This document shows, in pieces, positions 1 to 64,000 of a DNA stretch of 64,000 nt; the first letter of the stretch is position 1, and each line of letters begins with the position of its first letter. The notes beneath the pieces were generated by a model, which saw only the letters and a program-made list of their open reading frames with translations, did no database searches and was not told where the DNA came from. Location: positions 1-64,000 of the forward strand of contig CANRZB010000003.1 of assembly GCA_947644195.1 (NCBI GenBank). Direction: 5' to 3'. This DNA is from an uncultured Clostridium sp. (GTDB taxonomy: Bacteria; Bacillota; Clostridia; Lachnospirales; Lachnospiraceae). Made by a program: the position numbers and the translations under genes.

Positions 1-1232
1 TTGCTGACATCCAGGCTGGTTATCTGGTTGTTGTCGCAAGCTAAGTATGTCAGAGCGGTATTATTGCTGATATCCAGACTGGTTATCTGGTTGTGGCCGC
101 AAGATAAGTATGTCAGAGCAGTATTAGTGCTGACATCTAGGCTGGTTATCTGGTTGTTGACGCAATACAATTTTGTCAGAGCGGTATTGTGGCTGATATC
201 CAGGCTGGTTATCTGGTTGTTGTCGCAAGCTAAGTATGTCAGAGCGGTATTGTGGCTGACATCTAGGCTGGTTATCTGGTTTAGGGTGCAAGATAAGTCT
301 GTCAGAGCAGGTAAGCCTGATACACTCATGTTTCCGGATAAGCTTTTGTGTGACCAGCTGATTCCACATAACCTGCCATTTTCCCAAGTATATTCCTTAC
401 TGTCTAAATCCTCGCTGACGGTCGCCCCACGCTCACGCTGTTCTGCAATCAATGTCTTTAATGCTGTCACATCTTTCTCATCACGTGAATCAGCAGGCGG
501 TTCTGTGGGTTCATTTGTCGCAGATGGCGTCTGCGACCCAGTGGGCTGTTCGGTAGCCGTTGGCGGTGTCTGTGTCCCGGTCGGCTGTCCCGTAGTGGTT
601 GGGGGAGCCTGTGTTCCAGTGGGCTGTTCCGTAACCGTTGGAGGCGTCTGTGTCCCGGTCGGCTGTCCCGTAGTGGTTGGGGGAGCCTGTGTTCCAGTCG
701 GTTGTTCTGTAATGGTTGGTGGCGTCTGTGTTCCAGTGGGCTGTTCCGTAACGGTTGGTGGAGCCTGTGTTCCAGTCGGTTGTTCTGTAATGGTTGGTGG
801 CGTCTGCGTTCCTGTTGGCTGTGCTGTTATCGCTGGCTTTGCGCTTGCAGATGGCATAGTGTCAGGCTTCTGTGTCTGTTTTGGTGTGTTTCCCGGTTTT
901 TTCACATTCTTTACCGTTACTTTACAGACCAGTTTCTTCTTCCCGATCTTTGCCTGCACCTTTGCCGTTCCTTTTTTCCTGCCTTTGACAGCCACTGCCG
1001 TTTTGCCCTTTTTTTTCAACGTGATGCATTTTTTGCCGGACAGGATTTTCCATGTCACTTTCTTTTTTGTGTTCTTGACTTTGAGCGTCTTGCTTGTTCC
1101 CTTTGCGACTGTCAGTTTCTTTGTGTTCAGGCTGACTCTCTTTGCTGCTGATACCTCCACTGTGGGAATCATATTAAACAGCAAAGCAAAAGACAACACG
1201 CACGCTGCCAGTTGTTTTTTCGTTTTCATCAT
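1..1232 (-). CDS. Secreted Ig-like / leucine-rich-repeat surface protein (3' end cut by window)
   Basis: Partial gene; 410 codons are visible and the C-terminus lies beyond position 1. The start ATG at 1232 follows a GGGAGG site with 8-nt spacing. The protein opens with a signal peptide ending near a SAAKR motif. A lysine-rich Ig-like (Big-type) domain follows (about residues 30-110, TWKILSGKKCITL). Next is a long linker of tandem 11-residue units of the type TEQPTGTQTPP (about 540-840), then a short conserved segment (TALKTLIAEQRERGATVSED). The rest is 21-residue leucine-rich repeats of the form ALTYLACDNNQITSLDVS. The same architecture recurs in the gene at 60289-61866, so the two are paralogues. 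Probably a wall-exposed or secreted binding protein; ligand unknown. The long open frame on the opposite strand is only its mirror. Confidence 0.88.
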   Translation of the reverse strand, partial: MMKTKKQLAACVLSFALLFNMIPTVEVSAAKRVSLNTKKLTVAKGTSKTLKVKNTKKKVTWKILSGKKCITLKKKGKTAVAVKGRKKGTAKVQAKIGKKKLVCKVTVKNVKKPGNTPKQTQKPDTMPSASAKPAITAQPTGTQTPPTITEQPTGTQAPPTVTEQPTGTQTPPTITEQPTGTQAPPTTTGQPTGTQTPPTVTEQPTGTQAPPTTTGQPTGTQTPPTATEQPTGSQTPSATNEPTEPPADSRDEKDVTALKTLIAEQRERGATVSEDLDSKEYTWENGRLCGISWSHKSLSGNMSVSGLPALTDLSCTLNQITSLDVSHNTALTYLACDNNQITSLDISHNTALTKLYCVNNQITSLDVSTNTALTYLSCGHNQITSLDISNNTALTYLACDNNQITSLDVS

Positions 1233-1810
1233 TTCTGTTTCCTCCCGTATTCTCTTTATTAATCGTTTTTTGATAAAGTTAAATACTTCCCGTCAATCAG
1301 ACGAAATATTTTTCTCGGAAAACCAAGATCGGGGCGCTGGCATGCGTTCACACCAGCTCCCCGCAATATAGCAAAAGGCAGTAAAAACTGCCCTGCACGT
1401 ATGAAAATTAAGATTGTCAATGAAGCCTGGCTGACATATTATAACATGGTGTGTATTGCAGATTTACCCTATATTGTGTGATACTGGTATTACCATCTCA
1501 TGCCTGGCATTGTTACTGCAATGTCAGGGTATACACTGTTAAACCATCCTTGGTCTCCACTAAACAATATTTTATCATAAGCAAAGACGGTTTACAAGGA
1601 AATTGTATGAAAAGCGAGATTACCAAAATTTTATTATTTTAAAGCGAAATTACCGAGAGATTACGTCAGAGTTGGCAAAAAATTAGTTACTGGTATCCGG
1701 GTTAGAGAAAAAAATTTAATATTCTAAAGGATTGTTTTATGGCTGGAGCATAATAGGCGGTTTTCTCCTCTCTCTGGGCAATAAATATGAAAAGAGGGGA
1801 GGAACCGCTT
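1233..1810. other. Intergenic region between divergent surface genes
   Basis: No convincing gene. A 63-codon frame at 1451-1642 has no ribosome binding site and no recognisable product. Just before the rightward gene there is an imperfect inverted repeat (about 1761-1810) whose right half includes the GAGGGGAGG ribosome binding site, so it could sequester that site. Promoters for the two flanking genes must lie here, but I could not fix good -35/-10 pairs. Confidence 0.4.
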
Positions 1811-3733
1811 ATGGATCCTATCATAGCTATTAAAGAACAATTATTAATGGGGCAAGGGAGATACCGGGAACAGAAGAACCATACCGGGAAAGAGAAAAAG
1901 AGCCGGTATATTCGTCGGTTCTTATGTATTTTATTGCTTTTTCTATGCGGTATCATTTTGGTTCGTCGTGGAATTAACATCTTTCTGGCAAAACAGGCAG
2001 AAGGGAAACTACAGACCGCATCTTCCTATGAAAAAATATACCAGAGTTTTGAACGGGTGGAGAGGAAGCAACTACATTTGCGCAGGAAATGGGAGAACCA
2101 TCGGGGGATAAATTTATCTCTGGAAATGGGGGGCAATAATCTATCTAAGTTAATGTCCAGTGGCAGTGCGGCAATGTCTATCATGGGTGCAGTGAGTGAA
2201 ATAACCGGACAGGGCGGATATGGGATTGGACAGTATCACCAATATGTGGAAGCAGCGTCTGCCATAGATGGAAACGATCCTGCTGAGGAGGGACAAATTG
2301 TTTTCCAGGAGGCGTCTAATGAGGACCTTGTAGCAGAACCGGATCAGATGGTTGTGCAGGGAGAATTTATATATACTCTTTGGTTGCAAGGGGAGAATGA
2401 TGGATGGGTAGAGCCGGTACTAATGGTTTATCATGCGATGAATGGGGAGCTGGAGCAGGTTTATCAGAGTACATGGAGAATGAGCAGCAGCAATAGCTGT
2501 GAGGCAGAAATGATGATTTCCGGTCATTATTTATTTCTTGCGATGAATAAAAATGATTATGGTGAGGATTGCATCTGCTATGTTTTTGATATTACGGATC
2601 CAGCCAAACCGAAAAGAGCAGATGTACTGACGCAGTATGGGGAGTATTATGACATGCTGATCTCCGGGGAATATTATTATTTTATTTCACAATATCAGGA
2701 TTTTACGGCATACAATAAACGGGATGCAGATCATTATATTCCGATGGTAAGTGAGAAAAAAATTCCACCAGAGGATATTTATATGCAAAGGGATTTGTAT
2801 GGCACGGGTTATGTTGTTATCAGTGCATACCGGATGACGGATTCCGGAAAACTGAAACAAACAGATGCCAAAGCGGTGGCAGGAACGGCAGAGGTAATTC
2901 AAATTAGTAGAAATAACATCTATATTTGCAGCCAGGTTGTACCCAAAAATTCGGATCGCACAGACCGTACCGGAATTACGATATTATCTTATCAGGATGG
3001 GAATATCGCAGGCCGAAAGCATTTGATTGTGGCCGGAAGTATTGATGCCACGCGGGAAGTGGAGGTAAACGAGGGGGATTTACAACTGCCGATGTGTATT
3101 CATAACTACCGAGGCAGTTTTGTAGAAATTGAAGATTGGATTCTGCCAGGTTGGGAAAATGTCCCGCTCAAAATACAGATGCAAGAGGAAGCAGATTCCA
3201 TTCAAAGGAAGGAGATATGTCTGGATGAAACTGGGAATAGGATTTCTGATATAAAAGTCAAATCGCCGAAAGAAAAGATTCGAGACCTTGGATTTGTGGG
3301 ACAGCTCTTTGCAGTTGATGAAACGCATTATCTCGGGGTTGGCCATCTTGGAGAGGAAAAAAATATTAAACTCCTGCAATTTACTGTTTCTGAAGAGGAA
3401 GAACCACAACTTTTGCAAAGTGTGTCTATTCGGGAGTATTATTCTCCGGCTACCCAAGATGACCGTATGATTTATTTCGACCGAAATCGTTCTTTGATCG
3501 GTTTTTGTGCATCGGGAAGCATCGGGACTTTTTATTATCTATACCATTTTGAGCAAAAAACGGATACTGCTGTCTGGGAGTTTCAGGAGTTGTTTCAAGA
3601 GAATTTTGGTTTGAAGGGAAGGGCTTCCTGGATTCGGGGGACAGTGCTTCCTGGAGAAAAAAATATGATGTACATGATTCGCAGCAGTAATGTAAGGATG
3701 AACGGAATGGCACGAGGATTTACAGTCGATTAG
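1811..3733 (+). CDS. Membrane-anchored beta-propeller domain protein
   Basis: 640 residues. The start at 1811 is chosen over an upstream in-frame ATG at 1787 because GAGGGGAGG sits 8 nt before it. A basic N-terminus is followed by one transmembrane segment (about residues 35-52, FLCILLLFLCGIILV), so the rest is extracellular. The ectodomain resembles the secreted C-terminal beta-propeller family (Beta_propel): a segment like EPDQMVVQGEFIYTL, then a VFDITDPAKP blade motif, GEYYYFISQY, and the family-like IPPEDIYMQRDLYGTGY followed by VISAYRM. These families are envelope proteins of unknown substrate. Transcribed alone between two intergenic gaps. Family assignment is by motif memory, not by search. 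Confidence 0.7.
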   Translation: MDPIIAIKEQLLMGQGRYREQKNHTGKEKKSRYIRRFLCILLLFLCGIILVRRGINIFLAKQAEGKLQTASSYEKIYQSFERVERKQLHLRRKWENHRGINLSLEMGGNNLSKLMSSGSAAMSIMGAVSEITGQGGYGIGQYHQYVEAASAIDGNDPAEEGQIVFQEASNEDLVAEPDQMVVQGEFIYTLWLQGENDGWVEPVLMVYHAMNGELEQVYQSTWRMSSSNSCEAEMMISGHYLFLAMNKNDYGEDCICYVFDITDPAKPKRADVLTQYGEYYDMLISGEYYYFISQYQDFTAYNKRDADHYIPMVSEKKIPPEDIYMQRDLYGTGYVVISAYRMTDSGKLKQTDAKAVAGTAEVIQISRNNIYICSQVVPKNSDRTDRTGITILSYQDGNIAGRKHLIVAGSIDATREVEVNEGDLQLPMCIHNYRGSFVEIEDWILPGWENVPLKIQMQEEADSIQRKEICLDETGNRISDIKVKSPKEKIRDLGFVGQLFAVDETHYLGVGHLGEEKNIKLLQFTVSEEEEPQLLQSVSIREYYSPATQDDRMIYFDRNRSLIGFCASGSIGTFYYLYHFEQKTDTAVWEFQELFQENFGLKGRASWIRGTVLPGEKNMMYMIRSSNVRMNGMARGFTVD

Positions 3734-3889
3734 TACGAAATGGCTTTGGCGGTTGGATCTTGGATTCTTGTTTAAGAATTCATGGGGGCAGCCGTCGAGG
3801 TCATTTTTATTTTTTTTGATACGATTCTTGTCATGGATTGTAAGTTTGCAATTGTATTGTTAAAATTTTTGATTTATTAAAAATATTGG

Positions 3890-3918
3890 TTGCGTTATTT
3901 TGAGTAGTGTGATATACT
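3890..3918 (+). promoter_or_regulatory. Sigma-70-type promoter for the amidase gene
   Basis: TTGCGT (3890-3895), 17-nt spacer, TATACT (3913-3918). It lies about 155 nt before the start codon at 4075, leaving a long AT-rich leader. The rest of the 3734-4074 gap shows no gene. Confidence 0.65.
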
Positions 3919-4074
3919 GTTAATGTTATTGCAATAACAACTGATAATGAAGAGCAGGAATCTTTCAAACTTGCTTCCTCAAATAACAAAAAACGAAACA
4001 TATTTGGAAAGGATACGATCAGTAAAAGAAAGAACAAAGAATATAATGTAATAATTTTTTAGAATGGAGGTAAA

Positions 4075-4701
4075 ATGAGAAAAAGAATATTAATTCAAAG
4101 AAGCCATATAATAAGAGGAGTAGCCATTATGTCGATAAGTGCTATATTGTTTCATGTTACAGGCATAAGTGCTTATGCGGCATATGATGGTATCAAGGCG
4201 GCGGAATATGCAATTAATAATGTGAGACCAGACATTGAAGGGTATTATAATTCCAAGTATTATCGTGCAGATTTGGATTGTACAAATTTTGTATCACAAT
4301 GCCTTGAAGCTGGAGGAAAGAAAAGAACAGGAACGGGAACGGGGTATTCAGATCTATCTGTATGGTGCCCGCATCGTTCAACATGGGAAAATGCCAATAA
4401 TTTTAAAAAATATTGGAAAAACAAAGGCATTACCGTGAAATCACATAAGATAACTAACATTACTTCGTTAAATGAAGATATATACTATAAATTTTGGAGT
4501 GGCGATATTATTCAATATTCGTATGACGATGATGTATCCAAACATTCACAAATTGTAATAGGTCAACAGGCATATGATGGAAAAGCATCGCTGCGGATGG
4601 CTCAACATTCAGGTGACAGAAAAGATATTAGTTTATTATGGTATCTTAAAACAACAACTTATAATAAAATTAAAACATTCAAATTTAATTCATGGAAGTA
4701 G
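4075..4701 (+). CDS. Exported amidase-domain protein (Amidase_6-like)
   Basis: 208 residues, ATG at 4075 after GGAGG. An N-terminal hydrophobic segment (about residues 13-33) is a signal peptide or anchor. The mature part fits the putative amidase domain seen in clostridial secreted proteins: AAEYAINNVRPD, then the probable catalytic cysteine in DCTNFVSQCLEAGG, a W-rich middle (WENANNFKKYW), the segment FWSGDIIQYSYDDD, and the histidine in KHSQIVIG. A cysteine/histidine hydrolase acting on peptide or cell-wall amide bonds is the family expectation; the substrate is unknown. The next gene is 77 nt downstream, encodes an exported coiled-coil protein and shares its terminator, so the two probably form one unit. 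Confidence 0.78.
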   Translation: MRKRILIQRSHIIRGVAIMSISAILFHVTGISAYAAYDGIKAAEYAINNVRPDIEGYYNSKYYRADLDCTNFVSQCLEAGGKKRTGTGTGYSDLSVWCPHRSTWENANNFKKYWKNKGITVKSHKITNITSLNEDIYYKFWSGDIIQYSYDDDVSKHSQIVIGQQAYDGKASLRMAQHSGDRKDISLLWYLKTTTYNKIKTFKFNSWK

Positions 4702-4778
4702 AATGATTTTAATTGAAGATAATTTTTAATATAATGTGATGAGAGTAATATTAATAAATTTAAAAGGAGGCAATTGCT

Positions 4779-5303
4779 ATGAAAAATTTCTTTAAAACAT
4801 TAGTTATGATGAGTTTATTAGGCATAGTATTGATATTTGTTGATGTTTTAAATGGTGGGAACGTTACTGCTAAAAAAGTTGATTTAAAAATGAAAAAAGA
4901 AATCAAGCAGGAAAAATTAGATCATATTGAAGAGGAAATCCAGGAGCTACAGGAACAGAAGACAACGCAGGAAATATGGTTGCAGGAAGGAAAATTACTT
5001 GAAGAGCAGGCTGCATTAGAAGAAGAATTACATCCAGAGGAATATTATAAACAACAAATAAAAATAGAAATAGATACGTTAGATGCTGCAGTTTCAGATA
5101 TGAAAATTGCAATAGATACGAATAATGTTCCGAAGGAAGTCGTTGCTGAAACGCAGGAAAGAATTGAAAAATATGGAGTAATATTGGAAGAATATAGGAA
5201 GGTTTATGAATCAGGAAAATATAACTCTCTGGAAGAATTATTCAAACAAGAACATGAAAAGATATCCAAGTTACATTCCTATTTTGAAGAAAAATACAAT
5301 TAA
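4779..5303 (+). CDS. Exported coiled-coil protein, unknown function
   Basis: 174 residues, ATG at 4779 behind AAAGGAGG. A signal peptide or anchor covers residues 5-28 (TLVMMSLLGIVLIFVDVL). The rest is strongly charged and helical, rich in E, K and Q with heptad-like spacing (residues 40-85, LDHIEEEIQELQEQ), so a coiled coil is likely. No catalytic motif is visible. Its position 77 nt after the exported amidase and before a shared terminator suggests a partner, chaperone or regulator of that enzyme outside the membrane; that is inference from context only. Confidence 0.72.
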   Translation: MKNFFKTLVMMSLLGIVLIFVDVLNGGNVTAKKVDLKMKKEIKQEKLDHIEEEIQELQEQKTTQEIWLQEGKLLEEQAALEEELHPEEYYKQQIKIEIDTLDAAVSDMKIAIDTNNVPKEVVAETQERIEKYGVILEEYRKVYESGKYNSLEELFKQEHEKISKLHSYFEEKYN

Positions 5304-5347
5304 TTTGTATTGGCGCCATAGGAGTTTGGTATATCAGGATGTAAAGA

Positions 5348-5395
5348 GGGACTGTTGCTATAATGAGGAATCATGAAGCGACAGTTCTTTTTATT
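5348..5395 (+). terminator. Intrinsic terminator after the amidase / coiled-coil pair
   Basis: A 12-bp stem (5348-5359 with 5377-5388, including G-T wobbles) is followed by TTTTATTG. Confidence 0.75.
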
Positions 5396-5456
5396 GTATT
5401 AGAAACTTGTTTAATACATGGCAGGTTTGTACAATATAAAAAAGGAGGGGATACTT

Positions 5457-7100
5457 ATGAGGAAAAAAGATCTATGGAATTATTTTTTGGTGTTGGCGAT
5501 TGTCGTTATCTTTTATGCAGCAATTGTTGTGGAACCAAACACGGCGGCTATGGCTTCCAGCGAGAAGAAACCAGCGGAGACAGCAATGCCTACGCCGGCG
5601 GTTGATGGGAATATTGAAAAATTTACGGATGGAAATGCTGTCTGGACATATAACCATGATACAAAGTGTTTGGTGATTTCGGGGCAGGGAAAGATTTCTA
5701 CTTATGGAAGGAATGAAAATATGTGGGATGAGGATATGGATATGATTCCCTGGAATATGTTTAAAAAGCATTGCTATCGGCCTGACTATGCAGGCAGCGT
5801 AAAAAAGATTGTTATTGAACCAGGGATTACCAGCATCAATACAGGTGCATTTTATGAATATGCATCTTTGGAAACCGTTGAAATTTCTGATACCGTGGAG
5901 GAGATGGAGGAATATGTTTTCTGGTATTGTAGAAAATTAAAAAAGGTAACACTGGGAGACCATGTGAAAAAAATTAATGAGGGGACATTTATGAATTGTA
6001 CTTCCTTGTCAGAAATTGCCATTGGCAAAGGTGTAGAAGAAATTGATAAGTTTGCATTTTTTCGGTGTTCCGCATTAAAGAAAATTACCTTGGACCCGGA
6101 AAATACTAATTTAATTTCGGAGTCAGGGGTATTATATGACAGGGAAAGGACCGTTTTGTATCATTGTATGCCTGGAAAGAAGGAGAACGTTAAAATTCCT
6201 AAAAGTGTTCGGAAGATTACAGGGGGTGCGTTCTCTGGATGTAAACGACTTAAAAAGATTTCTTTTGAGAAAGGCTCAAAGTGCAGTTGGATTGGGAGAT
6301 TTGCTTTTTATGGCTGTTTGAAACTTCAAGGGATGTCATTGCCGGACGCTGTTCAGTATGTGGGTAACGAAGCTTTTGAGGATTGTAAATCTTTGCGGCA
6401 GATTTCTCTCGGCCGTTCTTTTGTCGGATTCACGTGGGAGGATACCCTGAAGCAAGCAAAAAAGAAATATCAGCTTCCCTCTCAGTCTCATTTTGCCGAT
6501 GGTTTTCTCCATGGCAAGATAAGAGTATACAAGGTGTCCCGGTCTAATCCACGGTATTCCAGTCGGGACGGCGTCTTATATAATAAGGATAAGACGAAGC
6601 TTTTATGTTATCCTCAGGAGAAAAAGACCAAGACAGTGCGGATAGCGAATTCCGTGCAAGTCATTCAGAAAGGAGCGTTTCAGTCAAATCGTTATATAAA
6701 AGAGCTGATTCTGCCCCGTTCTGTAAAAAAAATAGGAGGGGAGGCCTTTTCGGATTGTAAGAAATTGAAAACGGTTACTTTGAATGACAGTCCGGTAATT
6801 ATTGGATCTTATGCATTTTGTAGATGTCGGTCGTTATCCAAAGTGAATTTAGGCAACCGTGTTCGGAAAATAAACAGATGCGCATTTTATAGTACAAAAT
6901 TTAAGGAAATATATATACCATCTTCTGTCGTTACCATTGGAGAGAAAGCGCTGGGAAAAGGGAGTGATGAAAAAAGGCTTCCAGGAGGAACGATGCGTTA
7001 TACAGAGAGAGAGGTATCTGGTTTTAAAATTTATGGAAAGAGAGGTTCTGCGGCAGAACGTTATGCCAAATATCATGGTTATGATTTTGTGGCAAGATGA
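5457..7100 (+). CDS. Secreted BspA-type leucine-rich-repeat protein
   Basis: 547 residues. The start at 5457 follows AAAGGAGGGG at 7-nt spacing; an earlier in-frame ATG at 5418 lacks a site. The N-terminus carries one hydrophobic segment (residues 8-27), then a short threonine/proline linker. The body is built of about 23-residue BspA-like (LRR_5) repeats such as GAFYEYASLETVEISDTVEE, AFFRCSALKKITL and EAFSDCKKLKTVTL. Between repeat blocks are inserts of the type SGVLYDRERTVLYHCMPGKK. Members of this repeat family are surface or secreted adhesin-like proteins. No sortase signal or anchor is seen at the C-terminus (YAKYHGYDFVAR), so it is probably released or held by the N-terminal segment. 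Confidence 0.88.
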   Translation: MRKKDLWNYFLVLAIVVIFYAAIVVEPNTAAMASSEKKPAETAMPTPAVDGNIEKFTDGNAVWTYNHDTKCLVISGQGKISTYGRNENMWDEDMDMIPWNMFKKHCYRPDYAGSVKKIVIEPGITSINTGAFYEYASLETVEISDTVEEMEEYVFWYCRKLKKVTLGDHVKKINEGTFMNCTSLSEIAIGKGVEEIDKFAFFRCSALKKITLDPENTNLISESGVLYDRERTVLYHCMPGKKENVKIPKSVRKITGGAFSGCKRLKKISFEKGSKCSWIGRFAFYGCLKLQGMSLPDAVQYVGNEAFEDCKSLRQISLGRSFVGFTWEDTLKQAKKKYQLPSQSHFADGFLHGKIRVYKVSRSNPRYSSRDGVLYNKDKTKLLCYPQEKKTKTVRIANSVQVIQKGAFQSNRYIKELILPRSVKKIGGEAFSDCKKLKTVTLNDSPVIIGSYAFCRCRSLSKVNLGNRVRKINRCAFYSTKFKEIYIPSSVVTIGEKALGKGSDEKRLPGGTMRYTEREVSGFKIYGKRGSAAERYAKYHGYDFVAR

Positions 7101-7148
7101 GAATCCATTATTGTATTGGTGCGATAGCCTGTGATAAGAATTTCAATT

Positions 7149-7190
7149 AGAACAACAAAAAGTCTCGATAAGGAGACTTTTTGTTGTTCT
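7149..7190. terminator. Bidirectional intrinsic terminator
   Basis: Perfect 18-bp stem, AGAACAACAAAAAGTCTC (7149-7166) with its complement at 7173-7190. Each 3' arm carries a T-rich stretch, so it can stop the rightward LRR gene and the leftward DUF3021 gene. Confidence 0.85.
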
Positions 7191-7213
7191 ATGGGAGACA
7201 TCTAACGAGCCTT

Positions 7214-7663
7214 TTAATTCAATTTTTTATTCATTGTCTTAACCAGGTACAGCATGGCGAGATACATACTTAGCCATATGACGAAGAAAATCAATGCAAA
7301 GATTCCGAGATATGCCAAAAATCCTGCCAGGCTATGCTCCATCCAGTAGGTAACATAAGCGACTGGCATCATTACGGACACCCCAATTAGGAAATAAATG
7401 ATGGTCTGTTTCGTGATCCCCCAGGATTCTATTTCCCAAATGACGGAACCTGCTGCGTAGACAATGCCCAGCAGAGCATAAAATATGGTTTGCAGTATCA
7501 CGGCATTGAGTTCATTTCCCATCAATGACACTAATTCTGGAGTTACACAAGGGGAATAGAGTCCCTTTCCCCATGCCAGGGAGGATATTATGGTAATAAA
7601 GTATCCCAGGGTTATTCCGGTAGGGATTCCCAGTAATCCACGTAATATTGCTTTTGTTTTCAT
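7214..7663 (-). CDS. DUF3021-type membrane protein, partner of LytTR regulator
   Basis: 149 residues. The start is set at ATG 7663, preceded by GAGGTG at 6 nt; an in-frame GTG lies 9 nt upstream. Four hydrophobic segments are visible: GIPTGITLGYFITIISSLA, the stretch ending YALLGIVYAAGSVIW, IIYFLIGVSVMMPVAYVTYW and FLAYLGIFALIFFVIWLSMY. This four-helix layout, with W-rich loops, matches DUF3021 proteins, which commonly sit directly after a small LytTR DNA-binding protein. Here it is 27 nt downstream of one in the same direction. By analogy to LytTR regulatory systems the membrane protein probably restrains or senses for the DNA-binding partner. Function inferred from the pairing. Confidence 0.8.
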   Translation of the reverse strand: MKTKAILRGLLGIPTGITLGYFITIISSLAWGKGLYSPCVTPELVSLMGNELNAVILQTIFYALLGIVYAAGSVIWEIESWGITKQTIIYFLIGVSVMMPVAYVTYWMEHSLAGFLAYLGIFALIFFVIWLSMYLAMLYLVKTMNKKLN

Positions 7664-7690
7664 AGTAGTCACCTCACAATTCTTTTTGTA

Positions 7691-8131
7691 TTACGATAGT
7701 AACATCTGCTTGATTTTTGGGAGATATCGCCTGGAAACATAAGATTTCGTTCCGTTTGTTAATTTGGCACATATGGTTCCTGTAAAGTTTAGGTCGAAAT
7801 GTTCCACTTTTTTCAAATTAATTATTTCTGAATTAGAGATACGCACGAATCGGTTATGATCCAGACGTTGTTCCAGTTCGTACAGCCTGAGCCGGAGGGT
7901 ATATTCTCCCTTGGGGGTCACGGCAAAGACTTTGCCAGAACTGGAATAAATCCGGATGAGATCAGCTGGTTCCAATACTTCCAGTTTATTATTTCTGCTT
8001 CCTGTCAGGAAATGTGGAGCATTGTCGGACAACATTTTTACAAGGGAATCGACTTCTTCTGTCATACTGGGAGCCATCACAATAACTTTCGTATCGGAAT
8101 GGGAGCTGTCTATTTGGATTTCAATTTGCAT
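7691..8131 (-). CDS. LytTR-domain DNA-binding regulator without receiver domain
   Basis: 146 residues, ATG at 8131 behind AAAGGAGG. The N-terminal 45 residues (MQIEIQIDSSHSDTKVIVM and onward) are not a response-regulator receiver: there is no phospho-acceptor aspartate. The C-terminal 95 residues are a LytTR domain, with the typical sequence ADLIRIYSSSGKVFAVTPKG, LYELEQRLDHNRFVRISNS and SRRYLPKIKQ. It should bind direct repeats in promoters. Cotranscribed with the DUF3021 membrane protein from the strong promoter at 8176-8204, which itself overlaps a direct repeat, so autoregulation is plausible. Confidence 0.85.
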   Translation of the reverse strand: MQIEIQIDSSHSDTKVIVMAPSMTEEVDSLVKMLSDNAPHFLTGSRNNKLEVLEPADLIRIYSSSGKVFAVTPKGEYTLRLRLYELEQRLDHNRFVRISNSEIINLKKVEHFDLNFTGTICAKLTNGTKSYVSRRYLPKIKQMLLS

Positions 8132-8175
8132 AGGGTTTCTACCTCCTTTCCATTGGATTTGTTATTATGACGCTT

Positions 8176-8215
8176 ATTATAGGGAAGGTGCAAACCGATT
8201 TCAACCGAATTTCAA
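8176..8215 (-). promoter_or_regulatory. Promoter with overlapping direct repeat for the LytTR-DUF3021 operon
   Basis: Read on the minus strand: TTGAAA (8204-8199), 17-nt spacer, TATAAT (8181-8176). On the plus strand the -35 overlaps two tandem copies of AACCGA(A)TTTCAA (8193-8204 and 8203-8215), about 10 bp apart. Direct repeats are what LytTR domains bind, so these are candidate operator half-sites. Confidence 0.7.
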
Positions 8216-8321
8216 TACATGGTTGTTTTCTCCCAATAGGTGGTTGTAATTGACCATGGTTACTTGCTGTAAAGTCCGACGGTGCACTGGAATTTCGTAC
8301 AGTAAAATTTAATGTTCTGAT

Positions 8322-8350
8322 TTGTATTCTCTTATTGATTATGGTACTAT
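8322..8350 (+). promoter_or_regulatory. Promoter for the MNT/HEPN pair
   Basis: TTGTAT (8322-8327), 17-nt spacer, TACTAT (8345-8350), about 75 nt before the start codon at 8426. Confidence 0.55.
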
Positions 8351-8425
8351 GAGCAAATAGGGTGCTTTATTTATGAGGCATGCCAGACGCGGGTACAGGG
8401 ACGATTCGTAAAGGGGGCTCGAAAT

Positions 8426-8725
8426 ATGAGTATCAATGGAAAGATCGAGCGAGTATATGCACAGATTGCAGAAATTGCAAAACAACATCAGATTAAAAAA
8501 GTGGTTTTATTTGGCTCCAGGGCAAGAGGAGATTACTGGGAAAAAAGTGATATTGATCTGGCTATCTATGGCTGTACTGATTTTGTTGCTTTTTCGGATC
8601 AATTAGAGGAAGAATTATGGTCACTATTACAGTTAGATCTTATTGATATGGATGGAATGTCTGTATCAAAAGAATTAATAGATGAGATTGAGAGAGATGG
8701 GGTGATACTTTATGAAGCGATTTGA
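8426..8725 (+). CDS. MNT-type minimal nucleotidyltransferase (antitoxin of MNT/HEPN pair)
   Basis: 99 residues, ATG after a GGGGG-rich site. It shows the Pol-beta-superfamily nucleotidyltransferase signature GSRARGDYWEKSDIDLAIYG (residues 32-51): the GS motif and two metal-binding aspartates are intact. Known MNT antitoxins inactivate their HEPN toxin by adding nucleotides near its active site. The downstream gene overlaps by 14 nt and encodes the HEPN partner, which fixes the interpretation as a type VII-like toxin-antitoxin pair. It could instead be a two-subunit nucleotidyltransferase with another substrate. Confidence 0.88.
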   Translation: MSINGKIERVYAQIAEIAKQHQIKKVVLFGSRARGDYWEKSDIDLAIYGCTDFVAFSDQLEEELWSLLQLDLIDMDGMSVSKELIDEIERDGVILYEAI

Positions 8726-9119
8726 GCAATATCAAAGACATTTAGAGACATTAAAAAGGGCTTATCAGGAAGATTTAGAAAATGAGTTTATTATAAGTGG
8801 TGTGATTGATAAGTTTTTCATCCAATTTGAACTGGGGTGGAAAGTGTTAAAACAACTATTGCAATATGAGGGAGAGAGTATTGCCCGGTCTGGTTCGCCC
8901 AGAGAGATTATTAAGGCGGCATATACTTGTTTTGACTTTATGGAGGAAGAAATGTGGCTATGTATGTTGCAAAAGCGTAATGATACGACTCACATATATA
9001 ATGAGGAAGCGGCCAGACAGTTAGTGGAGCAGATTTTGGATTCCTATATCCAGGAGTTTGACCGTATGAGTAGCGCAGTTCAGACCAGATACGGAAAAGT
9101 TTTGGATAAAATTCCATAA
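8712..9119 (+). CDS. HEPN-domain / nucleotidyltransferase substrate-binding protein (probable toxin)
   Basis: 135 residues, starting inside the end of the MNT gene with a 14-nt overlap, so translation is probably coupled. It resembles the HI0074-type all-helical family: ISGVIDKFFIQFELGWKVLKQ, then SPREIIKAAY, and the RNDTTHIY segment near residue 98. That segment carries the R-x4-H motif which forms the RNase active site in HEPN toxins. The motif is intact, so the protein could cut RNA when not modified by its partner. The pair sits between unrelated genes, as toxin-antitoxin modules often do. Confidence 0.87.
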   Translation: MKRFEQYQRHLETLKRAYQEDLENEFIISGVIDKFFIQFELGWKVLKQLLQYEGESIARSGSPREIIKAAYTCFDFMEEEMWLCMLQKRNDTTHIYNEEAARQLVEQILDSYIQEFDRMSSAVQTRYGKVLDKIP

Positions 9120-9199
9120 GATAATACTTTGTGTTGAGGGACAGAGTGTTTTGTACATGATATACTGTAGATTACAAACAATGTAGAAGGAGGTTTTGT

Positions 9200-10351
9200 A
9201 TGATGGGAGAACAGAATCAGGTAATCAGGAAAAAATTTCAGGATCTGGAATTGTCTGCCCTGGGTATGGGGGCGATGCGTCTGCCAACGATCGACGGGGA
9301 TGACGCGCGAATTGATGAGGAAAAGACGTTCCAGATGGTGGACGAGGCGATGAAACACGGCATTAATTATTACGATACAGCATGGGGATATCATTCCGGT
9401 AATTCTGAGCTTGTGATGGGAAAGGCGCTTCAGAACTATCCACGAGACAGCTTTTATCTGGCGACGAAATTTCCGGGATATGATTTGTCCAACATGGATA
9501 AGGTGGAAGAAATCTTTGAGAAGCAGCTTGAGAAATGTGGTGTAGATTACTTTGATTTCTATTTGTTCCACAATGTCTGCGAGATGAATATTGACGCTTA
9601 CCTGGATGAAAAGTATGGTATTCTGGATTATCTGTTGAAGCAGAAAGAGAATGGACGGATCCGTCATCTGGGATTTTCGGCGCATGGAAACTGCGATGTG
9701 ATGAAACGGTTTTTGGAGGCATACGGAAAGCATATGGAATTTTGCCAGATCCAGTTGAATTATCTGGATTGGACATTCCAGGATGCCAAGGCGAAAGTGG
9801 AACTTTTACGAGAATATCAGCTTCCCGTGTGGGTTATGGAGCCATTGCGAGGTGGCAAGCTAGCAAATATGTCGGAAGGGATCGCTGGGAAATTCCGGGA
9901 AATGCGTCCTGAGGAAACAGTACCTGCCTGGGCGTTCCGTTTCCTGCAGACCATTCCAGAGGTTACGGTGATTCTATCCGGTATGTCCAGTGAGGAACAA
10001 TTGCTGCAGAATATTGAAACCTTTACGGAGGAGAAGCCGTTATCCGCTTCGGAAGAAAAAGAACTTTTGACGATTGCAGACGGTATTCTCAAAGGGATTC
10101 TGCCATGTACTTCTTGCCGTTACTGTGTCAGTCATTGTCCGAAAGGATTGGACATTCCGGAATTAATTAATCTTTATAACGAACATAGTTTTACGGGCGG
10201 TGGTTTCCTGGCACCAATGGCATTGATGGCGGTGCCGGAGGAAAAACATCCAACTGCCTGTGTGGGTTGCCGGAGCTGCGAAGCGGTCTGTCCGCAGCAA
10301 ATTAAAATTTCGGAGGCAATGGCGGATTTTGCGGCTCGTCTGAAATTGTAA
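9200..10351 (+). CDS. Aldo/keto reductase with C-terminal 4Fe-4S ferredoxin domain
   Basis: 383 residues, ATG at 9200 after AAGGAGG. The N-terminal 270 residues form an aldo/keto reductase barrel: LSALGMGAMRLPT, the catalytic tyrosine region GINYYDTAWGYHSGNSE, the lysine in LATKFPG and the histidine in FYLFHNV. The C-terminal 90 residues hold two four-cysteine clusters, PCTSCRYCVSHCPKGLDIP and CVGCRSCEAVCPQQIKI, typical of ferredoxin-linked members in anaerobes. It probably reduces a small carbonyl compound with electrons exchanged through the clusters. The substrate cannot be read from sequence. No clear terminator follows. Confidence 0.9.
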   Translation: MMGEQNQVIRKKFQDLELSALGMGAMRLPTIDGDDARIDEEKTFQMVDEAMKHGINYYDTAWGYHSGNSELVMGKALQNYPRDSFYLATKFPGYDLSNMDKVEEIFEKQLEKCGVDYFDFYLFHNVCEMNIDAYLDEKYGILDYLLKQKENGRIRHLGFSAHGNCDVMKRFLEAYGKHMEFCQIQLNYLDWTFQDAKAKVELLREYQLPVWVMEPLRGGKLANMSEGIAGKFREMRPEETVPAWAFRFLQTIPEVTVILSGMSSEEQLLQNIETFTEEKPLSASEEKELLTIADGILKGILPCTSCRYCVSHCPKGLDIPELINLYNEHSFTGGGFLAPMALMAVPEEKHPTACVGCRSCEAVCPQQIKISEAMADFAARLKL

Positions 10352-11365
10352 TGACAGGAAATCAATTTTTCAAAACCTTACAAATCTTAGAAGGTTCAAG
10401 CAGGTGGTCCAGCATTATTTTAAACATCGCTCTTTTGATGCAGTTTTTGCCTTATACTGTTTCAGTAAGCTGAAGGAAAATTTGCGGAGCAGGTTTAGAT
10501 TCTGTTGGATTGCTCTGTTTTCTATTCGATAGTGGCCTCACTGTAATGCACATCCAATAACCAATGCAACGTTTTCATTTGCTACTCGACCCGGGTATGA
10601 TGAAGCAGTTCGCCCGCCGAGAGTTTCCGAATGGAGATATAATAATGCCATTCCTTCGTTTTTTTCCTTCTTTTTCAAATTCACTCCTGATTTCCCATAT
10701 ACAATTCAGGTTTTCCATCCTGGGAAAAGGTTTTCCAGCTTCGGTTTTTCGGTAGAAATTGGGCGGCGTATCTGATCAGGCATTGGTTCAGCGTGATAAT
10801 TAACATTTAGAGTAATTCTTAGATAAATATACTTTTTTAAAAATAATACCCATTATAATTAGTAAAATTAAGAGAATATACAAATTAACTTTAAAAAACA
10901 AAAATATGCAAAAAAAGGTAGATATTAATGGATAATATTATATATAATATAATAAAAATGAGTTATTAATTATTTAGTATGAAAGAAAATTGAATTGTAA
11001 ATGAAAAATATAATTAAAAGTAAATTACTGGATTTGTAACATATTAAAGCATATTTTGTACAATTTTTTAAAAGTTAGAATAACATATTAAAGAATAAAG
11101 TTTCTGTTAATACATTGGATACAATATATAATAAAGTGCAATTATTAAAAAATAAGTAGAAAAAGCAACTAAAAATGTTGTACTTATTGATACTAATAAA
11201 AATCAAATGATGTTAAAGGAGGTACTAAAAACGGCTAGGCTAAGTGATTAAATTGTCAATTTTTTATGTTTTTTATACTTTAAAGGATAGAGTGTGGCGA
11301 TAACCTATGTGGTAAAACAATGTACAGGTTCACGGTATTATAATGGAGAAAGTGGGGTAATAAAG
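10352..11365. other. Long gene-free region, very AT-rich in its right half
   Basis: No supported gene over about 1 kb. Right after the reductase, 10355-10380 resembles the terminal repeat of the palindromic element at 12633-13222 (shared core GGAAATCAATTTTTC), so this may be a decayed copy. 10400-10790 has higher GC, several short broken frames and no recognisable product. 10795-11290 is extremely AT-rich and probably holds the promoter of the next gene. At 11215 there is a perfect AAAGGAGG spaced for a start codon, but the expected position reads ACG and the frame stops after six codons. Confidence 0.45.
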
Positions 11366-11881
11366 ATGAGAAAAAGTGTAAGAAGAGGATTGATTAGCGG
11401 TCTTGCATTGGCAATGGTGTTATTTCAGATGAATCCTTATGTAGCGTTAGCAAAGAGTAAAGTGGACAGCAGTAGTCAATATCATGTATTTATGGATAAT
11501 GATTTCGCTACTTGCGGTGTAACGGTAGATTGTCGTCTACAGGAAGATTATCGGCGTAAGAATGGAGTAACTCAATATTATAGTCGTCATGGTTATATTG
11601 AATATAGAAAGGTTGGAAATGCATCAGTTAAAGTTGAGGTAACAAGACCACGCCATATAAATGCATCCAGTAAGACAATAAAGACTTTTTCCGATTGGAA
11701 ATCATCTCCTTATATTACATCATTAGGTGCGCATGTGGTTTTTTCAGGAGAAAATTCTACTGTAGTAAGTTATGGAAATAATTATAGTAATAAGTCAATC
11801 ATAGCTTATACTGTTGGTAATTCGGATTTGATAGGTGGATACCAATCGGGCAATGCAACCGTCAAATTAAATGTTTGTTAA
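11366..11881 (+). CDS. Exported protein of unknown function
   Basis: 171 residues from ATG 11366; a GTG at 11294 in the same frame would add 24 residues but has no site, whereas GTGGGG precedes 11366. A classical signal peptide is present (MRKSVRRGLISGLALAMVLF, cleavage probably after VALAKS). The mature 140 residues are rich in S, Y, T and V, with alternating patterns suggesting a beta-sandwich, and contain two cysteines (CGVTVDC) that could form a disulfide. I do not recognise the family. The next gene starts 47 nt downstream and encodes a SurA_N-like exported protein, which could be its chaperone. Confidence 0.72.
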   Translation: MRKSVRRGLISGLALAMVLFQMNPYVALAKSKVDSSSQYHVFMDNDFATCGVTVDCRLQEDYRRKNGVTQYYSRHGYIEYRKVGNASVKVEVTRPRHINASSKTIKTFSDWKSSPYITSLGAHVVFSGENSTVVSYGNNYSNKSIIAYTVGNSDLIGGYQSGNATVKLNVC

Positions 11882-11927
11882 GGGGATCGGTGTATATGAT
11901 AAGTTGCTCAGAGAGAGGAGGATTATT

Positions 11928-12572
11928 ATGAAGAAGATGATGATTTGTTGTATTTCATGTGCAGTTGTGTTAGTAGCAGGAATACTATTTACTGATAGGA
12001 AATCGGCTGATTCTGAAGATGTTTATGATTCTACAAAGGAAATTGTGGAAGAATATCTGGATGAAGATCAGCAAGATTCCAGTAGCCAGAAAGTGGTTGC
12101 TTCTGGAGAAGGATTTGAAATTACCAGAGCGGAACTGGAGTTCCGCCTTCAGGGAAAAAAGAAATCAAATGCAAATCAGACGGCAGAGGAGGTACTACAA
12201 GAACTAATTGAGGAAAGAATTTTGATGAAAAAGGCTGAGGAAGCTCAGTGTATAGTATCTGAGCAGGAGGCGCAGGCACAGGTGGCAGAATTAAAGGATA
12301 TCATAGAAAAATCAGATGACAGCGGGCAGAAGATCAGCGAGATGATTGAAAGTTTTAAGGATCAAGATGCTTATTGGGATTATACCAAGGAAAGAATTAT
12401 TATTAAAGGTTCTATCAGTAATTACCGTGAGAAGTTATCGGAAGAATGTAGGAAGCAAAATACAGCACTGTCAGATGAGGAAATTGTTGGCTTAGTTGAT
12501 AAAAAAGTCAAGGATATGGTATCTGAGGAAACAGTTAAAATTAATGAAAATATTGTAAAAGCTATTAAATAA
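11928..12572 (+). CDS. Membrane-anchored SurA_N-like chaperone-type protein
   Basis: 214 residues; ATG 11928 is chosen because AGAGAGGAGG lies 6-8 nt upstream. One N-terminal hydrophobic segment (residues 4-22) anchors or exports it; there is no lipobox cysteine. Residues 55-130 (VVASGEGFEITRAELEFRLQ, then ELIEERILMKKAEEAQCIVS) match the N-terminal domain shared by SurA/PrsA-type peptidyl-prolyl isomerases and trigger-factor-like chaperones. The isomerase domain itself is missing. It may help fold or export the preceding secreted protein; this is inferred from position and domain only. Confidence 0.7.
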   Translation: MKKMMICCISCAVVLVAGILFTDRKSADSEDVYDSTKEIVEEYLDEDQQDSSSQKVVASGEGFEITRAELEFRLQGKKKSNANQTAEEVLQELIEERILMKKAEEAQCIVSEQEAQAQVAELKDIIEKSDDSGQKISEMIESFKDQDAYWDYTKERIIIKGSISNYREKLSEECRKQNTALSDEEIVGLVDKKVKDMVSEETVKINENIVKAIK

Positions 12573-12632
12573 TTTCCTTTTGGATAGCAATTAAATACAT
12601 GTATTAGAAAATAATGAAAGGTTCCTCTACTA

Positions 12633-13222
12633 CATGGAAATCAATTTTTGAATGTTACTATTTACTTGTGGTGGATTTTGTAATGAATCATTTTCTGTTA
12701 TCCATTATTTATTCGACTCTTTCTGCTGTTTCGTCCGCAATATCCTGATATGTCCGATGAGACAAAATTTGCCCTGCCCGGCAAGTTTACGCCTTTCGAA
12801 GAAACTGTCTGCCTTGCGTGCCATATTGTTTATTGGCGTGCTCGTGCGCAAACTCCCCACATGCTACGTTTGTATGTTCTTTTTTGCGGGCAATTTGAAT
12901 ACGCCGGTACTTACGAGCTGTCCTGTAGCTCGTTAGGTACCGCTGCGTATGAAATTTAGCGCAAGCGTGCCCGAAAAAAGAAACTACAAACCGTGCATGC
13001 GTGTTCAGACAGTGCTTCCGAGCACGCACAGATACGTCACTGCAAGGCAGAGTTTCTTTCGAAAGGCTATTGCACTATGGCAGGGCAAAATTTTGTCTCA
13101 TCAGACATCATGGAAAACTTCTGAACGAAACAGCAGGGTAAATGATGAAATTTAATGGATAACAGAAAATTACCTGTCAGAAATCATCGGTAAAGGATAA
13201 CATTTGAAAATTGATTTCCGTG
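12633..13222. mobile_element. 590-bp near-palindromic miniature inverted-repeat element
   Basis: The two halves are imperfect reverse complements over their whole length (arms of about 290 bp, centre near 12923 at GAGCTGTCCTGTAGCTC). The ends read CATGGAAATCAATTTT at the left and, on the other strand, CACGGAAATCAATTTT at the right. Immediately outside both ends is the 9-bp direct repeat CCTCTACTA (12624-12632 and 13223-13231), the expected footprint of transposase-mediated insertion. No transposase or other credible protein is encoded; frames inside are symmetry artefacts. It is therefore a non-autonomous element of unassigned family. It lies between the SurA_N-like gene and the ileS promoter, ending 10 bp before the -35 box. 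Confidence 0.85.
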
Positions 13223-13240
13223 CCTCTACTAGTTTGAAAC

Positions 13241-13269
13241 TTGACAAATTACCCTGATCCGACTAATAT
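13241..13269 (+). promoter_or_regulatory. Promoter of the ileS T-box transcript
   Basis: Consensus TTGACA (13241-13246), 17-nt spacer, TAATAT (13264-13269). Confidence 0.85.
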
Positions 13270-13279
13270 ATAACACATA

Positions 13280-13627
13280 TGAGCAAAAACGTTGACGGAG
13301 ACAGTAGCCCTCTGAAGAAGCCAGAGTGAGTCCGGGAGAGTGGAAACCGGATGCAGAGTAGGAGAAGGTGAAGATCACTCCCGAGTTGCATGGTGGAAAA
13401 TGACAGTATCTGGTTCCGTGAAAGGGCTGATTCTTTCGTATTCGCTGTACTGATCACAGGGTTGAAGGTGCTTCGATTGTGTCGAAAGAATGAGAAAAGG
13501 GAACGGTCATGAGTATACTTTGCCGGAACCCGCCGTTACCAGGGTCGTGTATGGTATGAGACCGTACATCAGATAGGTGGTTGCGATTGTAATACTCTCG
13601 TCCTATCCAGGGACGGGAGTTTTTTTG
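13280..13627 (+). ncRNA. T-box leader (isoleucine) of ileS
   Basis: The leader has T-box landmarks in order: a stem I region with GGATGCAGAGTAGGAG, the specifier segment GGTGAAGATCACTCCC with an ATC (isoleucine) codon at 13374-13376, and the T-box-like AGGTGGTTGCG near 13576 whose TGGT would pair with an ACCA tRNA end. It closes with a terminator stem (13594-13627). Uncharged tRNA-Ile would be expected to stabilise the antiterminator and allow ileS expression. Specifier and downstream gene agree. Confidence 0.88.
13594..13627 (+). terminator. Regulated terminator of the T-box
   Basis: ACTCTCGTCC pairs with GGACGGGAGT (one G-T pair), followed by TTTTTTTG. Its 5' arm overlaps the T-box antiterminator region. 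Confidence 0.85.
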
Positions 13628-13731
13628 CTTTTTAGGAAAAATTGTCCTGGGAAGTAAAATATCCCGAGTGGAGTGCGCTCCGGCAAAGAGAATACGTCGC
13701 TTGCAGTTATGGAAAGATGGAGGTAAAACCA

Positions 13732-16700
13732 ATGTATGAAAAAGTGTCCACAGAGCTGAATTTTGTTGACCGTGAGAAAAATGTCGGCAAATTCTGGCGT
13801 AATCAGCAGATTTTTGAAAAGTCGATGAAAGCCAGGGAAGGGAAACCGATGTATACCTTTTATGACGGGCCGCCCACTGCTAATGGTAAGCCGCATATCG
13901 GACATATGCTGACCCGCGTGATTAAAGATATGATTCCGCGATATAAGACGATGAAAGGGTATATGGTTCCCCGGAAAGCCGGGTGGGATACCCATGGCCT
14001 GCCGGTGGAGTTAGAGATTGAGAAACAGTTAGGGCTGGATGGCAAGGAACAGATTGAAGAATACGGAATGGAGCCGTTTATCCAGAAATGTAAGGAATCT
14101 GTCTGGAAATACAAAGGAATGTGGGAGGATTTCTCAGGGACCGTTGGATTTTGGGCGGATATGGATCATCCCTATATTACCTATGACGATAACTTTATTG
14201 AATCAGAGTGGTGGGCTTTAAAGGAGATATGGGATAAAAAGTTACTCTACAAGGGATTTAAGATTGTGCCATATTGTCCAAGATGTGGGACACCTTTGTC
14301 TTCGCAGGAAGTGGCACAGGGATATAAGACCGTGAAAGAGCGTTCTGCCATTGTCCGTTTCCGGGTGGTCGGCGAGGATGCTTATTTCCTGGCATGGACG
14401 ACAACCCCTTGGACGCTGCCGTCAAACGTGGCACTTTGTGTGAACCCAGAGGATGCATATATTAAGGTAAAGGCAGCAGACGGATACACGTATTACATTG
14501 CGGAAGCCCTGGCAGACACTGTTCTGGGGAAACTGGCGGATTCGGAGCAAGACGCAGCAGCCTATGAAATCTTAGAGCATTATACAGGAAAAGATTTGGA
14601 GCATAAGGAGTACGAACCATTATATGCCTGTGCGAAAGAGTGTGCAGAGAAGCAGCATAAGAAAGGCTTCTATGTAACCTGCGACAATTATGTAACCATG
14701 TCAGACGGTACAGGAATCGTTCACATTGCCCCTGCTTTTGGTGAGGACGATGCGAATGTCGGCAGAAATTACGATCTGCCTTTCGTACAGTTTGTGACAG
14801 AAAAGGGGGAAATGAGCGAGGAAACTCCGTTTGCCGGATTGTTTGTCAAAAAAGCAGATTTGGAAGTTCTGAAAGATCTGGAGGCAAAGGAGCAGCTCTT
14901 TGATGCGCCGAAGTTTGAACATGATTATCCGCATTGCTGGCGATGTGATACGCCGCTGATTTATTATGCGCGGGAATCCTGGTTTGTCAAGATGACAGCG
15001 GTTCGGGATGATTTGATCCGAAATAATAATACGGTCAACTGGATTCCAGAATCCATTGGAACCGGTCGCTTTGGGAACTGGTTAGAGAATATTCAGGATT
15101 GGGGGATCTCCCGTAACCGTTATTGGGGAACTCCTTTGAATATCTGGGAGTGTGAAGGCTGCGGCAAACAGGAAGCGGTGGGAAGCCGTGCGGAGCTGGC
15201 AGAGCGCAGCGGCAACCCAGAGCATGCCGGAATTGAATTGCACCGTCCTTATATTGATGAGGTAACGTTTGCCTGCCCGGACTGTGGGGGAACGATGAAA
15301 CGTGTACCGGAAGTTATTGACTGCTGGTTTGACAGTGGGGCGATGCCGTTTGCACAGCACCATTACCCGTTTGAAAATAAAGAACTGTTCGAGCAGCAGT
15401 TCCCGGCACAGTTTATTTCCGAGGCGGTGGATCAGACCCGCGGTTGGTTCTATTCTCTAATGGCAGAATCTACCCTATTGTTTAATAAAGCGCCTTATGA
15501 AAACGTTATTGTCCTGGGACATGTACAGGATGAAAATGGACAGAAGATGAGTAAATCCAAGGGAAATGTGGTGGATCCGTTTGAGGCGTTGGAACAGTAT
15601 GGCGCCGATGCAATCCGCTGGTATTTCTATATCAATAGCGCTCCTTGGCTGCCAAACCGTTTCCATGGCAAGGCAGTGCAGGAGGGACAGCGTAAATTCA
15701 TGGGAACGCTGTGGAATACCTATGCATTTTTTGTACTGTATGCGAATATTGATGCGTTTGATGCCACAAAATATACCTTGGAATATGACAAACTGCCGGT
15801 CATGGATAAGTGGCTGCTCTCCCGCCTGAACAGTACCGTCAAGGCGGTAGACGAAAACCTGGATGCCTACAAGATCCCGGAGACAGCCCGTGCGCTGCAG
15901 GAGTTTGTCGATGAGATGAGTAACTGGTATGTGCGCCGTTGCAGGGACCGTTTCTGGGCAAAGGGGATGGAACAGGATAAGATCAATGCCTATATGACCT
16001 TGTACACTGCTCTGGTTACGGTTGCGAAGGCAGCAGCACCGATGATTCCATTTATGACAGAAGAAATCTACCGCAATCTGGTTTGCTCCATTGATGCCAG
16101 TGCACCGGAAAGTGTACATTTGTGTGATTTCCCAGGCGTACAGGAAGCATGGATGGATAAGGAATTGGAAGCGGATATGGAAGTTGTTTTGGAGGCGGTT
16201 GTTTTGGGCCGTGCCTGCCGAAATACAGCAAATATCAAGAACCGTCAGCCGATTGGCAAGATGTACGTAAAAGCGGACAAGAACCTGTCAGGATTCTATT
16301 TGGATATTATTAAAGAGGAATTGAATGTAAAAGAAATCGATCAGACAGAAGACGTCAGTGCATTGACGACCCATACCTTTAAACCGCAGCTCAAGACACT
16401 TGGCCGCAGATTTGGGAAGAACATCAATGCAGTGAAAGAAATTTTAGCAAATCTGGATGGGCAGCAGGCGATGGCGGAACTGCGGGAGCAGGGAAGTTTG
16501 ACGATTACGGTGGACGGATCGCCAGAATCCCTGGCAGAAGAAGACCTGCTGATTGAAACGGCGCAGATGGAAGGTCTGGTTTCCGACAGCGACCACGGAA
16601 TTACGGTGGTTCTGGATACCAACATGACACCGGAGCTGTTGGAGGAAGGTTTTGTACGTGAGATTACCAGTAAGATCCAGACCATGCGTAAGGATGCCGG

Positions 16701-16896
16701 ATTTGAAGTAACCGATCATATTCGTGTCAGTATGCAGGATAATGATAAGGTTAGCGAGACAATCCGAAAGAATGTGGAACAGATTCAGGCAGATGTACTG
16801 GCGGATGAAATCGTGTACGATAAGGTGGATGGATTTACCAAGGAATGGAATATCAATGGCGAAAAAGTGACGTTTGGTGTAGGAAAGTTTGAGTAG
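13732..16896 (+). CDS. ileS: Isoleucyl-tRNA synthetase
   Basis: 1054 residues. The start at 13732 (MYEKVSTELNF) follows GGAGG; upstream in-frame codons belong to the leader. Class I synthetase signatures are intact: KPHIGHML near residue 53 (HIGH box) and QKMSKSKGNVVDP near 604 (KMSKS). The editing domain follows the first Rossmann half (TTTPWTLPSNVALCV, GTGIVHIAPAFGEDD). The length and sequence around the KMSKS loop fit the longer, eukaryote-like IleS2 type rather than the roughly 920-residue Bacillus type. IleS2 enzymes are known for low mupirocin sensitivity, but that property is not tested here. Controlled by the T-box leader; ddh follows after 43 nt and is probably cotranscribed. Confidence 0.97.
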   Translation: MYEKVSTELNFVDREKNVGKFWRNQQIFEKSMKAREGKPMYTFYDGPPTANGKPHIGHMLTRVIKDMIPRYKTMKGYMVPRKAGWDTHGLPVELEIEKQLGLDGKEQIEEYGMEPFIQKCKESVWKYKGMWEDFSGTVGFWADMDHPYITYDDNFIESEWWALKEIWDKKLLYKGFKIVPYCPRCGTPLSSQEVAQGYKTVKERSAIVRFRVVGEDAYFLAWTTTPWTLPSNVALCVNPEDAYIKVKAADGYTYYIAEALADTVLGKLADSEQDAAAYEILEHYTGKDLEHKEYEPLYACAKECAEKQHKKGFYVTCDNYVTMSDGTGIVHIAPAFGEDDANVGRNYDLPFVQFVTEKGEMSEETPFAGLFVKKADLEVLKDLEAKEQLFDAPKFEHDYPHCWRCDTPLIYYARESWFVKMTAVRDDLIRNNNTVNWIPESIGTGRFGNWLENIQDWGISRNRYWGTPLNIWECEGCGKQEAVGSRAELAERSGNPEHAGIELHRPYIDEVTFACPDCGGTMKRVPEVIDCWFDSGAMPFAQHHYPFENKELFEQQFPAQFISEAVDQTRGWFYSLMAESTLLFNKAPYENVIVLGHVQDENGQKMSKSKGNVVDPFEALEQYGADAIRWYFYINSAPWLPNRFHGKAVQEGQRKFMGTLWNTYAFFVLYANIDAFDATKYTLEYDKLPVMDKWLLSRLNSTVKAVDENLDAYKIPETARALQEFVDEMSNWYVRRCRDRFWAKGMEQDKINAYMTLYTALVTVAKAAAPMIPFMTEEIYRNLVCSIDASAPESVHLCDFPGVQEAWMDKELEADMEVVLEAVVLGRACRNTANIKNRQPIGKMYVKADKNLSGFYLDIIKEELNVKEIDQTEDVSALTTHTFKPQLKTLGRRFGKNINAVKEILANLDGQQAMAELREQGSLTITVDGSPESLAEEDLLIETAQMEGLVSDSDHGITVVLDTNMTPELLEEGFVREITSKIQTMRKDAGFEVTDHIRVSMQDNDKVSETIRKNVEQIQADVLADEIVYDKVDGFTKEWNINGEKVTFGVGKFE

Positions 16897-16939
16897 ATCA
16901 TGATCACTCAGAGGTTTAGAAAGGGTAAGAGGAATATTT

Positions 16940-17926
16940 ATGAGTATTAAGATTGGAATATTAGGATATGGGAATCTGGGGCGTGGCGTGGAATGTGCGA
17001 TTAAGCAGAATGAGGATATGGAGCTGGTAGCAGTATTTACCAGGCGGGATCCGGCAGGGGTAAAAATTTTGACTGGGACGGCTTCGGTTCATGCGGTCAA
17101 TGAAATTCAGGAATGGAGTGATAAGATTGATGTGTTGATTCTGTGTGGCGGCAGTGCAACGGATCTTCCGGTGCAGTCTCCAGAGATGGCAGCCCATTTT
17201 AATATTGTGGACAGTTTTGACACCCATGCAAAGATTCCGGAGCATTTTTCCAAGGTAGATGCTGCAGCGAAACAGGGCGGCAAGGTTGCGATTATCTCTG
17301 TTGGCTGGGATCCGGGAATGTTTTCTCTAAACAGGATGTATGCAGGAGCCATTTTGCCGAATGGTAAGGATTATACGTTCTGGGGCAAAGGTGTCAGCCA
17401 GGGACATTCGGATGCGGTTCGCCGAATTAACGGTGTCAAAGATGCCAAGCAGTATACGATTCCGTCAGACGAGGCATTGGAGGCGGTTCGGAGCGGGCAG
17501 AATCCTGTGTTGACGACCAGACAGAAGCATACCAGGGAGTGTTTTGTCGTCTTGGAAGAGGGCGCTGATGCTGTCAGGGTGGAACAGGAAATCAAGACGA
17601 TGCCGAATTATTTTGCCGACTATGATACTACCGTACACTTTATCAGTGAGGAAGAATTGAAGCGGGATCACAGTGGAATTCCGCATGGCGGTTTCGTACT
17701 TCGCAGTGGAAAAACCGGATGGGAGAACGAAAACAACCATCTGATAGAATATAGTATCAAGTTGGATTCCAACCCAGAGTTTACTTCGAATGTAATTGTG
17801 GCTTTTGCCAGAGCAGCGTATCGCATGGGGGCGGAGGGCCAGACCGGATGTAAAACGGTGCTGGATGTTGCACCGGCGTATCTGAGCGTAAAGAACGGAG
17901 AAACATTGCGTGCAGAGCTGTTGTAA
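16940..17926 (+). CDS. ddh: meso-diaminopimelate D-dehydrogenase
   Basis: 328 residues, close to the usual length. NADPH-binding loop GILGYGNLGRGVE at the N-terminus, then VAVFTRRDP, LILCGGSATDLP, VDSFDTHAKIPEHF and SVGWDPGMFSLNRMY, all characteristic of Ddh. The enzyme interconverts tetrahydrodipicolinate and meso-diaminopimelate in one step, feeding peptidoglycan and lysine. Start ATG 16940 follows AAGAGG. The gene ends at a strong terminator, so T-box-controlled ileS-ddh readthrough is likely. dapA, which supplies the same pathway under a lysine riboswitch, lies 7.4 kb away. Confidence 0.95.
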   Translation: MSIKIGILGYGNLGRGVECAIKQNEDMELVAVFTRRDPAGVKILTGTASVHAVNEIQEWSDKIDVLILCGGSATDLPVQSPEMAAHFNIVDSFDTHAKIPEHFSKVDAAAKQGGKVAIISVGWDPGMFSLNRMYAGAILPNGKDYTFWGKGVSQGHSDAVRRINGVKDAKQYTIPSDEALEAVRSGQNPVLTTRQKHTRECFVVLEEGADAVRVEQEIKTMPNYFADYDTTVHFISEEELKRDHSGIPHGGFVLRSGKTGWENENNHLIEYSIKLDSNPEFTSNVIVAFARAAYRMGAEGQTGCKTVLDVAPAYLSVKNGETLRAELL

Positions 17927-17940
17927 GAGAGATGTTAGAG

Positions 17941-17989
17941 AGAACTGTAAGAAGGAAACCATATTTTCATTCTTACAGTTCTTTTTTTG
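17941..17989 (+). terminator. Intrinsic terminator after ddh
   Basis: AGAACTGTAAGAA (17941-17953) pairs with TTCTTACAGTTCT (17970-17982), followed by a run of T. Confidence 0.9.
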
Positions 17990-18078
17990 GCTTCCTTTTG
18001 TCAGTCATACGAATAGCCTCAACTTTTGTTTTCCATTGTCTCAAGGCACATTCCTATGTATACTTTTTTAAATACCTG

Positions 18079-18108
18079 TTGCATCTGATACGAAGCGAAT
18101 GATATAAT
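18079..18108 (+). promoter_or_regulatory. Promoter for the chemoreceptor gene
   Basis: TTGCAT (18079-18084), 18-nt spacer, TATAAT (18103-18108), about 107 nt before the start codon. Confidence 0.65.
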
Positions 18109-18214
18109 CAAATTGCGTGTAAGTATATCATGGATTCGGCCAGATAAATACGATGATGGGGAAAAAGATATTTATTGTATGGCCGGAAGATTATGGTGAA
18201 GGGAGGTATTTGGG

Positions 18215-20278
18215 ATGAAGAATCAAAAAGGTAAGAAAGTGCAGTTTACATTAGGTCAAAAGATAATAACCTGTATTTTAGCGATGCAAGTACTAATTAT
18301 GGGGGCATTGTCTGTCTTGGTTGTATATAATACAACAGGTAGTACCAAAAAAAGTTCTATTAACAACATGGAAACGATTACACAGGAACGTGCCAAAATT
18401 GTAAAAAATTATGTAGTTGGAACAGAAAGTACATTAACTGCTTACAGCCGGGCAGGAGAAATTCGCAATCTTTTGGAGAATCCCCAAGATGCAAAAGCAG
18501 TAGAGGCTGCGCAGAAATATACGGAGGAATTTTCTGGAGATGTGGCTAATCTGGAGGGATTATATGCGAGTGAATGGAATACGCATGTAGTATCACATAC
18601 AAATTCAAAAGTTGTTGGAATTACAACGAGAGAAGGAGATTCATTAAAAGCTTTGCAGGATGCATTGCTTAGCACAGATGGAGTATACAATACAGGAATA
18701 ATTATTTCGCCAGCAAGTGAGCAACAAATTGTCTCTTTATATCGTGCAGTATATGGTGGAGATGGAGAACCAATTGGAATAGTTGGAGGAGGTATCTTTA
18801 CCAAAGGACTGATAGAGACTTTGGACGAATTAAAAATCAATGGGGCAAAGACTGCGAAATATTGTATGGTCAATGCAAGAGATGGAAAGTACATCTTTGT
18901 AAATGATAGTGAAAAGGTGGGAAAGGCTGCAGAAAAACAACATATTCAGAAGCTCTGTAAAGATCTTAGTAGCAGCCAAAAGGATGTATGTGGTTATGTA
19001 GAATATAAGGAAGGAAAAAATAGTTATATTTCTACATATTATTATTTGGCTGATTATGGATGGATCTTCCAGATTGATAATATGGAAAAGGAAATTTTTG
19101 TAGATACTAATAATTTAATGAAGCAATTGATTTCGTTTTCTATCATAGCATTGATTATTATGTGCTTGATTTCAATTATTGTTATTAAAAAATTAATGCA
19201 GCCAATGAAACCCATTGAAGGTAGTATTTTAGATTTGCAGGATTATGATATCACAGAGAAGGAACAGATTCACAAATATGCGAAACGAGGGGACGAACTT
19301 GGAAATATTACAAAAGCAACCGAAAGTTTGGTATATTCTTTGCAGGATATTATTGGGACACTGCAGGGGTGTTGTGAGAATCTGGATGGTAAAGCAGACA
19401 ACTTGCATGTATCTGCTGCTGATTTGATAGAAAGTGTAACAGATAATATGGCTACAGCAGAGGAATTTTCAGCATCCATGGAAAACACTAATTTGATTGT
19501 ACAAAATACCAATGACGAAATTGGAAAGATTAGTGATTCGGTTCAGGATGTTCTTCATAATATTTCAACTTCAGTTACAGCGAGTAATGAAATTATAAGC
19601 AGTGCGCAATCTATGAAAGGCCAGGCGGGTATTGCTTATAAAAATGGACAGGAAACTTTGGAAAAAACAATGGATTCGGTGTATGAAGCGCTTTCTAGTC
19701 TGAAAATTATGGAAAAAATTAGAGAAATGGCATCAGAGATTATGAATATAGCTGGTCAGACGAATTTGTTGTCATTAAATGCTTCTATTGAGGCCGCAAG
19801 GGCTGGAGAGTCGGGACGTGGATTTGCAGTTGTAGCAGAAGAAATCGGTAATCTTGCAGATACTTCGAGTAGTACAGCGTCTGCTATTCAGGAACTTTGT
19901 GCAGAAGCAGATAAAAGTATGGATATAGTGAACGCTTGTTTTACCTCAATTATTAATTTCATTGAAAAGGAAGTAGTGGAACAGTTTAAGGATTTTGTTG
20001 ATCAATCCAGTTCCTATTGCCAGGAGGTTGATTCGATCAAGAAACAGTTGGATTCTGCTGAAAACGAGGTTAAGATGGTATATCAGTTTGTATTGCAAAT
20101 TTCAAATAATATAGAGAATGTGAAGACGATTACAGATCAGAATCGGGTGGTAATTGAAACTATTGTTGAAAAGAATGAAAGTACTTCCGTGATAGCTAAT
20201 TTAATTCAAAAACAGTCAGAGGAGAATAGAGAATTAGCAGATCAATTAGAGAAAATGATTGTAAAATTTAGAAGATAG
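18215..20278 (+). CDS. Methyl-accepting chemotaxis protein, Cache-type sensor
   Basis: 687 residues, ATG after GGGAGG. First transmembrane segment about residues 17-42, extracellular sensor of about 250 residues, second transmembrane segment about 300-326 ([20 protein letters not shown]), then a HAMP-like linker. The sensor has Cache-like pieces ([44 protein letters not shown]). The cytoplasmic signalling tip is intact near residues 513-545 ([18 protein letters not shown], then [16 protein letters not shown]). The tip should couple to CheA/CheW; the ligand is unknown. No chemotaxis or flagellar gene is nearby, so this is an orphan receptor gene. Confidence 0.93.
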
Positions 20279-20505
20279 AGAAGCTTCTAAAAACGCATCC
20301 TTTTTTGCTTGTAACTATGCAGATTGTGTTTGTCTGACCTGTAATGGATGGCTTAATATAATAGAGCAATTTGCGGAAACGAAATGGAGTATTTTAAACG
20401 ATAGCATGATAGAATTTGAATATTCCAACCATACTCCTGTGACGATCGGGCCGTCTGTGATTGTATTATTTGCGGCCCGACCGTGTGGTGTATCTGTGGA
20501 GACCC

Positions 20506-20542
20506 AAACAGGCTGTTATGATGTTATGGAAACAGTCTGTTT
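20506..20542 (-). terminator. Candidate hairpin terminator downstream of the XRE gene
   Basis: AAACAGGCTGTT (20506-20517) pairs with AACAGTCTGTTT (20531-20542), one wobble. It sits 4 nt past the stop codon of the leftward gene; the T run is short. A second GC-rich hairpin (TCGGGCCG with CGGCCCGA, about 20447-20482) lies further on toward the chemoreceptor. Confidence 0.5.
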
Positions 20543-20546
20543 TGCA

Positions 20547-21206
20547 CTAAATGTTTTTGTTATTCTTGCTATCAGAAATAATGCCGCAGTCAACAAGCAA
20601 AAAATTCCCAATCGCAAATTTTTTATCTGTAATTCTTTCGGCAAGCTGTCTGCTTTCCATAAACTCATCTGTTACAATTACAAAAAATTGTTTATCCGGT
20701 TGATTGACAAGATAGAATTCTTTATCTGCATTTTTTATACCGTTTAGAAATTCTGGTATCCCAAACGGTGCGCCCGTTAATAATCCTATGATATTATCCG
20801 TAATTTTCTCACCTTTGGTAAGTGTTTGTTTTCCCATAAGACAATGGATTTCAGCATCTGGATATTTTTCTATTACGACCATATCTTTTTTGCCTGCCTT
20901 TTTGCTCCATCTCCCTTTTATATTTCGGGTATACGTGTAATGATCAAGATTTATTTCTTCTCTCATAACAGATAAGTCCATGCTTTCTCCACTATCAAGA
21001 AGATAATCAATGCTGATATTAAGGAGCTTGGAAAGCTGTTTGAGGTTTTCTATGTCGGGCATCCCCCGGTCAGCTTCCCATTTCGTAATTGCCTGCCGTG
21101 ACACTACGAGCTTTTCTGCCATCTGTTCCTGTGTAAGTCCTGCTTTTTTTCGTGCGGATTTTAGCTTTTTTCCTAACGTCATACACACTTCCTTATTTTT
21201 TTTCAT
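20547..21206 (-). CDS. XRE-family transcriptional regulator
   Basis: 219 residues from ATG 21206, which has GGAGG at 8 nt; an internal ATG at 21182 with AAGGAAG is an alternative start. Residues about 9-70 are a Cro/CI-type helix-turn-helix (GKKLKSARKKAGLTQEQMAE, VSRQAITKWEADRGMPDIEN). The C-terminal 140 residues (WSKKAGKKDMVVIEKYPDAE onward) are a separate domain of unknown role, seen in clostridial XRE regulators as a possible sensor. No obvious target gene is next to it apart from the convergent chemoreceptor and the PNPOx/MarR pair upstream. Confidence 0.82.
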   Translation of the reverse strand: MKKNKEVCMTLGKKLKSARKKAGLTQEQMAEKLVVSRQAITKWEADRGMPDIENLKQLSKLLNISIDYLLDSGESMDLSVMREEINLDHYTYTRNIKGRWSKKAGKKDMVVIEKYPDAEIHCLMGKQTLTKGEKITDNIIGLLTGAPFGIPEFLNGIKNADKEFYLVNQPDKQFFVIVTDEFMESRQLAERITDKKFAIGNFLLVDCGIISDSKNNKNI

Positions 21207-21340
21207 TTTACAATCCTCCAAAAATAAAGTCAGCTTTTCGCTGCTGCCTCAATAATAATTCTCGCAGCAATCCATGACAAGAAACGCTCATTTGCATAAA
21301 GGAAACGCTCCGTAGCAGGGGTGTATCTATAGGATTTCGT

Positions 21341-21769
21341 TTAATTTAAGTCTTCAATATCAAAACTTTCTGTCTTTAAATCGCAATAATGTCTTCCCTT
21401 GATTGCCGTAAATTTTAATACGCAATAATCTGGGTCAGTTACCCCTTGCTTATAATACATAGTGTCCCCACTACACCAAATCTCTTTCTTGATTTCATTA
21501 TCCTGTAGTACTTCTACTGTACCAGTTAGCATAATGCCCTCATACTTAAAACGTCCCTTGTTATAGAAATAAATACTTGCTTTTGGGTTTTTTATAAACT
21601 GTTGTGTACGCATAGAAGATGTGTTTGTTGAAAAATAAAAACAATATCCCTCAATCTTGCGTGGGACAAACATTGCTTTTATATTGGGGAAACCTTCTTC
21701 ATCTAAAGAAGCAATAAATGCCACTTTTTGTTTTTTAATAAATTCAAGTAAATGTTCTCTTGTTTTCAT
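21341..21769 (-). CDS. Pyridoxamine 5'-phosphate oxidase-family flavin protein
   Basis: 142 residues. The split-barrel FMN-binding pattern is visible: KKQKVAFIASLDEEGFPNIK, then FYFSTNTSSMRTQQFIKNPK, ASIYFYNKGRFKYEGIMLTG and FTAIKGRHYCDL. Such small family members bind FMN or F420-like cofactors and reduce varied substrates; a true vitamin B6 role is not implied. It is 23 nt downstream of a MarR-type regulator in the same direction, so expression is probably controlled by that regulator in response to a toxic or redox-active compound. Start ATG 21769, RBS AAGGAG. Confidence 0.85.
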   Translation of the reverse strand: MKTREHLLEFIKKQKVAFIASLDEEGFPNIKAMFVPRKIEGYCFYFSTNTSSMRTQQFIKNPKASIYFYNKGRFKYEGIMLTGTVEVLQDNEIKKEIWCSGDTMYYKQGVTDPDYCVLKFTAIKGRHYCDLKTESFDIEDLN

Positions 21770-21792
21770 TTGAAATTATTCTCCTTATAAAA

Positions 21793-22239
21793 TTATTGGT
21801 TAATATGCAGATTTGTAGTCAGGGTTTCCAGTATTCTCGCAAGATAACTTTCAAATTGTTTCCGCTCATCTTCTGAAAAACCTTGATAAAATAATGCGTT
21901 CATTTGTTGAGATACCATTTCATATTTTGCCTGTAGGGATTTTGCATATTCCGTAAGTGAAACAATCATTTGACGGCGGTTATGGGGGTTGATATTTCTC
22001 ATAACAATCCCTTTATTTACCATTCCGTTTATTACAACAGATACCGTATTTTTTGCAAGGGAGGTTTTTTTACTAATTTCACTGATCGTAAGGTGGTCTG
22101 TTTTCCATAGGATAAACAAAATTCGTCCCTGCCCTCCGCTTATTTCAATGTCATTCTCCAGTAATAGCCGTTCAAAAATCCGATCTTGGAGCTGTTTGAT
22201 TTGTGTAATATAAAATCCACCCTTTGTTTCCAAATGCAT
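21793..22239 (-). CDS. MarR-family transcriptional regulator
   Basis: About 148 residues. The start is uncertain: ATG 22239 lies directly against GAGGTG, whereas a TTG at 22233 has that site at 6-nt spacing and may be the real start. The winged-helix core is clear: GGQGRILFILWKTDHLTISE, ISKKTSLAKNTVSVVINGM, and the wing NINPHNRRQMIVSLTEYAK. It probably represses itself and the PNPOx-family gene behind it, relieved by a small ligand. A perfect 12-bp palindrome at its promoter is the natural operator candidate. Confidence 0.88.
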   Translation of the reverse strand: MHLETKGGFYITQIKQLQDRIFERLLLENDIEISGGQGRILFILWKTDHLTISEISKKTSLAKNTVSVVINGMVNKGIVMRNINPHNRRQMIVSLTEYAKSLQAKYEMVSQQMNALFYQGFSEDERKQFESYLARILETLTTNLHINQ

Positions 22240-22262
22240 CACCTCGAATCTTATTAGAACAT

Positions 22263-22282
22263 TTCTATATAGAACTATTATA
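22263..22282 (-). promoter_or_regulatory. marR promoter -10 box with palindromic operator candidate
   Basis: Minus-strand TATAAT (22282-22277) is followed at once by the perfect palindrome TTCTATATAGAA (22274-22263), at the expected transcription start. Repressor binding there would block initiation. The rest of the gap up to 22592 holds no gene; a CAACATGTTG palindrome at 22467-22476 could belong to the rightward XRE gene. Confidence 0.6.
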
Positions 22283-22592
22283 GTATACAATATGGCTTGG
22301 AAAAAATCAACCTCTCTTATAATTCAATAGACAAAATTTAAAAGACCGATGGTTTTTCTTCCTGCGAATGGAAGAGTCCGATATTGAAACAGTAAAAATG
22401 TAATTATCTTTCTAAGAAGTTCTGGTGTCCTTGTAACTTATGATTTCTGGTGCATAGAACTGTATGCAACATGTTGTGTTACATAGAATCAAAAAAGATT
22501 ACATATCAGTTGGTTGCTATGAAGAATTTGATGTGGCAAAATAGATCTTGTTAGATGGCCAGATGATAATAATTAAAAAGGGGAGAAGATAT

Positions 22593-23330
22593 ATGAGTTT
22601 AGGATCAAATATATGTTTTATGAGAAAACAGAAAAGATATACACAAGAACAAATGGCAGAAAAGATAGGAGTTACACGTCAGACGATATCAAGATGGGAG
22701 TCTGATGAAGTAGTTCCGGAACTTGCAAAGCTTATTGAAATAAGTGACATCTTTAGATGCAAGCTCGATTCGCTTGTGAAGGAAAATTTATTGGATCAGG
22801 GAGAAATTTATTCAAAGGTTCAGATAAAAAGAGTAGCATCATTTAGGATGGCAAGATATGTAATGATTTCTCCTAATCCCGAGAGCGATGTTAATGAATA
22901 TATGAGGAAGTGGGCTATAAACAGTGGCCTTAAAGCTTCACATCCAAATGCGAAAATGATAGGATGGGATTTTCCTTTTGTATCACAGGAACAACAACAC
23001 AGATTTGGAATGCATGGATATGTGGCAGCTTATATTTTGCCAGAAGAATTTGTTACGGAATATCCTGGTGTAGAGTATGCAGAAAATGAAGAGGCTGACT
23101 ATGCGATGATTACTATTAAAGAACCATTTATACAGCCTTTTGAAAGAATTCCTAACGCTTATAAGATCATCATGGAATATCTTCAGGCAAATAATTTTAA
23201 GGAGAAACAACAGGAAAACATTGTCAGTTGTTTTGAACATGAGTATGAAGAGAATGGAATTGTATATATGGATGTTTATATTCATGTTGATGGTGTTATT
23301 AAAAATGATGGCTTTTCGTGGTTGAGTTAA
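22593..23330 (+). CDS. XRE-family regulator with GyrI-like ligand-binding domain
   Basis: 245 residues; ATG 22593 is chosen for GGGGAG 7 nt upstream. Residues 1-65 are a helix-turn-helix (RKQKRYTQEQMAEKIGVTRQ, TISRWESDEVVPELAKLIEI). Residues about 85-245 look like a GyrI-like/AraC effector-binding fold (RVASFRMARYVMISPNPESD, FGMHGYVAAYILPEEF, ending VYIHVDGV), which in other regulators binds drugs or small hydrophobic ligands. The combination suggests a one-component ligand-responsive switch. The GNAT gene 32 nt downstream is a likely target or operon partner. Confidence 0.82.
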   Translation: MSLGSNICFMRKQKRYTQEQMAEKIGVTRQTISRWESDEVVPELAKLIEISDIFRCKLDSLVKENLLDQGEIYSKVQIKRVASFRMARYVMISPNPESDVNEYMRKWAINSGLKASHPNAKMIGWDFPFVSQEQQHRFGMHGYVAAYILPEEFVTEYPGVEYAENEEADYAMITIKEPFIQPFERIPNAYKIIMEYLQANNFKEKQQENIVSCFEHEYEENGIVYMDVYIHVDGVIKNDGFSWLS

Positions 23331-23362
23331 ACTGTCTTGAAATAGAAAGGGGGATTTAATTT

Positions 23363-23812
23363 ATGATGGAATTGACAAAAGCCGGCACATCAGATGTATT
23401 GGTGATAAATAGTATTTCCAAACGTGCATTTGATAGTGATATTTTGGTTGGGGCATCTTCAAAGACAGGCCCACCTGGATATATGTCAGTAAGTTTTCAT
23501 ATGGAGATGGCAAAAGCGAATCATTTATATAAATTATCAGTGGATGGTATCATTGTAGGAGGTGCTATTCTTTTTGTTAATGGATTGCAACTTAATATAG
23601 GTAGGATATTTGTAGATCCCGCATATTTCAGAAAAGGGTATGGCATATTTATCATGCAGGAAATTGAAAGAATTTTTTCTGATGTTAGAGAAATATTTCT
23701 TGATACGCCTATTTGGAACGTTCGCACAAATGCTTTTTATCAAAAATTGGGCTATATCAAATATAAAAAAGAAGATGAATTCATTTGCTATATAAAAAGA
23801 ATTGGGGAATAG
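23363..23812 (+). CDS. GNAT-family N-acetyltransferase
   Basis: 149 residues, start ATG 23363 with AAAGGGGG (a second ATG follows directly). The GNAT core is visible: GGAILFVNGLQLNIGRIFVD, then the acetyl-CoA loop PAYFRKGYGIFIMQEIE and the C-terminal NVRTNAFYQKLGYIKYKKED. The acceptor is unknown. Sits directly behind the XRE-GyrI regulator and ahead of a broken peptidase-like gene, so this is a small, partly decayed accessory operon. Confidence 0.87.
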   Translation: MMELTKAGTSDVLVINSISKRAFDSDILVGASSKTGPPGYMSVSFHMEMAKANHLYKLSVDGIIVGGAILFVNGLQLNIGRIFVDPAYFRKGYGIFIMQEIERIFSDVREIFLDTPIWNVRTNAFYQKLGYIKYKKEDEFICYIKRIGE

Positions 23813-23836
23813 AAGAACTGGGAGGATGATTATACA

Positions 23837-24065
23837 ATGAAGAAGATCCATTATATTAAGCAACCTACAGGTTATTTATGTGGACAGGCTTGTGTTGCTA
23901 TGCTTGCGGGTGTAACGGTTGAAGAAGTATCCGTTGGCTTTTAGGTTTTATATTATTGGTTCGATATTTGTCTGGGGCGGTTTTTTGGTCTTTTTTGGCA
24001 ATATGATTTTGAAGGCGAAGATAGGAAAGGTGTAGAAGATTTTGAAGTTCCTTTTTGGTAAAAAA
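23837..24065 (+). pseudogene. Remnant of a C39-like peptidase gene and a membrane-protein tail
   Basis: A 35-codon frame (23837-23944) with GGGAGG upstream begins MKKIHYIKQPTGYLCGQACV and continues AMLAGVTVEEV. That matches the start of papain-like C39-type proteins, including the cysteine in GQAC, but the frame stops where the fold should continue. The next 80 nt, without a start codon, read FYIIGSIFVWGGFLVFFGN and onward, like the final membrane helix of an unrelated protein. The two pieces suggest deletion joining two genes. Confidence 0.6.
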
Positions 24066-24138
24066 TGATAGTGTTATGCTAGAACCCTTGTTTTGTTAGA
24101 TATTAAGGTTATCTTTACATGGGAAATGAGGTGGAAAA

Positions 24139-24834
24139 ATGAACAGGAAATTTAAAAATGGATTATTAATTTTTGGTACGGTACTTGTTTTGGCAGTATG
24201 TTATGTTGGAATTGTCTCGAAGGGATATGATTCCAAGGAGAATAAGCAGATTAAGCAAAGCGATATTCGTATGGAATCTTACCATGGAAGAGATGTGGAA
24301 GAGATTAAAGCGCATTTTAAACAATTTCCGGATAGCTACGATAAAATAATAAAATATAAAGTCCCTGTTATTACAACTTCTATGATGACAAATAAAAAAA
24401 TGGTAAAGGATTTTTGTCAGAAATTCCAAGAAGAAAAATTGTGTTCTCTGGATATGATCACTTTTGGGGCAGAAGGTGGAATGATCTATCATTATATTCA
24501 TTATAATGGACAGGATCTGTTTTATTATTGTTTTGGTGATGAAATAAACGATATTGTGGAAAAGTATCAAAATTTATATTTGTTTGATGTACCGGAAAGC
24601 TTTTTTGATAGTTTTGATGCATCAAAACTACCAGAACCGTTTCAGGAATTGGTGCTATCTACAGATGAAATATCAGATTATGCAGAGTATGAGAAGTTAA
24701 GCAGTGAGTTGGATCATGCTGATGAAACGGAACGAAAGAATAGTAAATTAAAGATAGAGGGATTTAGAATTTCACCATTTCGTACTGAAAAGGAAGCAAA
24801 AGATTTTCTTGAGATTTACCAAAAGAATGACTGA
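24139..24834 (+). CDS. Membrane-anchored protein of unknown function
   Basis: 231 residues, ATG 24139 with GAGGTGG upstream. One N-terminal hydrophobic segment (residues 8-27, LLIFGTVLVLAVCYVGIVS) is followed by an extracellular domain of about 200 residues, rich in charged and aromatic residues (HYIHYNGQDLFYYCFGDEIN). Two cysteines (CQ, CS) lie in the middle of the domain. I do not recognise the family. No partner gene is obvious: gene debris lies upstream and the lysine-riboswitch promoter of dapA downstream. Confidence 0.7.
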   Translation: MNRKFKNGLLIFGTVLVLAVCYVGIVSKGYDSKENKQIKQSDIRMESYHGRDVEEIKAHFKQFPDSYDKIIKYKVPVITTSMMTNKKMVKDFCQKFQEEKLCSLDMITFGAEGGMIYHYIHYNGQDLFYYCFGDEINDIVEKYQNLYLFDVPESFFDSFDASKLPEPFQELVLSTDEISDYAEYEKLSSELDHADETERKNSKLKIEGFRISPFRTEKEAKDFLEIYQKND

Positions 24835-24992
24835 GTTACCTATAGATTTGAAAGCATGATTCGGATTTGAAGTGTACATTATTAAGGATAAAAAATAAAG
24901 TAAATATTAAAGATGCAGTAACGGTTAAAAAAATAGGTGGCATAGATGAAAATAAGAAATTTATTTTATTCATTCCGGTTCCTGGGAGGATG

Positions 24993-25021
24993 TTGACAAA
25001 TCACGGGGATCATGTTACCCT
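24993..25021 (+). promoter_or_regulatory. Promoter of the dapA riboswitch transcript
   Basis: TTGACA (24993-24998), 17-nt spacer, TACCCT (25016-25021) with an extended TG ahead of it. Confidence 0.65.
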
Positions 25022-25032
25022 TTTTAGCAGTA

Positions 25033-25197
25033 GCAGATAGAGGTCGCACTTTTCATAAGTAGCATGCTGGATGTCGCAGGGACAAAAGAAGGCATGGGAA
25101 AGGGAACAGTGCCGAAGAGAATGACATCCTGTATTGGAATTCTCTGGGCATGGCATGAATAATGTCATGACTGTCATCATTGGATGGAGCGCTATCG
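25033..25197 (+). ncRNA. Lysine riboswitch (L box) upstream of dapA
   Basis: The conserved L-box core is present in order: GATAGAGGTCGCACTTTTCA at the 5' end, the GGGAAAGGG-like segment, GTGCCGAAGAGAATG, the paired GAATTCTCTGGGCATG, then AATGTCATGACTGTCATC and the closing GGAGCGCTATC. GATAG at the 5' end pairs with CTATC at the 3' end (P1). Bound lysine should stabilise the aptamer and favour the terminator that follows, lowering dapA expression. Confidence 0.93.
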
Positions 25198-25227
25198 ACT
25201 TATTACGATACGATATGGTATGTAGAA

Positions 25228-25260
25228 AGAGGCGATGCGTAGGCATGGCTTCTTTTTTCT
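25228..25260 (+). terminator. Riboswitch-controlled terminator before dapA
   Basis: GAGGCGATGC pairs with GCATGGCTTC (one mismatch), flanked by AA/TT extensions and followed by TTTTTT. Confidence 0.75.
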
Positions 25261-25307
25261 AATATCTTGTCTGTCTTGCAAAATCAGTGTTCAAAAGGAG
25301 AAGAAGA

Positions 25308-26204
25308 ATGGCAATATTTCAAGGTGCCGGTGTAGCACTCATTACACCGATGAAAGAAAATCTGGATATTCATTATGAGAAACTGGATGAATTACTGGAG
25401 GAACAGATTGCGGAGGGGACCGATGCAATTATTATTTGTGGAACTACCGGAGAATCCGCTACCATGAGTGAGCAGGAGCATATTGACGTGATCCGTTTTG
25501 CGATTGAGAGAGTAAACCATCGGATTCCGGTCATTGCGGGGACAGGTTCTAACTGCACTGCGACGGCAGTACAGCTTAGCCAGGAAGCCGCTAAAGTGGG
25601 GGCGGACGGATTGCTCGTAGTTACACCGTATTATAATAAAGCAACGCAGAAAGGCTTGATTGCCCATTATAAGACAATAGCAGATGCCGTTGCTACTCCG
25701 ATTATTATGTACAATGTGCCAAGTCGGACAGGCTGTGCGCTTCAGCCGCAGACAATCGCAGATCTAGTTTCTGGTGTGGAAAATATTGTGGGAGTTAAGG
25801 AGGCAACCGGCAATATCAGTAATGTCGCGCAGATCATGCATTTGACCGATGGCAATATTGAACTCTATTCTGGCAATGATGACCAGATAGTTCCACTGTT
25901 ATCTCTGGGAGGAATCGGAGTAATCTCTGTGCTCTCCAATGTTGCTCCTCGTTTTGTGCATGATATGGTAATGAACTATCTCAATGGAGACGTTAAGACT
26001 GCTGCGAAGATGCAGTTAGACTGTCTGCCGTTATACGATGCACTGTTCTGCGAGGTCAATCCGATTCCAGCAAAAGCTGCCATGAATATGATGGGTAAAA
26101 ATGTAGGTTCCCTTCGTGCGCCATTGACAGAAATGGAAGACCACAATAAAGAGATCTTAAAGAAAGTATTGACAGAAACTTGTGCTGGAATTGTTTCAGC
26201 ATAG
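25308..26204 (+). CDS. dapA: 4-hydroxy-tetrahydrodipicolinate synthase
   Basis: 298 residues, the usual length. Start ATG 25308 has GGAG at 7 nt; an upstream ATG at 25287 does not. Signatures: GAGVALITPM, ICGTTGESATMSEQEH, VIAGTGSNCT, VVTPYYNKATQKGL, the conserved tyrosine region IMYNVPSRTG and the Schiff-base lysine in GVKEATGN. It condenses pyruvate with aspartate semialdehyde, the first committed step to lysine and diaminopimelate. Regulated by the lysine riboswitch just upstream and ended by its own terminator. Confidence 0.97.
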   Translation: MAIFQGAGVALITPMKENLDIHYEKLDELLEEQIAEGTDAIIICGTTGESATMSEQEHIDVIRFAIERVNHRIPVIAGTGSNCTATAVQLSQEAAKVGADGLLVVTPYYNKATQKGLIAHYKTIADAVATPIIMYNVPSRTGCALQPQTIADLVSGVENIVGVKEATGNISNVAQIMHLTDGNIELYSGNDDQIVPLLSLGGIGVISVLSNVAPRFVHDMVMNYLNGDVKTAAKMQLDCLPLYDALFCEVNPIPAKAAMNMMGKNVGSLRAPLTEMEDHNKEILKKVLTETCAGIVSA

Positions 26205-26276
26205 GGGGGATTCCAGTAATAGGAATATTAAAGATATCCGATAGAATTTCAAAAGTTATAGAATTTCTAAGATAAG

Positions 26277-26325
26277 AAAAAGGAACCGAACGACTCTTTT
26301 ATTTCAAGGGGAGGTTCCTTTTTTG
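26277..26325 (+). terminator. Intrinsic terminator after dapA
   Basis: AAAAAGGAACC (26277-26287) pairs with GGTTCCTTTTTT beginning at 26313; loop about 25 nt. Confidence 0.75.
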
Positions 26326-26407
26326 AGTGGAAAAGAAATTTCTTTTCTGCCATTCCCGTGATAACATAATAGAGCAGGAATCCATTATGTTTAAAAGGAG
26401 TCGCCCC

Positions 26408-26494
26408 ATGGCAGAGGGAGCTACCATGGGGCAAAATGAAAAAAATGAAAAAGAATCTATCTCAAACTTTAGTCAGTTAGCTGTGAGAAACTAA
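26408..26494 (+). CDS. Possible 28-residue small protein or leader peptide
   Basis: A short frame, too small for routine gene calling. It has AAAAGGAG 7 nt before ATG 26408. It encodes a hydrophilic peptide beginning MAEGATMGQNEKNEK and ending in FSQLAVRN. It ends exactly at a terminator-like hairpin. A 9-bp perfect stem (GCCCCATGG at 26403-26411 with CCATGGGGC at 26424-26432) encloses the start codon, so translation may be structure-controlled. It lies alone between dapA and the convergent prs. I do not recognise it; it could equally be an untranslated small RNA. Confidence 0.45.
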   Translation: MAEGATMGQNEKNEKESISNFSQLAVRN

Positions 26495-26530
26495 AAATCA
26501 AGCCACTGTTTTTTCTTATCTTGATTTTTA
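26491..26530 (+). terminator. Hairpin terminator after the small frame
   Basis: AAAAATCAAG pairs with CTTGATTTTT around a loop containing a T-rich run. Confidence 0.6.
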
Positions 26531-26635
26531 TGTTATTATCATACCACCTAATTGTGGATAGAATTTGTCTTATTTCTAAAATAAATATAAACTCATCAAT
26601 CTTTTCTCATAATTATTTCAAAAAATTTTTGAATT

Positions 26636-26668
26636 CGGTCACTTCTTTTCCTGTAGAAGTGACCGAGC
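26636..26668 (-). terminator. Hairpin terminator after prs
   Basis: CGGTCACTTCT and AGAAGTGACCG form a perfect 11-bp stem just past the prs stop codon; the sequence beyond (leftward) is AT-rich. Confidence 0.7.
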
Positions 26669-26670
26669 TA

Positions 26671-27843
26671 CTAGCGTTTTCCATATTTTTCCAAAATACT
26701 ATGGATCCGTTCTACCGGATTTAGCAGACCGCTGATGGATTGGTCATGATTGAGTGTATCAATCAGCAGCGCAACATATTTGCTCATATCCACACTGATA
26801 TAATAGTCGCGGGATAATACTTCCTGTGGTTGGTAAACTAAATTTGTGGTTAATACACGGTAGATCAATCCTTTTTCATGCGCATCATCAAATTTTTCCA
26901 TACCGTTGGTAAACAACCCAAAGGTAGCAGCCACAAAAATGCGGTTGGCTTTGCGTCGTTTTAATTCTGTGGCAACGTCAATCATGCTCTCTCCGGAAGA
27001 AATCATATCATCAATAATGATCACATCTTTGTTTTCCAGATCGGAGCCCAGGAATTCGTGTGCAATGATCGGATTGCGTCCATCCACGATGCGGCTGTAA
27101 TCGCGACGTTTATAGAACATACCTACGTCAATGCCCAAGACATTGGCGTAATAAACGGCACGTCCCATAGCGCCTTCATCTGGACTGATTACCATGAGAT
27201 GATCGGCGTCAATGGTTAGGTCCGGGGTATTCTTCAGCAAAGCTTTAATAAACTGATAGGTTGGCTGCACGGTTTCAAAGCTTTTTAATGGAATGGCATT
27301 CTGAACGCGTGGATCATGCGCATCAAAGGTAATGATGCTTTCTACACCCATTTGTGTCAGTTCTTGCAATGCCAGGGCGCAGTCTAAAGATTCTCTGGCG
27401 CTGCGACGATGCTGCCTGCTTTCATATAGAAACGGCATGATAACCGTGATACGGCGGGCTTTTCCGCCAACAGCTGCAATAATTCGTTTCAGATCCTGAT
27501 AATGGTCATCCGGAGACATATGGTTAGTCTGACCGCATACTTTATAAGTTAAGCTATAATTGCAGACATCAACGAGTAAATAGAGATCGTCACCACGGAC
27601 AGATTCCTTGATGATTCCTTTGGCTTCGCCGGAACCGAAACGCGGGCAGGAGGATTCGATAATAAAAGAATCTCTGTTATATCCTGCGAAAGTCGATGCT
27701 ACTGTATGGCGTGAGGCGCGTTCTCTCCTCCAGTCGACAATGTAGTCATTGACTTGTCTGCCGAGATCATGGCTGCTTTCCAGCGCCAGGATGCCCAGGG
27801 TACCTACAGGGATGGTTTCTGCTAACTTATCATGTCGTTTCAT
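26671..27843 (-). CDS. prs: Ribose-phosphate pyrophosphokinase (long clostridial form)
   Basis: 390 residues; ATG 27843 is chosen for GGAGG 5 nt upstream. It makes PRPP from ribose 5-phosphate and ATP. Visible features: VIMPFLYESRQHRRSARESL (flexible catalytic region), DAHDPRVQNAIPL, VISPDEGAMGRAVYYANVLG and the PRPP-binding loop VIIIDDMISSGESMID. It is about 70 residues longer than the standard 315-residue enzyme, with an extra N-terminal segment. Such long forms are common in Clostridia. It is the last gene of the leftward dnaD-dnaC-prs cluster, 35 nt after dnaC, ending at a terminator. Confidence 0.92.
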   Translation of the reverse strand: MKRHDKLAETIPVGTLGILALESSHDLGRQVNDYIVDWRRERASRHTVASTFAGYNRDSFIIESSCPRFGSGEAKGIIKESVRGDDLYLLVDVCNYSLTYKVCGQTNHMSPDDHYQDLKRIIAAVGGKARRITVIMPFLYESRQHRRSARESLDCALALQELTQMGVESIITFDAHDPRVQNAIPLKSFETVQPTYQFIKALLKNTPDLTIDADHLMVISPDEGAMGRAVYYANVLGIDVGMFYKRRDYSRIVDGRNPIIAHEFLGSDLENKDVIIIDDMISSGESMIDVATELKRRKANRIFVAATFGLFTNGMEKFDDAHEKGLIYRVLTTNLVYQPQEVLSRDYYISVDMSKYVALLIDTLNHDQSISGLLNPVERIHSILEKYGKR

Positions 27844-27878
27844 AGTATCCTCCATTATGTATGTAATTTCTAAGTTGT

Positions 27879-28874
27879 TTATTGAATCGCTTTCTTGATG
27901 CGGATATCTTCGCCAACAATCATTAAGAAATTGTAATATCCCGTAAATCGGGAAAAGATGCGCTCGCTGTACCGATCCCGTAATTCCTGGAATGACAGGT
28001 TCGTGGAAATAATCGTAGAACGTTGTCTGATATGCCGTTCTTCAATAAAATAAAATAGTTGGGATGCCGTAAAGCTATTCACTAATTCTGTGCCTAAATC
28101 GTCAATGATTAATAAATCGCTTTGCAGCATATAGGAAATTTGCTCATTGGAAGTAGATGCATCTTCTTTGTTGAACTTATTTTTTTCTAAAATATCAAAA
28201 AGCTGTAAGGAAGTCAAGTACAGGACAGTATGTGAAGTATCCAACAGCTGTTTGGCAATACAGTGGGTCAGGAATGTCTTTCCCACACCGGTTGGTCCAT
28301 AAAAAATCAAGTTGTCGTAAACATCATCAAAATGGCGAATAAAATCCTGGCAAATTTCACGGACTCGCTTGATGTTTTCACGTGGAGTCAGAGAAAGGTT
28401 TTCATGGATTTCTGTATCATTGTAAAATGATTCGTTAAAAGTATCAAAGTTCTCCTCTTCCAAAATATGAATGAGATTAGAACTCTTGTATAACTCCAAA
28501 GTCATGGTATGCCGCAGGCAGTGACAGGGCTGGTTGTCAATATATCCGGTATCCTGACAGTCGGGGCAGTCATAAATCGCATCCAAATAATCTGCCGGAT
28601 AACCATGTTCCTGTAGCAAGGAAGTTTTCCGCTTGGATAGATCCTGCCGTTTTTGCTGATAGGAAGTTTCTTCCTGCTCTGTGTTTTCAGGATGGAGCAG
28701 TTCTTGCCGCGCCTGGTTTAAGGAAAGGTCCATAATGTCATTCTGTACCTGTTTTAGTTCCGGTATTTTTTCAAATAAATCTTCTATGCGCTGATCCAGA
28801 GCCTGTTGGTTTTTCATGCGGGTCTGGTCGTAACGAAACATGATTTCTCGGTGTTGGGTATGTAAGAGTCCCAT
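27879..28874 (-). CDS. dnaC: Replicative helicase loader, DnaC/DnaI-type AAA+ ATPase
   Basis: 331 residues; ATG 28874 has GGAG 6 nt upstream, better than the longer frame. The N-terminal half is helical and contains a cysteine cluster (CPDCQDTGYIDNQPCHC, about residues 97-113), typical of clostridial DnaC/DnaI-like loaders. The C-terminal half is an AAA+ domain with Walker A GPTGVGKTFLTHC near residue 195, Walker B LLIIDDLGTE and the arginine region RYSERIFSRF. It should load the replicative helicase onto DNA. It is 44 nt behind the DnaD-domain gene, its usual primosome partner. Confidence 0.9.
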   Translation of the reverse strand: MGLLHTQHREIMFRYDQTRMKNQQALDQRIEDLFEKIPELKQVQNDIMDLSLNQARQELLHPENTEQEETSYQQKRQDLSKRKTSLLQEHGYPADYLDAIYDCPDCQDTGYIDNQPCHCLRHTMTLELYKSSNLIHILEEENFDTFNESFYNDTEIHENLSLTPRENIKRVREICQDFIRHFDDVYDNLIFYGPTGVGKTFLTHCIAKQLLDTSHTVLYLTSLQLFDILEKNKFNKEDASTSNEQISYMLQSDLLIIDDLGTELVNSFTASQLFYFIEERHIRQRSTIISTNLSFQELRDRYSERIFSRFTGYYNFLMIVGEDIRIKKAIQ

Positions 28875-28918
28875 AATGTTCTCCATTCCGCCGTGCCCGT
28901 GGGACGGCAAGTAATTAG

Positions 28919-30163
28919 TTATCGCATTAACAGCTTACGTTCCAGATCATCCACCTCCTGGGTGGAGGTACTTCTCTGCTGAAAGTTTTGAAATTGGTTT
29001 TTGGCTCTATTTTGTGGATGGCTCGCTGTAGTTTTCTTGGTTTCGCTTTTATTCTGGGCATAGGCGAGGTCTGCCCGCTCCACATCCTGTAAAGTATGTA
29101 CTCCATTTTGCTGCCAGCGATCCAGGATGCCTTCAATATATTTAAAATCTGCCTTGTGAACTTTGAGGATCGTGCGGTTACATGCCTCCAGGATGACGCT
29201 AAGATCCATGTTCCATTTATTCTGCCAGCGATCCACGTATTTTTTTTCAACCGTGGCAAGCGCCCTGCCTAAGGCAAGTGATTTGGATACTGCGTTGTAA
29301 GCGGAATGATAGGCGGTAGAGACCTTTTCCGCTTCTTCCGGCGTTGCAACGCCCTGTTTGTTCCAGGAAAGAGCAACTGTCTGAATATAGTTATTGTTGG
29401 TCTTGTCCAGGGAGATGCAGTATTCATATAAGTACAAGAGTAGATCCTTAGAGAAATGCAGCGTACCATATAAATAAGACACGAGCCTGGTCTCATTGGG
29501 TTTCATAGGACGGTCGAGGTAGCTTTCAATCACATGGCATGTCCAGATGAATTCTTCGTTGGAGGCCAGCTCTTTTAATTGTGCACTGGAAACAGATATT
29601 TCCTTGGTGTTATCCGCAATGGCAACAACTTTGGGTTCCGTTCGGGTTTCTGGCGTTACCGGTGCAAGAGTTCGCATTGGAGTGGTAACGAAAGAGGTTG
29701 CTGCTGTCTCCGGGTGAACCGGAACATCAAACACCTGAGGATCCCTAGCTTCGGCTTCAAAATCAGATTTGCTGGATGGCATAGATTTTGAGGCAGGCAA
29801 GTTGTGGCCTGCCTGTGTGACGGGCGCCGTGCTTGTCTTTTCAGACGGAGAGAATTCTGCAGGATCTTCGGGCAATGACATTTCAATGCTAGTAATATAG
29901 CCGCTTTGATCCCGTTCGATTCTCAGAAGTTTCTTTTTCTCCCAATATTGTAAGGCGCGAATCACGTCTTTCTCCGTGTGATCCATCCGATCCGCCAGAT
30001 AATTGATTGATAATCCTGACTCTTTATGTTGCATACATTTCGCCAGATATAAATAAACTTTTACATAGTCTCCATTTGCTTCTGGCATGTAGTTTTCGAT
30101 AAAAGTATTATATAGTAATGTGGTACTTGGAAATTGAGTGGTGCATAATAAAATTTGATCCAT
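28919..30163 (-). CDS. dnaD: DnaD-domain replication initiation / primosome protein
   Basis: 414 residues, ATG after GGAGG. An N-terminal winged-helix region (LSINYLADRMDHTEKDVIRA, LQYWEKKKLLRIERD) is followed by a low-complexity linker (about 105-190) and two C-terminal DnaD-type domains (FIWTCHVIESYLDRPMKPNE, LLLYLYEYCI; later WNMDLSVILEACNRTI, YIEGILDRWQQNGVHT with the YxxxIxxxW pattern). DnaD-type proteins remodel the origin and recruit helicase loaders. First gene of the leftward dnaD-dnaC-prs operon. The region before it carries a DnaA-box cluster, so control by DnaA is possible. Confidence 0.88.
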   Translation of the reverse strand: MDQILLCTTQFPSTTLLYNTFIENYMPEANGDYVKVYLYLAKCMQHKESGLSINYLADRMDHTEKDVIRALQYWEKKKLLRIERDQSGYITSIEMSLPEDPAEFSPSEKTSTAPVTQAGHNLPASKSMPSSKSDFEAEARDPQVFDVPVHPETAATSFVTTPMRTLAPVTPETRTEPKVVAIADNTKEISVSSAQLKELASNEEFIWTCHVIESYLDRPMKPNETRLVSYLYGTLHFSKDLLLYLYEYCISLDKTNNNYIQTVALSWNKQGVATPEEAEKVSTAYHSAYNAVSKSLALGRALATVEKKYVDRWQNKWNMDLSVILEACNRTILKVHKADFKYIEGILDRWQQNGVHTLQDVERADLAYAQNKSETKKTTASHPQNRAKNQFQNFQQRSTSTQEVDDLERKLLMR

Positions 30164-30360
30164 GGTGCCTCCTGCAGTTTTTTATCCGTTTCACGGAAAT
30201 AAAATCTTCATGGCATGAAAAAATCTATAAGCGGTTTCGGATCAGCATATCTGGCGATACTGCTTACAGATTTTTCCATGGCTATGCATAGGAACAGTGT
30301 ACCATACAAACACAAGTTTGAAAATAGCCCGGGTTCGTGTGCAAGGATCTGCCTGGTCAT

Positions 30361-30497
30361 TGTGGATAATGTGGATAACCTTTGGCTGAGAGTAACGGGA
30401 TATGATCTATAAAACTTTTTGGTCAAATTTTGACAAAAAATATCCACAATCCATTGTGTAGAGATATACACAATAAAATTGTGGATAATGTGGATAA
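30361..30497. promoter_or_regulatory. Cluster of DnaA boxes between murC and dnaD
   Basis: Four perfect DnaA boxes (TGTGGATAA on plus, TTATCCACA on minus) occur as two back-to-back pairs: 30361-30369 with 30370-30378, and 30480-30488 with 30489-30497. Between them are two one-mismatch boxes in the opposite orientation, ATATCCACA (30440-30448) and ATATACACA (30464-30472). The spacer is AT-rich. This 30164-30497 gap has no gene. DnaA could regulate dnaD from here, or the site could titrate DnaA. Confidence 0.75.
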
Positions 30498-31880
30498 CTA
30501 TTTTTGGATCAGATTTTCACCGATTTCTACTACATTTCCTGCCCCCATAGTTATTAACAAGTCTCCGTCGACACAATTTTTTAATAAATATTTTTGAATT
30601 TCTTCAAAATCGGAGAGATAAGAGACCTCTTTTCCTAATTGTTTCATTTCTTCCTGCAGAGTCCGGGAGGAAATATCGCCGGGATCTGCTTCCCTGGCAG
30701 CATAGATATCCGTTAGTATCACGTGTTCCGCCAAAGATAATGCTTCGGCAAATTCGTGGAGCAGTGCTTTCGTCCGGCTGTAGGTATGCGGCTGGAAGAC
30801 GCACCACAAATGGTTGTGTGGATATTTGCTGGCTGCTGTCAATGTTGCTCTGATCTCCGTAGGATGGTGGGCGTAATCGTCAATTACGGTTACCCCCTGG
30901 AAACTTCCCTTTTCTTCAAAACGCCGTTCGGTTCCGCAAAAAGCTAACAGTCCCGACCGGATCTGTTCTAATGGGATTTGATAATATTCTGCCAGGGCCA
31001 CCGCTGATAATGCATTGGCAATATTGTGCTTTCCGATCACTGCCAGCTGGATGCGGATTCCGGTGTTCTCGCCGCTGCGTACCAGTTCAAAGGAACCACA
31101 GCCCTGCTCGTCAAAATGGAGGTCGACAGCTTGGTAATCAGCCCCATTGTCCAGCCCAAATGTAATGATCCGGCAGGGCAGATCGTGAATAATGGTATCC
31201 AGTTTATCAATGTCAGTATTTACAACCAGGACGCCGTCCGCTGGAATTAATTCGGCAAAACGACGGAAAGAGGCGCGGATATCATCCAAATCATGAAAGA
31301 AATCCAAATGATCCGCATCTACATTTAAGATGACACCGGCTGTAGGATGAAATTTCAGAAAGCTATTGGTATATTCACAGGCTTCCGTGATAAAATTTTC
31401 GGAATGTCCGATGCGGATATTTCCGTGAATTGCCTCCAGAATCCCGCCGACTGATATTGTGGGATCCAGATCTGCATGCAGGAAAATGTGTGACAGCATC
31501 GAGGTAGTCGTAGTTTTGCCATGTGTCCCGGAAATACCGATCGCATTTTTGTAGTTTTTCATAACCTGCCCCACCATTTCAGCGCGCTCCATCATCGGCA
31601 GCCCCAAGTCCTGCGCTGCTTTGAATTCTGGATTGTCGGGATGGATGGCTGCAGTATAAACGACAAAATCAATATCGGAAGTTATGTTTTCATATTGTTG
31701 CCCATAGACAACTTGAATTCCCAGGGAAGACAGATGGTCTGTGATTTTGCTCTGGGTAGCATCTGAGCCCCGGACTGTGAATTCGTTATCGTGTAGAAGT
31801 TCGGCAAATCCACTCATGCTGATTCCGCCAATGCCGATAAAATATGCTGTTTTTGGTTGCTTTAAATCAATTTGATACAT
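30498..31880 (-). CDS. murC: UDP-N-acetylmuramate--L-alanine ligase
   Basis: 460 residues, the usual length. It adds L-alanine to UDP-MurNAc in cytoplasmic peptidoglycan synthesis. Signatures: the N-terminal nucleotide-binding YFIGIGGISMSGFAELL, the ATP loop IGISGTHGKTTTTSMLSHI, ITEACEYTNSF, NVDADHLDFF, HNIANALSAVALA and DDYAHHPTEI. Start ATG 31880; the ribosome binding site is weak (GGACGG). It points leftward, and the DnaA-box cluster begins at its stop codon. Confidence 0.96.
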   Translation of the reverse strand: MYQIDLKQPKTAYFIGIGGISMSGFAELLHDNEFTVRGSDATQSKITDHLSSLGIQVVYGQQYENITSDIDFVVYTAAIHPDNPEFKAAQDLGLPMMERAEMVGQVMKNYKNAIGISGTHGKTTTTSMLSHIFLHADLDPTISVGGILEAIHGNIRIGHSENFITEACEYTNSFLKFHPTAGVILNVDADHLDFFHDLDDIRASFRRFAELIPADGVLVVNTDIDKLDTIIHDLPCRIITFGLDNGADYQAVDLHFDEQGCGSFELVRSGENTGIRIQLAVIGKHNIANALSAVALAEYYQIPLEQIRSGLLAFCGTERRFEEKGSFQGVTVIDDYAHHPTEIRATLTAASKYPHNHLWCVFQPHTYSRTKALLHEFAEALSLAEHVILTDIYAAREADPGDISSRTLQEEMKQLGKEVSYLSDFEEIQKYLLKNCVDGDLLITMGAGNVVEIGENLIQK

Positions 31881-32094
31881 AAGTTTTACACCGTCCTATT
31901 CTTTTTCTGATATTAAACGTTGATTTTGCAAATAATAATCTTATTGTGCTCTGGTCGAACCATCTTCCCAGTCCGTTGATTCACACGAAGGTATCGTAAA
32001 TTCTATTTCTTTTGTATTTATATTTATATTGGGAAGTGGGAAGTCCCTATGAAACACGCTTGGTATAGTGTTTTAGGGAAACTTTGTACATTTT

Positions 32095-32122
32095 ATTATA
32101 AACCACGGGTACAAAAAAACAA
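32095..32122 (-). promoter_or_regulatory. murC promoter
   Basis: On the minus strand TTGTTT (32122-32117), 16-nt spacer, TATAAT (32100-32095). The leader to the start codon is about 210 nt. The rest of 31881-32223 is AT-rich with no gene. Confidence 0.55.
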
Positions 32123-32223
32123 TTCCTTCTTGAATTTTTTCTGTTTTTTTTGCAGTTTTTGCAAAATCTTGTATAAATTTACTAAAAAACTTGAAAAAAG
32201 AATGGAAAATTTATGAAAAATTA

Positions 32224-32252
32224 TTCACATTCCATGTGAAGTGTGGTATACT
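32224..32252 (+). promoter_or_regulatory. glgC promoter with a dyad over the -35 box
   Basis: TTCACA (32224-32229), 17-nt spacer, TATACT (32247-32252). The -35 hexamer is one arm of a perfect dyad, TTCACA-N5-TGTGAA (32224-32240), a likely regulator site. Confidence 0.65.
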
Positions 32253-32291
32253 AGTACTGTTCTAATACTAAAAAAAGTAAGGGGTGATAGT

Positions 32292-33563
32292 GTGATCAAG
32301 AAAGAGATGATAGCGATGTTACTGGCTGGCGGCCAGGGATCCCGTCTGGGCGTCCTGACTGCTGATGTAGCCAAGCCGGCAGTGGCGTTTGGTGGGAAGT
32401 ACCGTATTATAGATTTTCCATTGAGCAATTGTATTAACTCAGGTGTCGATACGGTAGGTGTCCTGACCCAATACCAGCCACTTCGTCTGAATACACATAT
32501 CGGCATAGGTATTCCTTGGGATCTGGATCGTAATGTGGGTGGTGTTTCTATTTTGCCGCCATACGAAAAGAGTACCAGCAGCGAATGGTATACCGGTACC
32601 GCCAATGCTATTTATCAGAATTTGCGCTTTATGGAGTATTATAATCCAGAGTATGTTCTGATACTGGGTGGAGATCATATTTACAAAATGGATTACGAGG
32701 TAATGTTAGATTTTCACAAGGCAAACAAGGCGGATGTTACATTAGCGACCATTCCGGTACCGATGGAGGAAGCCAGTCGTTTCGGTGTGGTAATTACAGA
32801 TGAACACAAACAGATTCAGGAGTTTGAAGAAAAGCCGGAACATCCTAGAAGCAATTTAGCATCAATGGGAATTTATATATTCTCATGGCCGGTTCTGCGT
32901 GAAGCTCTGATCAAGCTGAAAGACCAGCCGTCATGTGACTTTGGAAAACATATTATTCCATATTGTCACGAAAAGGGCGATAGAATCTTTGCCTATGAAT
33001 ATAATGGATACTGGAAAGATGTTGGAACGTTAGGATCCTATTGGGAGTCTAACATGGAATTGATCGACCTGATTCCTGTCTTTAACTTATATGAGGAATT
33101 TTGGAAGATTTATACGAAGAGTGACCGTATACCGCCTCAATATGTTGCGGAGGGTGCTATTGTGGACAAGGCAATTATGGGAGAGGCGTCCGAGATTTAT
33201 GGCGAAGTCTACAATTCTGTAATTGGTTCCGGGGTCACGATAGAAAAGGGAGCAGTGGTCCGCGACTCCATTATCATGAGTTCAGCTACGATAAAATCCG
33301 GCACCGTGATAGACAAGTCAATTATTGCAGAAAATGTGGTGATTGGCGAGAACTGCAAGCTGGGTGTGGGTGAAGAGGTTCCCAACAAGGTAAAACCAGA
33401 TGTATATGCCTTTGGTCTGGTAACCATCGGGGAGGACAGCGTAATCCCTGATAATGTCCAAATCGGAAAGAATACAGCGATCTCTGGCGTGACAGAGCTG
33501 TCAGACTATCCGGATGGTGTACTTGCAGGTGGCGAAACATTGATTAAGGTAGGTGACAGATAA
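32292..33563 (+). CDS. glgC: Glucose-1-phosphate adenylyltransferase, catalytic subunit
   Basis: 423 residues. The start is GTG 32292, with AAGGGG 7-8 nt upstream; the longer frame runs into the promoter. It makes ADP-glucose for glycogen synthesis. Nucleotide-binding loop [15 protein letters not shown] is intact, with [42 protein letters not shown] and [14 protein letters not shown]. The C-terminus is a left-handed beta-helix of hexapeptide repeats ([20 protein letters not shown]). The stop codon overlaps the glgD start (TAATG), so the pair is translationally coupled. Confidence 0.96.
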
Positions 33564-34684
33564 TGAGAGCGATAGGAATAGTATTAGCAGGTGGTAATAG
33601 CAACAGGATGCGGGAACTTTCCAACAAGAGAGCCATTGCAGCTATGCCGGTTGCAGGCGGTTTCCGTAGTATTGATTTTGTCCTTAGCAATATGAGCAAC
33701 TCTCACATTCAGAAGGTGGCAGTGTTCACACAGTACAATGCTAAGTCTTTGAATGAGCATCTGAATTCCTCGAAATGGTGGGATTTTGGTAGAAAACAGG
33801 GTGGACTGTACGTATTCACTCCGACGACAACACCGGATAACAGCTATTGGTATCGTGGCACAGCGGATGCGATAGCACAGAATCTGGATTTTTTGAAGAA
33901 CAGCCATGAACCGTATGTGGTCATCGCATCCGGTGATGGTGTTTACAAGATGGATTACAACAAAGTATTAGAATACCATATTGCTAAGAAAGCAGATTTC
34001 ACGGTAGTTACTGCAGATGTCAGCGGCAAGGATGACCCAAGCCGTTTCGGTGTTCTGCGTGTGGATGATGACGGAAGAGTGCTTGAGTTTGAGGAGAAAC
34101 CAATCAGCACGGCGAATAATACGGTTTCTACCGGAGTATATATTGTACGCCGCCGGATGTTGATTGAGCTGATTGAGAAATCCATGCAGGAGGAACGCTA
34201 TGACTTTGTCAAAGATGTTTTGATCCGCCATAAAAATGTGAAACGGATCTATGCGTTCCCGATGAGTACCTATTGGAGTAATATTTCTTCGGTAGAATCT
34301 TACTACCGTACCAATATGGATTTCCTGGAGCCGGATGTTAGAAATTACTTTTTCCGGGAATATCCAGATGTGTATTCCAAGGTGGAGGATCTGCCGCCAG
34401 CGAAATACAACGTAGGGTCTTCTGTTAAGAACAGCCTGGTTTCCAGTGGCTGTATCATCAATGGAACCGTGGAGAATTCTATTCTGTTCAAAGAAGTGTA
34501 TATAGGCAATAATTGTACGATCAAGAATTCTATCATCTTAAATGATGTTTATATTGGGGATAATACGCATATTGAAAACTGTATCGTAGAAAGCAGAGAT
34601 ACGATCCGTGCGAATACCAATTATATCGGAGAAGATGGTAAAATTAGAATAGTAGTAGAAAAAAACGAAAGATACGCTCTGTAG
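33563..34684 (+). CDS. glgD: Glucose-1-phosphate adenylyltransferase regulatory subunit GlgD
   Basis: 373 residues, overlapping glgC by one base. Same fold as GlgC but with a changed nucleotide loop (VLAGGNSNRMRELSNKRA in place of the GQGSRLG type) and other altered catalytic segments, the normal state of GlgD. In Firmicutes GlgD lacks good activity alone and boosts GlgC in a heteromer. Visible: FRSIDFVLSNMSNSHI, GTADAIAQNLDF, VIASGDGVYKMDY, and a C-terminal beta-helix (NNCTIKNSIILNDVYIGDNT). spoVG follows after about 100 nt. Confidence 0.94.
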   Translation: MRAIGIVLAGGNSNRMRELSNKRAIAAMPVAGGFRSIDFVLSNMSNSHIQKVAVFTQYNAKSLNEHLNSSKWWDFGRKQGGLYVFTPTTTPDNSYWYRGTADAIAQNLDFLKNSHEPYVVIASGDGVYKMDYNKVLEYHIAKKADFTVVTADVSGKDDPSRFGVLRVDDDGRVLEFEEKPISTANNTVSTGVYIVRRRMLIELIEKSMQEERYDFVKDVLIRHKNVKRIYAFPMSTYWSNISSVESYYRTNMDFLEPDVRNYFFREYPDVYSKVEDLPPAKYNVGSSVKNSLVSSGCIINGTVENSILFKEVYIGNNCTIKNSIILNDVYIGDNTHIENCIVESRDTIRANTNYIGEDGKIRIVVEKNERYAL

Positions 34685-34726
34685 CGGTCTGTGAAAGAAG
34701 TAGCGTGGGAAAGTAAATGGAGTTTC

Positions 34727-34743
34727 TTCCTATATAATAGGAA
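34727..34743 (+). promoter_or_regulatory. -10 box and palindrome upstream of spoVG
   Basis: TATAAT (34733-34738) lies inside the dyad TTCCTAT-ATA-ATAGGAA (34727-34743). No good -35 is visible, so an activator or alternative sigma factor may be needed. Confidence 0.5.
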
Positions 34744-34788
34744 CATGGGAGCTCTGCACAGCATGCTAATCAAAGGAGGTTAAAAGCA

Positions 34789-35076
34789 GTGCAGGTAACA
34801 GATGTTAGGGTTCGCAAAATTGCGAAAGAGGGAAAAATGAAAGCTGTAGTATCTATTACATTGGATGAGGAATTCGTTGTTCATGATATTAAAGTCATTG
34901 AGGGAGACAAGGGATTATTCATCGCTATGCCAAGCCGGCGTGCCGGAGATGGAGAGTTTCGGGATATCGCTCATCCGATCAATTCCGGAACCAGAGAGAA
35001 ACTGCAGGGAATTATCTTGGATTGTTACCAGAAAGCATCCACGGAAGCGGAAATGGATGCTATGGTAGCAGGTTAA
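34789..35076 (+). CDS. spoVG: Septation / RNA-binding regulator SpoVG
   Basis: 95 residues with a GTG start behind AAAGGAGG. The sequence is typical Spo[61 protein letters not shown] and [10 protein letters not shown]. SpoVG proteins bind nucleic acid and affect sporulation, septation and virulence gene expression in Firmicutes. Has its own -10/palindrome region and a strong terminator, so it is a single-gene unit between glgD and the ribosomal operon. Confidence 0.96.
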
Positions 35077-35104
35077 GACGAACAATAAAAAAGCGTATAA
35101 AATG

Positions 35105-35145
35105 GAAGGTGTCATGCTTCATTGTATGACACCTTCTGTTTTGTT
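35105..35145 (+). terminator. Intrinsic terminator after spoVG
   Basis: GAAGGTGTCAT (35105-35115) pairs perfectly with ATGACACCTTC (35126-35136); TGTTTTGTT follows. Confidence 0.85.
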
Positions 35146-35231
35146 CTGTCCCACAAAAAATTATCCTATGGAATCATATTATAAATGGCAACAAGGAAAT
35201 GCTGTTATTCTGAAAAAAAGTAAAAAAGGGC

Positions 35232-35260
35232 TTGCAATCCATTGTAAAGTAGTGTATATT
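35232..35260 (+). promoter_or_regulatory. Promoter of the S10 ribosomal protein operon
   Basis: TTGCAA (35232-35237), 17-nt spacer, TATATT (35255-35260). Confidence 0.75.
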
Positions 35261-35266
35261 AGTAAA

Positions 35267-35588
35267 TGCTGTGACATTGATAGCGTAGAAGCGTGAGGTT
35301 GCTGCAGTCCGGTAACGGGCGGCAGGTTTTCCGTGGAGCGAATGTCAAGTTAGAAAACTGGCGACAAGTCACTGTACGAAAATCCAATATTTTGTCTGAT
35401 GAATTGGACGGGCGTCCGAGGATTGCAGATGAGACGGGAGTTCCTATGCTATTAGCTGTAAACCGATAGGACACACCCGGGTAAGTGTACAGTCACCACT
35501 TGTTGCGCTTAAAACAGGCGGACATAGCCGGAGAAACCGGCCAGATCAGTAATGTCTGCAAAAGTGCGAAAAGGAGGCGGCTTTTTTT
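35267..35588 (+). other. Long 5' leader of rpsJ
   Basis: About 320 nt of untranslated leader with no frame of its own. It is GC-richer than ordinary spacers and has many short self-complementary stretches (for example GCCGGAGAAACCGGC near 35528). Ribosomal operon leaders of this length often mediate feedback by a ribosomal protein; which protein would act here cannot be told from sequence. It ends with AAAAGGAGG before rpsJ. Confidence 0.45.
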
Positions 35589-35906
35589 ATGGCAACAAAT
35601 GTAATGAGAATTACACTCAAAGCGTATGACCACAATCAGATTGATCATGCTGCTGGAAAAATTATTGACACAGTGAAGAAGACAGGCGCAAAGGTAAGCG
35701 GTCCGGTACCTCTTCCAACGAAGAAAGAAGTAGTAACGATTCTTCGTGCGGTGCATAAGTACAAAGATTCCAGAGAGCAGTTCGAGCAGAGAACACACAA
35801 GAGATTGATTGATGTCATCGCTCCTACCCAGAAGACCATCGAAGCATTGACAAAGATGGAAATGCCTTCCGGTGTAGCGGTAGTGCTGAAGATGAAAGAG
35901 AAGTAA
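35589..35906 (+). CDS. rpsJ: 30S ribosomal protein S10
   Basis: 105 residues, full length. Typical segments: [58 protein letters not shown]. First gene of the operon; S10 also serves as NusE in transcription antitermination. ATG follows AGGAGG. A 250-nt spacer with several hairpins separates it from rplC, which is longer than usual. Confidence 0.98.
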
Positions 35907-36156
35907 GATTCTCGGCAGGAGAAATACAGATCGTATTTCCCGCAAATATTTTTGTAGAAAACACAAAAATGAAGGAACAATCCTTAGGGTTTATATAAAT
36001 CTGCAACCACGCAGAAAGAGTTTTTGGTTTACAAACTTGCATAAGCCGTCTAGGATGAATGTCAGACGGGCGTACCAATGCCTATATGGAAACATTGTTT
36101 CAAGGGTGGTTCGTTATCGTGATATTCCGCTGTAGATTAACAGGAGGTGCAACATT
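35907..36156 (+). other. Structured 250-nt spacer between rpsJ and rplC
   Basis: No gene. At least four consecutive hairpins can be drawn: GGAGAAATAC/GTATTTCCC (about 35917-35941), TTTTGT/ACACAAAA, TCTGC/GCAGA and CCGTCT/AGACGG (about 36046-36069). They may stabilise, attenuate or process the transcript. Confidence 0.45.
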
Positions 36157-36849
36157 ATGAAGAAAGCTATTTTAGCTACGAAGGTCGGAATGACACAGAT
36201 CTTCAATGAAAACGGGGTATTAACTCCGGTTACTGTACTTCAGGCTGGTCCTTGCTATGTAACACAGGTCAAGACAGTCGATAACGATGGGTACAGTGCA
36301 GTGCAGGTAGGCTTTGTAGATAAGAAAGACAAAGTAATTACCAGGGATGCTGCAGGAAATAAGGAAGTAAAGAGAGCTCATGGTGTAAACAAGCCATTGC
36401 AGGGACATTTTGCAAAAGCAGGTGTATCCGGCAAGAGATATCTGAAAGAATTTAAGTTCGAGAACGCAGAGGAATATACGCTTGGTCAGGAGATCAAAGC
36501 AGATATCTTTGCAGCAGGAGACAAGATTGATGCGACTGGTACTACCAAGGGAAAAGGATTCCAGGGCGCTATCAAGAGACACGGTCTGCACAGAGGTCCG
36601 ATGGGACATGGTTCTAAGTTCCACAGACATGCGGGTTCCAACGGTGCTTGTTCCGATCCAAGCCGGGTATTCAAAGGGAAAAAGATGCCTGGTCAGATGG
36701 GTGGCGTACAGAGAACCATCCAGAATCTGGAAATTGTACGTGTGGATGCCGACAAGAATCTGATCCTGGTTAAGGGTGCGGTTCCTGGACCAAAGAAAGC
36801 ATGCATCGTGATTAAAGAAAGCGTTAAGTCTGCATCAAAGGCTGAATAA
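36157..36849 (+). CDS. rplC: 50S ribosomal protein L3
   Basis: 230 residues, slightly longer than the usual 205-215, with extra length in the loop [20 protein letters not shown] and the C-terminus. Conserved core present: [63 protein letters not shown]. Assembles early with 23S rRNA near the peptidyl-transferase centre. ATG after AGGAGG. Confidence 0.98.
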
Positions 36850-36878
36850 AGATTCTTTTGGAAAGGAGGAACACACAG

Positions 36879-37499
36879 ATGGCTAACGTATCTGTTTATA
36901 ATATGGAAGGCAGCGAAGTTGGTAAGTTGGATCTGAACGACAAAGTGTTTGCTGCAAATGTGAATGAACATTTAATGCATATGGCTGTAGTATTACAGTT
37001 GGCAAATAAGCGCCAGGGTACTCAGAAGGCAAAGACACGTTCTGAAGTACGCGGTGGTGGTAGAAAACCTTGGAGACAGAAAGGAACCGGTCATGCAAGA
37101 CAGGGATCAATCCGTGCTCCACAGTGGACAGGTGGTGGAGTAGTATTTGCTCCAACACCGAGAGATTATTCATTCAAGATGAATAAGAAAGAAAAAGCAG
37201 GCGCAATCCGCTCTGCACTGACTTCCAGAGTCAACGAGGAGAAATTCTTCGTATTAGATACTCTGAAGTTTGACGAGATCAAAACCAAGAAAATGGTGGG
37301 CGTTCTCGACGCATTAAAAGTAAATAAGGCATTGGTTGTACTGGACGGAGACAATGAAAATGTGGCTTTGTCAGCCAGAAACATTGAAGGTGTCCGTGCT
37401 GTACCGGTAAATGCGATTAATGTATATGACATCTTAAAGTATGATACCGTTGTTATCACAAAAGATGCTGTTTCCAAAATCGAGGAGGTGTATGCATAA
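36879..37499 (+). CDS. rplD: 50S ribosomal protein L4
   Basis: 206 residues; ATG 36879 has GGAGG 9 nt upstream (a longer frame from 36858 is not real). Conserved extended loop [20 protein letters not shown], then [17 protein letters not shown], which lines the exit tunnel. The stop overlaps the rplW start. In some bacteria L4 represses its own operon; whether it does here is unknown. Confidence 0.98.
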
Positions 37500-37798
37500 T
37501 GGCAGATTTGAAATATTATGACATCATTCAGAAGCCGGTCATCACAGAGAAATCTATGGAGGCAATGGGCGAGAAGAAATACACTTTCTTAGTGCATACA
37601 GATGCAACCAAGGGACAGATCAAAGAAGCAGTGGAGAAACTCTTTGAGGGAACCAAAGTTGCAAAAGTCAACACGATGAACCAGGAAGGGAAAACACGTC
37701 GCCGTGGAAGAACTTCTGGAAAGACGGCAAAGACAAAGAAAGCGATCGTGAAGTTGACGGAAGACTCTAAGGATATTGAAATCTTCGAAGGTCTGTAA
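37499..37798 (+). CDS. rplW: 50S ribosomal protein L23
   Basis: 99 residues, overlapping rplD by one base. Typical: [40 protein letters not shown] and the [20 protein letters not shown] loop. Sits at the tunnel exit, where trigger factor and SRP dock. Confidence 0.98.
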
Positions 37799-37882
37799 GA
37801 GTTAAATTTTTACTAGCACAAAAATACGCCGTGTGGAAAACCTATCACACGGATGTTGTAAATAAGGAAAGGAGACAACGTC

Positions 37883-38728
37883 ATGGGAATTAAAACATTT
37901 AACCCATACACACCGTCCAGAAGACAAATGTCGGTACTTGACAAGGCGGAGATCACGGCAGATAAGCCGGAGAAGTCCTTGACCGTACCATTGCAGAAAA
38001 GGGCTGGACGTAATGCCCAGGGTAAGATCACGGTAAGGCATCGTGGCGGTGGATCAAGAAGAAAATATAGAATTATTGATTTCAAGAGAAATAAAGATGG
38101 TATTCCGGCTACCGTAAAAACCATCGAATATGATCCAAACAGAACTGCTAATATTGCTCTGCTCGCATATGCAGATGGTGAGAAGAGATATATCCTGGCT
38201 CCAGAGGGATTGCAGGTTGGACAGAAAGTTATCAATGGTGCAGATGCTGAAATTGCAGTAGGTAACTGCCTGCCATTAGAAAATATTCCGGTAGGTACTC
38301 AGGTACACAACATTGAGTTGCATCCGGGCAAGGGCGGCCAGATGGTTCGTTCTGCTGGTAACAGCGCACAGCTGATGGCAAAGGAAGGTAAGTATGCAAC
38401 GCTTCGTCTGCCATCTGGTGAGATGAGAATGGTTCCGATTGTCTGCCGTGCAACGATTGGCGTGATCGGAAACGGCGAGCATGCACTGGTCAATATTGGT
38501 AAGGCTGGCCGTAAGCGTAACATGGGTATTCGTCCTACGGTTCGTGGTTCCGTTATGAACCCGAATGACCATCCACATGGTGGTGGTGAAGGTAAGACAG
38601 GAATTGGACGTCCAGGTCCATGTACTCCTTGGGGTAAACCTGCTCTTGGCTTAAAGACCCGTAAGAAGAATAAGCAGTCTAATAAGATGATTATTAGAAG
38701 AAGAGACGGTAAGGCGTTAGCAAAATAA
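37883..38728 (+). CDS. rplB: 50S ribosomal protein L2
   Basis: 281 residues, ATG after AAAGGAG. Conserved: [37 protein letters not shown], the GHRGPGSKAG-like core [19 protein letters not shown] and the peptidyl-transferase-associated region [20 protein letters not shown]. Its last codons (ALAK-stop) are the first unit of a 63-bp tandem repeat running into the spacer, so the 3' end of the gene has been duplicated downstream. Confidence 0.98.
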
Positions 38729-38860
38729 ATGCTAAGCCTGGCGTTAGCCAAGTAAAAAAGCACTTGTCTAAGCTTGACGTTAGCAAAATAAATGCTAAAC
38801 CTGGCGTTAGCCAAGTAAAAGGCACATGTCTGAACTTGGTATTAGCCAAATAACTAAGCA
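38713..38860 (+). repeat. 63-bp tandem repeat growing out of the rplB 3' end
   Basis: Units start at 38713, 38776 and (partial) 38838. Each full unit contains two related half-units beginning G(G/A)CGTTAGCAAAATAA and GGCGTTAGCCAAGTAA. The first half-unit is the rplB terminus including its TAA stop. Copies differ by a few bases. Confidence 0.85.
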
Positions 38861-38909
38861 AGATGGCAGCGAAGCTGTGTCTGGCATTGGTGTAATCATA
38901 CGAAACATA

Positions 38910-38943
38910 CTTCTAAGTTTTACGCAAGACGGGGACTTAGAAG
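38910..38943 (+). repeat. Intergenic hairpin, copy 1 of the TTCTAAG family
   Basis: CTTCTAAGT (38910-38918) pairs with ACTTAGAAG (38935-38943). Related hairpins occur after rpsS. The 38729-39061 gap otherwise contains the tandem repeat and no gene. Confidence 0.6.
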
Positions 38944-39061
38944 TACCAAAGTTTCGTTTCGAGAGAATATAGTGATCAGGATGTTGTAATACGATGTTCT
39001 GTCACAGATCGTAATTCAAAAGGTTGTAAAGTCGGTTTATGCCGGCAGAATGGAGGATACA

Positions 39062-39337
39062 ATGGCACGTTCATTAAAGAAAGGACCTTTCGCTGACAAA
39101 AGCCTCTTAAAGAAGGTAGATGCTCAGGTAGCATCCGGCGACAAGCAGGTAATCAAAACATGGTCTCGTCGCTCCACTATTTTCCCATCCTTTGTTGGTC
39201 TGACATTTGCAGTGCATGATGGAAGAAAACATGTACCTGTCTATGTAACCGAGGATATGGTAGGGCATAAGTTAGGCGAGTTCGTTGCAACCAGAACCTA
39301 TAGAGGTCATGGTAAAGACGAGAAGAAAGGTCGCTAA
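39062..39337 (+). CDS. rpsS: 30S ribosomal protein S19
   Basis: 91 residues; ATG 39062 follows [65 protein letters not shown] are canonical. Binds 16S rRNA in the 30S head. Long spacers on both sides (333 and 306 nt) are unusual for this operon. Confidence 0.98.
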
Positions 39338-39355
39338 GAGCAGCAAGAAAAGAAA

Positions 39356-39440
39356 TTCTAAGCCATTGTAAAACAATGACTAAGAATTACTGCACTTCTT
39401 GCAAGTATTTCTAAGTTGTGATAAAACAACAACTAAGAAA
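39356..39440 (+). repeat. Two TTCTAAG-family hairpins between rpsS and rplV
   Basis: 39356-39386 (TTCTAAGCCATTGT / ACAATGACTAAGAA) and 39408-39440 (TTTCTAAGTTGT / ACAACAACTAAGAAA) are imperfect hairpins sharing outer arms and a CACTACACTT / TACTGCACTT tail, so they look like diverged direct copies. The remaining 39441-39643 spacer has no gene. Confidence 0.6.
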
Positions 39441-39643
39441 CACTACACTTGCTCTGGAAAAAACGCAGAACCAGCGTTTTCTGTGACTAAAAAATGAACC
39501 GCCCGGTACGGTGGAACGTTTTGTGGAAATGACAATGGCAGCGGAGACTGCAACAGTAAGAGAATGATACGTCTGCGTTAGGCAGGCTGGTGATTCTAGC
39601 TTACGATAACAATGATACAGAGATTTGAAAGGAGGCTTCATTC

Positions 39644-40033
39644 ATGGCAAAGGGACATAGATCTCAAATAAAGAGAGAGAGAAATGAGAACCAGAGAGAC
39701 ACCAGACCTTCTGCAAAGTTATCTTATGCAAGAGTATCGGTTCAGAAGGCTTGTTATGTGTTAGATGCCATCAGAGGCAAAGATGTGGAGACAGCAATCG
39801 GTATTTTATCTTACAATCCGAGAACTGCTTCCAGCATTATTTTGAAATTATTACAGTCTGCAATTGCAAATGCTGAGAACAACAACGGTATGAATCCGGC
39901 GGATTTATATATCGAAGAGTGTTTTGCAAATAAAGGACCGACAATGAAGAGAATCAGACCGAGAGCGCAGGGCAGGGCATACCGCATCGAGAAGAGAATG
40001 AGTCACATCACGATCATTTTGAACGAGCGTTAA
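39644..40033 (+). CDS. rplV: 50S ribosomal protein L22
   Basis: 129 residues, ATG after AAAGGAGG. Typical core: SAKLSYARVSVQKACYVLDA, TASSIILKLLQSAIANAENN, and the tunnel-lining loop RIRPRAQGRAYRIEKRMSHI. The N-terminal 15 residues (GHRSQIKRERNENQRDTRP) form a basic extension common in Clostridia. Confidence 0.98.
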   Translation: MAKGHRSQIKRERNENQRDTRPSAKLSYARVSVQKACYVLDAIRGKDVETAIGILSYNPRTASSIILKLLQSAIANAENNNGMNPADLYIEECFANKGPTMKRIRPRAQGRAYRIEKRMSHITIILNER

Positions 40034-40062
40034 GACAGTCTGGTTTATGAAAGGAGATTAAA

Positions 40063-40731
40063 ATGGGACAGAAAGTTAATCCTCATGGTTTAAGAGTCGG
40101 CGTGATCAAAGACTGGGATTCTAATTGGTTTGCAGAGGATAAATTTGCAGATTACCTTGTAGAAGATTACAAGATCAGGGAATTCGTAAAGAAAAAATTA
40201 TACAGCGCCGGAATTTCAAAGATTGAGATTGAGAGACCTACGGACAAGGTTAGAGTGATCATTCACACAGCAAAGCCTGGTTTCGTAATTGGTAAGGGCG
40301 GTGCTGAGATTGAGAACTTAAAGAAAGAGTTATTGAAAGTTCTGGATCGCAAAGTAGCCTTAGACATCAAGATCATGGACATCAAGAATCCGGATAAGCA
40401 TGCTCAGTTGGTTGCTGAGAATATTGCAGGACAGTTAGAGAACCGTATTTCTTTCCGCCGTGCCATGAAATCTGCTATGGGCAGAACCTTAAAGACGGGT
40501 GCGAAAGGAATCAAGGCTTCTTGTTCAGGACGATTAGGTGGTGCTGATATGGCACGTACAGAGTTCTATAGTGAAGGAACTATTCCACTTCAGACCCTGC
40601 GCGCAGACATTGACTATGGATTCGCAGAGGCTGACACAACTTATGGTAAGGTTGGTGTAAAGGTATGGATCTACAATGGTGAAGTACTTCCCGCCAAGAG
40701 CAATGCCAAAAAGGAAGGGAGCGATAAATAA
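40063..40731 (+). CDS. rpsC: 30S ribosomal protein S3
   Basis: 222 residues. [20 protein letters not shown], the KH-domain loop [20 protein letters not shown], and [20 protein letters not shown] are canonical. Forms part of the mRNA entry channel. The stop codon overlaps the rplP start. Confidence 0.98.
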
Positions 40732-41168
40732 TGTTAATGCCAAAGAGAGTAAAGCATCGTAAGCAGTTCCGTGGTAGAATGACAGGTAAAGCGCTCAGAG
40801 GAAATAAAATCACATACGGTGAGTATGGTATTGTTGCTTTAGAGCCAGCATGGATCAAGTCAAATCAGATCGAAGCAGCCCGTATTGCGATGACTCGTTA
40901 TATTAAACGTGGTGGTAAGGTATGGATTAAGATATTCCCGGATAAGCCGGTTACCAAGACTCCTGCCGAGACTCGAATGGGTAAAGGTAAAGGTGCTCTG
41001 GAATACTGGGTAGCAGTTGTAAAACCGGGTCGTGTAATGTTCGAGATTTCAGGTGTATCCGAAGAGGTAGCCAGAGAAGCGCTTCGTTTAGCGACACATA
41101 AGTTGCCGATCAAGTGTAAGGTGGTATCTCGCGCAGACTTAGAAGGAGGTGCGGGCAGTGAAGAGTAA
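40731..41168 (+). CDS. rplP: 50S ribosomal protein L16
   Basis: 145 residues, start overlapping rpsC by one base. [60 protein letters not shown] are canonical. Contacts the tRNA acceptor arm region. Its end overlaps rpmC by 11 nt. Confidence 0.98.
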
Positions 41169-41355
41169 GCAGTTATTAGAAGAATTAAGAACCAAATCTG
41201 TTGCAGAGCTGAACGAGGATTTAGTGGCAGCAAAGAAGGAACTCTTCAATCTGAGATTCCAGAATGCAACAAATCAGCTGGACAATACCAGCCGGATCAA
41301 AGAGGTAAAGAAGAATATTGCCAGAATTCAGACAGTGCTCGCAGCACAGGACTAA
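41158..41355 (+). CDS. rpmC: 50S ribosomal protein L29
   Basis: 65 residues from GTG 41158, which has AAGGAGG 8 nt upstream; an in-frame GTG at 41149 lies inside that site and is rejected. [40 protein letters not shown] are typical. Overlaps rplP. Confidence 0.96.
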
Positions 41356-41397
41356 CCAAAGGTATTCGTTAGTATGACGAAAGGAGGACTTTAAGTC

Positions 41398-41652
41398 GTG
41401 GAGAGAAATCTTAGAAAGACTCGTGTAGGTAAAGTAGTTAGTGATAAAATGGATAAGACAATCGTTGTTGCAGTCGTAGATAATGTTAAGCATCCACTTT
41501 ACGGCAAGATCATCAAGAGAACTTATAAATTAAAAGCTCATGATGAAGAAAACACATGCAAGATTGGTGATAGAGTAAGAGTAATGGAAACAAGACCGTT
41601 ATCCAAGGATAAGAGATGGAGACTTGTTGAAGTTATTGAGAGAGCGAAATAA
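41398..41652 (+). CDS. rpsQ: 30S ribosomal protein S17
   Basis: 84 residues with a GTG start after AAAGGAGG. Conserved OB-fold: [60 protein letters not shown]. Confidence 0.97.
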
Positions 41653-41769
41653 TTTTCTGGAAGTTACGGAGTTAAGAGTGACAATGCTTTCACTCTGCAG
41701 GTTTGTGTCTGCACTGCGACACAGACGTTGCGAGATGCACAAATTGCAGTGCAGAAATGAGGAGAAATC

Positions 41770-42138
41770 ATGGTACAGCAGGAATCAAGACTGAAAGTAG
41801 CTGATAATACAGGTGCTAAAGAACTTCTTTGTATCAGAGTTATGGGTGGTTCCACCAGAAGATATGCAAGTATCGGAGATATCATCGTCGCTTCTGTTAA
41901 AGATGCAACACCAGGCGGTGTTGTAAAAAAAGGTGATGTGGTAAAGGCGGTTGTTGTTCGTACGGTAAAGAGTATCCGCCGTCCGGATGGATCATATATC
42001 AAATTCGATGAAAATGCAGCAGTGATCATTCGTGAAGACAAGACACCGAGAGGTACCCGTATCTTTGGACCAGTCGCTAGAGAGTTAAGAGACAAACAGT
42101 TTATGAAAATTGTCTCCTTAGCACCAGAAGTATTATAA
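41770..42138 (+). CDS. rplN: 50S ribosomal protein L14
   Basis: 122 residues, exactly the family length. [80 protein letters not shown] are canonical. Confidence 0.98.
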
Positions 42139-42151
42139 GGAGGTGTAAGTC

Positions 42152-42457
42152 GTGGCAACAAGTAAGATTAAGAAAGGTGATACCGTTCGTGTCATCACCG
42201 GTAAAGATAAAGGCAGAGAGGGCAAGGTAACGGCTTGTAAGGATGGTAAGGTTACGATTGAAGGAATCAATCAGGTTACGAAGCATACAAAACCGAGCCA
42301 GGCAAATCCAAATGGCGGTATCGTACAGCAGTCTGCCCCAATTGATGTTTCAAACGTAATGTACGTAAGTAAAGGAAAAGCTTCCCGTGTTGGTTTTGAG
42401 ATGAAGGATGGCAAGAAGGTTCGTGTTGCAAAGGCAACAGGAGAAGTGATCGACTAA
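42152..42457 (+). CDS. rplX: 50S ribosomal protein L24
   Basis: 101 residues with a GTG start after AAGGAGG. The KOW motif is [40 protein letters not shown] follows. An early assembly-initiating protein of the large subunit. Confidence 0.97.
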
Positions 42458-42479
42458 GTTCAGAAAGGAGGCAGTGACG

Positions 42480-43019
42480 GTGACTCGCTTAAAAGAGACT
42501 TATCTTAACGAAATCGTTGATGCAATGGCCAAAAAGTTTGGTTATAAAAACAAAATGCAGGTGCCTAAGATTGAGAAGATCGTAATCAATATGGGTGTCG
42601 GCGAAGCAAAAGAGAACTCTAAGGTTCTTGATGCTGCAATATCTGATCTGGAGATTATTACCGGTCAGAAACCGATTGTAACAAAAGCAAAGAATTCTAT
42701 CGCTAACTTTAAGTTAAGAGAGGGTATGCCTATCGGATGTAAGGTAACCTTGAGAGGCGATAAGATGTATGAATTTTTAGATCGTCTTGTAAACTTAGCA
42801 TTACCTCGAGTACGTGACTTCCGTGGTGTCAGCCCGGATTCCTTTGATGGCAGAGGTAACTATGCACTTGGAATCAAGGAGCAGTTAATCTTCCCTGAGA
42901 TCGAGTATGATAAGGTAGACAAAGTCAGAGGTATGGATGTAATCGTGGTTACAACAGCAGAATCTGACGAAGAAGCTCGTGAATTATTAACACAGTTCGG
43001 CATGCCGTTCAAGAAATAA
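42480..43019 (+). CDS. rplE: 50S ribosomal protein L5
   Basis: 179 residues. GTG 42480 is the start: AAAGGAGG lies 8 nt upstream, while the in-frame GTG at 42474 is only 2 nt from it. [28 protein letters not shown]-like [36 protein letters not shown] are typical. Binds 5S rRNA. Confidence 0.97.
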
Positions 43020-43031
43020 GGAGGGAATATC

Positions 43032-43217
43032 ATGGCTAAGACTTCGATGAAAGTGAAGCAGCAGCGCAAAGCAAAATTCTCCACAAGAGAATACAGCCGT
43101 TGCAGAATTTGTGGTCGTCCACATGCTTATTTGAGAAAATACGGAATTTGCAGAATCTGCTTCCGTGAATTAGCTTATAAAGGACAGATTCCAGGCGTGA
43201 AGAAAGCAAGCTGGTAA
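43032..43217 (+). CDS. rpsN: 30S ribosomal protein S14, zinc-binding type
   Basis: 61 residues, the short C+ type. The four zinc cysteines are present as CRIC-x12-CRIC (residues 24-43). [20 protein letters not shown] and [18 protein letters not shown] flank them. Confidence 0.98.
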
Positions 43218-43231
43218 GGAGGTAAAACAAG

Positions 43232-43633
43232 ATGATGACGAGCGATCCTATTGCAGATATGCTTACAAGAATCCGCAATGCGAATACAGCAAAGCATGAT
43301 ACAGTAGATGTACCTGCTTCTAAGATGAAAGTTTCTATCGCAGAAATTCTCTTAAAAGAAGGTTACATTAAGAAATTCGATATGGTTGATGTGGACGGGA
43401 TCAAAATGATCCATATCACATTGAAATACGGCGCAGATAAAAAAGAGAAGATTATCACAGGCTTAAAGAGAATCTCCAAGCCGGGTCTTCGTGTCTACGC
43501 AGGCAAGGATGAGCTTCCTAAGGTATTGGGAGGACTGGGCATTGCAATCATTTCTACCAATAAGGGTGTTATGACTGACAAAGAAGCCAGAAAAGAAAAT
43601 GTTGGCGGTGAGGTACTTGCATTTGTTTGGTAA
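43232..43633 (+). CDS. rpsH: 30S ribosomal protein S8
   Basis: 133 residues; two adjacent ATG codons at the start after [67 protein letters not shown] are canonical. In other bacteria S8 is the translational repressor of the spc operon. Confidence 0.98.
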
Positions 43634-43733
43634 TCAGACAGATTTGATCTGGTAAGAACCGGATAGAGTACACACTATAGCAGGGAGATCCTGGTGGGAT
43701 TTTTCCCGGAATAAATATATGGAGGTGCACGGC

Positions 43734-44276
43734 ATGTCACGAATTGGAAAAATGCCTATCGCGGTACCGGCAGGCGTAACTGTCGATATTGCAGAAAATA
43801 ATAAAGTGACTGTAAAGGGACCGAAGGGAACACTGGAAAGAGTGTTGCCGGCAGAGATGACAATTCAGAAAGAGGGCGAGGAGATCGTTGTTTCCCGTCC
43901 GAACGACTTAAAGAAAATGAAATCACTGCATGGTCTGACAAGAACTCTGATCTACAACATGGTTGTTGGTGTGACAGAGGGTTATGAGAAGAAGCTCGAG
44001 GTAAACGGTGTTGGTTACAGAGCGCAGAAGCAAGGCAAGAAATTGACTCTGTCTCTGGGATATTCCCATCCGGTTGAGATGGAAGATCCGGAAGGAATCG
44101 AGGTAACGGTCGATGGCCAGAATGTCATTATCGTAAAGGGAATCGACAAGGAAAAGGTTGGACAGTACGCAGCCGAGATCAGAGAGAAGAGAGCTCCGGA
44201 GCCATATAAGGGCAAAGGTATCAAGTATGCTGATGAGGTAATCAGGCGTAAGGTTGGTAAGACCGGTAAGAAATAG
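43734..44276 (+). CDS. rplF: 50S ribosomal protein L6
   Basis: 180 residues; ATG 43734 has GGAGG 8 nt upstream (the frame from 43719 starts at the Shine-Dalgarno itself). [40 protein letters not shown], and the signature [19 protein letters not shown] are canonical. Confidence 0.98.
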
Positions 44277-44361
44277 TCGTAACGGATAACCATGGATCAT
44301 GAGATCCGCTATCCCGAAGACAGGTAAACAAGCAATTATATGAATAAAGGAGTGAAATACG

Positions 44362-44730
44362 ATGATTAAAAAGCAGTCAAGAAGTGAAGTTCGTGTGAAG
44401 AAACACATGAAAGTCCGTAATCGTCTTTCTGGTACATCCGAGAGACCACGTTTAGCTGTATTTAGAAGTAATAATCATATGTACGCTCAGATCATTGACG
44501 ATACAGTCGGCAATACCTTGGTTTCCGCTTCCACTCTTCAGCAGGATGTAAAGGAAGGTTTAGAGAAAACAAACAATGTAGAAGCAGCAGGCAAGCTGGG
44601 CGAGGTCATCGCCAAGAAAGCATTGGATAAGGGTATCAAGACCGTAGTCTTTGACCGTGGCGGTTTTATTTATCAGGGTAAGGTTAAGGCTTTAGCAGAA
44701 GCAGCTAGAGAAGCAGGATTAGAATTTTAG
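44362..44730 (+). CDS. rplR: 50S ribosomal protein L18
   Basis: 122 residues. [60 protein letters not shown] are canonical. Binds 5S rRNA together with L5. Confidence 0.98.
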
Positions 44731-44741
44731 GAGGAAGTCAC

Positions 44742-45251
44742 ATGAAACGTACAATTATTGACGCCAGCCAGTTAGAGCTGGAAGATAATGTAGTAACGAT
44801 CAAGCGTGTAACCAAGGTAGTAAAAGGTGGACGTAATATGAGATTTACTGCATTAGTAGTAGTCGGCGATATGAACGGACATGTTGGTGTCGGCCTTGGA
44901 AAAGCTACCGAGATCCCTGAGGCAATCCGTAAGGGCAAGGAAGAGGCTACCAAGAAATTAATCGAAGTTCCTATCGACGAGAATGGTAGTGTGCCACATG
45001 ATTTGACAGGTGATTTTGGCAGTGCATCCGTACTGATCAAGAGAGCACCGGAAGGTACTGGTATCATCGCCGGTGGTCCGGCACGTGCCGTACTGGAGTT
45101 GGCAGGATATAAGAATATCCGTACGAAGTCTCTGGGCTCCAACAACAAAAAGAACGTTGTTTTGGCTGCACTGGAGGGCTTAAAGAATCTGAAGACACCG
45201 GAAGAGGTTGCCAGAGCTCGTGGTCTCTCCGTAGAAGAGATTTTGGGTTAA
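44742..45251 (+). CDS. rpsE: 30S ribosomal protein S5
   Basis: 169 residues, ATG after AGGAGG. Double-stranded-RNA-binding N-terminal part ([40 protein letters not shown]) and C-terminal ribosomal fold ([20 protein letters not shown]). Confidence 0.98.
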
Positions 45252-45272
45252 TCGCAGAAGTGAGGTGTAATT

Positions 45273-45455
45273 ATGGCAGATAAAGTTAGAGTAACATTGG
45301 TAAAGTCTACGATCGGTGCTATCCCGAAGCAACGCGCAACCGTAGAGGCTATGGGGTTGAGAAAGATCGGCAAGACGGTGGAATTGCCAAACAATGATGC
45401 CACAAAGGGCATGATTTGGCATGTAAGACACTTGGTTAAAGTAGAGGAAGTTTAA
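45273..45455 (+). CDS. rpmD: 50S ribosomal protein L30
   Basis: 60 residues. VRVTLVKSTIGAIPKQRATV, MGLRKIGKTVELPNNDATKG are canonical. It should be followed by rplO and secY; instead a hairpin and about 16.6 kb of accessory genes come next, so the ribosomal transcript now probably ends here. Confidence 0.97.
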   Translation: MADKVRVTLVKSTIGAIPKQRATVEAMGLRKIGKTVELPNNDATKGMIWHVRHLVKVEEV

Positions 45456-45473
45456 TAATAGTTTTATTCAACA

Positions 45474-45508
45474 GCCAAATGATTCAATAGCTTTTTGAAT
45501 CATTTGGC
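45474..45508 (+). terminator. Hairpin ending the spc operon after rpmD
   Basis: Perfect 13-bp stem, GCCAAATGATTCA (45474-45486) with TGAATCATTTGGC (45496-45508), followed by a short TTATTA. Confidence 0.65.
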
Positions 45509-45530
45509 TTATTAAAAGAGTAAGGAAAAG

Positions 45531-45926
45531 ATGAAGAAATTAAGAGAAATAATTTTTATTGTATTATGTTTTGTTATGTTGACAGGGACATGTCATGTTT
45601 GTGCAAAAGCGGGAAGTTATTCTGGAACATATTCTATGAAAGCAGGTTTATATTGCAAAAGAACGATCGATATAAAGTCTAAACTGACAGTGACGGTTAC
45701 ACCAAATTCATATAAAGATGGAACAAGTGGAGTTAAGTTGACGGTCTGGACGGCAAAAAAGAATTTTTTGGGTAACTGGACACCAGGTACAGAAGTTTGT
45801 TCTGGGCCATCAACTTCTCAGTTTACAAAAACATGGAAACATAAAGGAAAGATTCAAGGCTTGTATTTTATGAATCCTACACATCAGGATGTTTGGAAAG
45901 GTACATTTAAATTATCATGGGATTAG
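45531..45926 (+). CDS. Small exported protein, possibly the product of an ABC-linked peptide locus
   Basis: 131 residues, ATG with AAGGAAAAG upstream. A signal peptide (residues 1-26, LREIIFIVLCFVMLTGTCHV, cleavage near CAKAG) precedes a beta-rich, aromatic mature part of about 105 residues (YSGTYSMKAGLYCKRTIDIK, LTVWTAKKNFLGNWTPGTE, TWKHKGKIQGLYFMNPTHQD). Two mature cysteines could pair. I recognise no family. It heads a tight run of VanZ-like, membrane, FtsX-like and ABC-ATPase genes, a layout seen in bacteriocin or antimicrobial-peptide export/immunity loci. That role is inference. Confidence 0.7.
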   Translation: MKKLREIIFIVLCFVMLTGTCHVCAKAGSYSGTYSMKAGLYCKRTIDIKSKLTVTVTPNSYKDGTSGVKLTVWTAKKNFLGNWTPGTEVCSGPSTSQFTKTWKHKGKIQGLYFMNPTHQDVWKGTFKLSWD

Positions 45927-45943
45927 AAAGATAGGGGTTTGAG

Positions 45944-46528
45944 ATGGTTATTATTGATTTAGATACAATAGATTTCATGATTGTTTTTTTAAGTATTTGT
46001 ATTGCGTTATATGTGATAAAACGGAAATTCTTTTCAAGTAAAACGAAATTTTGGGTTTGCATTGCATTTGTATTTTATCTCTTAAGCATTGTTGAATATG
46101 TTATTTTTCCAATTTTTATATTTAAAGGAGATTCATTAAAAGAGATATATGGAGGAGCAGATTTTGGGATAAATTCATTTATTCAATTAATTCCTGGGAA
46201 AACTATAATGGAATATTTACAAAGTGGGAACATATATCAAATACTTGGGAATATTATTTTGTTAATTCCATTTGTACTATTTATGTTTATTTTTTTACAA
46301 GAAAAGAAACCGCTTTATATTGTTTTAGTGGGATCGATTATTTCTGCCTTGATTGAATTATTTCAATTAACAGTTGACTTATTAACAAAATATCCAAATA
46401 GGATTTGTGATGTTGATGACTTAATTTTGAATATAAGCGGTGTAATATTGGCTACAGTAATTTTTCATTTTCTTAAACGAGTAAAAGGAATCCAGAATAT
46501 ATATTATAAGTATGCAAAAATTAATTAG
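45944..46528 (+). CDS. VanZ-like membrane protein
   Basis: 194 residues, five predicted membrane segments. VanZ-family marks are present: INSFIQLIPGKTIMEYL, the helix LGNIILLIPFVLFMFIF, ALIELFQLTVDLLTKYPN and the conserved RICDVDDLILNISGVIL. VanZ proteins lower susceptibility to some cell-wall-targeting antibiotics and peptides by an unclear mechanism. Here it starts 17 nt after the exported-protein gene and overlaps the next gene by 17 nt, so it may provide self-protection within this operon. Confidence 0.85.
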   Translation: MVIIDLDTIDFMIVFLSICIALYVIKRKFFSSKTKFWVCIAFVFYLLSIVEYVIFPIFIFKGDSLKEIYGGADFGINSFIQLIPGKTIMEYLQSGNIYQILGNIILLIPFVLFMFIFLQEKKPLYIVLVGSIISALIELFQLTVDLLTKYPNRICDVDDLILNISGVILATVIFHFLKRVKGIQNIYYKYAKIN

Positions 46529-47003
46529 AAAAAACATTAAACTTTATTACAATATATTAGGTGCAAAAAAGCTATTTTTGTTTTTTGGGATTGGTGTTTT
46601 TCTATTATCTTTATATACGGATATGACATTGTGGCAGTTGATGCTGGAGTATAACCATATAGACTGGATAATGAAAACACAAAGAGGAACCATTTATATA
46701 ATTATTATGTCAGCCCTATATTTAAATGTATATTTGATATTACGGGAATTACTATATGAATGTAATCAGGAATTCCATACCATTATGATCTGTGGTAAAG
46801 TTTGGGAAGATGTTTCGAAGGAATGTTATCAAATTTTGTCAGTCTATAGTACAATACTCTTTTTTTTATCTGGAATGATATTCATGTTGGCCTTTGGACA
46901 TAAAGTATGTGGTTTGGGATTTTTGACAGTAGTCTTTAGCTACTTTATCATCATGATCTCTTTGTTTGGGAGTTGTAAAATATGTTTCAGATCGTCTGGC
47001 TAA
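46512..47003 (+). CDS. Integral membrane protein of the ABC locus, unknown family
   Basis: 163 residues with four hydrophobic segments (LFLFFGIGVFLLSLYTD, TIYIIIMSALYLNVYLILRE, STILFFLSGMIFMLAFGH, LGFLTVVFSYFIIMISLFG). It overlaps VanZ by 17 nt and the following permease by 22 nt, with no separate ribosome binding site, so translation is probably coupled. Probably a membrane partner of the transporter; no motif gives a more exact role. Confidence 0.7.
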   Translation: MQKLIRKNIKLYYNILGAKKLFLFFGIGVFLLSLYTDMTLWQLMLEYNHIDWIMKTQRGTIYIIIMSALYLNVYLILRELLYECNQEFHTIMICGKVWEDVSKECYQILSVYSTILFFLSGMIFMLAFGHKVCGLGFLTVVFSYFIIMISLFGSCKICFRSSG

Positions 47004-48079
47004 ATTTAAAAATAAATATGAAATATAATTTATTGTTTGTTTTATTATTATCAGCGATATTTTATATGCTCTGTATCTTTGGAAACGAATATATAGAAAA
47101 TTATCATCTCAAAAGTTATATGAATACGCTGGACGATTCTCTTTATTTAATACGTTCTCAAGATATATCAAGATTTGATCCCAAAATGGAAATAGGAATT
47201 ATTCAGGAATCAATTCCAAATAATGATGAAACATCAGAATCCAATGCCTGTTGGTATGTCAATGAATTTTATAGCAAAAACTTTATTCGTAATATTCGTG
47301 GTTCGGCTCTGAATTATCAAAATGGAAAGAGAGAAGTTCTGTTATATGGGAAAAAATTTGAAAAAGAATATAGGATAGGTGATGTGATTTTTTTAGAGGG
47401 AGTTTCGTACCAGGTGGTTGGTTTTATTCCATCATATCAGCCACTATTTAACTTGAAGTTTTATGGATCTGTCCAGTTATCTGGACAATCAGACCAGGAA
47501 TACCTGATGGAAGCTCGTGAGATGGTAGAACACTACCTGACTGGTCCTCTAAATGGGAATATGTATTTGGTAAATGATAATTCTTGTCAAAAAGGAGAGC
47601 AGACAGGAATGGTAGGAGGAGTGATTCATTTTACAATAGAAAAAAATTACTCTGATATAGATATGGTATCCATGCGAAATTTGAAACAGATACTTTTGGA
47701 TCAGATACAATATAATAGTAATTTCCATATGTATGGTATTATTTTATTGTTTAGTGTAACAGTTTTTATCATGGTTTCAATGTCTTTTATTCAATATAAA
47801 AATTGCAGTCAATATATGGGAGTATATGCACTTTGCGGAATGAGTCCGGGAAAATACCAGTTTCTTAGTATTATGGCATGGCTTGTGATTCTTTCAGTAG
47901 CGTATTTTTTGGATTTGATGATATATTTTGTTAGTGGCTATGGAGGCGATGAAAATGCATTTTTTTCTCCTATAAAATTTATTGGATTATTAGCAGGAGT
48001 TTCCATGATTGGTGTATATATCTTAAATTTTGCACTGCAAAAGAAAGCAATATTGGATGTGCTTAAGGTAGATTCATAG
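46982..48079 (+). CDS. FtsX/MacB-like ABC transporter permease
   Basis: 365 residues. Topology is one N-terminal helix (LLFVLLLSAIFYMLCIFGN), an extracellular domain of about 210 residues (SRFDPKMEIGIIQES, YQVVGFIPSYQPLFNLKFYG), then three C-terminal helices (MYGIILLFSVTVFIMVSM, AWLVILSVAYFLDLMIYFV, FIGLLAGVSMIGVYILNFAL). That is the FtsX/MacB-type layout. Together with the ATPase 47 nt downstream it should form a mechanotransmission ABC system that moves or senses a peptide outside the membrane. Sequence similarity to FtsX is weak; topology carries the call. Confidence 0.72.
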   Translation: MFQIVWLNLKINMKYNLLFVLLLSAIFYMLCIFGNEYIENYHLKSYMNTLDDSLYLIRSQDISRFDPKMEIGIIQESIPNNDETSESNACWYVNEFYSKNFIRNIRGSALNYQNGKREVLLYGKKFEKEYRIGDVIFLEGVSYQVVGFIPSYQPLFNLKFYGSVQLSGQSDQEYLMEAREMVEHYLTGPLNGNMYLVNDNSCQKGEQTGMVGGVIHFTIEKNYSDIDMVSMRNLKQILLDQIQYNSNFHMYGIILLFSVTVFIMVSMSFIQYKNCSQYMGVYALCGMSPGKYQFLSIMAWLVILSVAYFLDLMIYFVSGYGGDENAFFSPIKFIGLLAGVSMIGVYILNFALQKKAILDVLKVDS

Positions 48080-48126
48080 AGATAAGATGTGTCTTGATTG
48101 GATCAAAGTTGGAAATGGAGACAGAG

Positions 48127-48792
48127 ATGAGTTATATAGAATTGCATCACATAGGGAAAAGATATGGAACAAAGAAAGTTTTAGATGGTTTAACCCTCTC
48201 TGTGGAGAAGGGGGAGATGGTCGCGATTATGGGCAGGACAGGGTGTGGCAAATCTACACTTTTGCATATTATGTCCGGTATTGAATCCATGGATTCCGGT
48301 AAATATATCTTTGATGGCGAAGATTTGAGCAGGGCTGGAAAGGCTGCTATGGCAAATCTGAGAAATAAAAAAATCGGATATATTTTGCAGTCTTATGCTT
48401 TGATTCCAGAGATGACAGCATATGAGAATATTATTTTACCACTACAGATGCGAAAAATAATTAGAGATGATACGTATTCTATTGTTGAGAAAATAGCCCA
48501 TTGGTTGGAAATCACGGAATTATTAGAGAATAAAGCACGAGATTTGTCAGGAGGAGAGAAACAAAGAGTGGCGATAGCCAGGGCTTTGGTTATAAGACCA
48601 AAAGTGATATTGGCAGATGAGCCTACAGGAGCGTTGGATGAGGAAAGTACGACAGAATTGATGCAGTTGTTATGCTCGTTACGGAAAGAGGGAAATACTA
48701 TTATTTTGGTTACTCATAATCGTGATGTGGCAGGATATTGTGATAAAACCTATTTCTTACAAGAGGGAAAGATACTGGAAATAGGAGAATAA
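48127..48792 (+). CDS. ABC transporter ATP-binding protein (MacB/LolD type)
   Basis: 221 residues from ATG 48127, which has GGAG 6 nt upstream; the frame opens earlier. Walker A MGRTGCGKSTLLHIMSG, Q-loop ILQSYALIPEMTAYEN, signature DLSGGEKQRVAIARAL, Walker B VILADEPTGALDEE and the switch histidine in LVTHN are all intact. This sequence class pairs with FtsX-like permeases, matching the gene before it. Last gene of the 45531-48792 operon; the next gene is convergent and no clear terminator lies in the 92-nt gap. Confidence 0.92.
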   Translation: MSYIELHHIGKRYGTKKVLDGLTLSVEKGEMVAIMGRTGCGKSTLLHIMSGIESMDSGKYIFDGEDLSRAGKAAMANLRNKKIGYILQSYALIPEMTAYENIILPLQMRKIIRDDTYSIVEKIAHWLEITELLENKARDLSGGEKQRVAIARALVIRPKVILADEPTGALDEESTTELMQLLCSLRKEGNTIILVTHNRDVAGYCDKTYFLQEGKILEIGE

Positions 48793-48884
48793 TGACATGA
48801 CAAAGAGATGCTCCTTAAAAGGGAACAAAGAGAATATATTTATAGGAAAAAAATAGAGGTACGATTATTCAATTGCGTTAAACG

Positions 48885-51800
48885 CTATATATCCTCCATG
48901 GCAGAGTTTTCTTCCTCCTCCATTATAGCTTCACATTCCCGGCAGAGCTGAATCCATTGTTCTACATAGGTATTTTCAGGATCATAGTCAGGGTGGTTTC
49001 GTATTAGCTGGTAATAGCGGTCGGCGTTTCCGCTTTGCTCCAGGAGACGGGAGCAATGGTATAAATATAAAAGGTTAGTAAATCCTTTTTCTTCTTTTTG
49101 ATCTAGTTGTTCCATCAACTTTTTGGTACAATACAAATTGTCAGAATTGATATTTCCGTAGAAAAATTCTAAAATGGCTAAAGGTCCAATGGTATGATCA
49201 TGATACAGCAGAGATTGGTGCAAAATATATCGGGCCTGATCAGGAACATGCTGTGATAGTTCCATATGAGCGTATGGGAGATAGAGTAGTGATTGTGGAG
49301 TTAGTTCTATCCCTTTCGCATATATCCATCTTGCTGAGTTTTCTGTTTCTATATTGCCAATCTGATTCTCCTGTGTCTCCAATTGAGCCCATGCAAGCCA
49401 GACTGGACTATCAACGGTGTAGTTGAGACAAGCTTGACGGCAGATCCATCTAACCGTATTTTCTGTATGGTAATCGCCGATCTGGTTCTGCTGTAATTCC
49501 AAATTGACCCATGCGAGCCAGACTGTGCTATCAGCAGCATAGTTGAGGCAAGCTTGACGGCAGATCCACCTAGCCGTATTCGCTGTACAGTAATTACCGA
49601 TTTGATTTAATTTTGTTTCTAATTGAATCCATGCTAACCAGACTGTGCTATCAGCAGCATAATCGAGACAAGCTTGACAGCAGATCCATCTAGCCGTATT
49701 CGCTGTAAGGTAATCTCCAATTTGATTCTGTTGTGTTTCCAAATGAGTCCATGCCAACCAAATCGAACTATTTACGGAATGATTTAAGCAGGCTTCTCGG
49801 CAGATCCATCTGGCTGTATTTTCTATATGATAATTACCAATCTGATCCTGTTCTTTCTCTAAGAGAATCCATGCTAACCAGACAGAACTATCGACAGAAT
49901 GGTTAAGACAGGCTTCCCGGCAAATCCATCTGGCGGTATTCTCTGTATGGTAATCTCCAATCCGATCTTGTTCTTTCTCTAATCGAATCCATGCTAACCA
50001 GACAGAACTATTGACAGAATGGTTGCGGCAGGCTTCCCGGCAAATCCATCTAGCCGTATTCTCTGTGCAGTAATCGCCAATCTGATTTAAATTTACTTCT
50101 AATTGAATCCATGCTAACCAGACAGAACTGTCAGCGGAGTACTTGAGACAGGCTTCCCGGCAAATCCATCTGGCGGTATTTTCCATCTGGTAATTTCCGA
50201 TCTGGTTGTATTTTTTCTCCAGGTGAATCCAATGTAACCAAACTGAGCTGTTGGAATCATCTTTCATGCATGCAGTTTTTAAAATCCAGGCTGGTGAATA
50301 AAGCTCGTCTATATCCCAGTTAGCCCCGTTTTTAAATAATAGATTGCACCATTTTATCAAATTAGCAGGAGTAATATAGTTTCTATCAAAGCTAAGTTTA
50401 TAGTATAACATTTGGATCTCATCATTTTTGAAATGTAAGAGTAAGGAATTGATCATTTTTGGCGGTTCCAGTTTAAATTCATCTAGTATTCTGTTAATTA
50501 AAAATTTCTGCATGGTTAGGCTTGTTTGGGACAAAGCGCCAGAAAGCAGGATAATAGCATTTCGACTGTTATATTTGAAGCGGGCAAAAGATTCCTGATA
50601 ACTCTTAAAATGATAAGTCAACAGATTTTCTAAAATTCTGTCTACGTCATTCAAAGATAACAAGCCCGAATCATAAAAAAGTTCATTATAAAACAATTTG
50701 GATATAATTTCGTGTCTGGTTTGATAGATTTGTCCATTAAGAGAGACCTCTCGGCTTAATGCTTTCATTCCCTCTTTTTTAGAAATTTTCAAATCATTAC
50801 ATATATAGTTTAATTGGGATTTATAAAATTTTACTCCATAATATTCCGATAAAACAATATGAGCAAGTAAAAGGGTAGATTGTTTTGAGCGTTTAGCTAA
50901 ATTTTTGACGATTTCACTTGCAATTTCTTCCAGGGAATCTTTGTTATTTATAACCATTAGCATTGCTGCATATAAAAAACCGTAAGAGTTATTTTGAAAT
51001 ATTTCTTTAATTTCTTTTTTAGTGAGGGCAGTATGGACATGGTTTAACACACAGTCTGCAAAATGCCAGCACTCTTTAGGAGTTAACGTAGGGAGAGGAA
51101 TTTCGGTAATATCCCGATCAGAAACATCACAGGATAGTTTTAATAGATTCCATTCGTTTTGGCGTGCACCCAAAATTAGTGTTATATTATTTGAAACAAC
51201 AACATTCAGAAAATTTTTAAATTTCGTATTATCAGGAGGATTATCCAATACGAAAACAGCATGTTCAGGTACATTGTCTGGAAGGCGAAGCTTACCAAAC
51301 CCTTGATAATAAAAAACAGGTATCTTATCTAAAATCAGTTTTGCACATAATTGTTGTAAAATCGTGGTCTTTCCTTCACCTCCGGCTCCGACCAATACAT
51401 AAATACCACCATTATGGGCATGTTTATATAATTGATCGGTAATATCACGATGGACGATTTGATCCGAAAAAGCCAGATTCCATCGACAAGGAGCTCCCTG
51501 TAAAAACTTTTTGATATGAAACTTTTCCAATGGATATTTTTTCTTCTCTAGTATTATTTCATTTGTTTCCCAACAGCTGCTTTCCTGTTTTGATATGGTG
51601 ATTTTCATTGGTTTTTCCGCAGTATTGCGCAATGCAAAATTATCCGTACCGTCAGGTTGTAATTCCGCCTGATCTTTGGGATCCCATTTCATATATTCCA
51701 GATCAACTCGTCCAGTATCCTCATCCCATTGCTGCCAAATAATACCAAAATCTGAGTAGGTATCATGTTCATCAGTAGATCCACGGTAGGCTACAATGTT

Positions 51801-52571
51801 TGGGATCGTAACGGTAGAAAATTTGCTTTTTAAGAAAATTAGATTTTCTTCCCTTTGTGAATTCCGATGATGGCGGTCTCCACATAGATAGGCATGAATG
51901 TTTTCCTGTAAAAACATTGCAGATATCTGGGTCTGATGTTCTGGTAACAGGTCGTAAAAGCTATTATGTGCAATTGCTATTGCAGGCAGGCTGCCGTTTC
52001 GTAATTGGAGTCGAATGTTTTCAGAAGTGGCAGAAAGAGTATCTGCCATCTGGTTGTCTTTACATGTGCCGTCTGCAATTAAAGCGGTGTTTAAATGCAG
52101 GATATTTAATTTGTTTCGCCAGGTGCGGACATGGACGCTTGCAGGTATCGCATCCGCTTGGGGATAGATTTTTAATGACTGTATGAATTGGGTATAAGGT
52201 TCAAAATAGGTAAGCAGTTGTTCCAGTCCATCTTGCAGCATAGTGGGTTCAGATTTAATAGCCTTGATCATAAAGGCTCTATTTTTTTGCTGGGCATCTG
52301 GAACAAATATGTCATGATTTCCCGGAACTACAAAAACATCATTTTGGGGTTCTATTTCCATGGCACCAATTAGCTGGGTAAGAAATATTTTTGCATATGT
52401 ATAGTCATTTTGTTTAAAATTGTGGAAATCACCCGTGACAATTAATAATTTTTGCCCCAGGGAAATGCCGTTCAGCTTATCATGGACAGAATTTAATATA
52501 GCTTCTTTCATGTTGTTCCACTGTGGATCAGTAACCAGATGTAAGTCGGAGATGTGTAAAATATGAATCAT
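48885..52571 (-). CDS. Metallophosphoesterase - STAND-like NTPase - HAT/TPR repeat protein (candidate defence protein)
   Basis: 1228 residues, ATG 52571 with AGAGG 7 nt upstream. Residues 1-290 are a calcineurin-like phosphoesterase: HISDLHL, VTGDFHN (about 46), VPGNHDIF (about 82), AHNSF (about 201) and CGDRHHRN (about 229; the usual GHxH reads GDRHH). Residues about 370-560 are a P-loop NTPase with Walker A VGAGGEGKTTILQQL (about 392), Walker B AVFVLDNPPD and a LILGARQNEW motif as in STAND proteins. A helical linker follows. From about 765 to 1085 are nine 40-residue HAT/TPR-like repeats, seven nearly identical (ENTARWICREACLNHSVDSS, VWLAW, QIGDY), encoded by a 120-bp DNA tandem repeat. The effector-switch-sensor order resembles NTPase conflict systems: repeats sense, the NTPase oligomerises, the phosphoesterase attacks nucleic acid or nucleotides. 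Function is inferred. Confidence 0.85.
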   Translation of the reverse strand: MIHILHISDLHLVTDPQWNNMKEAILNSVHDKLNGISLGQKLLIVTGDFHNFKQNDYTYAKIFLTQLIGAMEIEPQNDVFVVPGNHDIFVPDAQQKNRAFMIKAIKSEPTMLQDGLEQLLTYFEPYTQFIQSLKIYPQADAIPASVHVRTWRNKLNILHLNTALIADGTCKDNQMADTLSATSENIRLQLRNGSLPAIAIAHNSFYDLLPEHQTQISAMFLQENIHAYLCGDRHHRNSQREENLIFLKSKFSTVTIPNIVAYRGSTDEHDTYSDFGIIWQQWDEDTGRVDLEYMKWDPKDQAELQPDGTDNFALRNTAEKPMKITISKQESSCWETNEIILEKKKYPLEKFHIKKFLQGAPCRWNLAFSDQIVHRDITDQLYKHAHNGGIYVLVGAGGEGKTTILQQLCAKLILDKIPVFYYQGFGKLRLPDNVPEHAVFVLDNPPDNTKFKNFLNVVVSNNITLILGARQNEWNLLKLSCDVSDRDITEIPLPTLTPKECWHFADCVLNHVHTALTKKEIKEIFQNNSYGFLYAAMLMVINNKDSLEEIASEIVKNLAKRSKQSTLLLAHIVLSEYYGVKFYKSQLNYICNDLKISKKEGMKALSREVSLNGQIYQTRHEIISKLFYNELFYDSGLLSLNDVDRILENLLTYHFKSYQESFARFKYNSRNAIILLSGALSQTSLTMQKFLINRILDEFKLEPPKMINSLLLHFKNDEIQMLYYKLSFDRNYITPANLIKWCNLLFKNGANWDIDELYSPAWILKTACMKDDSNSSVWLHWIHLEKKYNQIGNYQMENTARWICREACLKYSADSSVWLAWIQLEVNLNQIGDYCTENTARWICREACRNHSVNSSVWLAWIRLEKEQDRIGDYHTENTARWICREACLNHSVDSSVWLAWILLEKEQDQIGNYHIENTARWICREACLNHSVNSSIWLAWTHLETQQNQIGDYLTANTARWICCQACLDYAADSTVWLAWIQLETKLNQIGNYCTANTARWICRQACLNYAADSTVWLAWVNLELQQNQIGDYHTENTVRWICRQACLNYTVDSPVWLAWAQLETQENQIGNIETENSARWIYAKGIELTPQSLLYLPYAHMELSQHVPDQARYILHQSLLYHDHTIGPLAILEFFYGNINSDNLYCTKKLMEQLDQKEEKGFTNLLYLYHCSRLLEQSGNADRYYQLIRNHPDYDPENTYVEQWIQLCRECEAIMEEEENSAMEDI
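49310..50290 (-). repeat. 120-bp in-frame tandem repeat array
   Basis: About eight 120-bp units recur in strict register; the segment CAGATCCATCT or its variant CAGATCCACCT recurs at 49441, 49561, 49681, with variants at 49801, 49921, 50041 and 50161. Central units are far more alike than the edge units, suggesting recent duplication or gene conversion. Confidence 0.9.
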
Positions 52572-52659
52572 TTGACTACCTCTTTTCTGTATTTATCAAA
52601 TATCGTACATTGAAACGGATCTATCAGGTTAATTGCTTGTAAATTTTTACTGCATTTTT

Positions 52660-53397
52660 TTAGTTAGTACAGCTAACGATGATGCGGTTTAAATATTGAT
52701 CCCGAATTAATTTTCGGTATTTGCGGCTGATGGGAACACTTTCCCCCGAATGTAGGATGATATTAGCATCCGAAAAATAATGGATAGCTAGCAAATTAAT
52801 CAAAATATCTCTACGGCACAGGAAAAAGTTATGGTCTTCCAGAAGGCCATTCCATTGACGGAGGGTACCCCGTGTCGTTATCGTATTTTTCGGAAAATGA
52901 AAACATAGCTCCTTTGTTTTGCTGTTGATGACATCAATATACTGGATCTCGTTGACCATAATCGGGGTTTCTTGTCCTGCGTGATCTATTACGCTGTATA
53001 AGATTTGCTGTTCTTCAAATTCCGCGATAATCTGAGTGAGTATATCCATAATCATTCCCTCCGTAATCGGTTTTTGGAGATAATGAAAGGGATGCACGGA
53101 AAAACTATTTTGCATGTATTTTAAGGAATCACTAACAAAGATAATTTTGGTTTTACGGTCTCCCTTATTTCTAATTTTTATGGCAGTTTCAATACCATTA
53201 TGTCCCGGCATTTCTATGTCCAGAAACAATATGTGATATTTACCAGGTTTTTGATATTCTTTCAGCAAATGATTTCCGTCAGAATAAGTGTCTACAGTTA
53301 TATTATGGTTTCTGTCAAACTGGAATTGCCTTATCATTCTGGTTAATGTTTGTATCTCTTCTGGTTGATTATCACAAATTGCAATATCTAGTTTCAT
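52660..53397 (-). CDS. LytTR-family response regulator
   Basis: 245 residues; ATG 53397 is chosen (AAGGA 6 nt upstream). Residues 1-125 are a receiver domain with the acidic pair CDN, phospho-acceptor D60 in LFLDIEMPGHNGIE, and the lysine in LQKPITEG. Residues about 140-240 are a LytTR DNA-binding domain (IDVINSKTKELCFHFPKNTI, LCRRDILINLLAIHYFSD, PISRKYRKLIRDQYL). This is the AgrA/ComE-like class that controls peptide-signalling operons. No histidine kinase is encoded in the window. The metallophosphoesterase-NTPase gene follows 88 nt downstream in the same direction. Confidence 0.92.
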   Translation of the reverse strand: MKLDIAICDNQPEEIQTLTRMIRQFQFDRNHNITVDTYSDGNHLLKEYQKPGKYHILFLDIEMPGHNGIETAIKIRNKGDRKTKIIFVSDSLKYMQNSFSVHPFHYLQKPITEGMIMDILTQIIAEFEEQQILYSVIDHAGQETPIMVNEIQYIDVINSKTKELCFHFPKNTITTRGTLRQWNGLLEDHNFFLCRRDILINLLAIHYFSDANIILHSGESVPISRKYRKLIRDQYLNRIIVSCTN

Positions 53398-53633
53398 GAA
53401 TGGTCCTTCTTTCTTTGTGTTCATTGTAACAAACCTGTTTATTGTAGGATAGATAGAGTTCCAGAACTTCTGGTGATGCCATATCTTTCATGGTATGCTC
53501 ATAGGAAATTTTAGTATCCCATATCATTATATCATAAAAATACTACATGGGAATACTAAATTAAAAAAGAATTATTGTGTCAAAAAACCAGGATACACTA
53601 AACAGATTGTTTCTTTTGTAATATATAAGAGAA

Positions 53634-53706
53634 TTTTACCTTTTACCCCCGTTTTTTTACCACTTATCTGCTGGCTTCGTCATAACGCCTATTTTTATGA
53701 TATAAT
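53634..53706 (+). promoter_or_regulatory. Promoter with TTTTACC direct repeats, candidate LytTR target
   Basis: TATAAT at 53701-53706 lacks a good -35. Upstream are three TTTTACC copies (53634, 53641, 53655); the first and third are 21 bp apart, the period typical of LytTR binding sites. It would drive the broken exported-peptide gene. A separate imperfect hairpin, TTTAGTATCCCAT / ATGGGAATACTAAA, lies at about 53508-53558. Confidence 0.5.
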
Positions 53707-53788
53707 CTGGTTTGATAGAATTTGCAAAGGATATCAAGTATTTTTTGAAACAAAAAACAAGGAAAGACACACAAGAAAGGAAAAAGAA

Positions 53789-54383
53789 ATGAGAAGAAAA
53801 TGTAAATGGAAGAATAGGGTGTTGGCAGGTCTAATAGCTGTTGCTTTAGTATCCGGTGTATTCTCCTATGTGCCGAAAGTTCAAGCAAAGAATAATCCAT
53901 ATGCTAGTGTACTGACACATTTATAGTTTGATAAAACTACAAAGGATATTTATACATCGGCAAGGCGGATGAACGAGTCGTAGCGGTGGCTACGTCGAGT
54001 GAATCCAACGTAGCCCGATGGTGTGAATAGCCGAGTAGTTTTGCTAATTATAAATGTGTCAGTGCACTAATCCTTGGGGAATTCTGTATCGGACACCGGA
54101 GTTTCAGAACAAATATGGTCGGCTTTGGTGGCAGAAACTGGGTAAACAGCAAGGTGGTAATATTTCTATTGATAGTTACTATACTTATGGAAGTGCTGCC
54201 AGTGTAGAACACATATATAAACGTAAAGGAAAAATTATCAAAGCAAAGAAAACGGATTCTTCTATGTATGGGGATAGCAATGCGGAATGTTTTGAAGGAA
54301 AGTCTGGTGAGGGCTTGTCAACAAAGTTTCATGCTGGAGCATATGGTATTAATTTTAACAAAGAAGTCATTTATAAAAAATAA
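53789..54383 (+). pseudogene. Exported small protein gene interrupted by a miniature element
   Basis: The gene begins at ATG 53789 (AAGGAAAAAG upstream) with a signal peptide (WKNRVLAGLIAVALVSGVF, cleavage near VQAK) and is cut after codon 39 by the element at 53907-54067, giving a stop at 53926. Removing the element and one copy of the TA duplication joins GCT-AAT in frame and restores a 143-residue protein. Its mature part reads NPYANPWGILYRTPEFQNKY, GRLWWQKLGKQQGGNISIDS, then YGSAASVEHIYKRKGK and a C-terminus FNKEVIYKK. Size and layout suggest a secreted bacteriocin-like or signalling protein; I do not recognise the family. Non-functional as read unless the element excises. Confidence 0.82.
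53907..54067. mobile_element. 161-bp miniature inverted-repeat element with TA target duplication
   Basis: Terminal repeats GTGTACTGACACATTTATA (left) and, on the other strand, GTGCACTGACACATTTATA (right), continuing to a shared AAAACTAC. The whole element folds as one long hairpin with inner stems CATCGG/CCGATG, GGAT/ATCC and CGTAGC/GCTACG. TA flanks both ends (53905-53906, 54068-54069), the target used by Tc1/mariner-IS630 transposases. No coding capacity. Confidence 0.88.
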
Positions 54384-54477
54384 TGCAATTAATCTTTAAT
54401 ATTAGATGGTCTATTCCCATTTTGTTAATGATAAAACAAGACCTATAATCATGAGATGGATTAAGTAATTAATAATG

Positions 54478-54544
54478 ATGTACAGATACATTGATAATTA
54501 GAAACCTACTGTTCTATTTATCGAATATCAATGTGTCTGTACAT
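54478..54544. repeat. 67-bp hairpin related to the miniature element
   Basis: ATGTACAGATACATTGATA pairs with TATCAATGTGTCTGTACAT (one mismatch) around a 29-nt loop. The arm resembles the miniature element's end (TGTAC-T/A-GACACATT). The 54384-54607 gap contains only this. Confidence 0.6.
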
Positions 54545-54607
54545 TTGGATGAAAATGTACAGCGACTTTTGTATCATAGAATCATACTGAGAAAGAAGTG
54601 AAATAAA

Positions 54608-55852
54608 GTGAGAAGTAAAAAAAATAGGAAGAAAAAAATACCAGGAACAGTCATTGGAATCATAATTTTCTGTATTTTTGCAGTTAGCTATGTTTTCTAT
54701 GTATATATGGATGAACGCGGAATTTCAAATAAGAAAATGATTGAAACATTTGGAAAAAATGCAGTTTGGAAATATGGTGTATTATTGGAAGGCGACCGTG
54801 TGCTTTCTTCAGAGGGATTGTTGTATTATACCAATATGTCCAAAAAGATGACAGTACCTTTATGTACCAGAGCAGGCTGTGAGCATAATACGGAGAACTG
54901 TACCGCCTGCTACTTGAGTAATAATGATTTTATATATCCATACCAGGGGAAAATGTATTTGGGATGCAAGGCAGACAAGCATCTGGAATTTTATCGGACT
55001 AATTTGGATGGCTCTGAGCGTGAAAAAATTGCTACTTATTCCTTTGATGATATCATTAGTGAAACACAATACTTGCAAGTGGATTCAAAGGTTTATATTG
55101 CCGTGGCAATAGAACCAGCTAGCCGGATGGAGATAACAGATGATGGAAACTGCTATGATGTGCCAGTATATTGGGAGTTGTTATGTTTTGATTTAGATAC
55201 AACAGAATATAAGAAAATTGGTAAGTTAGAAGGAGAATATTATGGGTATAGTATATATCTCCGATATTTGGAAAGTAATCGGATATACTACGAGTTTGAA
55301 GGTCGAACTTTGCCTTGGGAAGATATGTACCATCCCGAAACTGGAAAATTACTCAAACCGGAGCTTCAAGAAAATGAAATTAATGGTGTTGCAAGTATAA
55401 ATCTGGATACGGGGCAAATTCAGCTAGAAGATCGTTATGAGACTGGAGATTATGTTGGAACAGAAGCAGGCATTTATTATTTTTTGGAATATCAGAAAGA
55501 TTATATTTTGTCGGGAGATATTCGTTTGGAGCAAAATGAAATGGAGCAGAAAAAGATACATATCAAAAACTTAGAACAAAAAGAAGGAATTCTCTATCTT
55601 TTACACGATCATTTTGTATTTAATGAGGAAGGAGAAGATGAACGAAAAGGAAGAATCAGTTTTTTTGACAGATCTGGTAACCTGGAGTTTGTGATTGAGA
55701 ATGTTGACAAGTATATTATTGGGGAATGGGGATCTTACTATATAGTATGTTCTTTTGTCCATCCACAAGGTATGAGTGGTATGGGAAGCTATATTAAGAA
55801 AAAAGACATTAAGCAGCTACAGACGAAAGCAGTGGGGATAATAGATGACTAA
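54608..55852 (+). CDS. Membrane-anchored CxxxxCxH-motif protein, copy 1
   Basis: 414 residues with a GTG start (weak AGAAGTG site). Basic N-terminus and one anchor helix (residues 12-31, TVIGIIIFCIFAVSYVFYVY). The ectodomain carries the motif PLCTRAGCEHNTENCTACYL (about residues 81-100), a cysteine/histidine pattern common in clostridial envelope proteins. Propeller-like segments follow (MYLGCKADKHLEFYRTNLDG, GVASINLDTGQIQLEDRYE). It ends with SYIKKKDIKQLQTKAVGIID. Function unknown. The next gene is a close paralogue 26 nt downstream, so this is a recent tandem duplication, followed by an ABC transporter. Confidence 0.78.
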   Translation: MRSKKNRKKKIPGTVIGIIIFCIFAVSYVFYVYMDERGISNKKMIETFGKNAVWKYGVLLEGDRVLSSEGLLYYTNMSKKMTVPLCTRAGCEHNTENCTACYLSNNDFIYPYQGKMYLGCKADKHLEFYRTNLDGSEREKIATYSFDDIISETQYLQVDSKVYIAVAIEPASRMEITDDGNCYDVPVYWELLCFDLDTTEYKKIGKLEGEYYGYSIYLRYLESNRIYYEFEGRTLPWEDMYHPETGKLLKPELQENEINGVASINLDTGQIQLEDRYETGDYVGTEAGIYYFLEYQKDYILSGDIRLEQNEMEQKKIHIKNLEQKEGILYLLHDHFVFNEEGEDERKGRISFFDRSGNLEFVIENVDKYIIGEWGSYYIVCSFVHPQGMSGMGSYIKKKDIKQLQTKAVGIIDD

Positions 55853-55878
55853 GTAGTTGAGTTCAGAGGAGTTACATA

Positions 55879-57114
55879 ATGAGGAAAGGTATTAGGGTTA
55901 ATAAAATAAAAATCGTGGGTATCATCATCTGCTGTGTTTTAGCAGCCAGTTACATTCTATATGTATATATTATGGAACAGAAAGTCACGGAAATAGAAAC
56001 GATTGATACATTTGGAGAAAATGCAGTCTGGAAATATGATGTACTGCTGGATGGAGATCAAGTGCTATCTTCTAATGGCATGCTCTATTATACTAATATG
56101 TCTAAAAAAATAACGGTGCCCCTATGTACCAGGGTAGGCTGCGATCATAATACGGAAGAATGTACTGCTTTTTATATGTGTAATAATGACTTTATGTATC
56201 CGTATCAGGGAAAAATGTATTTGGGATGTATGGCACAGAAAGACTTGGAATTTTTTCGCACTAATCTGGATGGTTCTGAGCGAGAAAAAATTGCGACCTA
56301 TTCTTTGGGAGATGTTATTAGCTACACGGAATATATGCTTGTAGAATCCAGATTGTATATTGCTGTGGCAGTGGAGGATACCAGTCAAATGAAAATAACA
56401 GAGGAAGGAAGATGTTCTGATGTGCCGATACATTGGGAGCTTCTTTGTTTTGATCTGGAAGTAGGGAAATATGAGAAAATTGCTACTTTGGGAGAAGAGT
56501 ACTATCAACACAATTTGTATTTCAGAAATCTGGAAGATAATAGGCTTTACTATGAGTTTGAAGGACAAAAGATTCCATTGGAGGAGATGTATGATCAGGA
56601 AAGTGGAGAGCTTAAAGATGCGAAATATAGAGATTTAGAGATTGAGGGTGTGGCGAGTATAGATCTGGATACAGGAAAGATTCAGATAGAAGATCAGTAT
56701 GTAACACGGGATTATATTGGGAGTGAGGAAGGGACTTCCTATTTTCTGGAATACCAGCAGGATCATATCTTGTCGGGAGATATCCGTTTGGAGCGAAATG
56801 GAATAGCGCAAGGGAAGATACATATAAAAGATTTAGAACAAAAACAAGGCGTTCTTTGTCTTTTGCAGGATCATTTTGTATTTAATGAGGAGGGCGAAGA
56901 CGAAAAAGAAGGAAGAATTAGTTTTTTTGACAGATCTGGCAACTTGGAGTTTGAGATAGAAAATGTTGATAATTATGTGATTGGAGAATGGGGGCCATAT
57001 TATATATTATGTTCTTACGTTATCCCGCCAGGTGATTGTCATATGGGAAGCTATATTAAGAAAAAAGATATAAAGCAGCTACAGACGAAAGCAGTGGGAA
57101 TCATAGATGGCTAA
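55879..57114 (+). CDS. Membrane-anchored CxxxxCxH-motif protein, copy 2
   Basis: 411 residues, ATG with AGAGGAG 7 nt upstream, a better site than copy 1. Same plan: anchor helix (VGIIICCVLAASYILYVYI), PLCTRVGCDHNTEECTAFYM, MYLGCMAQKDLEFFRTNLDG, and an almost identical last 100 residues (LQDHFVFNEEGEDEKEGRIS, SYIKKKDIKQLQTKAVGIID). Divergence is greatest in the middle, suggesting the copies have begun to specialise. Placed directly before an ABC ATPase/permease pair, they could be sensors or substrate-binding partners on the outer membrane face; unproven. Confidence 0.78.
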   Translation: MRKGIRVNKIKIVGIIICCVLAASYILYVYIMEQKVTEIETIDTFGENAVWKYDVLLDGDQVLSSNGMLYYTNMSKKITVPLCTRVGCDHNTEECTAFYMCNNDFMYPYQGKMYLGCMAQKDLEFFRTNLDGSEREKIATYSLGDVISYTEYMLVESRLYIAVAVEDTSQMKITEEGRCSDVPIHWELLCFDLEVGKYEKIATLGEEYYQHNLYFRNLEDNRLYYEFEGQKIPLEEMYDQESGELKDAKYRDLEIEGVASIDLDTGKIQIEDQYVTRDYIGSEEGTSYFLEYQQDHILSGDIRLERNGIAQGKIHIKDLEQKQGVLCLLQDHFVFNEEGEDEKEGRISFFDRSGNLEFEIENVDNYVIGEWGPYYILCSYVIPPGDCHMGSYIKKKDIKQLQTKAVGIIDG

Positions 57115-57161
57115 AAAGCAGCTGAAAACTAAGGCAGTGAATTTATGGGAGGATGCTGACT

Positions 57162-58049
57162 ATGAGTGAATTGAGAGCAGCGAATCTGACGAAAGTATAT
57201 CAAAACGGGAAAAAGGCGTTGGATGATTTTTCTTTTACTTTTACACAGGGAATATATGGGATTCTTGGGCCAAATGGCGCAGGAAAATCGACGTTGATTC
57301 GTCTTTTGACGGATCAGTTTCCGCCGACTAGTGGCACCGTGTATTCCCATGGTATTGATGTCCGGGAATATGGACAGGAGTATCGGGGGATTTTGGGGTA
57401 TATGCCGCAACAGCAGGAGCTATATCCAGAGTTTACCCTGCAACGATTTTTGTATTATATGGCAGCATTAAAAGGACTGGATAAAAAAACAGCTTCCGAA
57501 CAGATTCCTGATTTGATGAAACGGGTAAATTTATTTGATTATCGGAGACAACGGCTGGGAACCTTTTCCGGAGGGATGCAGCAGCGTGCCTTGATCGCAC
57601 AGGCATTATTGGGAGAACCGGAGATCTTAATCCTGGATGAACCGACGGCGGGGTTGGATCCTCGGGAAAGGATACGAATTCGGAATTTGGTTTCAGAGAT
57701 TTCTTTTCATCGTATCGTTTTAATTGCTACCCATGTGGTATCGGATGTTGAATTTATTGCCCGGGAAATTTTGTTGATGCAGCAGGGGCGGATTGCGGCA
57801 CATCAGACTCCGGTAGCATTGTGCGAGAAAATTCGTGGAAAAGTATATGAGGCGCAGTGCACAGAAGAGGAGTGGAGAGAGATTAGCAATCAATATACCA
57901 TAACTAATTTATCTCAAAATAAGGGAAAGGTACAGGTAAGACTGTTGTCGGAGCAGAAACCGGAAGAAATCCGCGTGCAAGCGGTTGTTCCAACTTTGGA
58001 AGATGTATATCTGTATTATTTTGGTGAGGAGTCTGCCTATGAATCTTAA
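57162..58049 (+). CDS. ABC transporter ATP-binding protein
   Basis: 295 residues; ATG 57162 is taken because GGGAGG lies 9 nt before it, while the earlier ATG 57153 abuts the site. Walker A GILGPNGAGKSTLIRLL, Q-loop GYMPQQQELYPEFT, signature TFSGGMQQRALIAQAL, Walker B EILILDEPTAGLDPRE and H-switch LIATHVV are intact. The class (CcmA/NatA-like) typically pairs with large ABC-2 permeases. Overlaps the permease gene by 11 nt. Confidence 0.93.
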   Translation: MSELRAANLTKVYQNGKKALDDFSFTFTQGIYGILGPNGAGKSTLIRLLTDQFPPTSGTVYSHGIDVREYGQEYRGILGYMPQQQELYPEFTLQRFLYYMAALKGLDKKTASEQIPDLMKRVNLFDYRRQRLGTFSGGMQQRALIAQALLGEPEILILDEPTAGLDPRERIRIRNLVSEISFHRIVLIATHVVSDVEFIAREILLMQQGRIAAHQTPVALCEKIRGKVYEAQCTEEEWREISNQYTITNLSQNKGKVQVRLLSEQKPEEIRVQAVVPTLEDVYLYYFGEESAYES

Positions 58050-60195
58050 CGGTCTGGAATTACAAAAATTAATTCGAAATCGGCGGTTGCTATTGACGAT
58101 TGCAGCTATTTTTTTCTTAAATCTGGTTACTACATATTATATTTACCAGGATCAAGGTGCCGGCAGGGTTACGTATTCTAGCGCTTCCTACAGGGCGGTC
58201 TATCGGGATTTGCAGGATATGAGTGCAGAGCAGGCATATTCGTTTTTGGAGAGTTATTTTAATGAGACAATGCAGGCAGACGGAGAAAAGGGCCAGACGA
58301 AGCTGCGATATACCGGGGAAATGGCTTCAGAGAGCCGCCTGATTTCAGAGATTTTGGGCAGTTTGGATCAGTGTATTCATTATGAGGATTATCTGGATCG
58401 TTTGGAAGAAGGACGAGGAATCTTAGAGGAGGCGGGTTTGTTGCAGATTGCCAGTCCTTTTCAACAGAGAAATCTCGCAAAACAAAACCAGGATAAGGAG
58501 ATCATGAGGGGGAGGGACATAAAATATGGGCCTTCTAAGGGAATAGCTTTATGGGGAGATACGGTAACAACGGATTTTTTTATTCTACTGCTGTTGCTGT
58601 TGTTGGTGGTACAGTTGGTAACAAGGGAGCGGGAAACCGGGCAGATCCAGTTGTACCAAGTTACCAGAAAAGGGCAGATTCATTTGATTTTTGCTAAGAT
58701 TTTTGCTGCGTTAATTTGTATGGTCATTATTAGTGTTGTTTTCTGGATGAGCAATTTGATTATGGCAGGATCTCTCTATGGATGGGGAGATCTCCATCGT
58801 TTGATTCAGTCTGTGGATCCCTATCGGGATTGTCTGAGGCCGTTCACAGTGTTGCAATTTATTGGGCTATTCTTTCTATTTAAGCTTTTTATTTATACTT
58901 GCCTGATTTTGTTTCTATTTTTGCTTTCTATAATAGGTAGGCAGGTGCAGATCATGTATTTTATTGTGATAGCCGTCAGTTTAGTGGAGGGGGGTCTCTA
59001 TTTCTCAATTCATGAAACCAGCCGATGGGTTACCTGGAAATATCTCAATCTCTTTGCCTTCTTAAAAACAGGTAATGTGATTGGAATATATCGAAATATT
59101 AATATTGCCAATATGCCCTGTCCCTATTTCTATGTTTTTCTATTTGCCACGGTTTTGTCATCTATTCTGTTTGTATTTGTTTCTGCAGTTTTTTTCAGCC
59201 GTCAGGCGGAGCAGGAAACAATGGGGCGGAAGTCATGGTATGATCGTCTGCCATGGATGGATCGGAGGGAACGCTCTTTGTCACTTTTACATCAGGAAAG
59301 TAATAAGCTGTGTTTCTATGGGAAATTTTTCTATGTGCTGTTGGGATATTTGCTATTTGTAGTTATGACCTATCAGCCGGCATCCAAAGCCTTTTATATT
59401 GCACCAGATCCTTATTATGATCTCTATATTGATTATCTGAAAGGACCAATTTCTGAGAAAACACAGGCGTGGATTGCCAAAGAAGACCAGAGATTTGCCA
59501 TGTTAGAGGAAAGATATACCAATGGAGAGATTACGGAAGAATACTGGGAATCTCAGATGCGGCCTTATTCGGCATTTGAGAGACTTCGGGATATTACCAC
59601 GGTCCATTTGGAGCAAACGAAGGGGGAATATCTGCATACGGCGGGATATCAATTATTGACCGGGGATCAGATATCTAATCAGAAAGATATTAAATTGGCT
59701 CTATTGGCAGTGGTTGTCATGTTATATCCTTTGGCCTATTTATTTGGGATTGATAATCAGCGGCGCATGGTGCCGTTATTACAGGCAACGGTAAATGGAA
59801 GGCGCCGGGTATTGGGCATCAGAATCTTTCTTGGGACGATGGTGGTAACCTCAGTTTACTTGCTGACGTACGTTCCCTTTTATTATAGCGTCTTGTCGGA
59901 ATTTGGAACGGAATCTATCCATGCCCCAGCCTGTAGTTTGCTGCATTTGGGAAAGATACCACATGGAATTAGTTTACAGCAGTATTTAATTCTGGTGGCA
60001 GTTTTACGTTATATCGGATATCTCCTTCTGATGGCTGCGATGATCTGGATTTCGGGCAGAAGTAACAGCGTGATTGTGGGATGTGTGATTGGAATCACAA
60101 TTTTTGTGCTTCCGCTGATTTTTGCGTATTTACAGATTCCTGGATTTACTTATGTTTTATGGAATCCGCTGCTTTTGGGAAATGTCTTTGGATAG
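58039..60195 (+). CDS. Large ABC-2-type membrane permease
   Basis: 718 residues from ATG 58039, with GAGGAG 7 nt upstream. About twelve hydrophobic segments. The N-terminal half has one helix, an extracellular region (about 40-170) and a helix cluster including FILLLLLLLVVQLVTRERET, typical of ABC-2 permeases. The C-terminal half repeats the plan (YVLLGYLLFVVMTYQ, long loop, LALLAVVVMLYPLAYLFGID, LLLMAAMIWISG). The double-length form resembles exporters linked to bacteriocin or lipid-active peptide loci. Partner of the ATPase before it; substrate unknown. Confidence 0.82.
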   Translation: MNLNGLELQKLIRNRRLLLTIAAIFFLNLVTTYYIYQDQGAGRVTYSSASYRAVYRDLQDMSAEQAYSFLESYFNETMQADGEKGQTKLRYTGEMASESRLISEILGSLDQCIHYEDYLDRLEEGRGILEEAGLLQIASPFQQRNLAKQNQDKEIMRGRDIKYGPSKGIALWGDTVTTDFFILLLLLLLVVQLVTRERETGQIQLYQVTRKGQIHLIFAKIFAALICMVIISVVFWMSNLIMAGSLYGWGDLHRLIQSVDPYRDCLRPFTVLQFIGLFFLFKLFIYTCLILFLFLLSIIGRQVQIMYFIVIAVSLVEGGLYFSIHETSRWVTWKYLNLFAFLKTGNVIGIYRNINIANMPCPYFYVFLFATVLSSILFVFVSAVFFSRQAEQETMGRKSWYDRLPWMDRRERSLSLLHQESNKLCFYGKFFYVLLGYLLFVVMTYQPASKAFYIAPDPYYDLYIDYLKGPISEKTQAWIAKEDQRFAMLEERYTNGEITEEYWESQMRPYSAFERLRDITTVHLEQTKGEYLHTAGYQLLTGDQISNQKDIKLALLAVVVMLYPLAYLFGIDNQRRMVPLLQATVNGRRRVLGIRIFLGTMVVTSVYLLTYVPFYYSVLSEFGTESIHAPACSLLHLGKIPHGISLQQYLILVAVLRYIGYLLLMAAMIWISGRSNSVIVGCVIGITIFVLPLIFAYLQIPGFTYVLWNPLLLGNVFG

Positions 60196-60199
60196 CAAG

Positions 60200-60229
60200 G
60201 GAGCTTTCTAAGGTTACTTAGAAAGCTCC
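60200..60229 (+). terminator. Hairpin after the ABC permease
   Basis: Perfect 13-bp stem GGAGCTTTCTAAG (60200-60212) with CTTAGAAAGCTCC (60217-60229) and a 4-nt loop. No T run follows, so it may act as an mRNA end-stabiliser rather than a classic terminator. Confidence 0.55.
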
Positions 60230-60288
60230 ACGGTTGAGGTTATATAAGAAAATTAGTTGTTGCTTACTTTCAAATGCTGTGACGTTGC

Positions 60289-61866
60289 CTATTCCTCTTC
60301 TTTTGGAGTATAGCCTGTGACGGTAACGTCTTCATCACATTCAAAATCATCAAGATCTGGACAATTTGACAAATCCAATTTAGTGATCTGATTATTCTTA
60401 CACCATAAAAGTATTAGATTTGGATTGTGGCTAAAATCCAGGCTGCTAAGATTATTATCTTGACAGAAGAGGAATTCCAGATCCGGGTTTTTGCTGAGAT
60501 CCAGGCTGCTCAAAAAATTATAAGAGCAGGACAAAGAATTCAAAAGAGGATTGTTGGTAACATCCAGATTTGATATTTGGTTGTCAAAACAATTTAACGA
60601 TAACAGAGCAGTGTTTTTGCTGACATCCAAGCTGGTAAGTTGGTTAAAGGAGCAGACTAATGTTTCCAGACTTGTATTTTTGCTGACATCCAAATCGGTC
60701 AGAAAGTTATCGTTACACAATAGGAATGATAAAGCTGTGTTATTTGTGAGATCCAGGCTGGTCAACGCATCCTCTACGCATATCAGTGAATCTAAAGCAG
60801 TATTTTTGCTGATATCAATGTTTTCTAAATAGTTAAAGGAACAGTCAAGTTCCTGTAATGCCGTATTGTTGGTGACATCCAGAGTATTCAGTTCATTATT
60901 GTCACAGGTTAGTATTGTCAATGCTGTATTGTTAGTAAGATCCAGATTATCTAAGGAGTTGAAGGAGCAGTCAAGTCTTTTTAAGGCGGTATTCTGGCTA
61001 ACATCCAGATTGGTTAATGAATTACTGCAACAGTCAAGATATTCTAAAGAGATGTTTTGGCTAACGTCAATGATTTCTAACTGATTGGTATAGCAGTGAA
61101 TTTCTGTCAAATGTGGGAGTTCGGCAAAGGAGATTTCGCCAATTATAGCCTTATCATTCCATATGATAGAAGTAAGGTATCCATTGCTGTCCCAGCTATA
61201 TTCCTCTTCATTGTCCAAATCTTCACTGACGGTTGCCCCTGATTCTATTTGCGATGCAATCAGTTTTTTGAGTGCAGCAACATCATCCTCATTTTTTTCA
61301 ACTGGTTTTGCCGTGTTAGATGGCGTCGGAGCTGCAGACGGTGCAGGTTCTTCCGACGGAGTCAGGGACGATGCTGGATTTTGCGTGGACAATGCCGGTG
61401 GTATCGGGTTCGTTGGAGATTTAGTAGTATTCGGGTTTGTTGTTGATCCCGGTGTATTGGTGCCTGGATTTGCCGGTGTATTTGGCTGTGACGGCATGTT
61501 CGTAGTAGTAGGTGTTTTCTTTTTGGAAGCTGCGTTCACTTTGATCTTGCAAACTAATTTTTTGCTGCCGATCTTTGCCTGTAATTTTGCGGTTCCTTTC
61601 TTTTTTCCCTTGATAATGACAGTCTTGCCCTTCTTCTTGGCCGAAAAAGAAATACATTTTTTACCGGCTATCGCCTTCCAGGTTATTTTTTTCTTAGCGT
61701 TTTTTACCTTCAGGGTTTTGGATTTGCCCACGGTAATGGTTAGCGTTTTTTTGCTAAGACTTGGTGCTTTAGCTGCTTTTACAGTGTTTGCGGAAATGTT
61801 TCCCGCTAACAACATGGAAATGGACAGGATTCCTGCCATCCATTTTTTGGAACGTGTTGACTTCAT
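60289..61866 (-). CDS. Secreted Ig-like / leucine-rich-repeat protein, paralogue of the left-edge gene
   Basis: 525 residues, ATG 61866 with GGGAG 6 nt upstream. Signal peptide (KKWMAGILSISMLLAGNISA), then a lysine-rich Ig-like domain (about 38-112, KKKITWKAIAGKKCISFSAK), a threonine/proline linker (about 115-190), a short conserved segment (VAALKKLIASQIESGATVSE) and about thirteen 21-residue leucine-rich repeats (LDVSQNTALKRLDCSFNSLD). It ends in a short acidic tail (GYTPKEEE), with no sortase motif. Same domain order as the gene at 1-1232, but a simpler linker. Likely a secreted or wall-held binding protein. Confidence 0.9.
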   Translation of the reverse strand: MKSTRSKKWMAGILSISMLLAGNISANTVKAAKAPSLSKKTLTITVGKSKTLKVKNAKKKITWKAIAGKKCISFSAKKKGKTVIIKGKKKGTAKLQAKIGSKKLVCKIKVNAASKKKTPTTTNMPSQPNTPANPGTNTPGSTTNPNTTKSPTNPIPPALSTQNPASSLTPSEEPAPSAAPTPSNTAKPVEKNEDDVAALKKLIASQIESGATVSEDLDNEEEYSWDSNGYLTSIIWNDKAIIGEISFAELPHLTEIHCYTNQLEIIDVSQNISLEYLDCCSNSLTNLDVSQNTALKRLDCSFNSLDNLDLTNNTALTILTCDNNELNTLDVTNNTALQELDCSFNYLENIDISKNTALDSLICVEDALTSLDLTNNTALSFLLCNDNFLTDLDVSKNTSLETLVCSFNQLTSLDVSKNTALLSLNCFDNQISNLDVTNNPLLNSLSCSYNFLSSLDLSKNPDLEFLFCQDNNLSSLDFSHNPNLILLWCKNNQITKLDLSNCPDLDDFECDEDVTVTGYTPKEEE

Positions 61867-62265
61867 AGTGTTCTCCCTCTCTTTCTGTGCAATGATCTAC
61901 ATTCTGCGTAAAGAAACCAATATGACTCGAAATGGTTCCATCACATTGCTCTATGATTGTGTTCGTATGAATTAGATTGTATCAAAAAAGCTAGGAAGAG
62001 ACAAGTCGCTTTTCTTATTTTAATAGGAAAAAATAAGAACGGGCAAAAAATAGCAAAAAAATACTTGCTTTTCCATTGGAATTATTGTACAATAGCATAT
62101 TGTAGCGAGGATATTAGACAGTCCTATCTGTCTGAGGGAAGTTGGTCTCCATCTTCTGGCGCAGTTGCAGCAGGCGATATATCATGTTTCGGCTTCTGTA
62201 TCGACGCCGTCCGTTAGTGTATGGCTGGCGGTTTTGCCGACAGTCAATAGAAATAGGAGGTTATT
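61867..62265 (+). other. Leader and promoter region of rplO-secY
   Basis: No gene. It contains the rplO promoter (listed separately) and about 170 nt of leader with small hairpins (GACAG/CTGTC near 62118; CTGGCGG/GCCGACAG near 62223) that could be the target of ribosomal protein feedback. Confidence 0.45.
62065..62093 (+). promoter_or_regulatory. Separate promoter for rplO-secY
   Basis: TTGCTT (62065-62070), 17-nt spacer, TACAAT (62088-62093). It replaces the transcription normally supplied by the upstream spc operon. Confidence 0.7.
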
Positions 62266-62706
62266 ATGAATTTATCAACATTACGCCCGGCAAAGGGGGC
62301 AAAGCAGAGCGACAATTTCAGAAGAGGTCGCGGTCATGGTTCAGGAAATGGTAAGACAGCAGGTAAGGGACATAAAGGTCAGAAGGCTCGTTCCGGTGCG
62401 CCACGTCCTGGTTTTGAAGGTGGTCAGATGCCACTTTACAGACGTATTCCAAAGAGAGGATTTACCAACATCAATTCCAAAGAAATCATTGCGATTAATG
62501 TGGACAAGTTAGATGTATTTAACGATGGTGATGTGGTAACAGTGGCAGCATTACAGGAAAAAGGTATTGTAAATAATCCTAAGGATGGCGTTAAGATACT
62601 TGGAAATGGAGAATTAACTAAGAAGCTGACAGTCCAGGTGAATGCATTCAGTAAGAGTGCTGCAGAGAAGATTGAAGCTCTTGGTGGAAAAGCAGAGGTG
62701 ATCTAG
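62266..62706 (+). CDS. rplO: 50S ribosomal protein L15
   Basis: 146 residues, ATG after [66 protein letters not shown] are canonical. Normally placed directly after rpmD; here it lies 16.8 kb away and has its own promoter. secY follows after one base. Confidence 0.98.
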
Positions 62707-62707
62707 G

Positions 62708-64000
62708 ATGTTTGAAACAATCCGTAATGCATTCAAGATCAAGGATTTGCGTAAGAAAATGTTATATACATTCTTTACGTTGATTGTTGTTCGTATAGGA
62801 TGCCAGCTCCCGGTGCCGGGGGTAGATGCTTCCGTTATCACAGATTTCTTTGAATCACAGTCGTCATTAGACTTTTTCAATCAGTTAACGGGTGGCTCAT
62901 TTTCACAGATGTCAATTTTTGCATTGAACATCACGCCATATATTACAGCGTCTATTATTATTCAGTTATTGACAATTGCGATTCCAAGATTAGAGGAGTT
63001 GCATAAAGATGGCGAGGATGGTCGTAAAAAACTGGCGGAGTATACCAGATATTTAACGGTTGCCTTAGCGGTATTGGAAAGTGGAGCAATGGCAATTGGT
63101 TTTGGTCAGCAGGGATATCTGACCGAAGGGGTATCTTTTACTTCCATTGCAGTATTTGTTGTTTCTCTGACAGCCGGATCTGCGTTCCTGATGTGGTTGG
63201 GTGAGCAGATTACCGAAAAGGGTGTGGGAAATGGTATTTCCATTATCCTGCTGTACAACATTGTTTCCAGAATTCCACAGGATATGATGGGATTGTATGA
63301 GAAATTCATCAAGGGTGCATCTAACACCACGAATGGATTAATCGGCGCGGTTCTGATTGTTGCAGTCATCGTTGGAATGGTGGTATTTATCATTATTCTG
63401 TCTGATGCAGAGAGAAGAATCAGCGTGCAGTATTCCAAGAAGACTCAGGGCAGGAAACTGGTGGGTGGACAATCTTCCCATATTCCGTTAAAGGTCAACA
63501 CAGCCGGAGTTATCCCGGTAATCTTTGCGGGATCTTTATTCTCTATGCCGATCGTAATTGCGGGCTTTGCAGGAATCCAGCCGGCTTCCGGTAATGGCAC
63601 GTCGATTGGGCAGAAATTATTAAAAGTATTAAACCAGAATAGCTGGTGTAATCTGAAGAGCTTTGGCGAGTTCAAATATACACTGGGTCTGGTAATTTAT
63701 ATCTTGTTAATTATCTTCTTCGCTTATTTCTATACGTCGATCACCTTTAATCCACAGGAGGTCGCTATGAATATGAAGAAGCAGGGTGGATTTATTCCGG
63801 GAATCAGACCAGGCAAGCCTACGGCAGATTATTTTACCAAGGTATTAAACAGCGTCATTATGATTGGTGCGATCGGACTTTCCTTTGTGGCATTTGTGCC
63901 GATCTTCTTTTCAGGCGCGTTTGGTGCGGATGTATCCTTTGGTGGAACATCACTCATCATTATCGTAGGTGTTGTTCTGGAGACCTTAAAACAGATCGAG
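62708..64000 (+). CDS. secY: Preprotein translocase subunit SecY (3' end beyond window)
   Basis: 431 codons are visible with no stop before the window edge; nearly the whole protein. Start ATG 62708, one base after the rplO stop. Opening MFETIRNAFKIKDLRKKMLY, then VVRIGCQLPVPGVD, the plug region with GGSFSQMSIFALNITPYITA, ASIIIQLL, GEDGRKKLAEYTRYLT, and VNTAGVIPVIFAGSLFSMP are SecY signatures. Forms the membrane protein-conducting channel with SecE and SecG. Confidence 0.97.
   Translation, partial: MFETIRNAFKIKDLRKKMLYTFFTLIVVRIGCQLPVPGVDASVITDFFESQSSLDFFNQLTGGSFSQMSIFALNITPYITASIIIQLLTIAIPRLEELHKDGEDGRKKLAEYTRYLTVALAVLESGAMAIGFGQQGYLTEGVSFTSIAVFVVSLTAGSAFLMWLGEQITEKGVGNGISIILLYNIVSRIPQDMMGLYEKFIKGASNTTNGLIGAVLIVAVIVGMVVFIIILSDAERRISVQYSKKTQGRKLVGGQSSHIPLKVNTAGVIPVIFAGSLFSMPIVIAGFAGIQPASGNGTSIGQKLLKVLNQNSWCNLKSFGEFKYTLGLVIYILLIIFFAYFYTSITFNPQEVAMNMKKQGGFIPGIRPGKPTADYFTKVLNSVIMIGAIGLSFVAFVPIFFSGAFGADVSFGGTSLIIIVGVVLETLKQIE

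Follow-up and report, generated by a model that had tools for sequence, protein, structure and literature searches.

A single gene in the 64,000-nucleotide stretch of Clostridium DNA analysed here (the window) raises the question of whether a protein that joins an enzyme, a nucleotide-binding domain and a tandem repeat array could serve as a bacterial immune receptor. The initial annotation of this DNA described one protein of 1228 residues; one open reading frame encodes it, and we add that it lies on the minus strand (Table 1). Its three parts and their order are firmly established. The profiles and the predicted fold, weak in its NTPase part, place the enzyme domain and the repeat solenoid on either side of the NTPase, which supports the effector-switch-sensor architecture suggested initially, the enzyme domain being the likely effector and the solenoid the likely sensor.

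Table 1. Positions of the gene, its parts and the surrounding insertion in the window.
Feature	Coordinates	Strand	Remarks
Metallophosphoesterase - STAND NTPase - HAT-type repeat protein (whole gene)	48885..52571	-	1228 aa; single match in own genome
Calcineurin-like metallophosphoesterase, N-terminal, aa 1-316	51624..52571	-	
STAND-type NTPase and helical part after the NTPase, about aa 331-760	50292..51581	-	
Leading repeat, 39 residues, aa 760-798	50178..50294	-	
HAT-type repeats, seven of 40 residues, aa 799-1078	49338..50177	-	TRF, unit alignment
Last repeat (diverged) and C-terminal cap (conserved, helical), aa 1079-1228	48888..49337	-	predicted fold
16.8-kb insertion carrying the gene, between rpmD (L30) and rplO (L15)	45456..62265	.	

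The calcineurin-like phosphoesterase expected from the initial annotation was recognized by the Pfam Metallophos model (residues 3–234; 38.5 bits, cut-off 21.5). The domain contains the metal-motif residues D9-x-H11, G47-D48, G84-N85-H86-D87, H202 and G231-D232-R-H234. We tested eight metal-motif residues in an alignment of 19 phosphoesterases, which leaves out four of the 16 wanted loci (L094, L101, L111 and L112), where the motif rule gave no sequence, and L008, a near copy of L006. Seven of the residues are the same in all 19 sequences. The eighth, the first histidine of the GHxH motif, is an aspartate in seven sequences and a histidine in the other 12. The aspartate carriers (the window protein, each of the five aligned homologues and a phosphoesterase encoded beside GTPase conflict genes) form one clade (support of 1.000 with FastTree and 100 with IQ-TREE). 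Thus, the GDRHH ending is not peculiar to the window protein. Aspartate can bind metal, so the phosphoesterase may be active with this motif. The idea that the altered motif signals a dead enzyme was not adopted because the aspartate marks a clade and the remaining motif residues are kept.

A predicted model of residues 1–760 (mean pLDDT 65.7, pTM 0.43) matches YydB of Bacillus subtilis and SMPDL3A over residues 1–320. In the fold comparisons, where VIA re-alignment covered the best 1000 Foldseek chains, the YydB model ranked first, followed by SMPDL3A (a nucleotide phosphodiesterase), its sphingomyelinase relatives and purple acid phosphatases. The YydB entry (9a6c_B, titled an integrative model) differs: its phosphoesterase chain has 481 residues and is modelled together with YydD, a separate partner; a limited literature search found no functional study of YydB. 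No solved relative was found by sequence at the thresholds used (phmmer with the whole protein, profiles of residues 1–760 and of the phosphoesterase).

The central domain scored 57.8 bits with nSTAND_NTPase5 (PF25199, residues 355–477), above the Pfam cut-off of 34 and in agreement with the STAND-like P-loop NTPase proposed initially; nSTAND3 gave the protein 20.3 bits, under its cut-off of 27.2. The NTPase has a conserved P-loop (Walker A, GAGGEGKTT, with lysine K401), a Walker B-like motif (FVLDNPPD), a sensor-like motif (LILGAR) and an invariant YQTRH. Model residues 330–750 match Avs5, suggesting a fold like that of solved STAND proteins; in the stretch behind the NTPase, where winged-helix and helical subdomains would be expected, residues 512–638 have pLDDT values below 50. 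PF25199 matches at any score occurred in 192 genomes out of 200 and in 11 of the 14 control genomes, and those below the cut-off were therefore dropped as unspecific; over the cut-off, the counts were 8/200 and 0/14. SIR2, HNH or Cap4-like parts were present, fused or in the preceding gene, in five of the seven regions with a PF25199 NTPase that we read in the same bacterial family (L058 and L060, from genomes over the cut-off, were left out).

The tandem repeats scored 741 (period of 120 nt) and 827 (period of 240 nt) in TRF, which excludes chance. Seven full 40-residue units start at residues 799, 839 and onwards to 1039, with a unit of 39 residues ahead of them (at 760) and a diverged unit behind them (at 1079). 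The seven units share a mean pairwise identity of 69% in amino acids (0.55–0.85) and 74% in nucleotides. CREAC occurs literally in four units, CRQAC in two and CCQAC in one. The first of its cysteines is present in all seven window repeats and in none of the 26 repeats of six other arrays (F, Y or L there), and the second in all 33 repeats. The initial description thus held for the reading frame, the domains and the number and period of the repeats; 'near-identical' overstates their likeness, and cysteines conserved as CREAC in every repeat were not found.

Residues 735–1228 have the firmly predicted fold of a regular alpha-solenoid (mean pLDDT 87.8, pTM 0.75), with helices of 11 and 13 residues in each unit. 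The model is best matched by HAT-type solenoids: spliceosome chains, which we take to be HAT proteins, rank on top, mRNA 3'-end proteins are also listed, and a chain titled as the Rna14 HAT domain is among the matches. The spliceosomal PRPF6 and Crooked neck are HAT-repeat proteins, and to our knowledge this solenoid fold is otherwise met in eukaryotic RNA-processing proteins. The TPRs of OGT come near the HAT matches in Z (19.3), yet with an rmsd of 19.7. For three repeat domains, Pfam listed no HAT family at E<=10, in a search whose HMMER filters drop weak matches. Hence, of the HAT/TPR assignment made initially, HAT stands by predicted fold, from which the repeats appear to be HAT-like. The window protein differs from HAT-repeat proteins such as Rna14/CstF77 in being bacterial, in its fusion to an immune-type NTPase, in its exact 40-residue period and in having no Pfam HAT match. 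In the sequence search for solved relatives, a profile of residues 735–1228 gave three weak matches (E 0.024–0.025) to heptosyltransferases, within the C-terminal cap.

The repeats evolve in concert. They group by gene (none of 2000 label shuffles reached the observed value), those of the window form a group with a bootstrap of 99, and position within the array carries no signal (0.602 vs 0.602 for the window and L004). This homogenization within each gene is firmly established. Recombination among the repeats would overwrite individual units of a gene and could reshape a recognition surface. Repeat positions 11, 14, 16, 18, 21, 25, 28, 37 and 38 belong to the more variable ones. The diversification proposed initially is half supported: homogenized repeats and an array difference between close relatives (L006 and L008, whose cores are 98% identical) agree with it, whereas purifying selection and equal unit numbers do not. 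Indeed, counting detected no positive selection on the repeats, leaving positive selection on the sensor unsupported.

Both in its genus and in its family, the gene has a rare and patchy distribution. Counting the window's own copy, it was present in 3 of 61 relatives, in 2 of the 28 genomes of the genus, in 2 of the 397 of the family and in 2 of the 392 of the order, the last two counts scoring at most two candidates per genome. In a search of 299 family genomes for repeats of the window type, the single match was the window's own. Among the eight independent genes found, six had their assembly cut or gapped inside the array, and such receptors may therefore be under-counted. A match on a Rhodococcus plasmid (26% identity, residues 802–1068) falls in a stretch for which the gene table, itself incomplete, shows no gene.

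The closest known system is DS-8 (NCBIfam NF053861), reported in 2026 as anti-phage (PMC13092281). According to the available text of that report, mutating phosphatase or NTPase residues abolishes defence, and the phosphatase is homologous to SMPDL3A (PMC13092281), which the window phosphoesterase, too, has as one of its best matches by fold. Like the window protein, DS-8 has an N-terminal metallophosphatase and a central P-loop NTPase in one protein. With residues 1–760 as the query, the DS-8 model aligned to residues 6–416 (4e-21) at 74.5 bits against an equivalog cut-off of 790 (70.2 bits in the genome search); judged by sequence scores, the protein is a relative of DS-8 and not a member. 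NCBIfam lists the model for residues 1–760 but not for the entire 1228-residue protein, presumably a filter effect of the repeats. The window NTPase is nSTAND5. By contrast, among three DS-8-like proteins of nearly full length found in this bacterial family, the first exceeds the nSTAND4 cut-off, the second narrowly misses the nSTAND3 cut-off and the third has neither domain. Furthermore, the last metal motif is GDRH in the window protein and GHEH in these three, and the window repeats lie outside the model match. The DS-9A phosphoesterase (NF053862) also matches at window residues 4–102 (1.8e-10), but its 40.3 bits stay below the cut-off of 420; according to the same text, DS-9 consists of two genes and includes a HAD phosphatase (PMC13092281). 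The AVAST STAND proteins Avs5 and Avs4 are also among the closest known systems. Avs5 has a SIR2 effector and a predicted nSTAND3, as the available text states (PMC12931631), where the window protein has a phosphoesterase and nSTAND5. PADLOC gave the 1228-residue protein only matches at E 0.0045 or worse.

We consider it likely that the window protein is a single-protein, NLR-like bacterial immune receptor with effector, switch and sensor, because of its domain profiles, fold matches and kept motif residues, the defence-type parts in five of seven NTPase regions, the DS-8 mutants, its rarity and the clustering of repeats by gene. Its general build resembles that of animal and fungal immune receptors. 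By analogy with DS-8, its function may be anti-phage. The bacterial STAND defence protein proposed initially is thus partly supported, by architecture, NTPase-family regions and DS-8 likeness. At rest, the C-terminal solenoid would keep the NTPase closed until a phage or plasmid product binds it. The released NTPase would then bind ATP and assemble into an oligomer or filament that switches on the phosphoesterase, whose destruction of a nucleotide or phosphodiester substrate would stop infection, probably by abortive infection; exchange between repeats could reshape what is recognized. A bolder claim, which we regard as rather doubtful, is that this is the first bacterial immune receptor with a HAT-solenoid sensor, its specificity renewed by recombination of its own repeats (cf. 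the fungal het STAND genes) and firing a distinct, aspartate-marked phosphoesterase class common to a GTPase conflict system. The gene family provides a handle on DS-8-type receptors, with enzyme and switch conserved and a sensor of 40-residue units homogenizing per gene. If the arrays set specificity, recognition by a bacterial NLR-like protein would be directly testable through array swaps and would parallel fungal repeat-based non-self recognition.

The array could, whatever the protein's function, be uninformative about recognition if recombination simply homogenizes tandem DNA and the L006/L008 differences are partly assembly effects. We give this neutral origin appreciable weight, short of an even chance. 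It agrees with the pN/pS of 0.25–0.30 in five larger arrays, with the seven units of both complete arrays known (window and L004) and with the L006 and L008 contigs, which both end inside the array, L008 being titled MAG. However, the window and L004 arrays, read through without gaps, are homogenized too, and the L006 contig, 277 kb long, does not carry the title MAG. The variability of helix A is also concentrated on one helical face (357/20000 shuffles reach the observed value), although this is a weak test because burial alone yields such a pattern and any amphipathic helix shows some; helix B has no such bias (7790/20000).

A STAND receptor could also answer to kin or mobile elements, its ligand a rival-strain or plasmid product, as in the fungal genes het-d, het-e and het-r. 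The available texts on these non-self recognition genes report within-gene repeats that are much alike and evolve in concert (PMC4986451, PMC2873952). Their repeats are of WD, ANK or TPR type with positive selection at few positions (PMC4986451, PMC2873952), whereas those of the window are HAT-type with none detected. No defence genes were recognized beside the window gene, which suits a kin receptor and leaves its description as a defence-island gene unsupported. Yet bacteria lack the cell fusion that would bring in such a ligand, leaving its route unclear, and the tested proteins of related architecture (DS-8, Avs5) are active against phage in the texts available (PMC13092281, PMC12931631); we regard this alternative as improbable. 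Less probable still is a cellular regulator that acts on nucleotide second messengers or RNA in normal physiology and whose solenoid would, as in eukaryotes, be a scaffold on which RNA-processing partners gather. The spliceosomal fold matches would fit this role, as would a LytTR response regulator gene that immediately precedes the window gene on the same strand, across an 88-nt spacer in which no terminator-like site was found. The gene's rare, patchy occurrence argues against this role, as do neighbours that differ among the homologue loci read by hand, with no housekeeping operon common to them. Neither of the results named initially as refuting an immune receptor (no STAND-type NTPase, homologues in housekeeping operons) was obtained.

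The insertion that carries the gene splits the spc ribosomal operon. Five genus genomes have no L15 near L30, the fifth being L042.

The domains of the candidate receptor and their order are established here, as are its motif residues, predicted fold, rarity and concerted repeats. The protein is probably an immune receptor directed at phage or other invaders. On the model of the STAND, Avs and DS-8 families, a ligand would release the ATP switch, the released NTPase would oligomerize, the phosphoesterase would be activated and the outcome would be abortive infection. The gene is the sole match in its own genome (3.44 Mb, 82 contigs searched). Tandem Repeats Finder scored its array 741 at period 120 and 827 at period 240. 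The initial annotation called the repeats near-identical, an overstatement because their mean identity is 69% in protein (0.55–0.85) and 74% in DNA.

Features of the candidate receptor gene and its insertion site
Feature	Position	Strand	Remarks
Candidate receptor gene, 1228 aa	48885–52571	minus	ORF
Metallophos	aa 3–234		over Pfam cut-off
nSTAND_NTPase5	aa 355–477		over Pfam cut-off
Seven exact 40-residue repeats	aa 799–1078
39-residue unit			directly before the seven repeats
Diverged repeat unit			directly after the seven repeats
Insertion carrying the gene, 16.8 kb	45456–62265		between rpmD and rplO
rpmD	45273–45455
rplO	62266–62706		secY next
Leucine-rich repeats	60289–61866	minus

Genes of the full type are rare. 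If the window is included, 3 of 61 relatives have a match (in one, to the C-terminal end only), as do 2/28 genus genomes, 2/397 family genomes (the other a phosphoesterase without the remaining parts) and 2/392 order genomes (the other weak), with at most two candidates scored per genome in the family and order scans. A scan of the species collection yielded seven loci, comprising six genes and a 22-residue stub. One of these six, L007, was counted as one with the genus match L002, as both lie on contigs of 78,094 nt and share the sequence start. Eight independent genes have an array (the window and L003–L009). Two are complete (the window and L004), five are broken by a contig end within the array and one has a run of Ns there. 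Gene neighbors, read by hand, vary between loci; PADLOC had no match for seven of ten chosen neighbors and matches that we read as generic for the other three.

The phosphoesterase belongs to a distinct clade. Seven of the eight metal-motif residues tested are identical in all 19 aligned phosphoesterases. The exception, the first histidine of the last motif (GHxH), is Asp in seven (six family members, the window protein with GDRH among them, and L011, one other phosphoesterase) and His in 12. These seven Asp-motif enzymes group in a single clade, with support of 1.000 (FastTree) and 100 (IQ-TREE). L011 adjoins genes with a double-GTPase domain (101.8 bits) and a GASH domain (64 bits); thus, enzymes of this class also serve a further conflict-type system. 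At L015 (4538–7974), a phosphoesterase with the same Asp motif adjoins double-GTPase and GASH genes, with recombinase-like genes farther along. A phosphoesterase is joined to a GHKL-type ATPase domain in a single protein at L114 (1864–5388), possibly another conflict architecture. The top fold match of the window phosphoesterase is a YydB model. A phosphoesterase on a Priestia plasmid (L051, 5878–9505) has a DUF2326 protein nearby, a pair that may resemble YydB-YydD. According to PMC8195603, calcineurin-like phosphoesterase is one of the N-terminal domains of bacterial TRADD-N proteins that are regarded as likely effectors.

Matches to the NTPase family, PF25199, exceeded the cut-off in 8 of 200 genomes of the bacterial family (the window's included) and in none of 14 controls; weaker matches were unspecific (192/200 and 11/14). 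We read seven further regions from five of the over-cut-off genomes; in two of the seven, the protein's own PF25199 score was barely below cut-off in the Pfam scan. SIR2 occurs in three regions (carried by the preceding gene in one), HNH barely above cut-off in one and a Cap4 nuclease match below cut-off in one; no effector domain was recognized in the other two. Therefore, the window phosphoesterase occupies the place where other members carry known defense effectors.

The window protein resembles in architecture DS-8, a reported single-protein anti-phage system of a metallophosphatase and a P-loop NTPase (PMC13092281). By score it is not a member: the DS-8 model (NF053861, DS8_antiphage) matches residues 6–416 at 4e-21 with 74.5 bits against a cut-off of 790. 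Five other family members score 42–69 bits, and the match reaches Walker A in four of them (6–244 only in L007). Among 299 bacterial-family genomes, with at most two candidates scored per genome, 18 match at 1e-8 and none exceeds the cut-off; matches below cut-off also occur in 2 of 14 controls. Three DS-8-like proteins from the 299 are near full-length (693–750 bits) and have the motif GHEH; one passes the cut-off of nSTAND4, another falls just short of the nSTAND3 cut-off and the third has neither. At L014 (4827–7895 and 3–2621), a phosphoesterase/NB-ARC protein scores 111.4 bits with the DS-8 model and has a SIR2 protein and apparent IS66 transposase genes nearby.

The repeats evolve in concert. 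Eight positions invariant in the five larger arrays (W4, I5, C10, W20, A22, W23, E27 and G34) are kept, by eye, in all 33 full repeats of seven arrays. DNA identity is 0.758 within genes versus 0.627 between genes (window, L004 and L005), a value reached in none of 2000 label shuffles, and the window repeats form one clade (support 0.991 and 99 in two trees). Between two genes, same-place repeats are scarcely more similar than those at different places (0.602/0.602, 0.625/0.625 and 0.668/0.656). Cys at position 6 occurs in all seven window repeats and none of 26 others, as though a variant private to this gene had been copied from repeat to repeat. The L006 and L008 genes are 98.0% identical over the core. 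Their four comparable repeats, matched place by place, share 88, 96, 100 and 87% identity, with the second L008 repeat equal to the first of L006; this array difference needs long reads because L008 is titled a metagenome-assembled genome. The repeats are under purifying selection overall: pN/pS is 0.25–0.36 in the six arrays that vary, and the ratio of per-site pN to mean pS is highest at position 18 (1.0). Fungal NLR repeats are described in PMC4986451 as combining concerted evolution with positive selection at few positions.

The insertion splits the spc ribosomal-protein operon. S5 was matched in 22 other genomes of the genus; by tblastn coordinates, L15 lies 19–816 bases after L30 in 17 of them and is absent from the stretch read in five. 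One of the five has L15 roughly 5.7 kb farther along, and three others reach a contig end after 5.5–16.6 kb without it. Thus, the rpmD-rplO site is variable in the genus. No cargo beyond ABC proteins was common to the window and those four genomes (tblastn, 1e-5). G+C is 0.28–0.38 in 11 of 16 kilobase steps (46000–61999), 0.41–0.44 in the other five and 0.42–0.45 in the upstream operon.

A LytTR response regulator (52660–53424) lies directly upstream of the candidate receptor gene on the same strand. No terminator-like or promoter-like site was found in the 88 nt between them, and the two are possibly co-transcribed. We also identified adjacent paralogous genes (54608–55852 and 55879–57114; about 80% DNA identity over 300-nt stretches), the former with no Pfam match, followed by an ABC transporter. 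Two repeat-rich stretches have 63-nt spacing, the leucine-rich repeats and 1–822, whose arrays of 63 and 39 nt look like a second leucine-rich-repeat protein cut by the window start. A short tandem repeat (38713–38853) covers the end of the L2 gene and beyond, inside the ribosomal operon.
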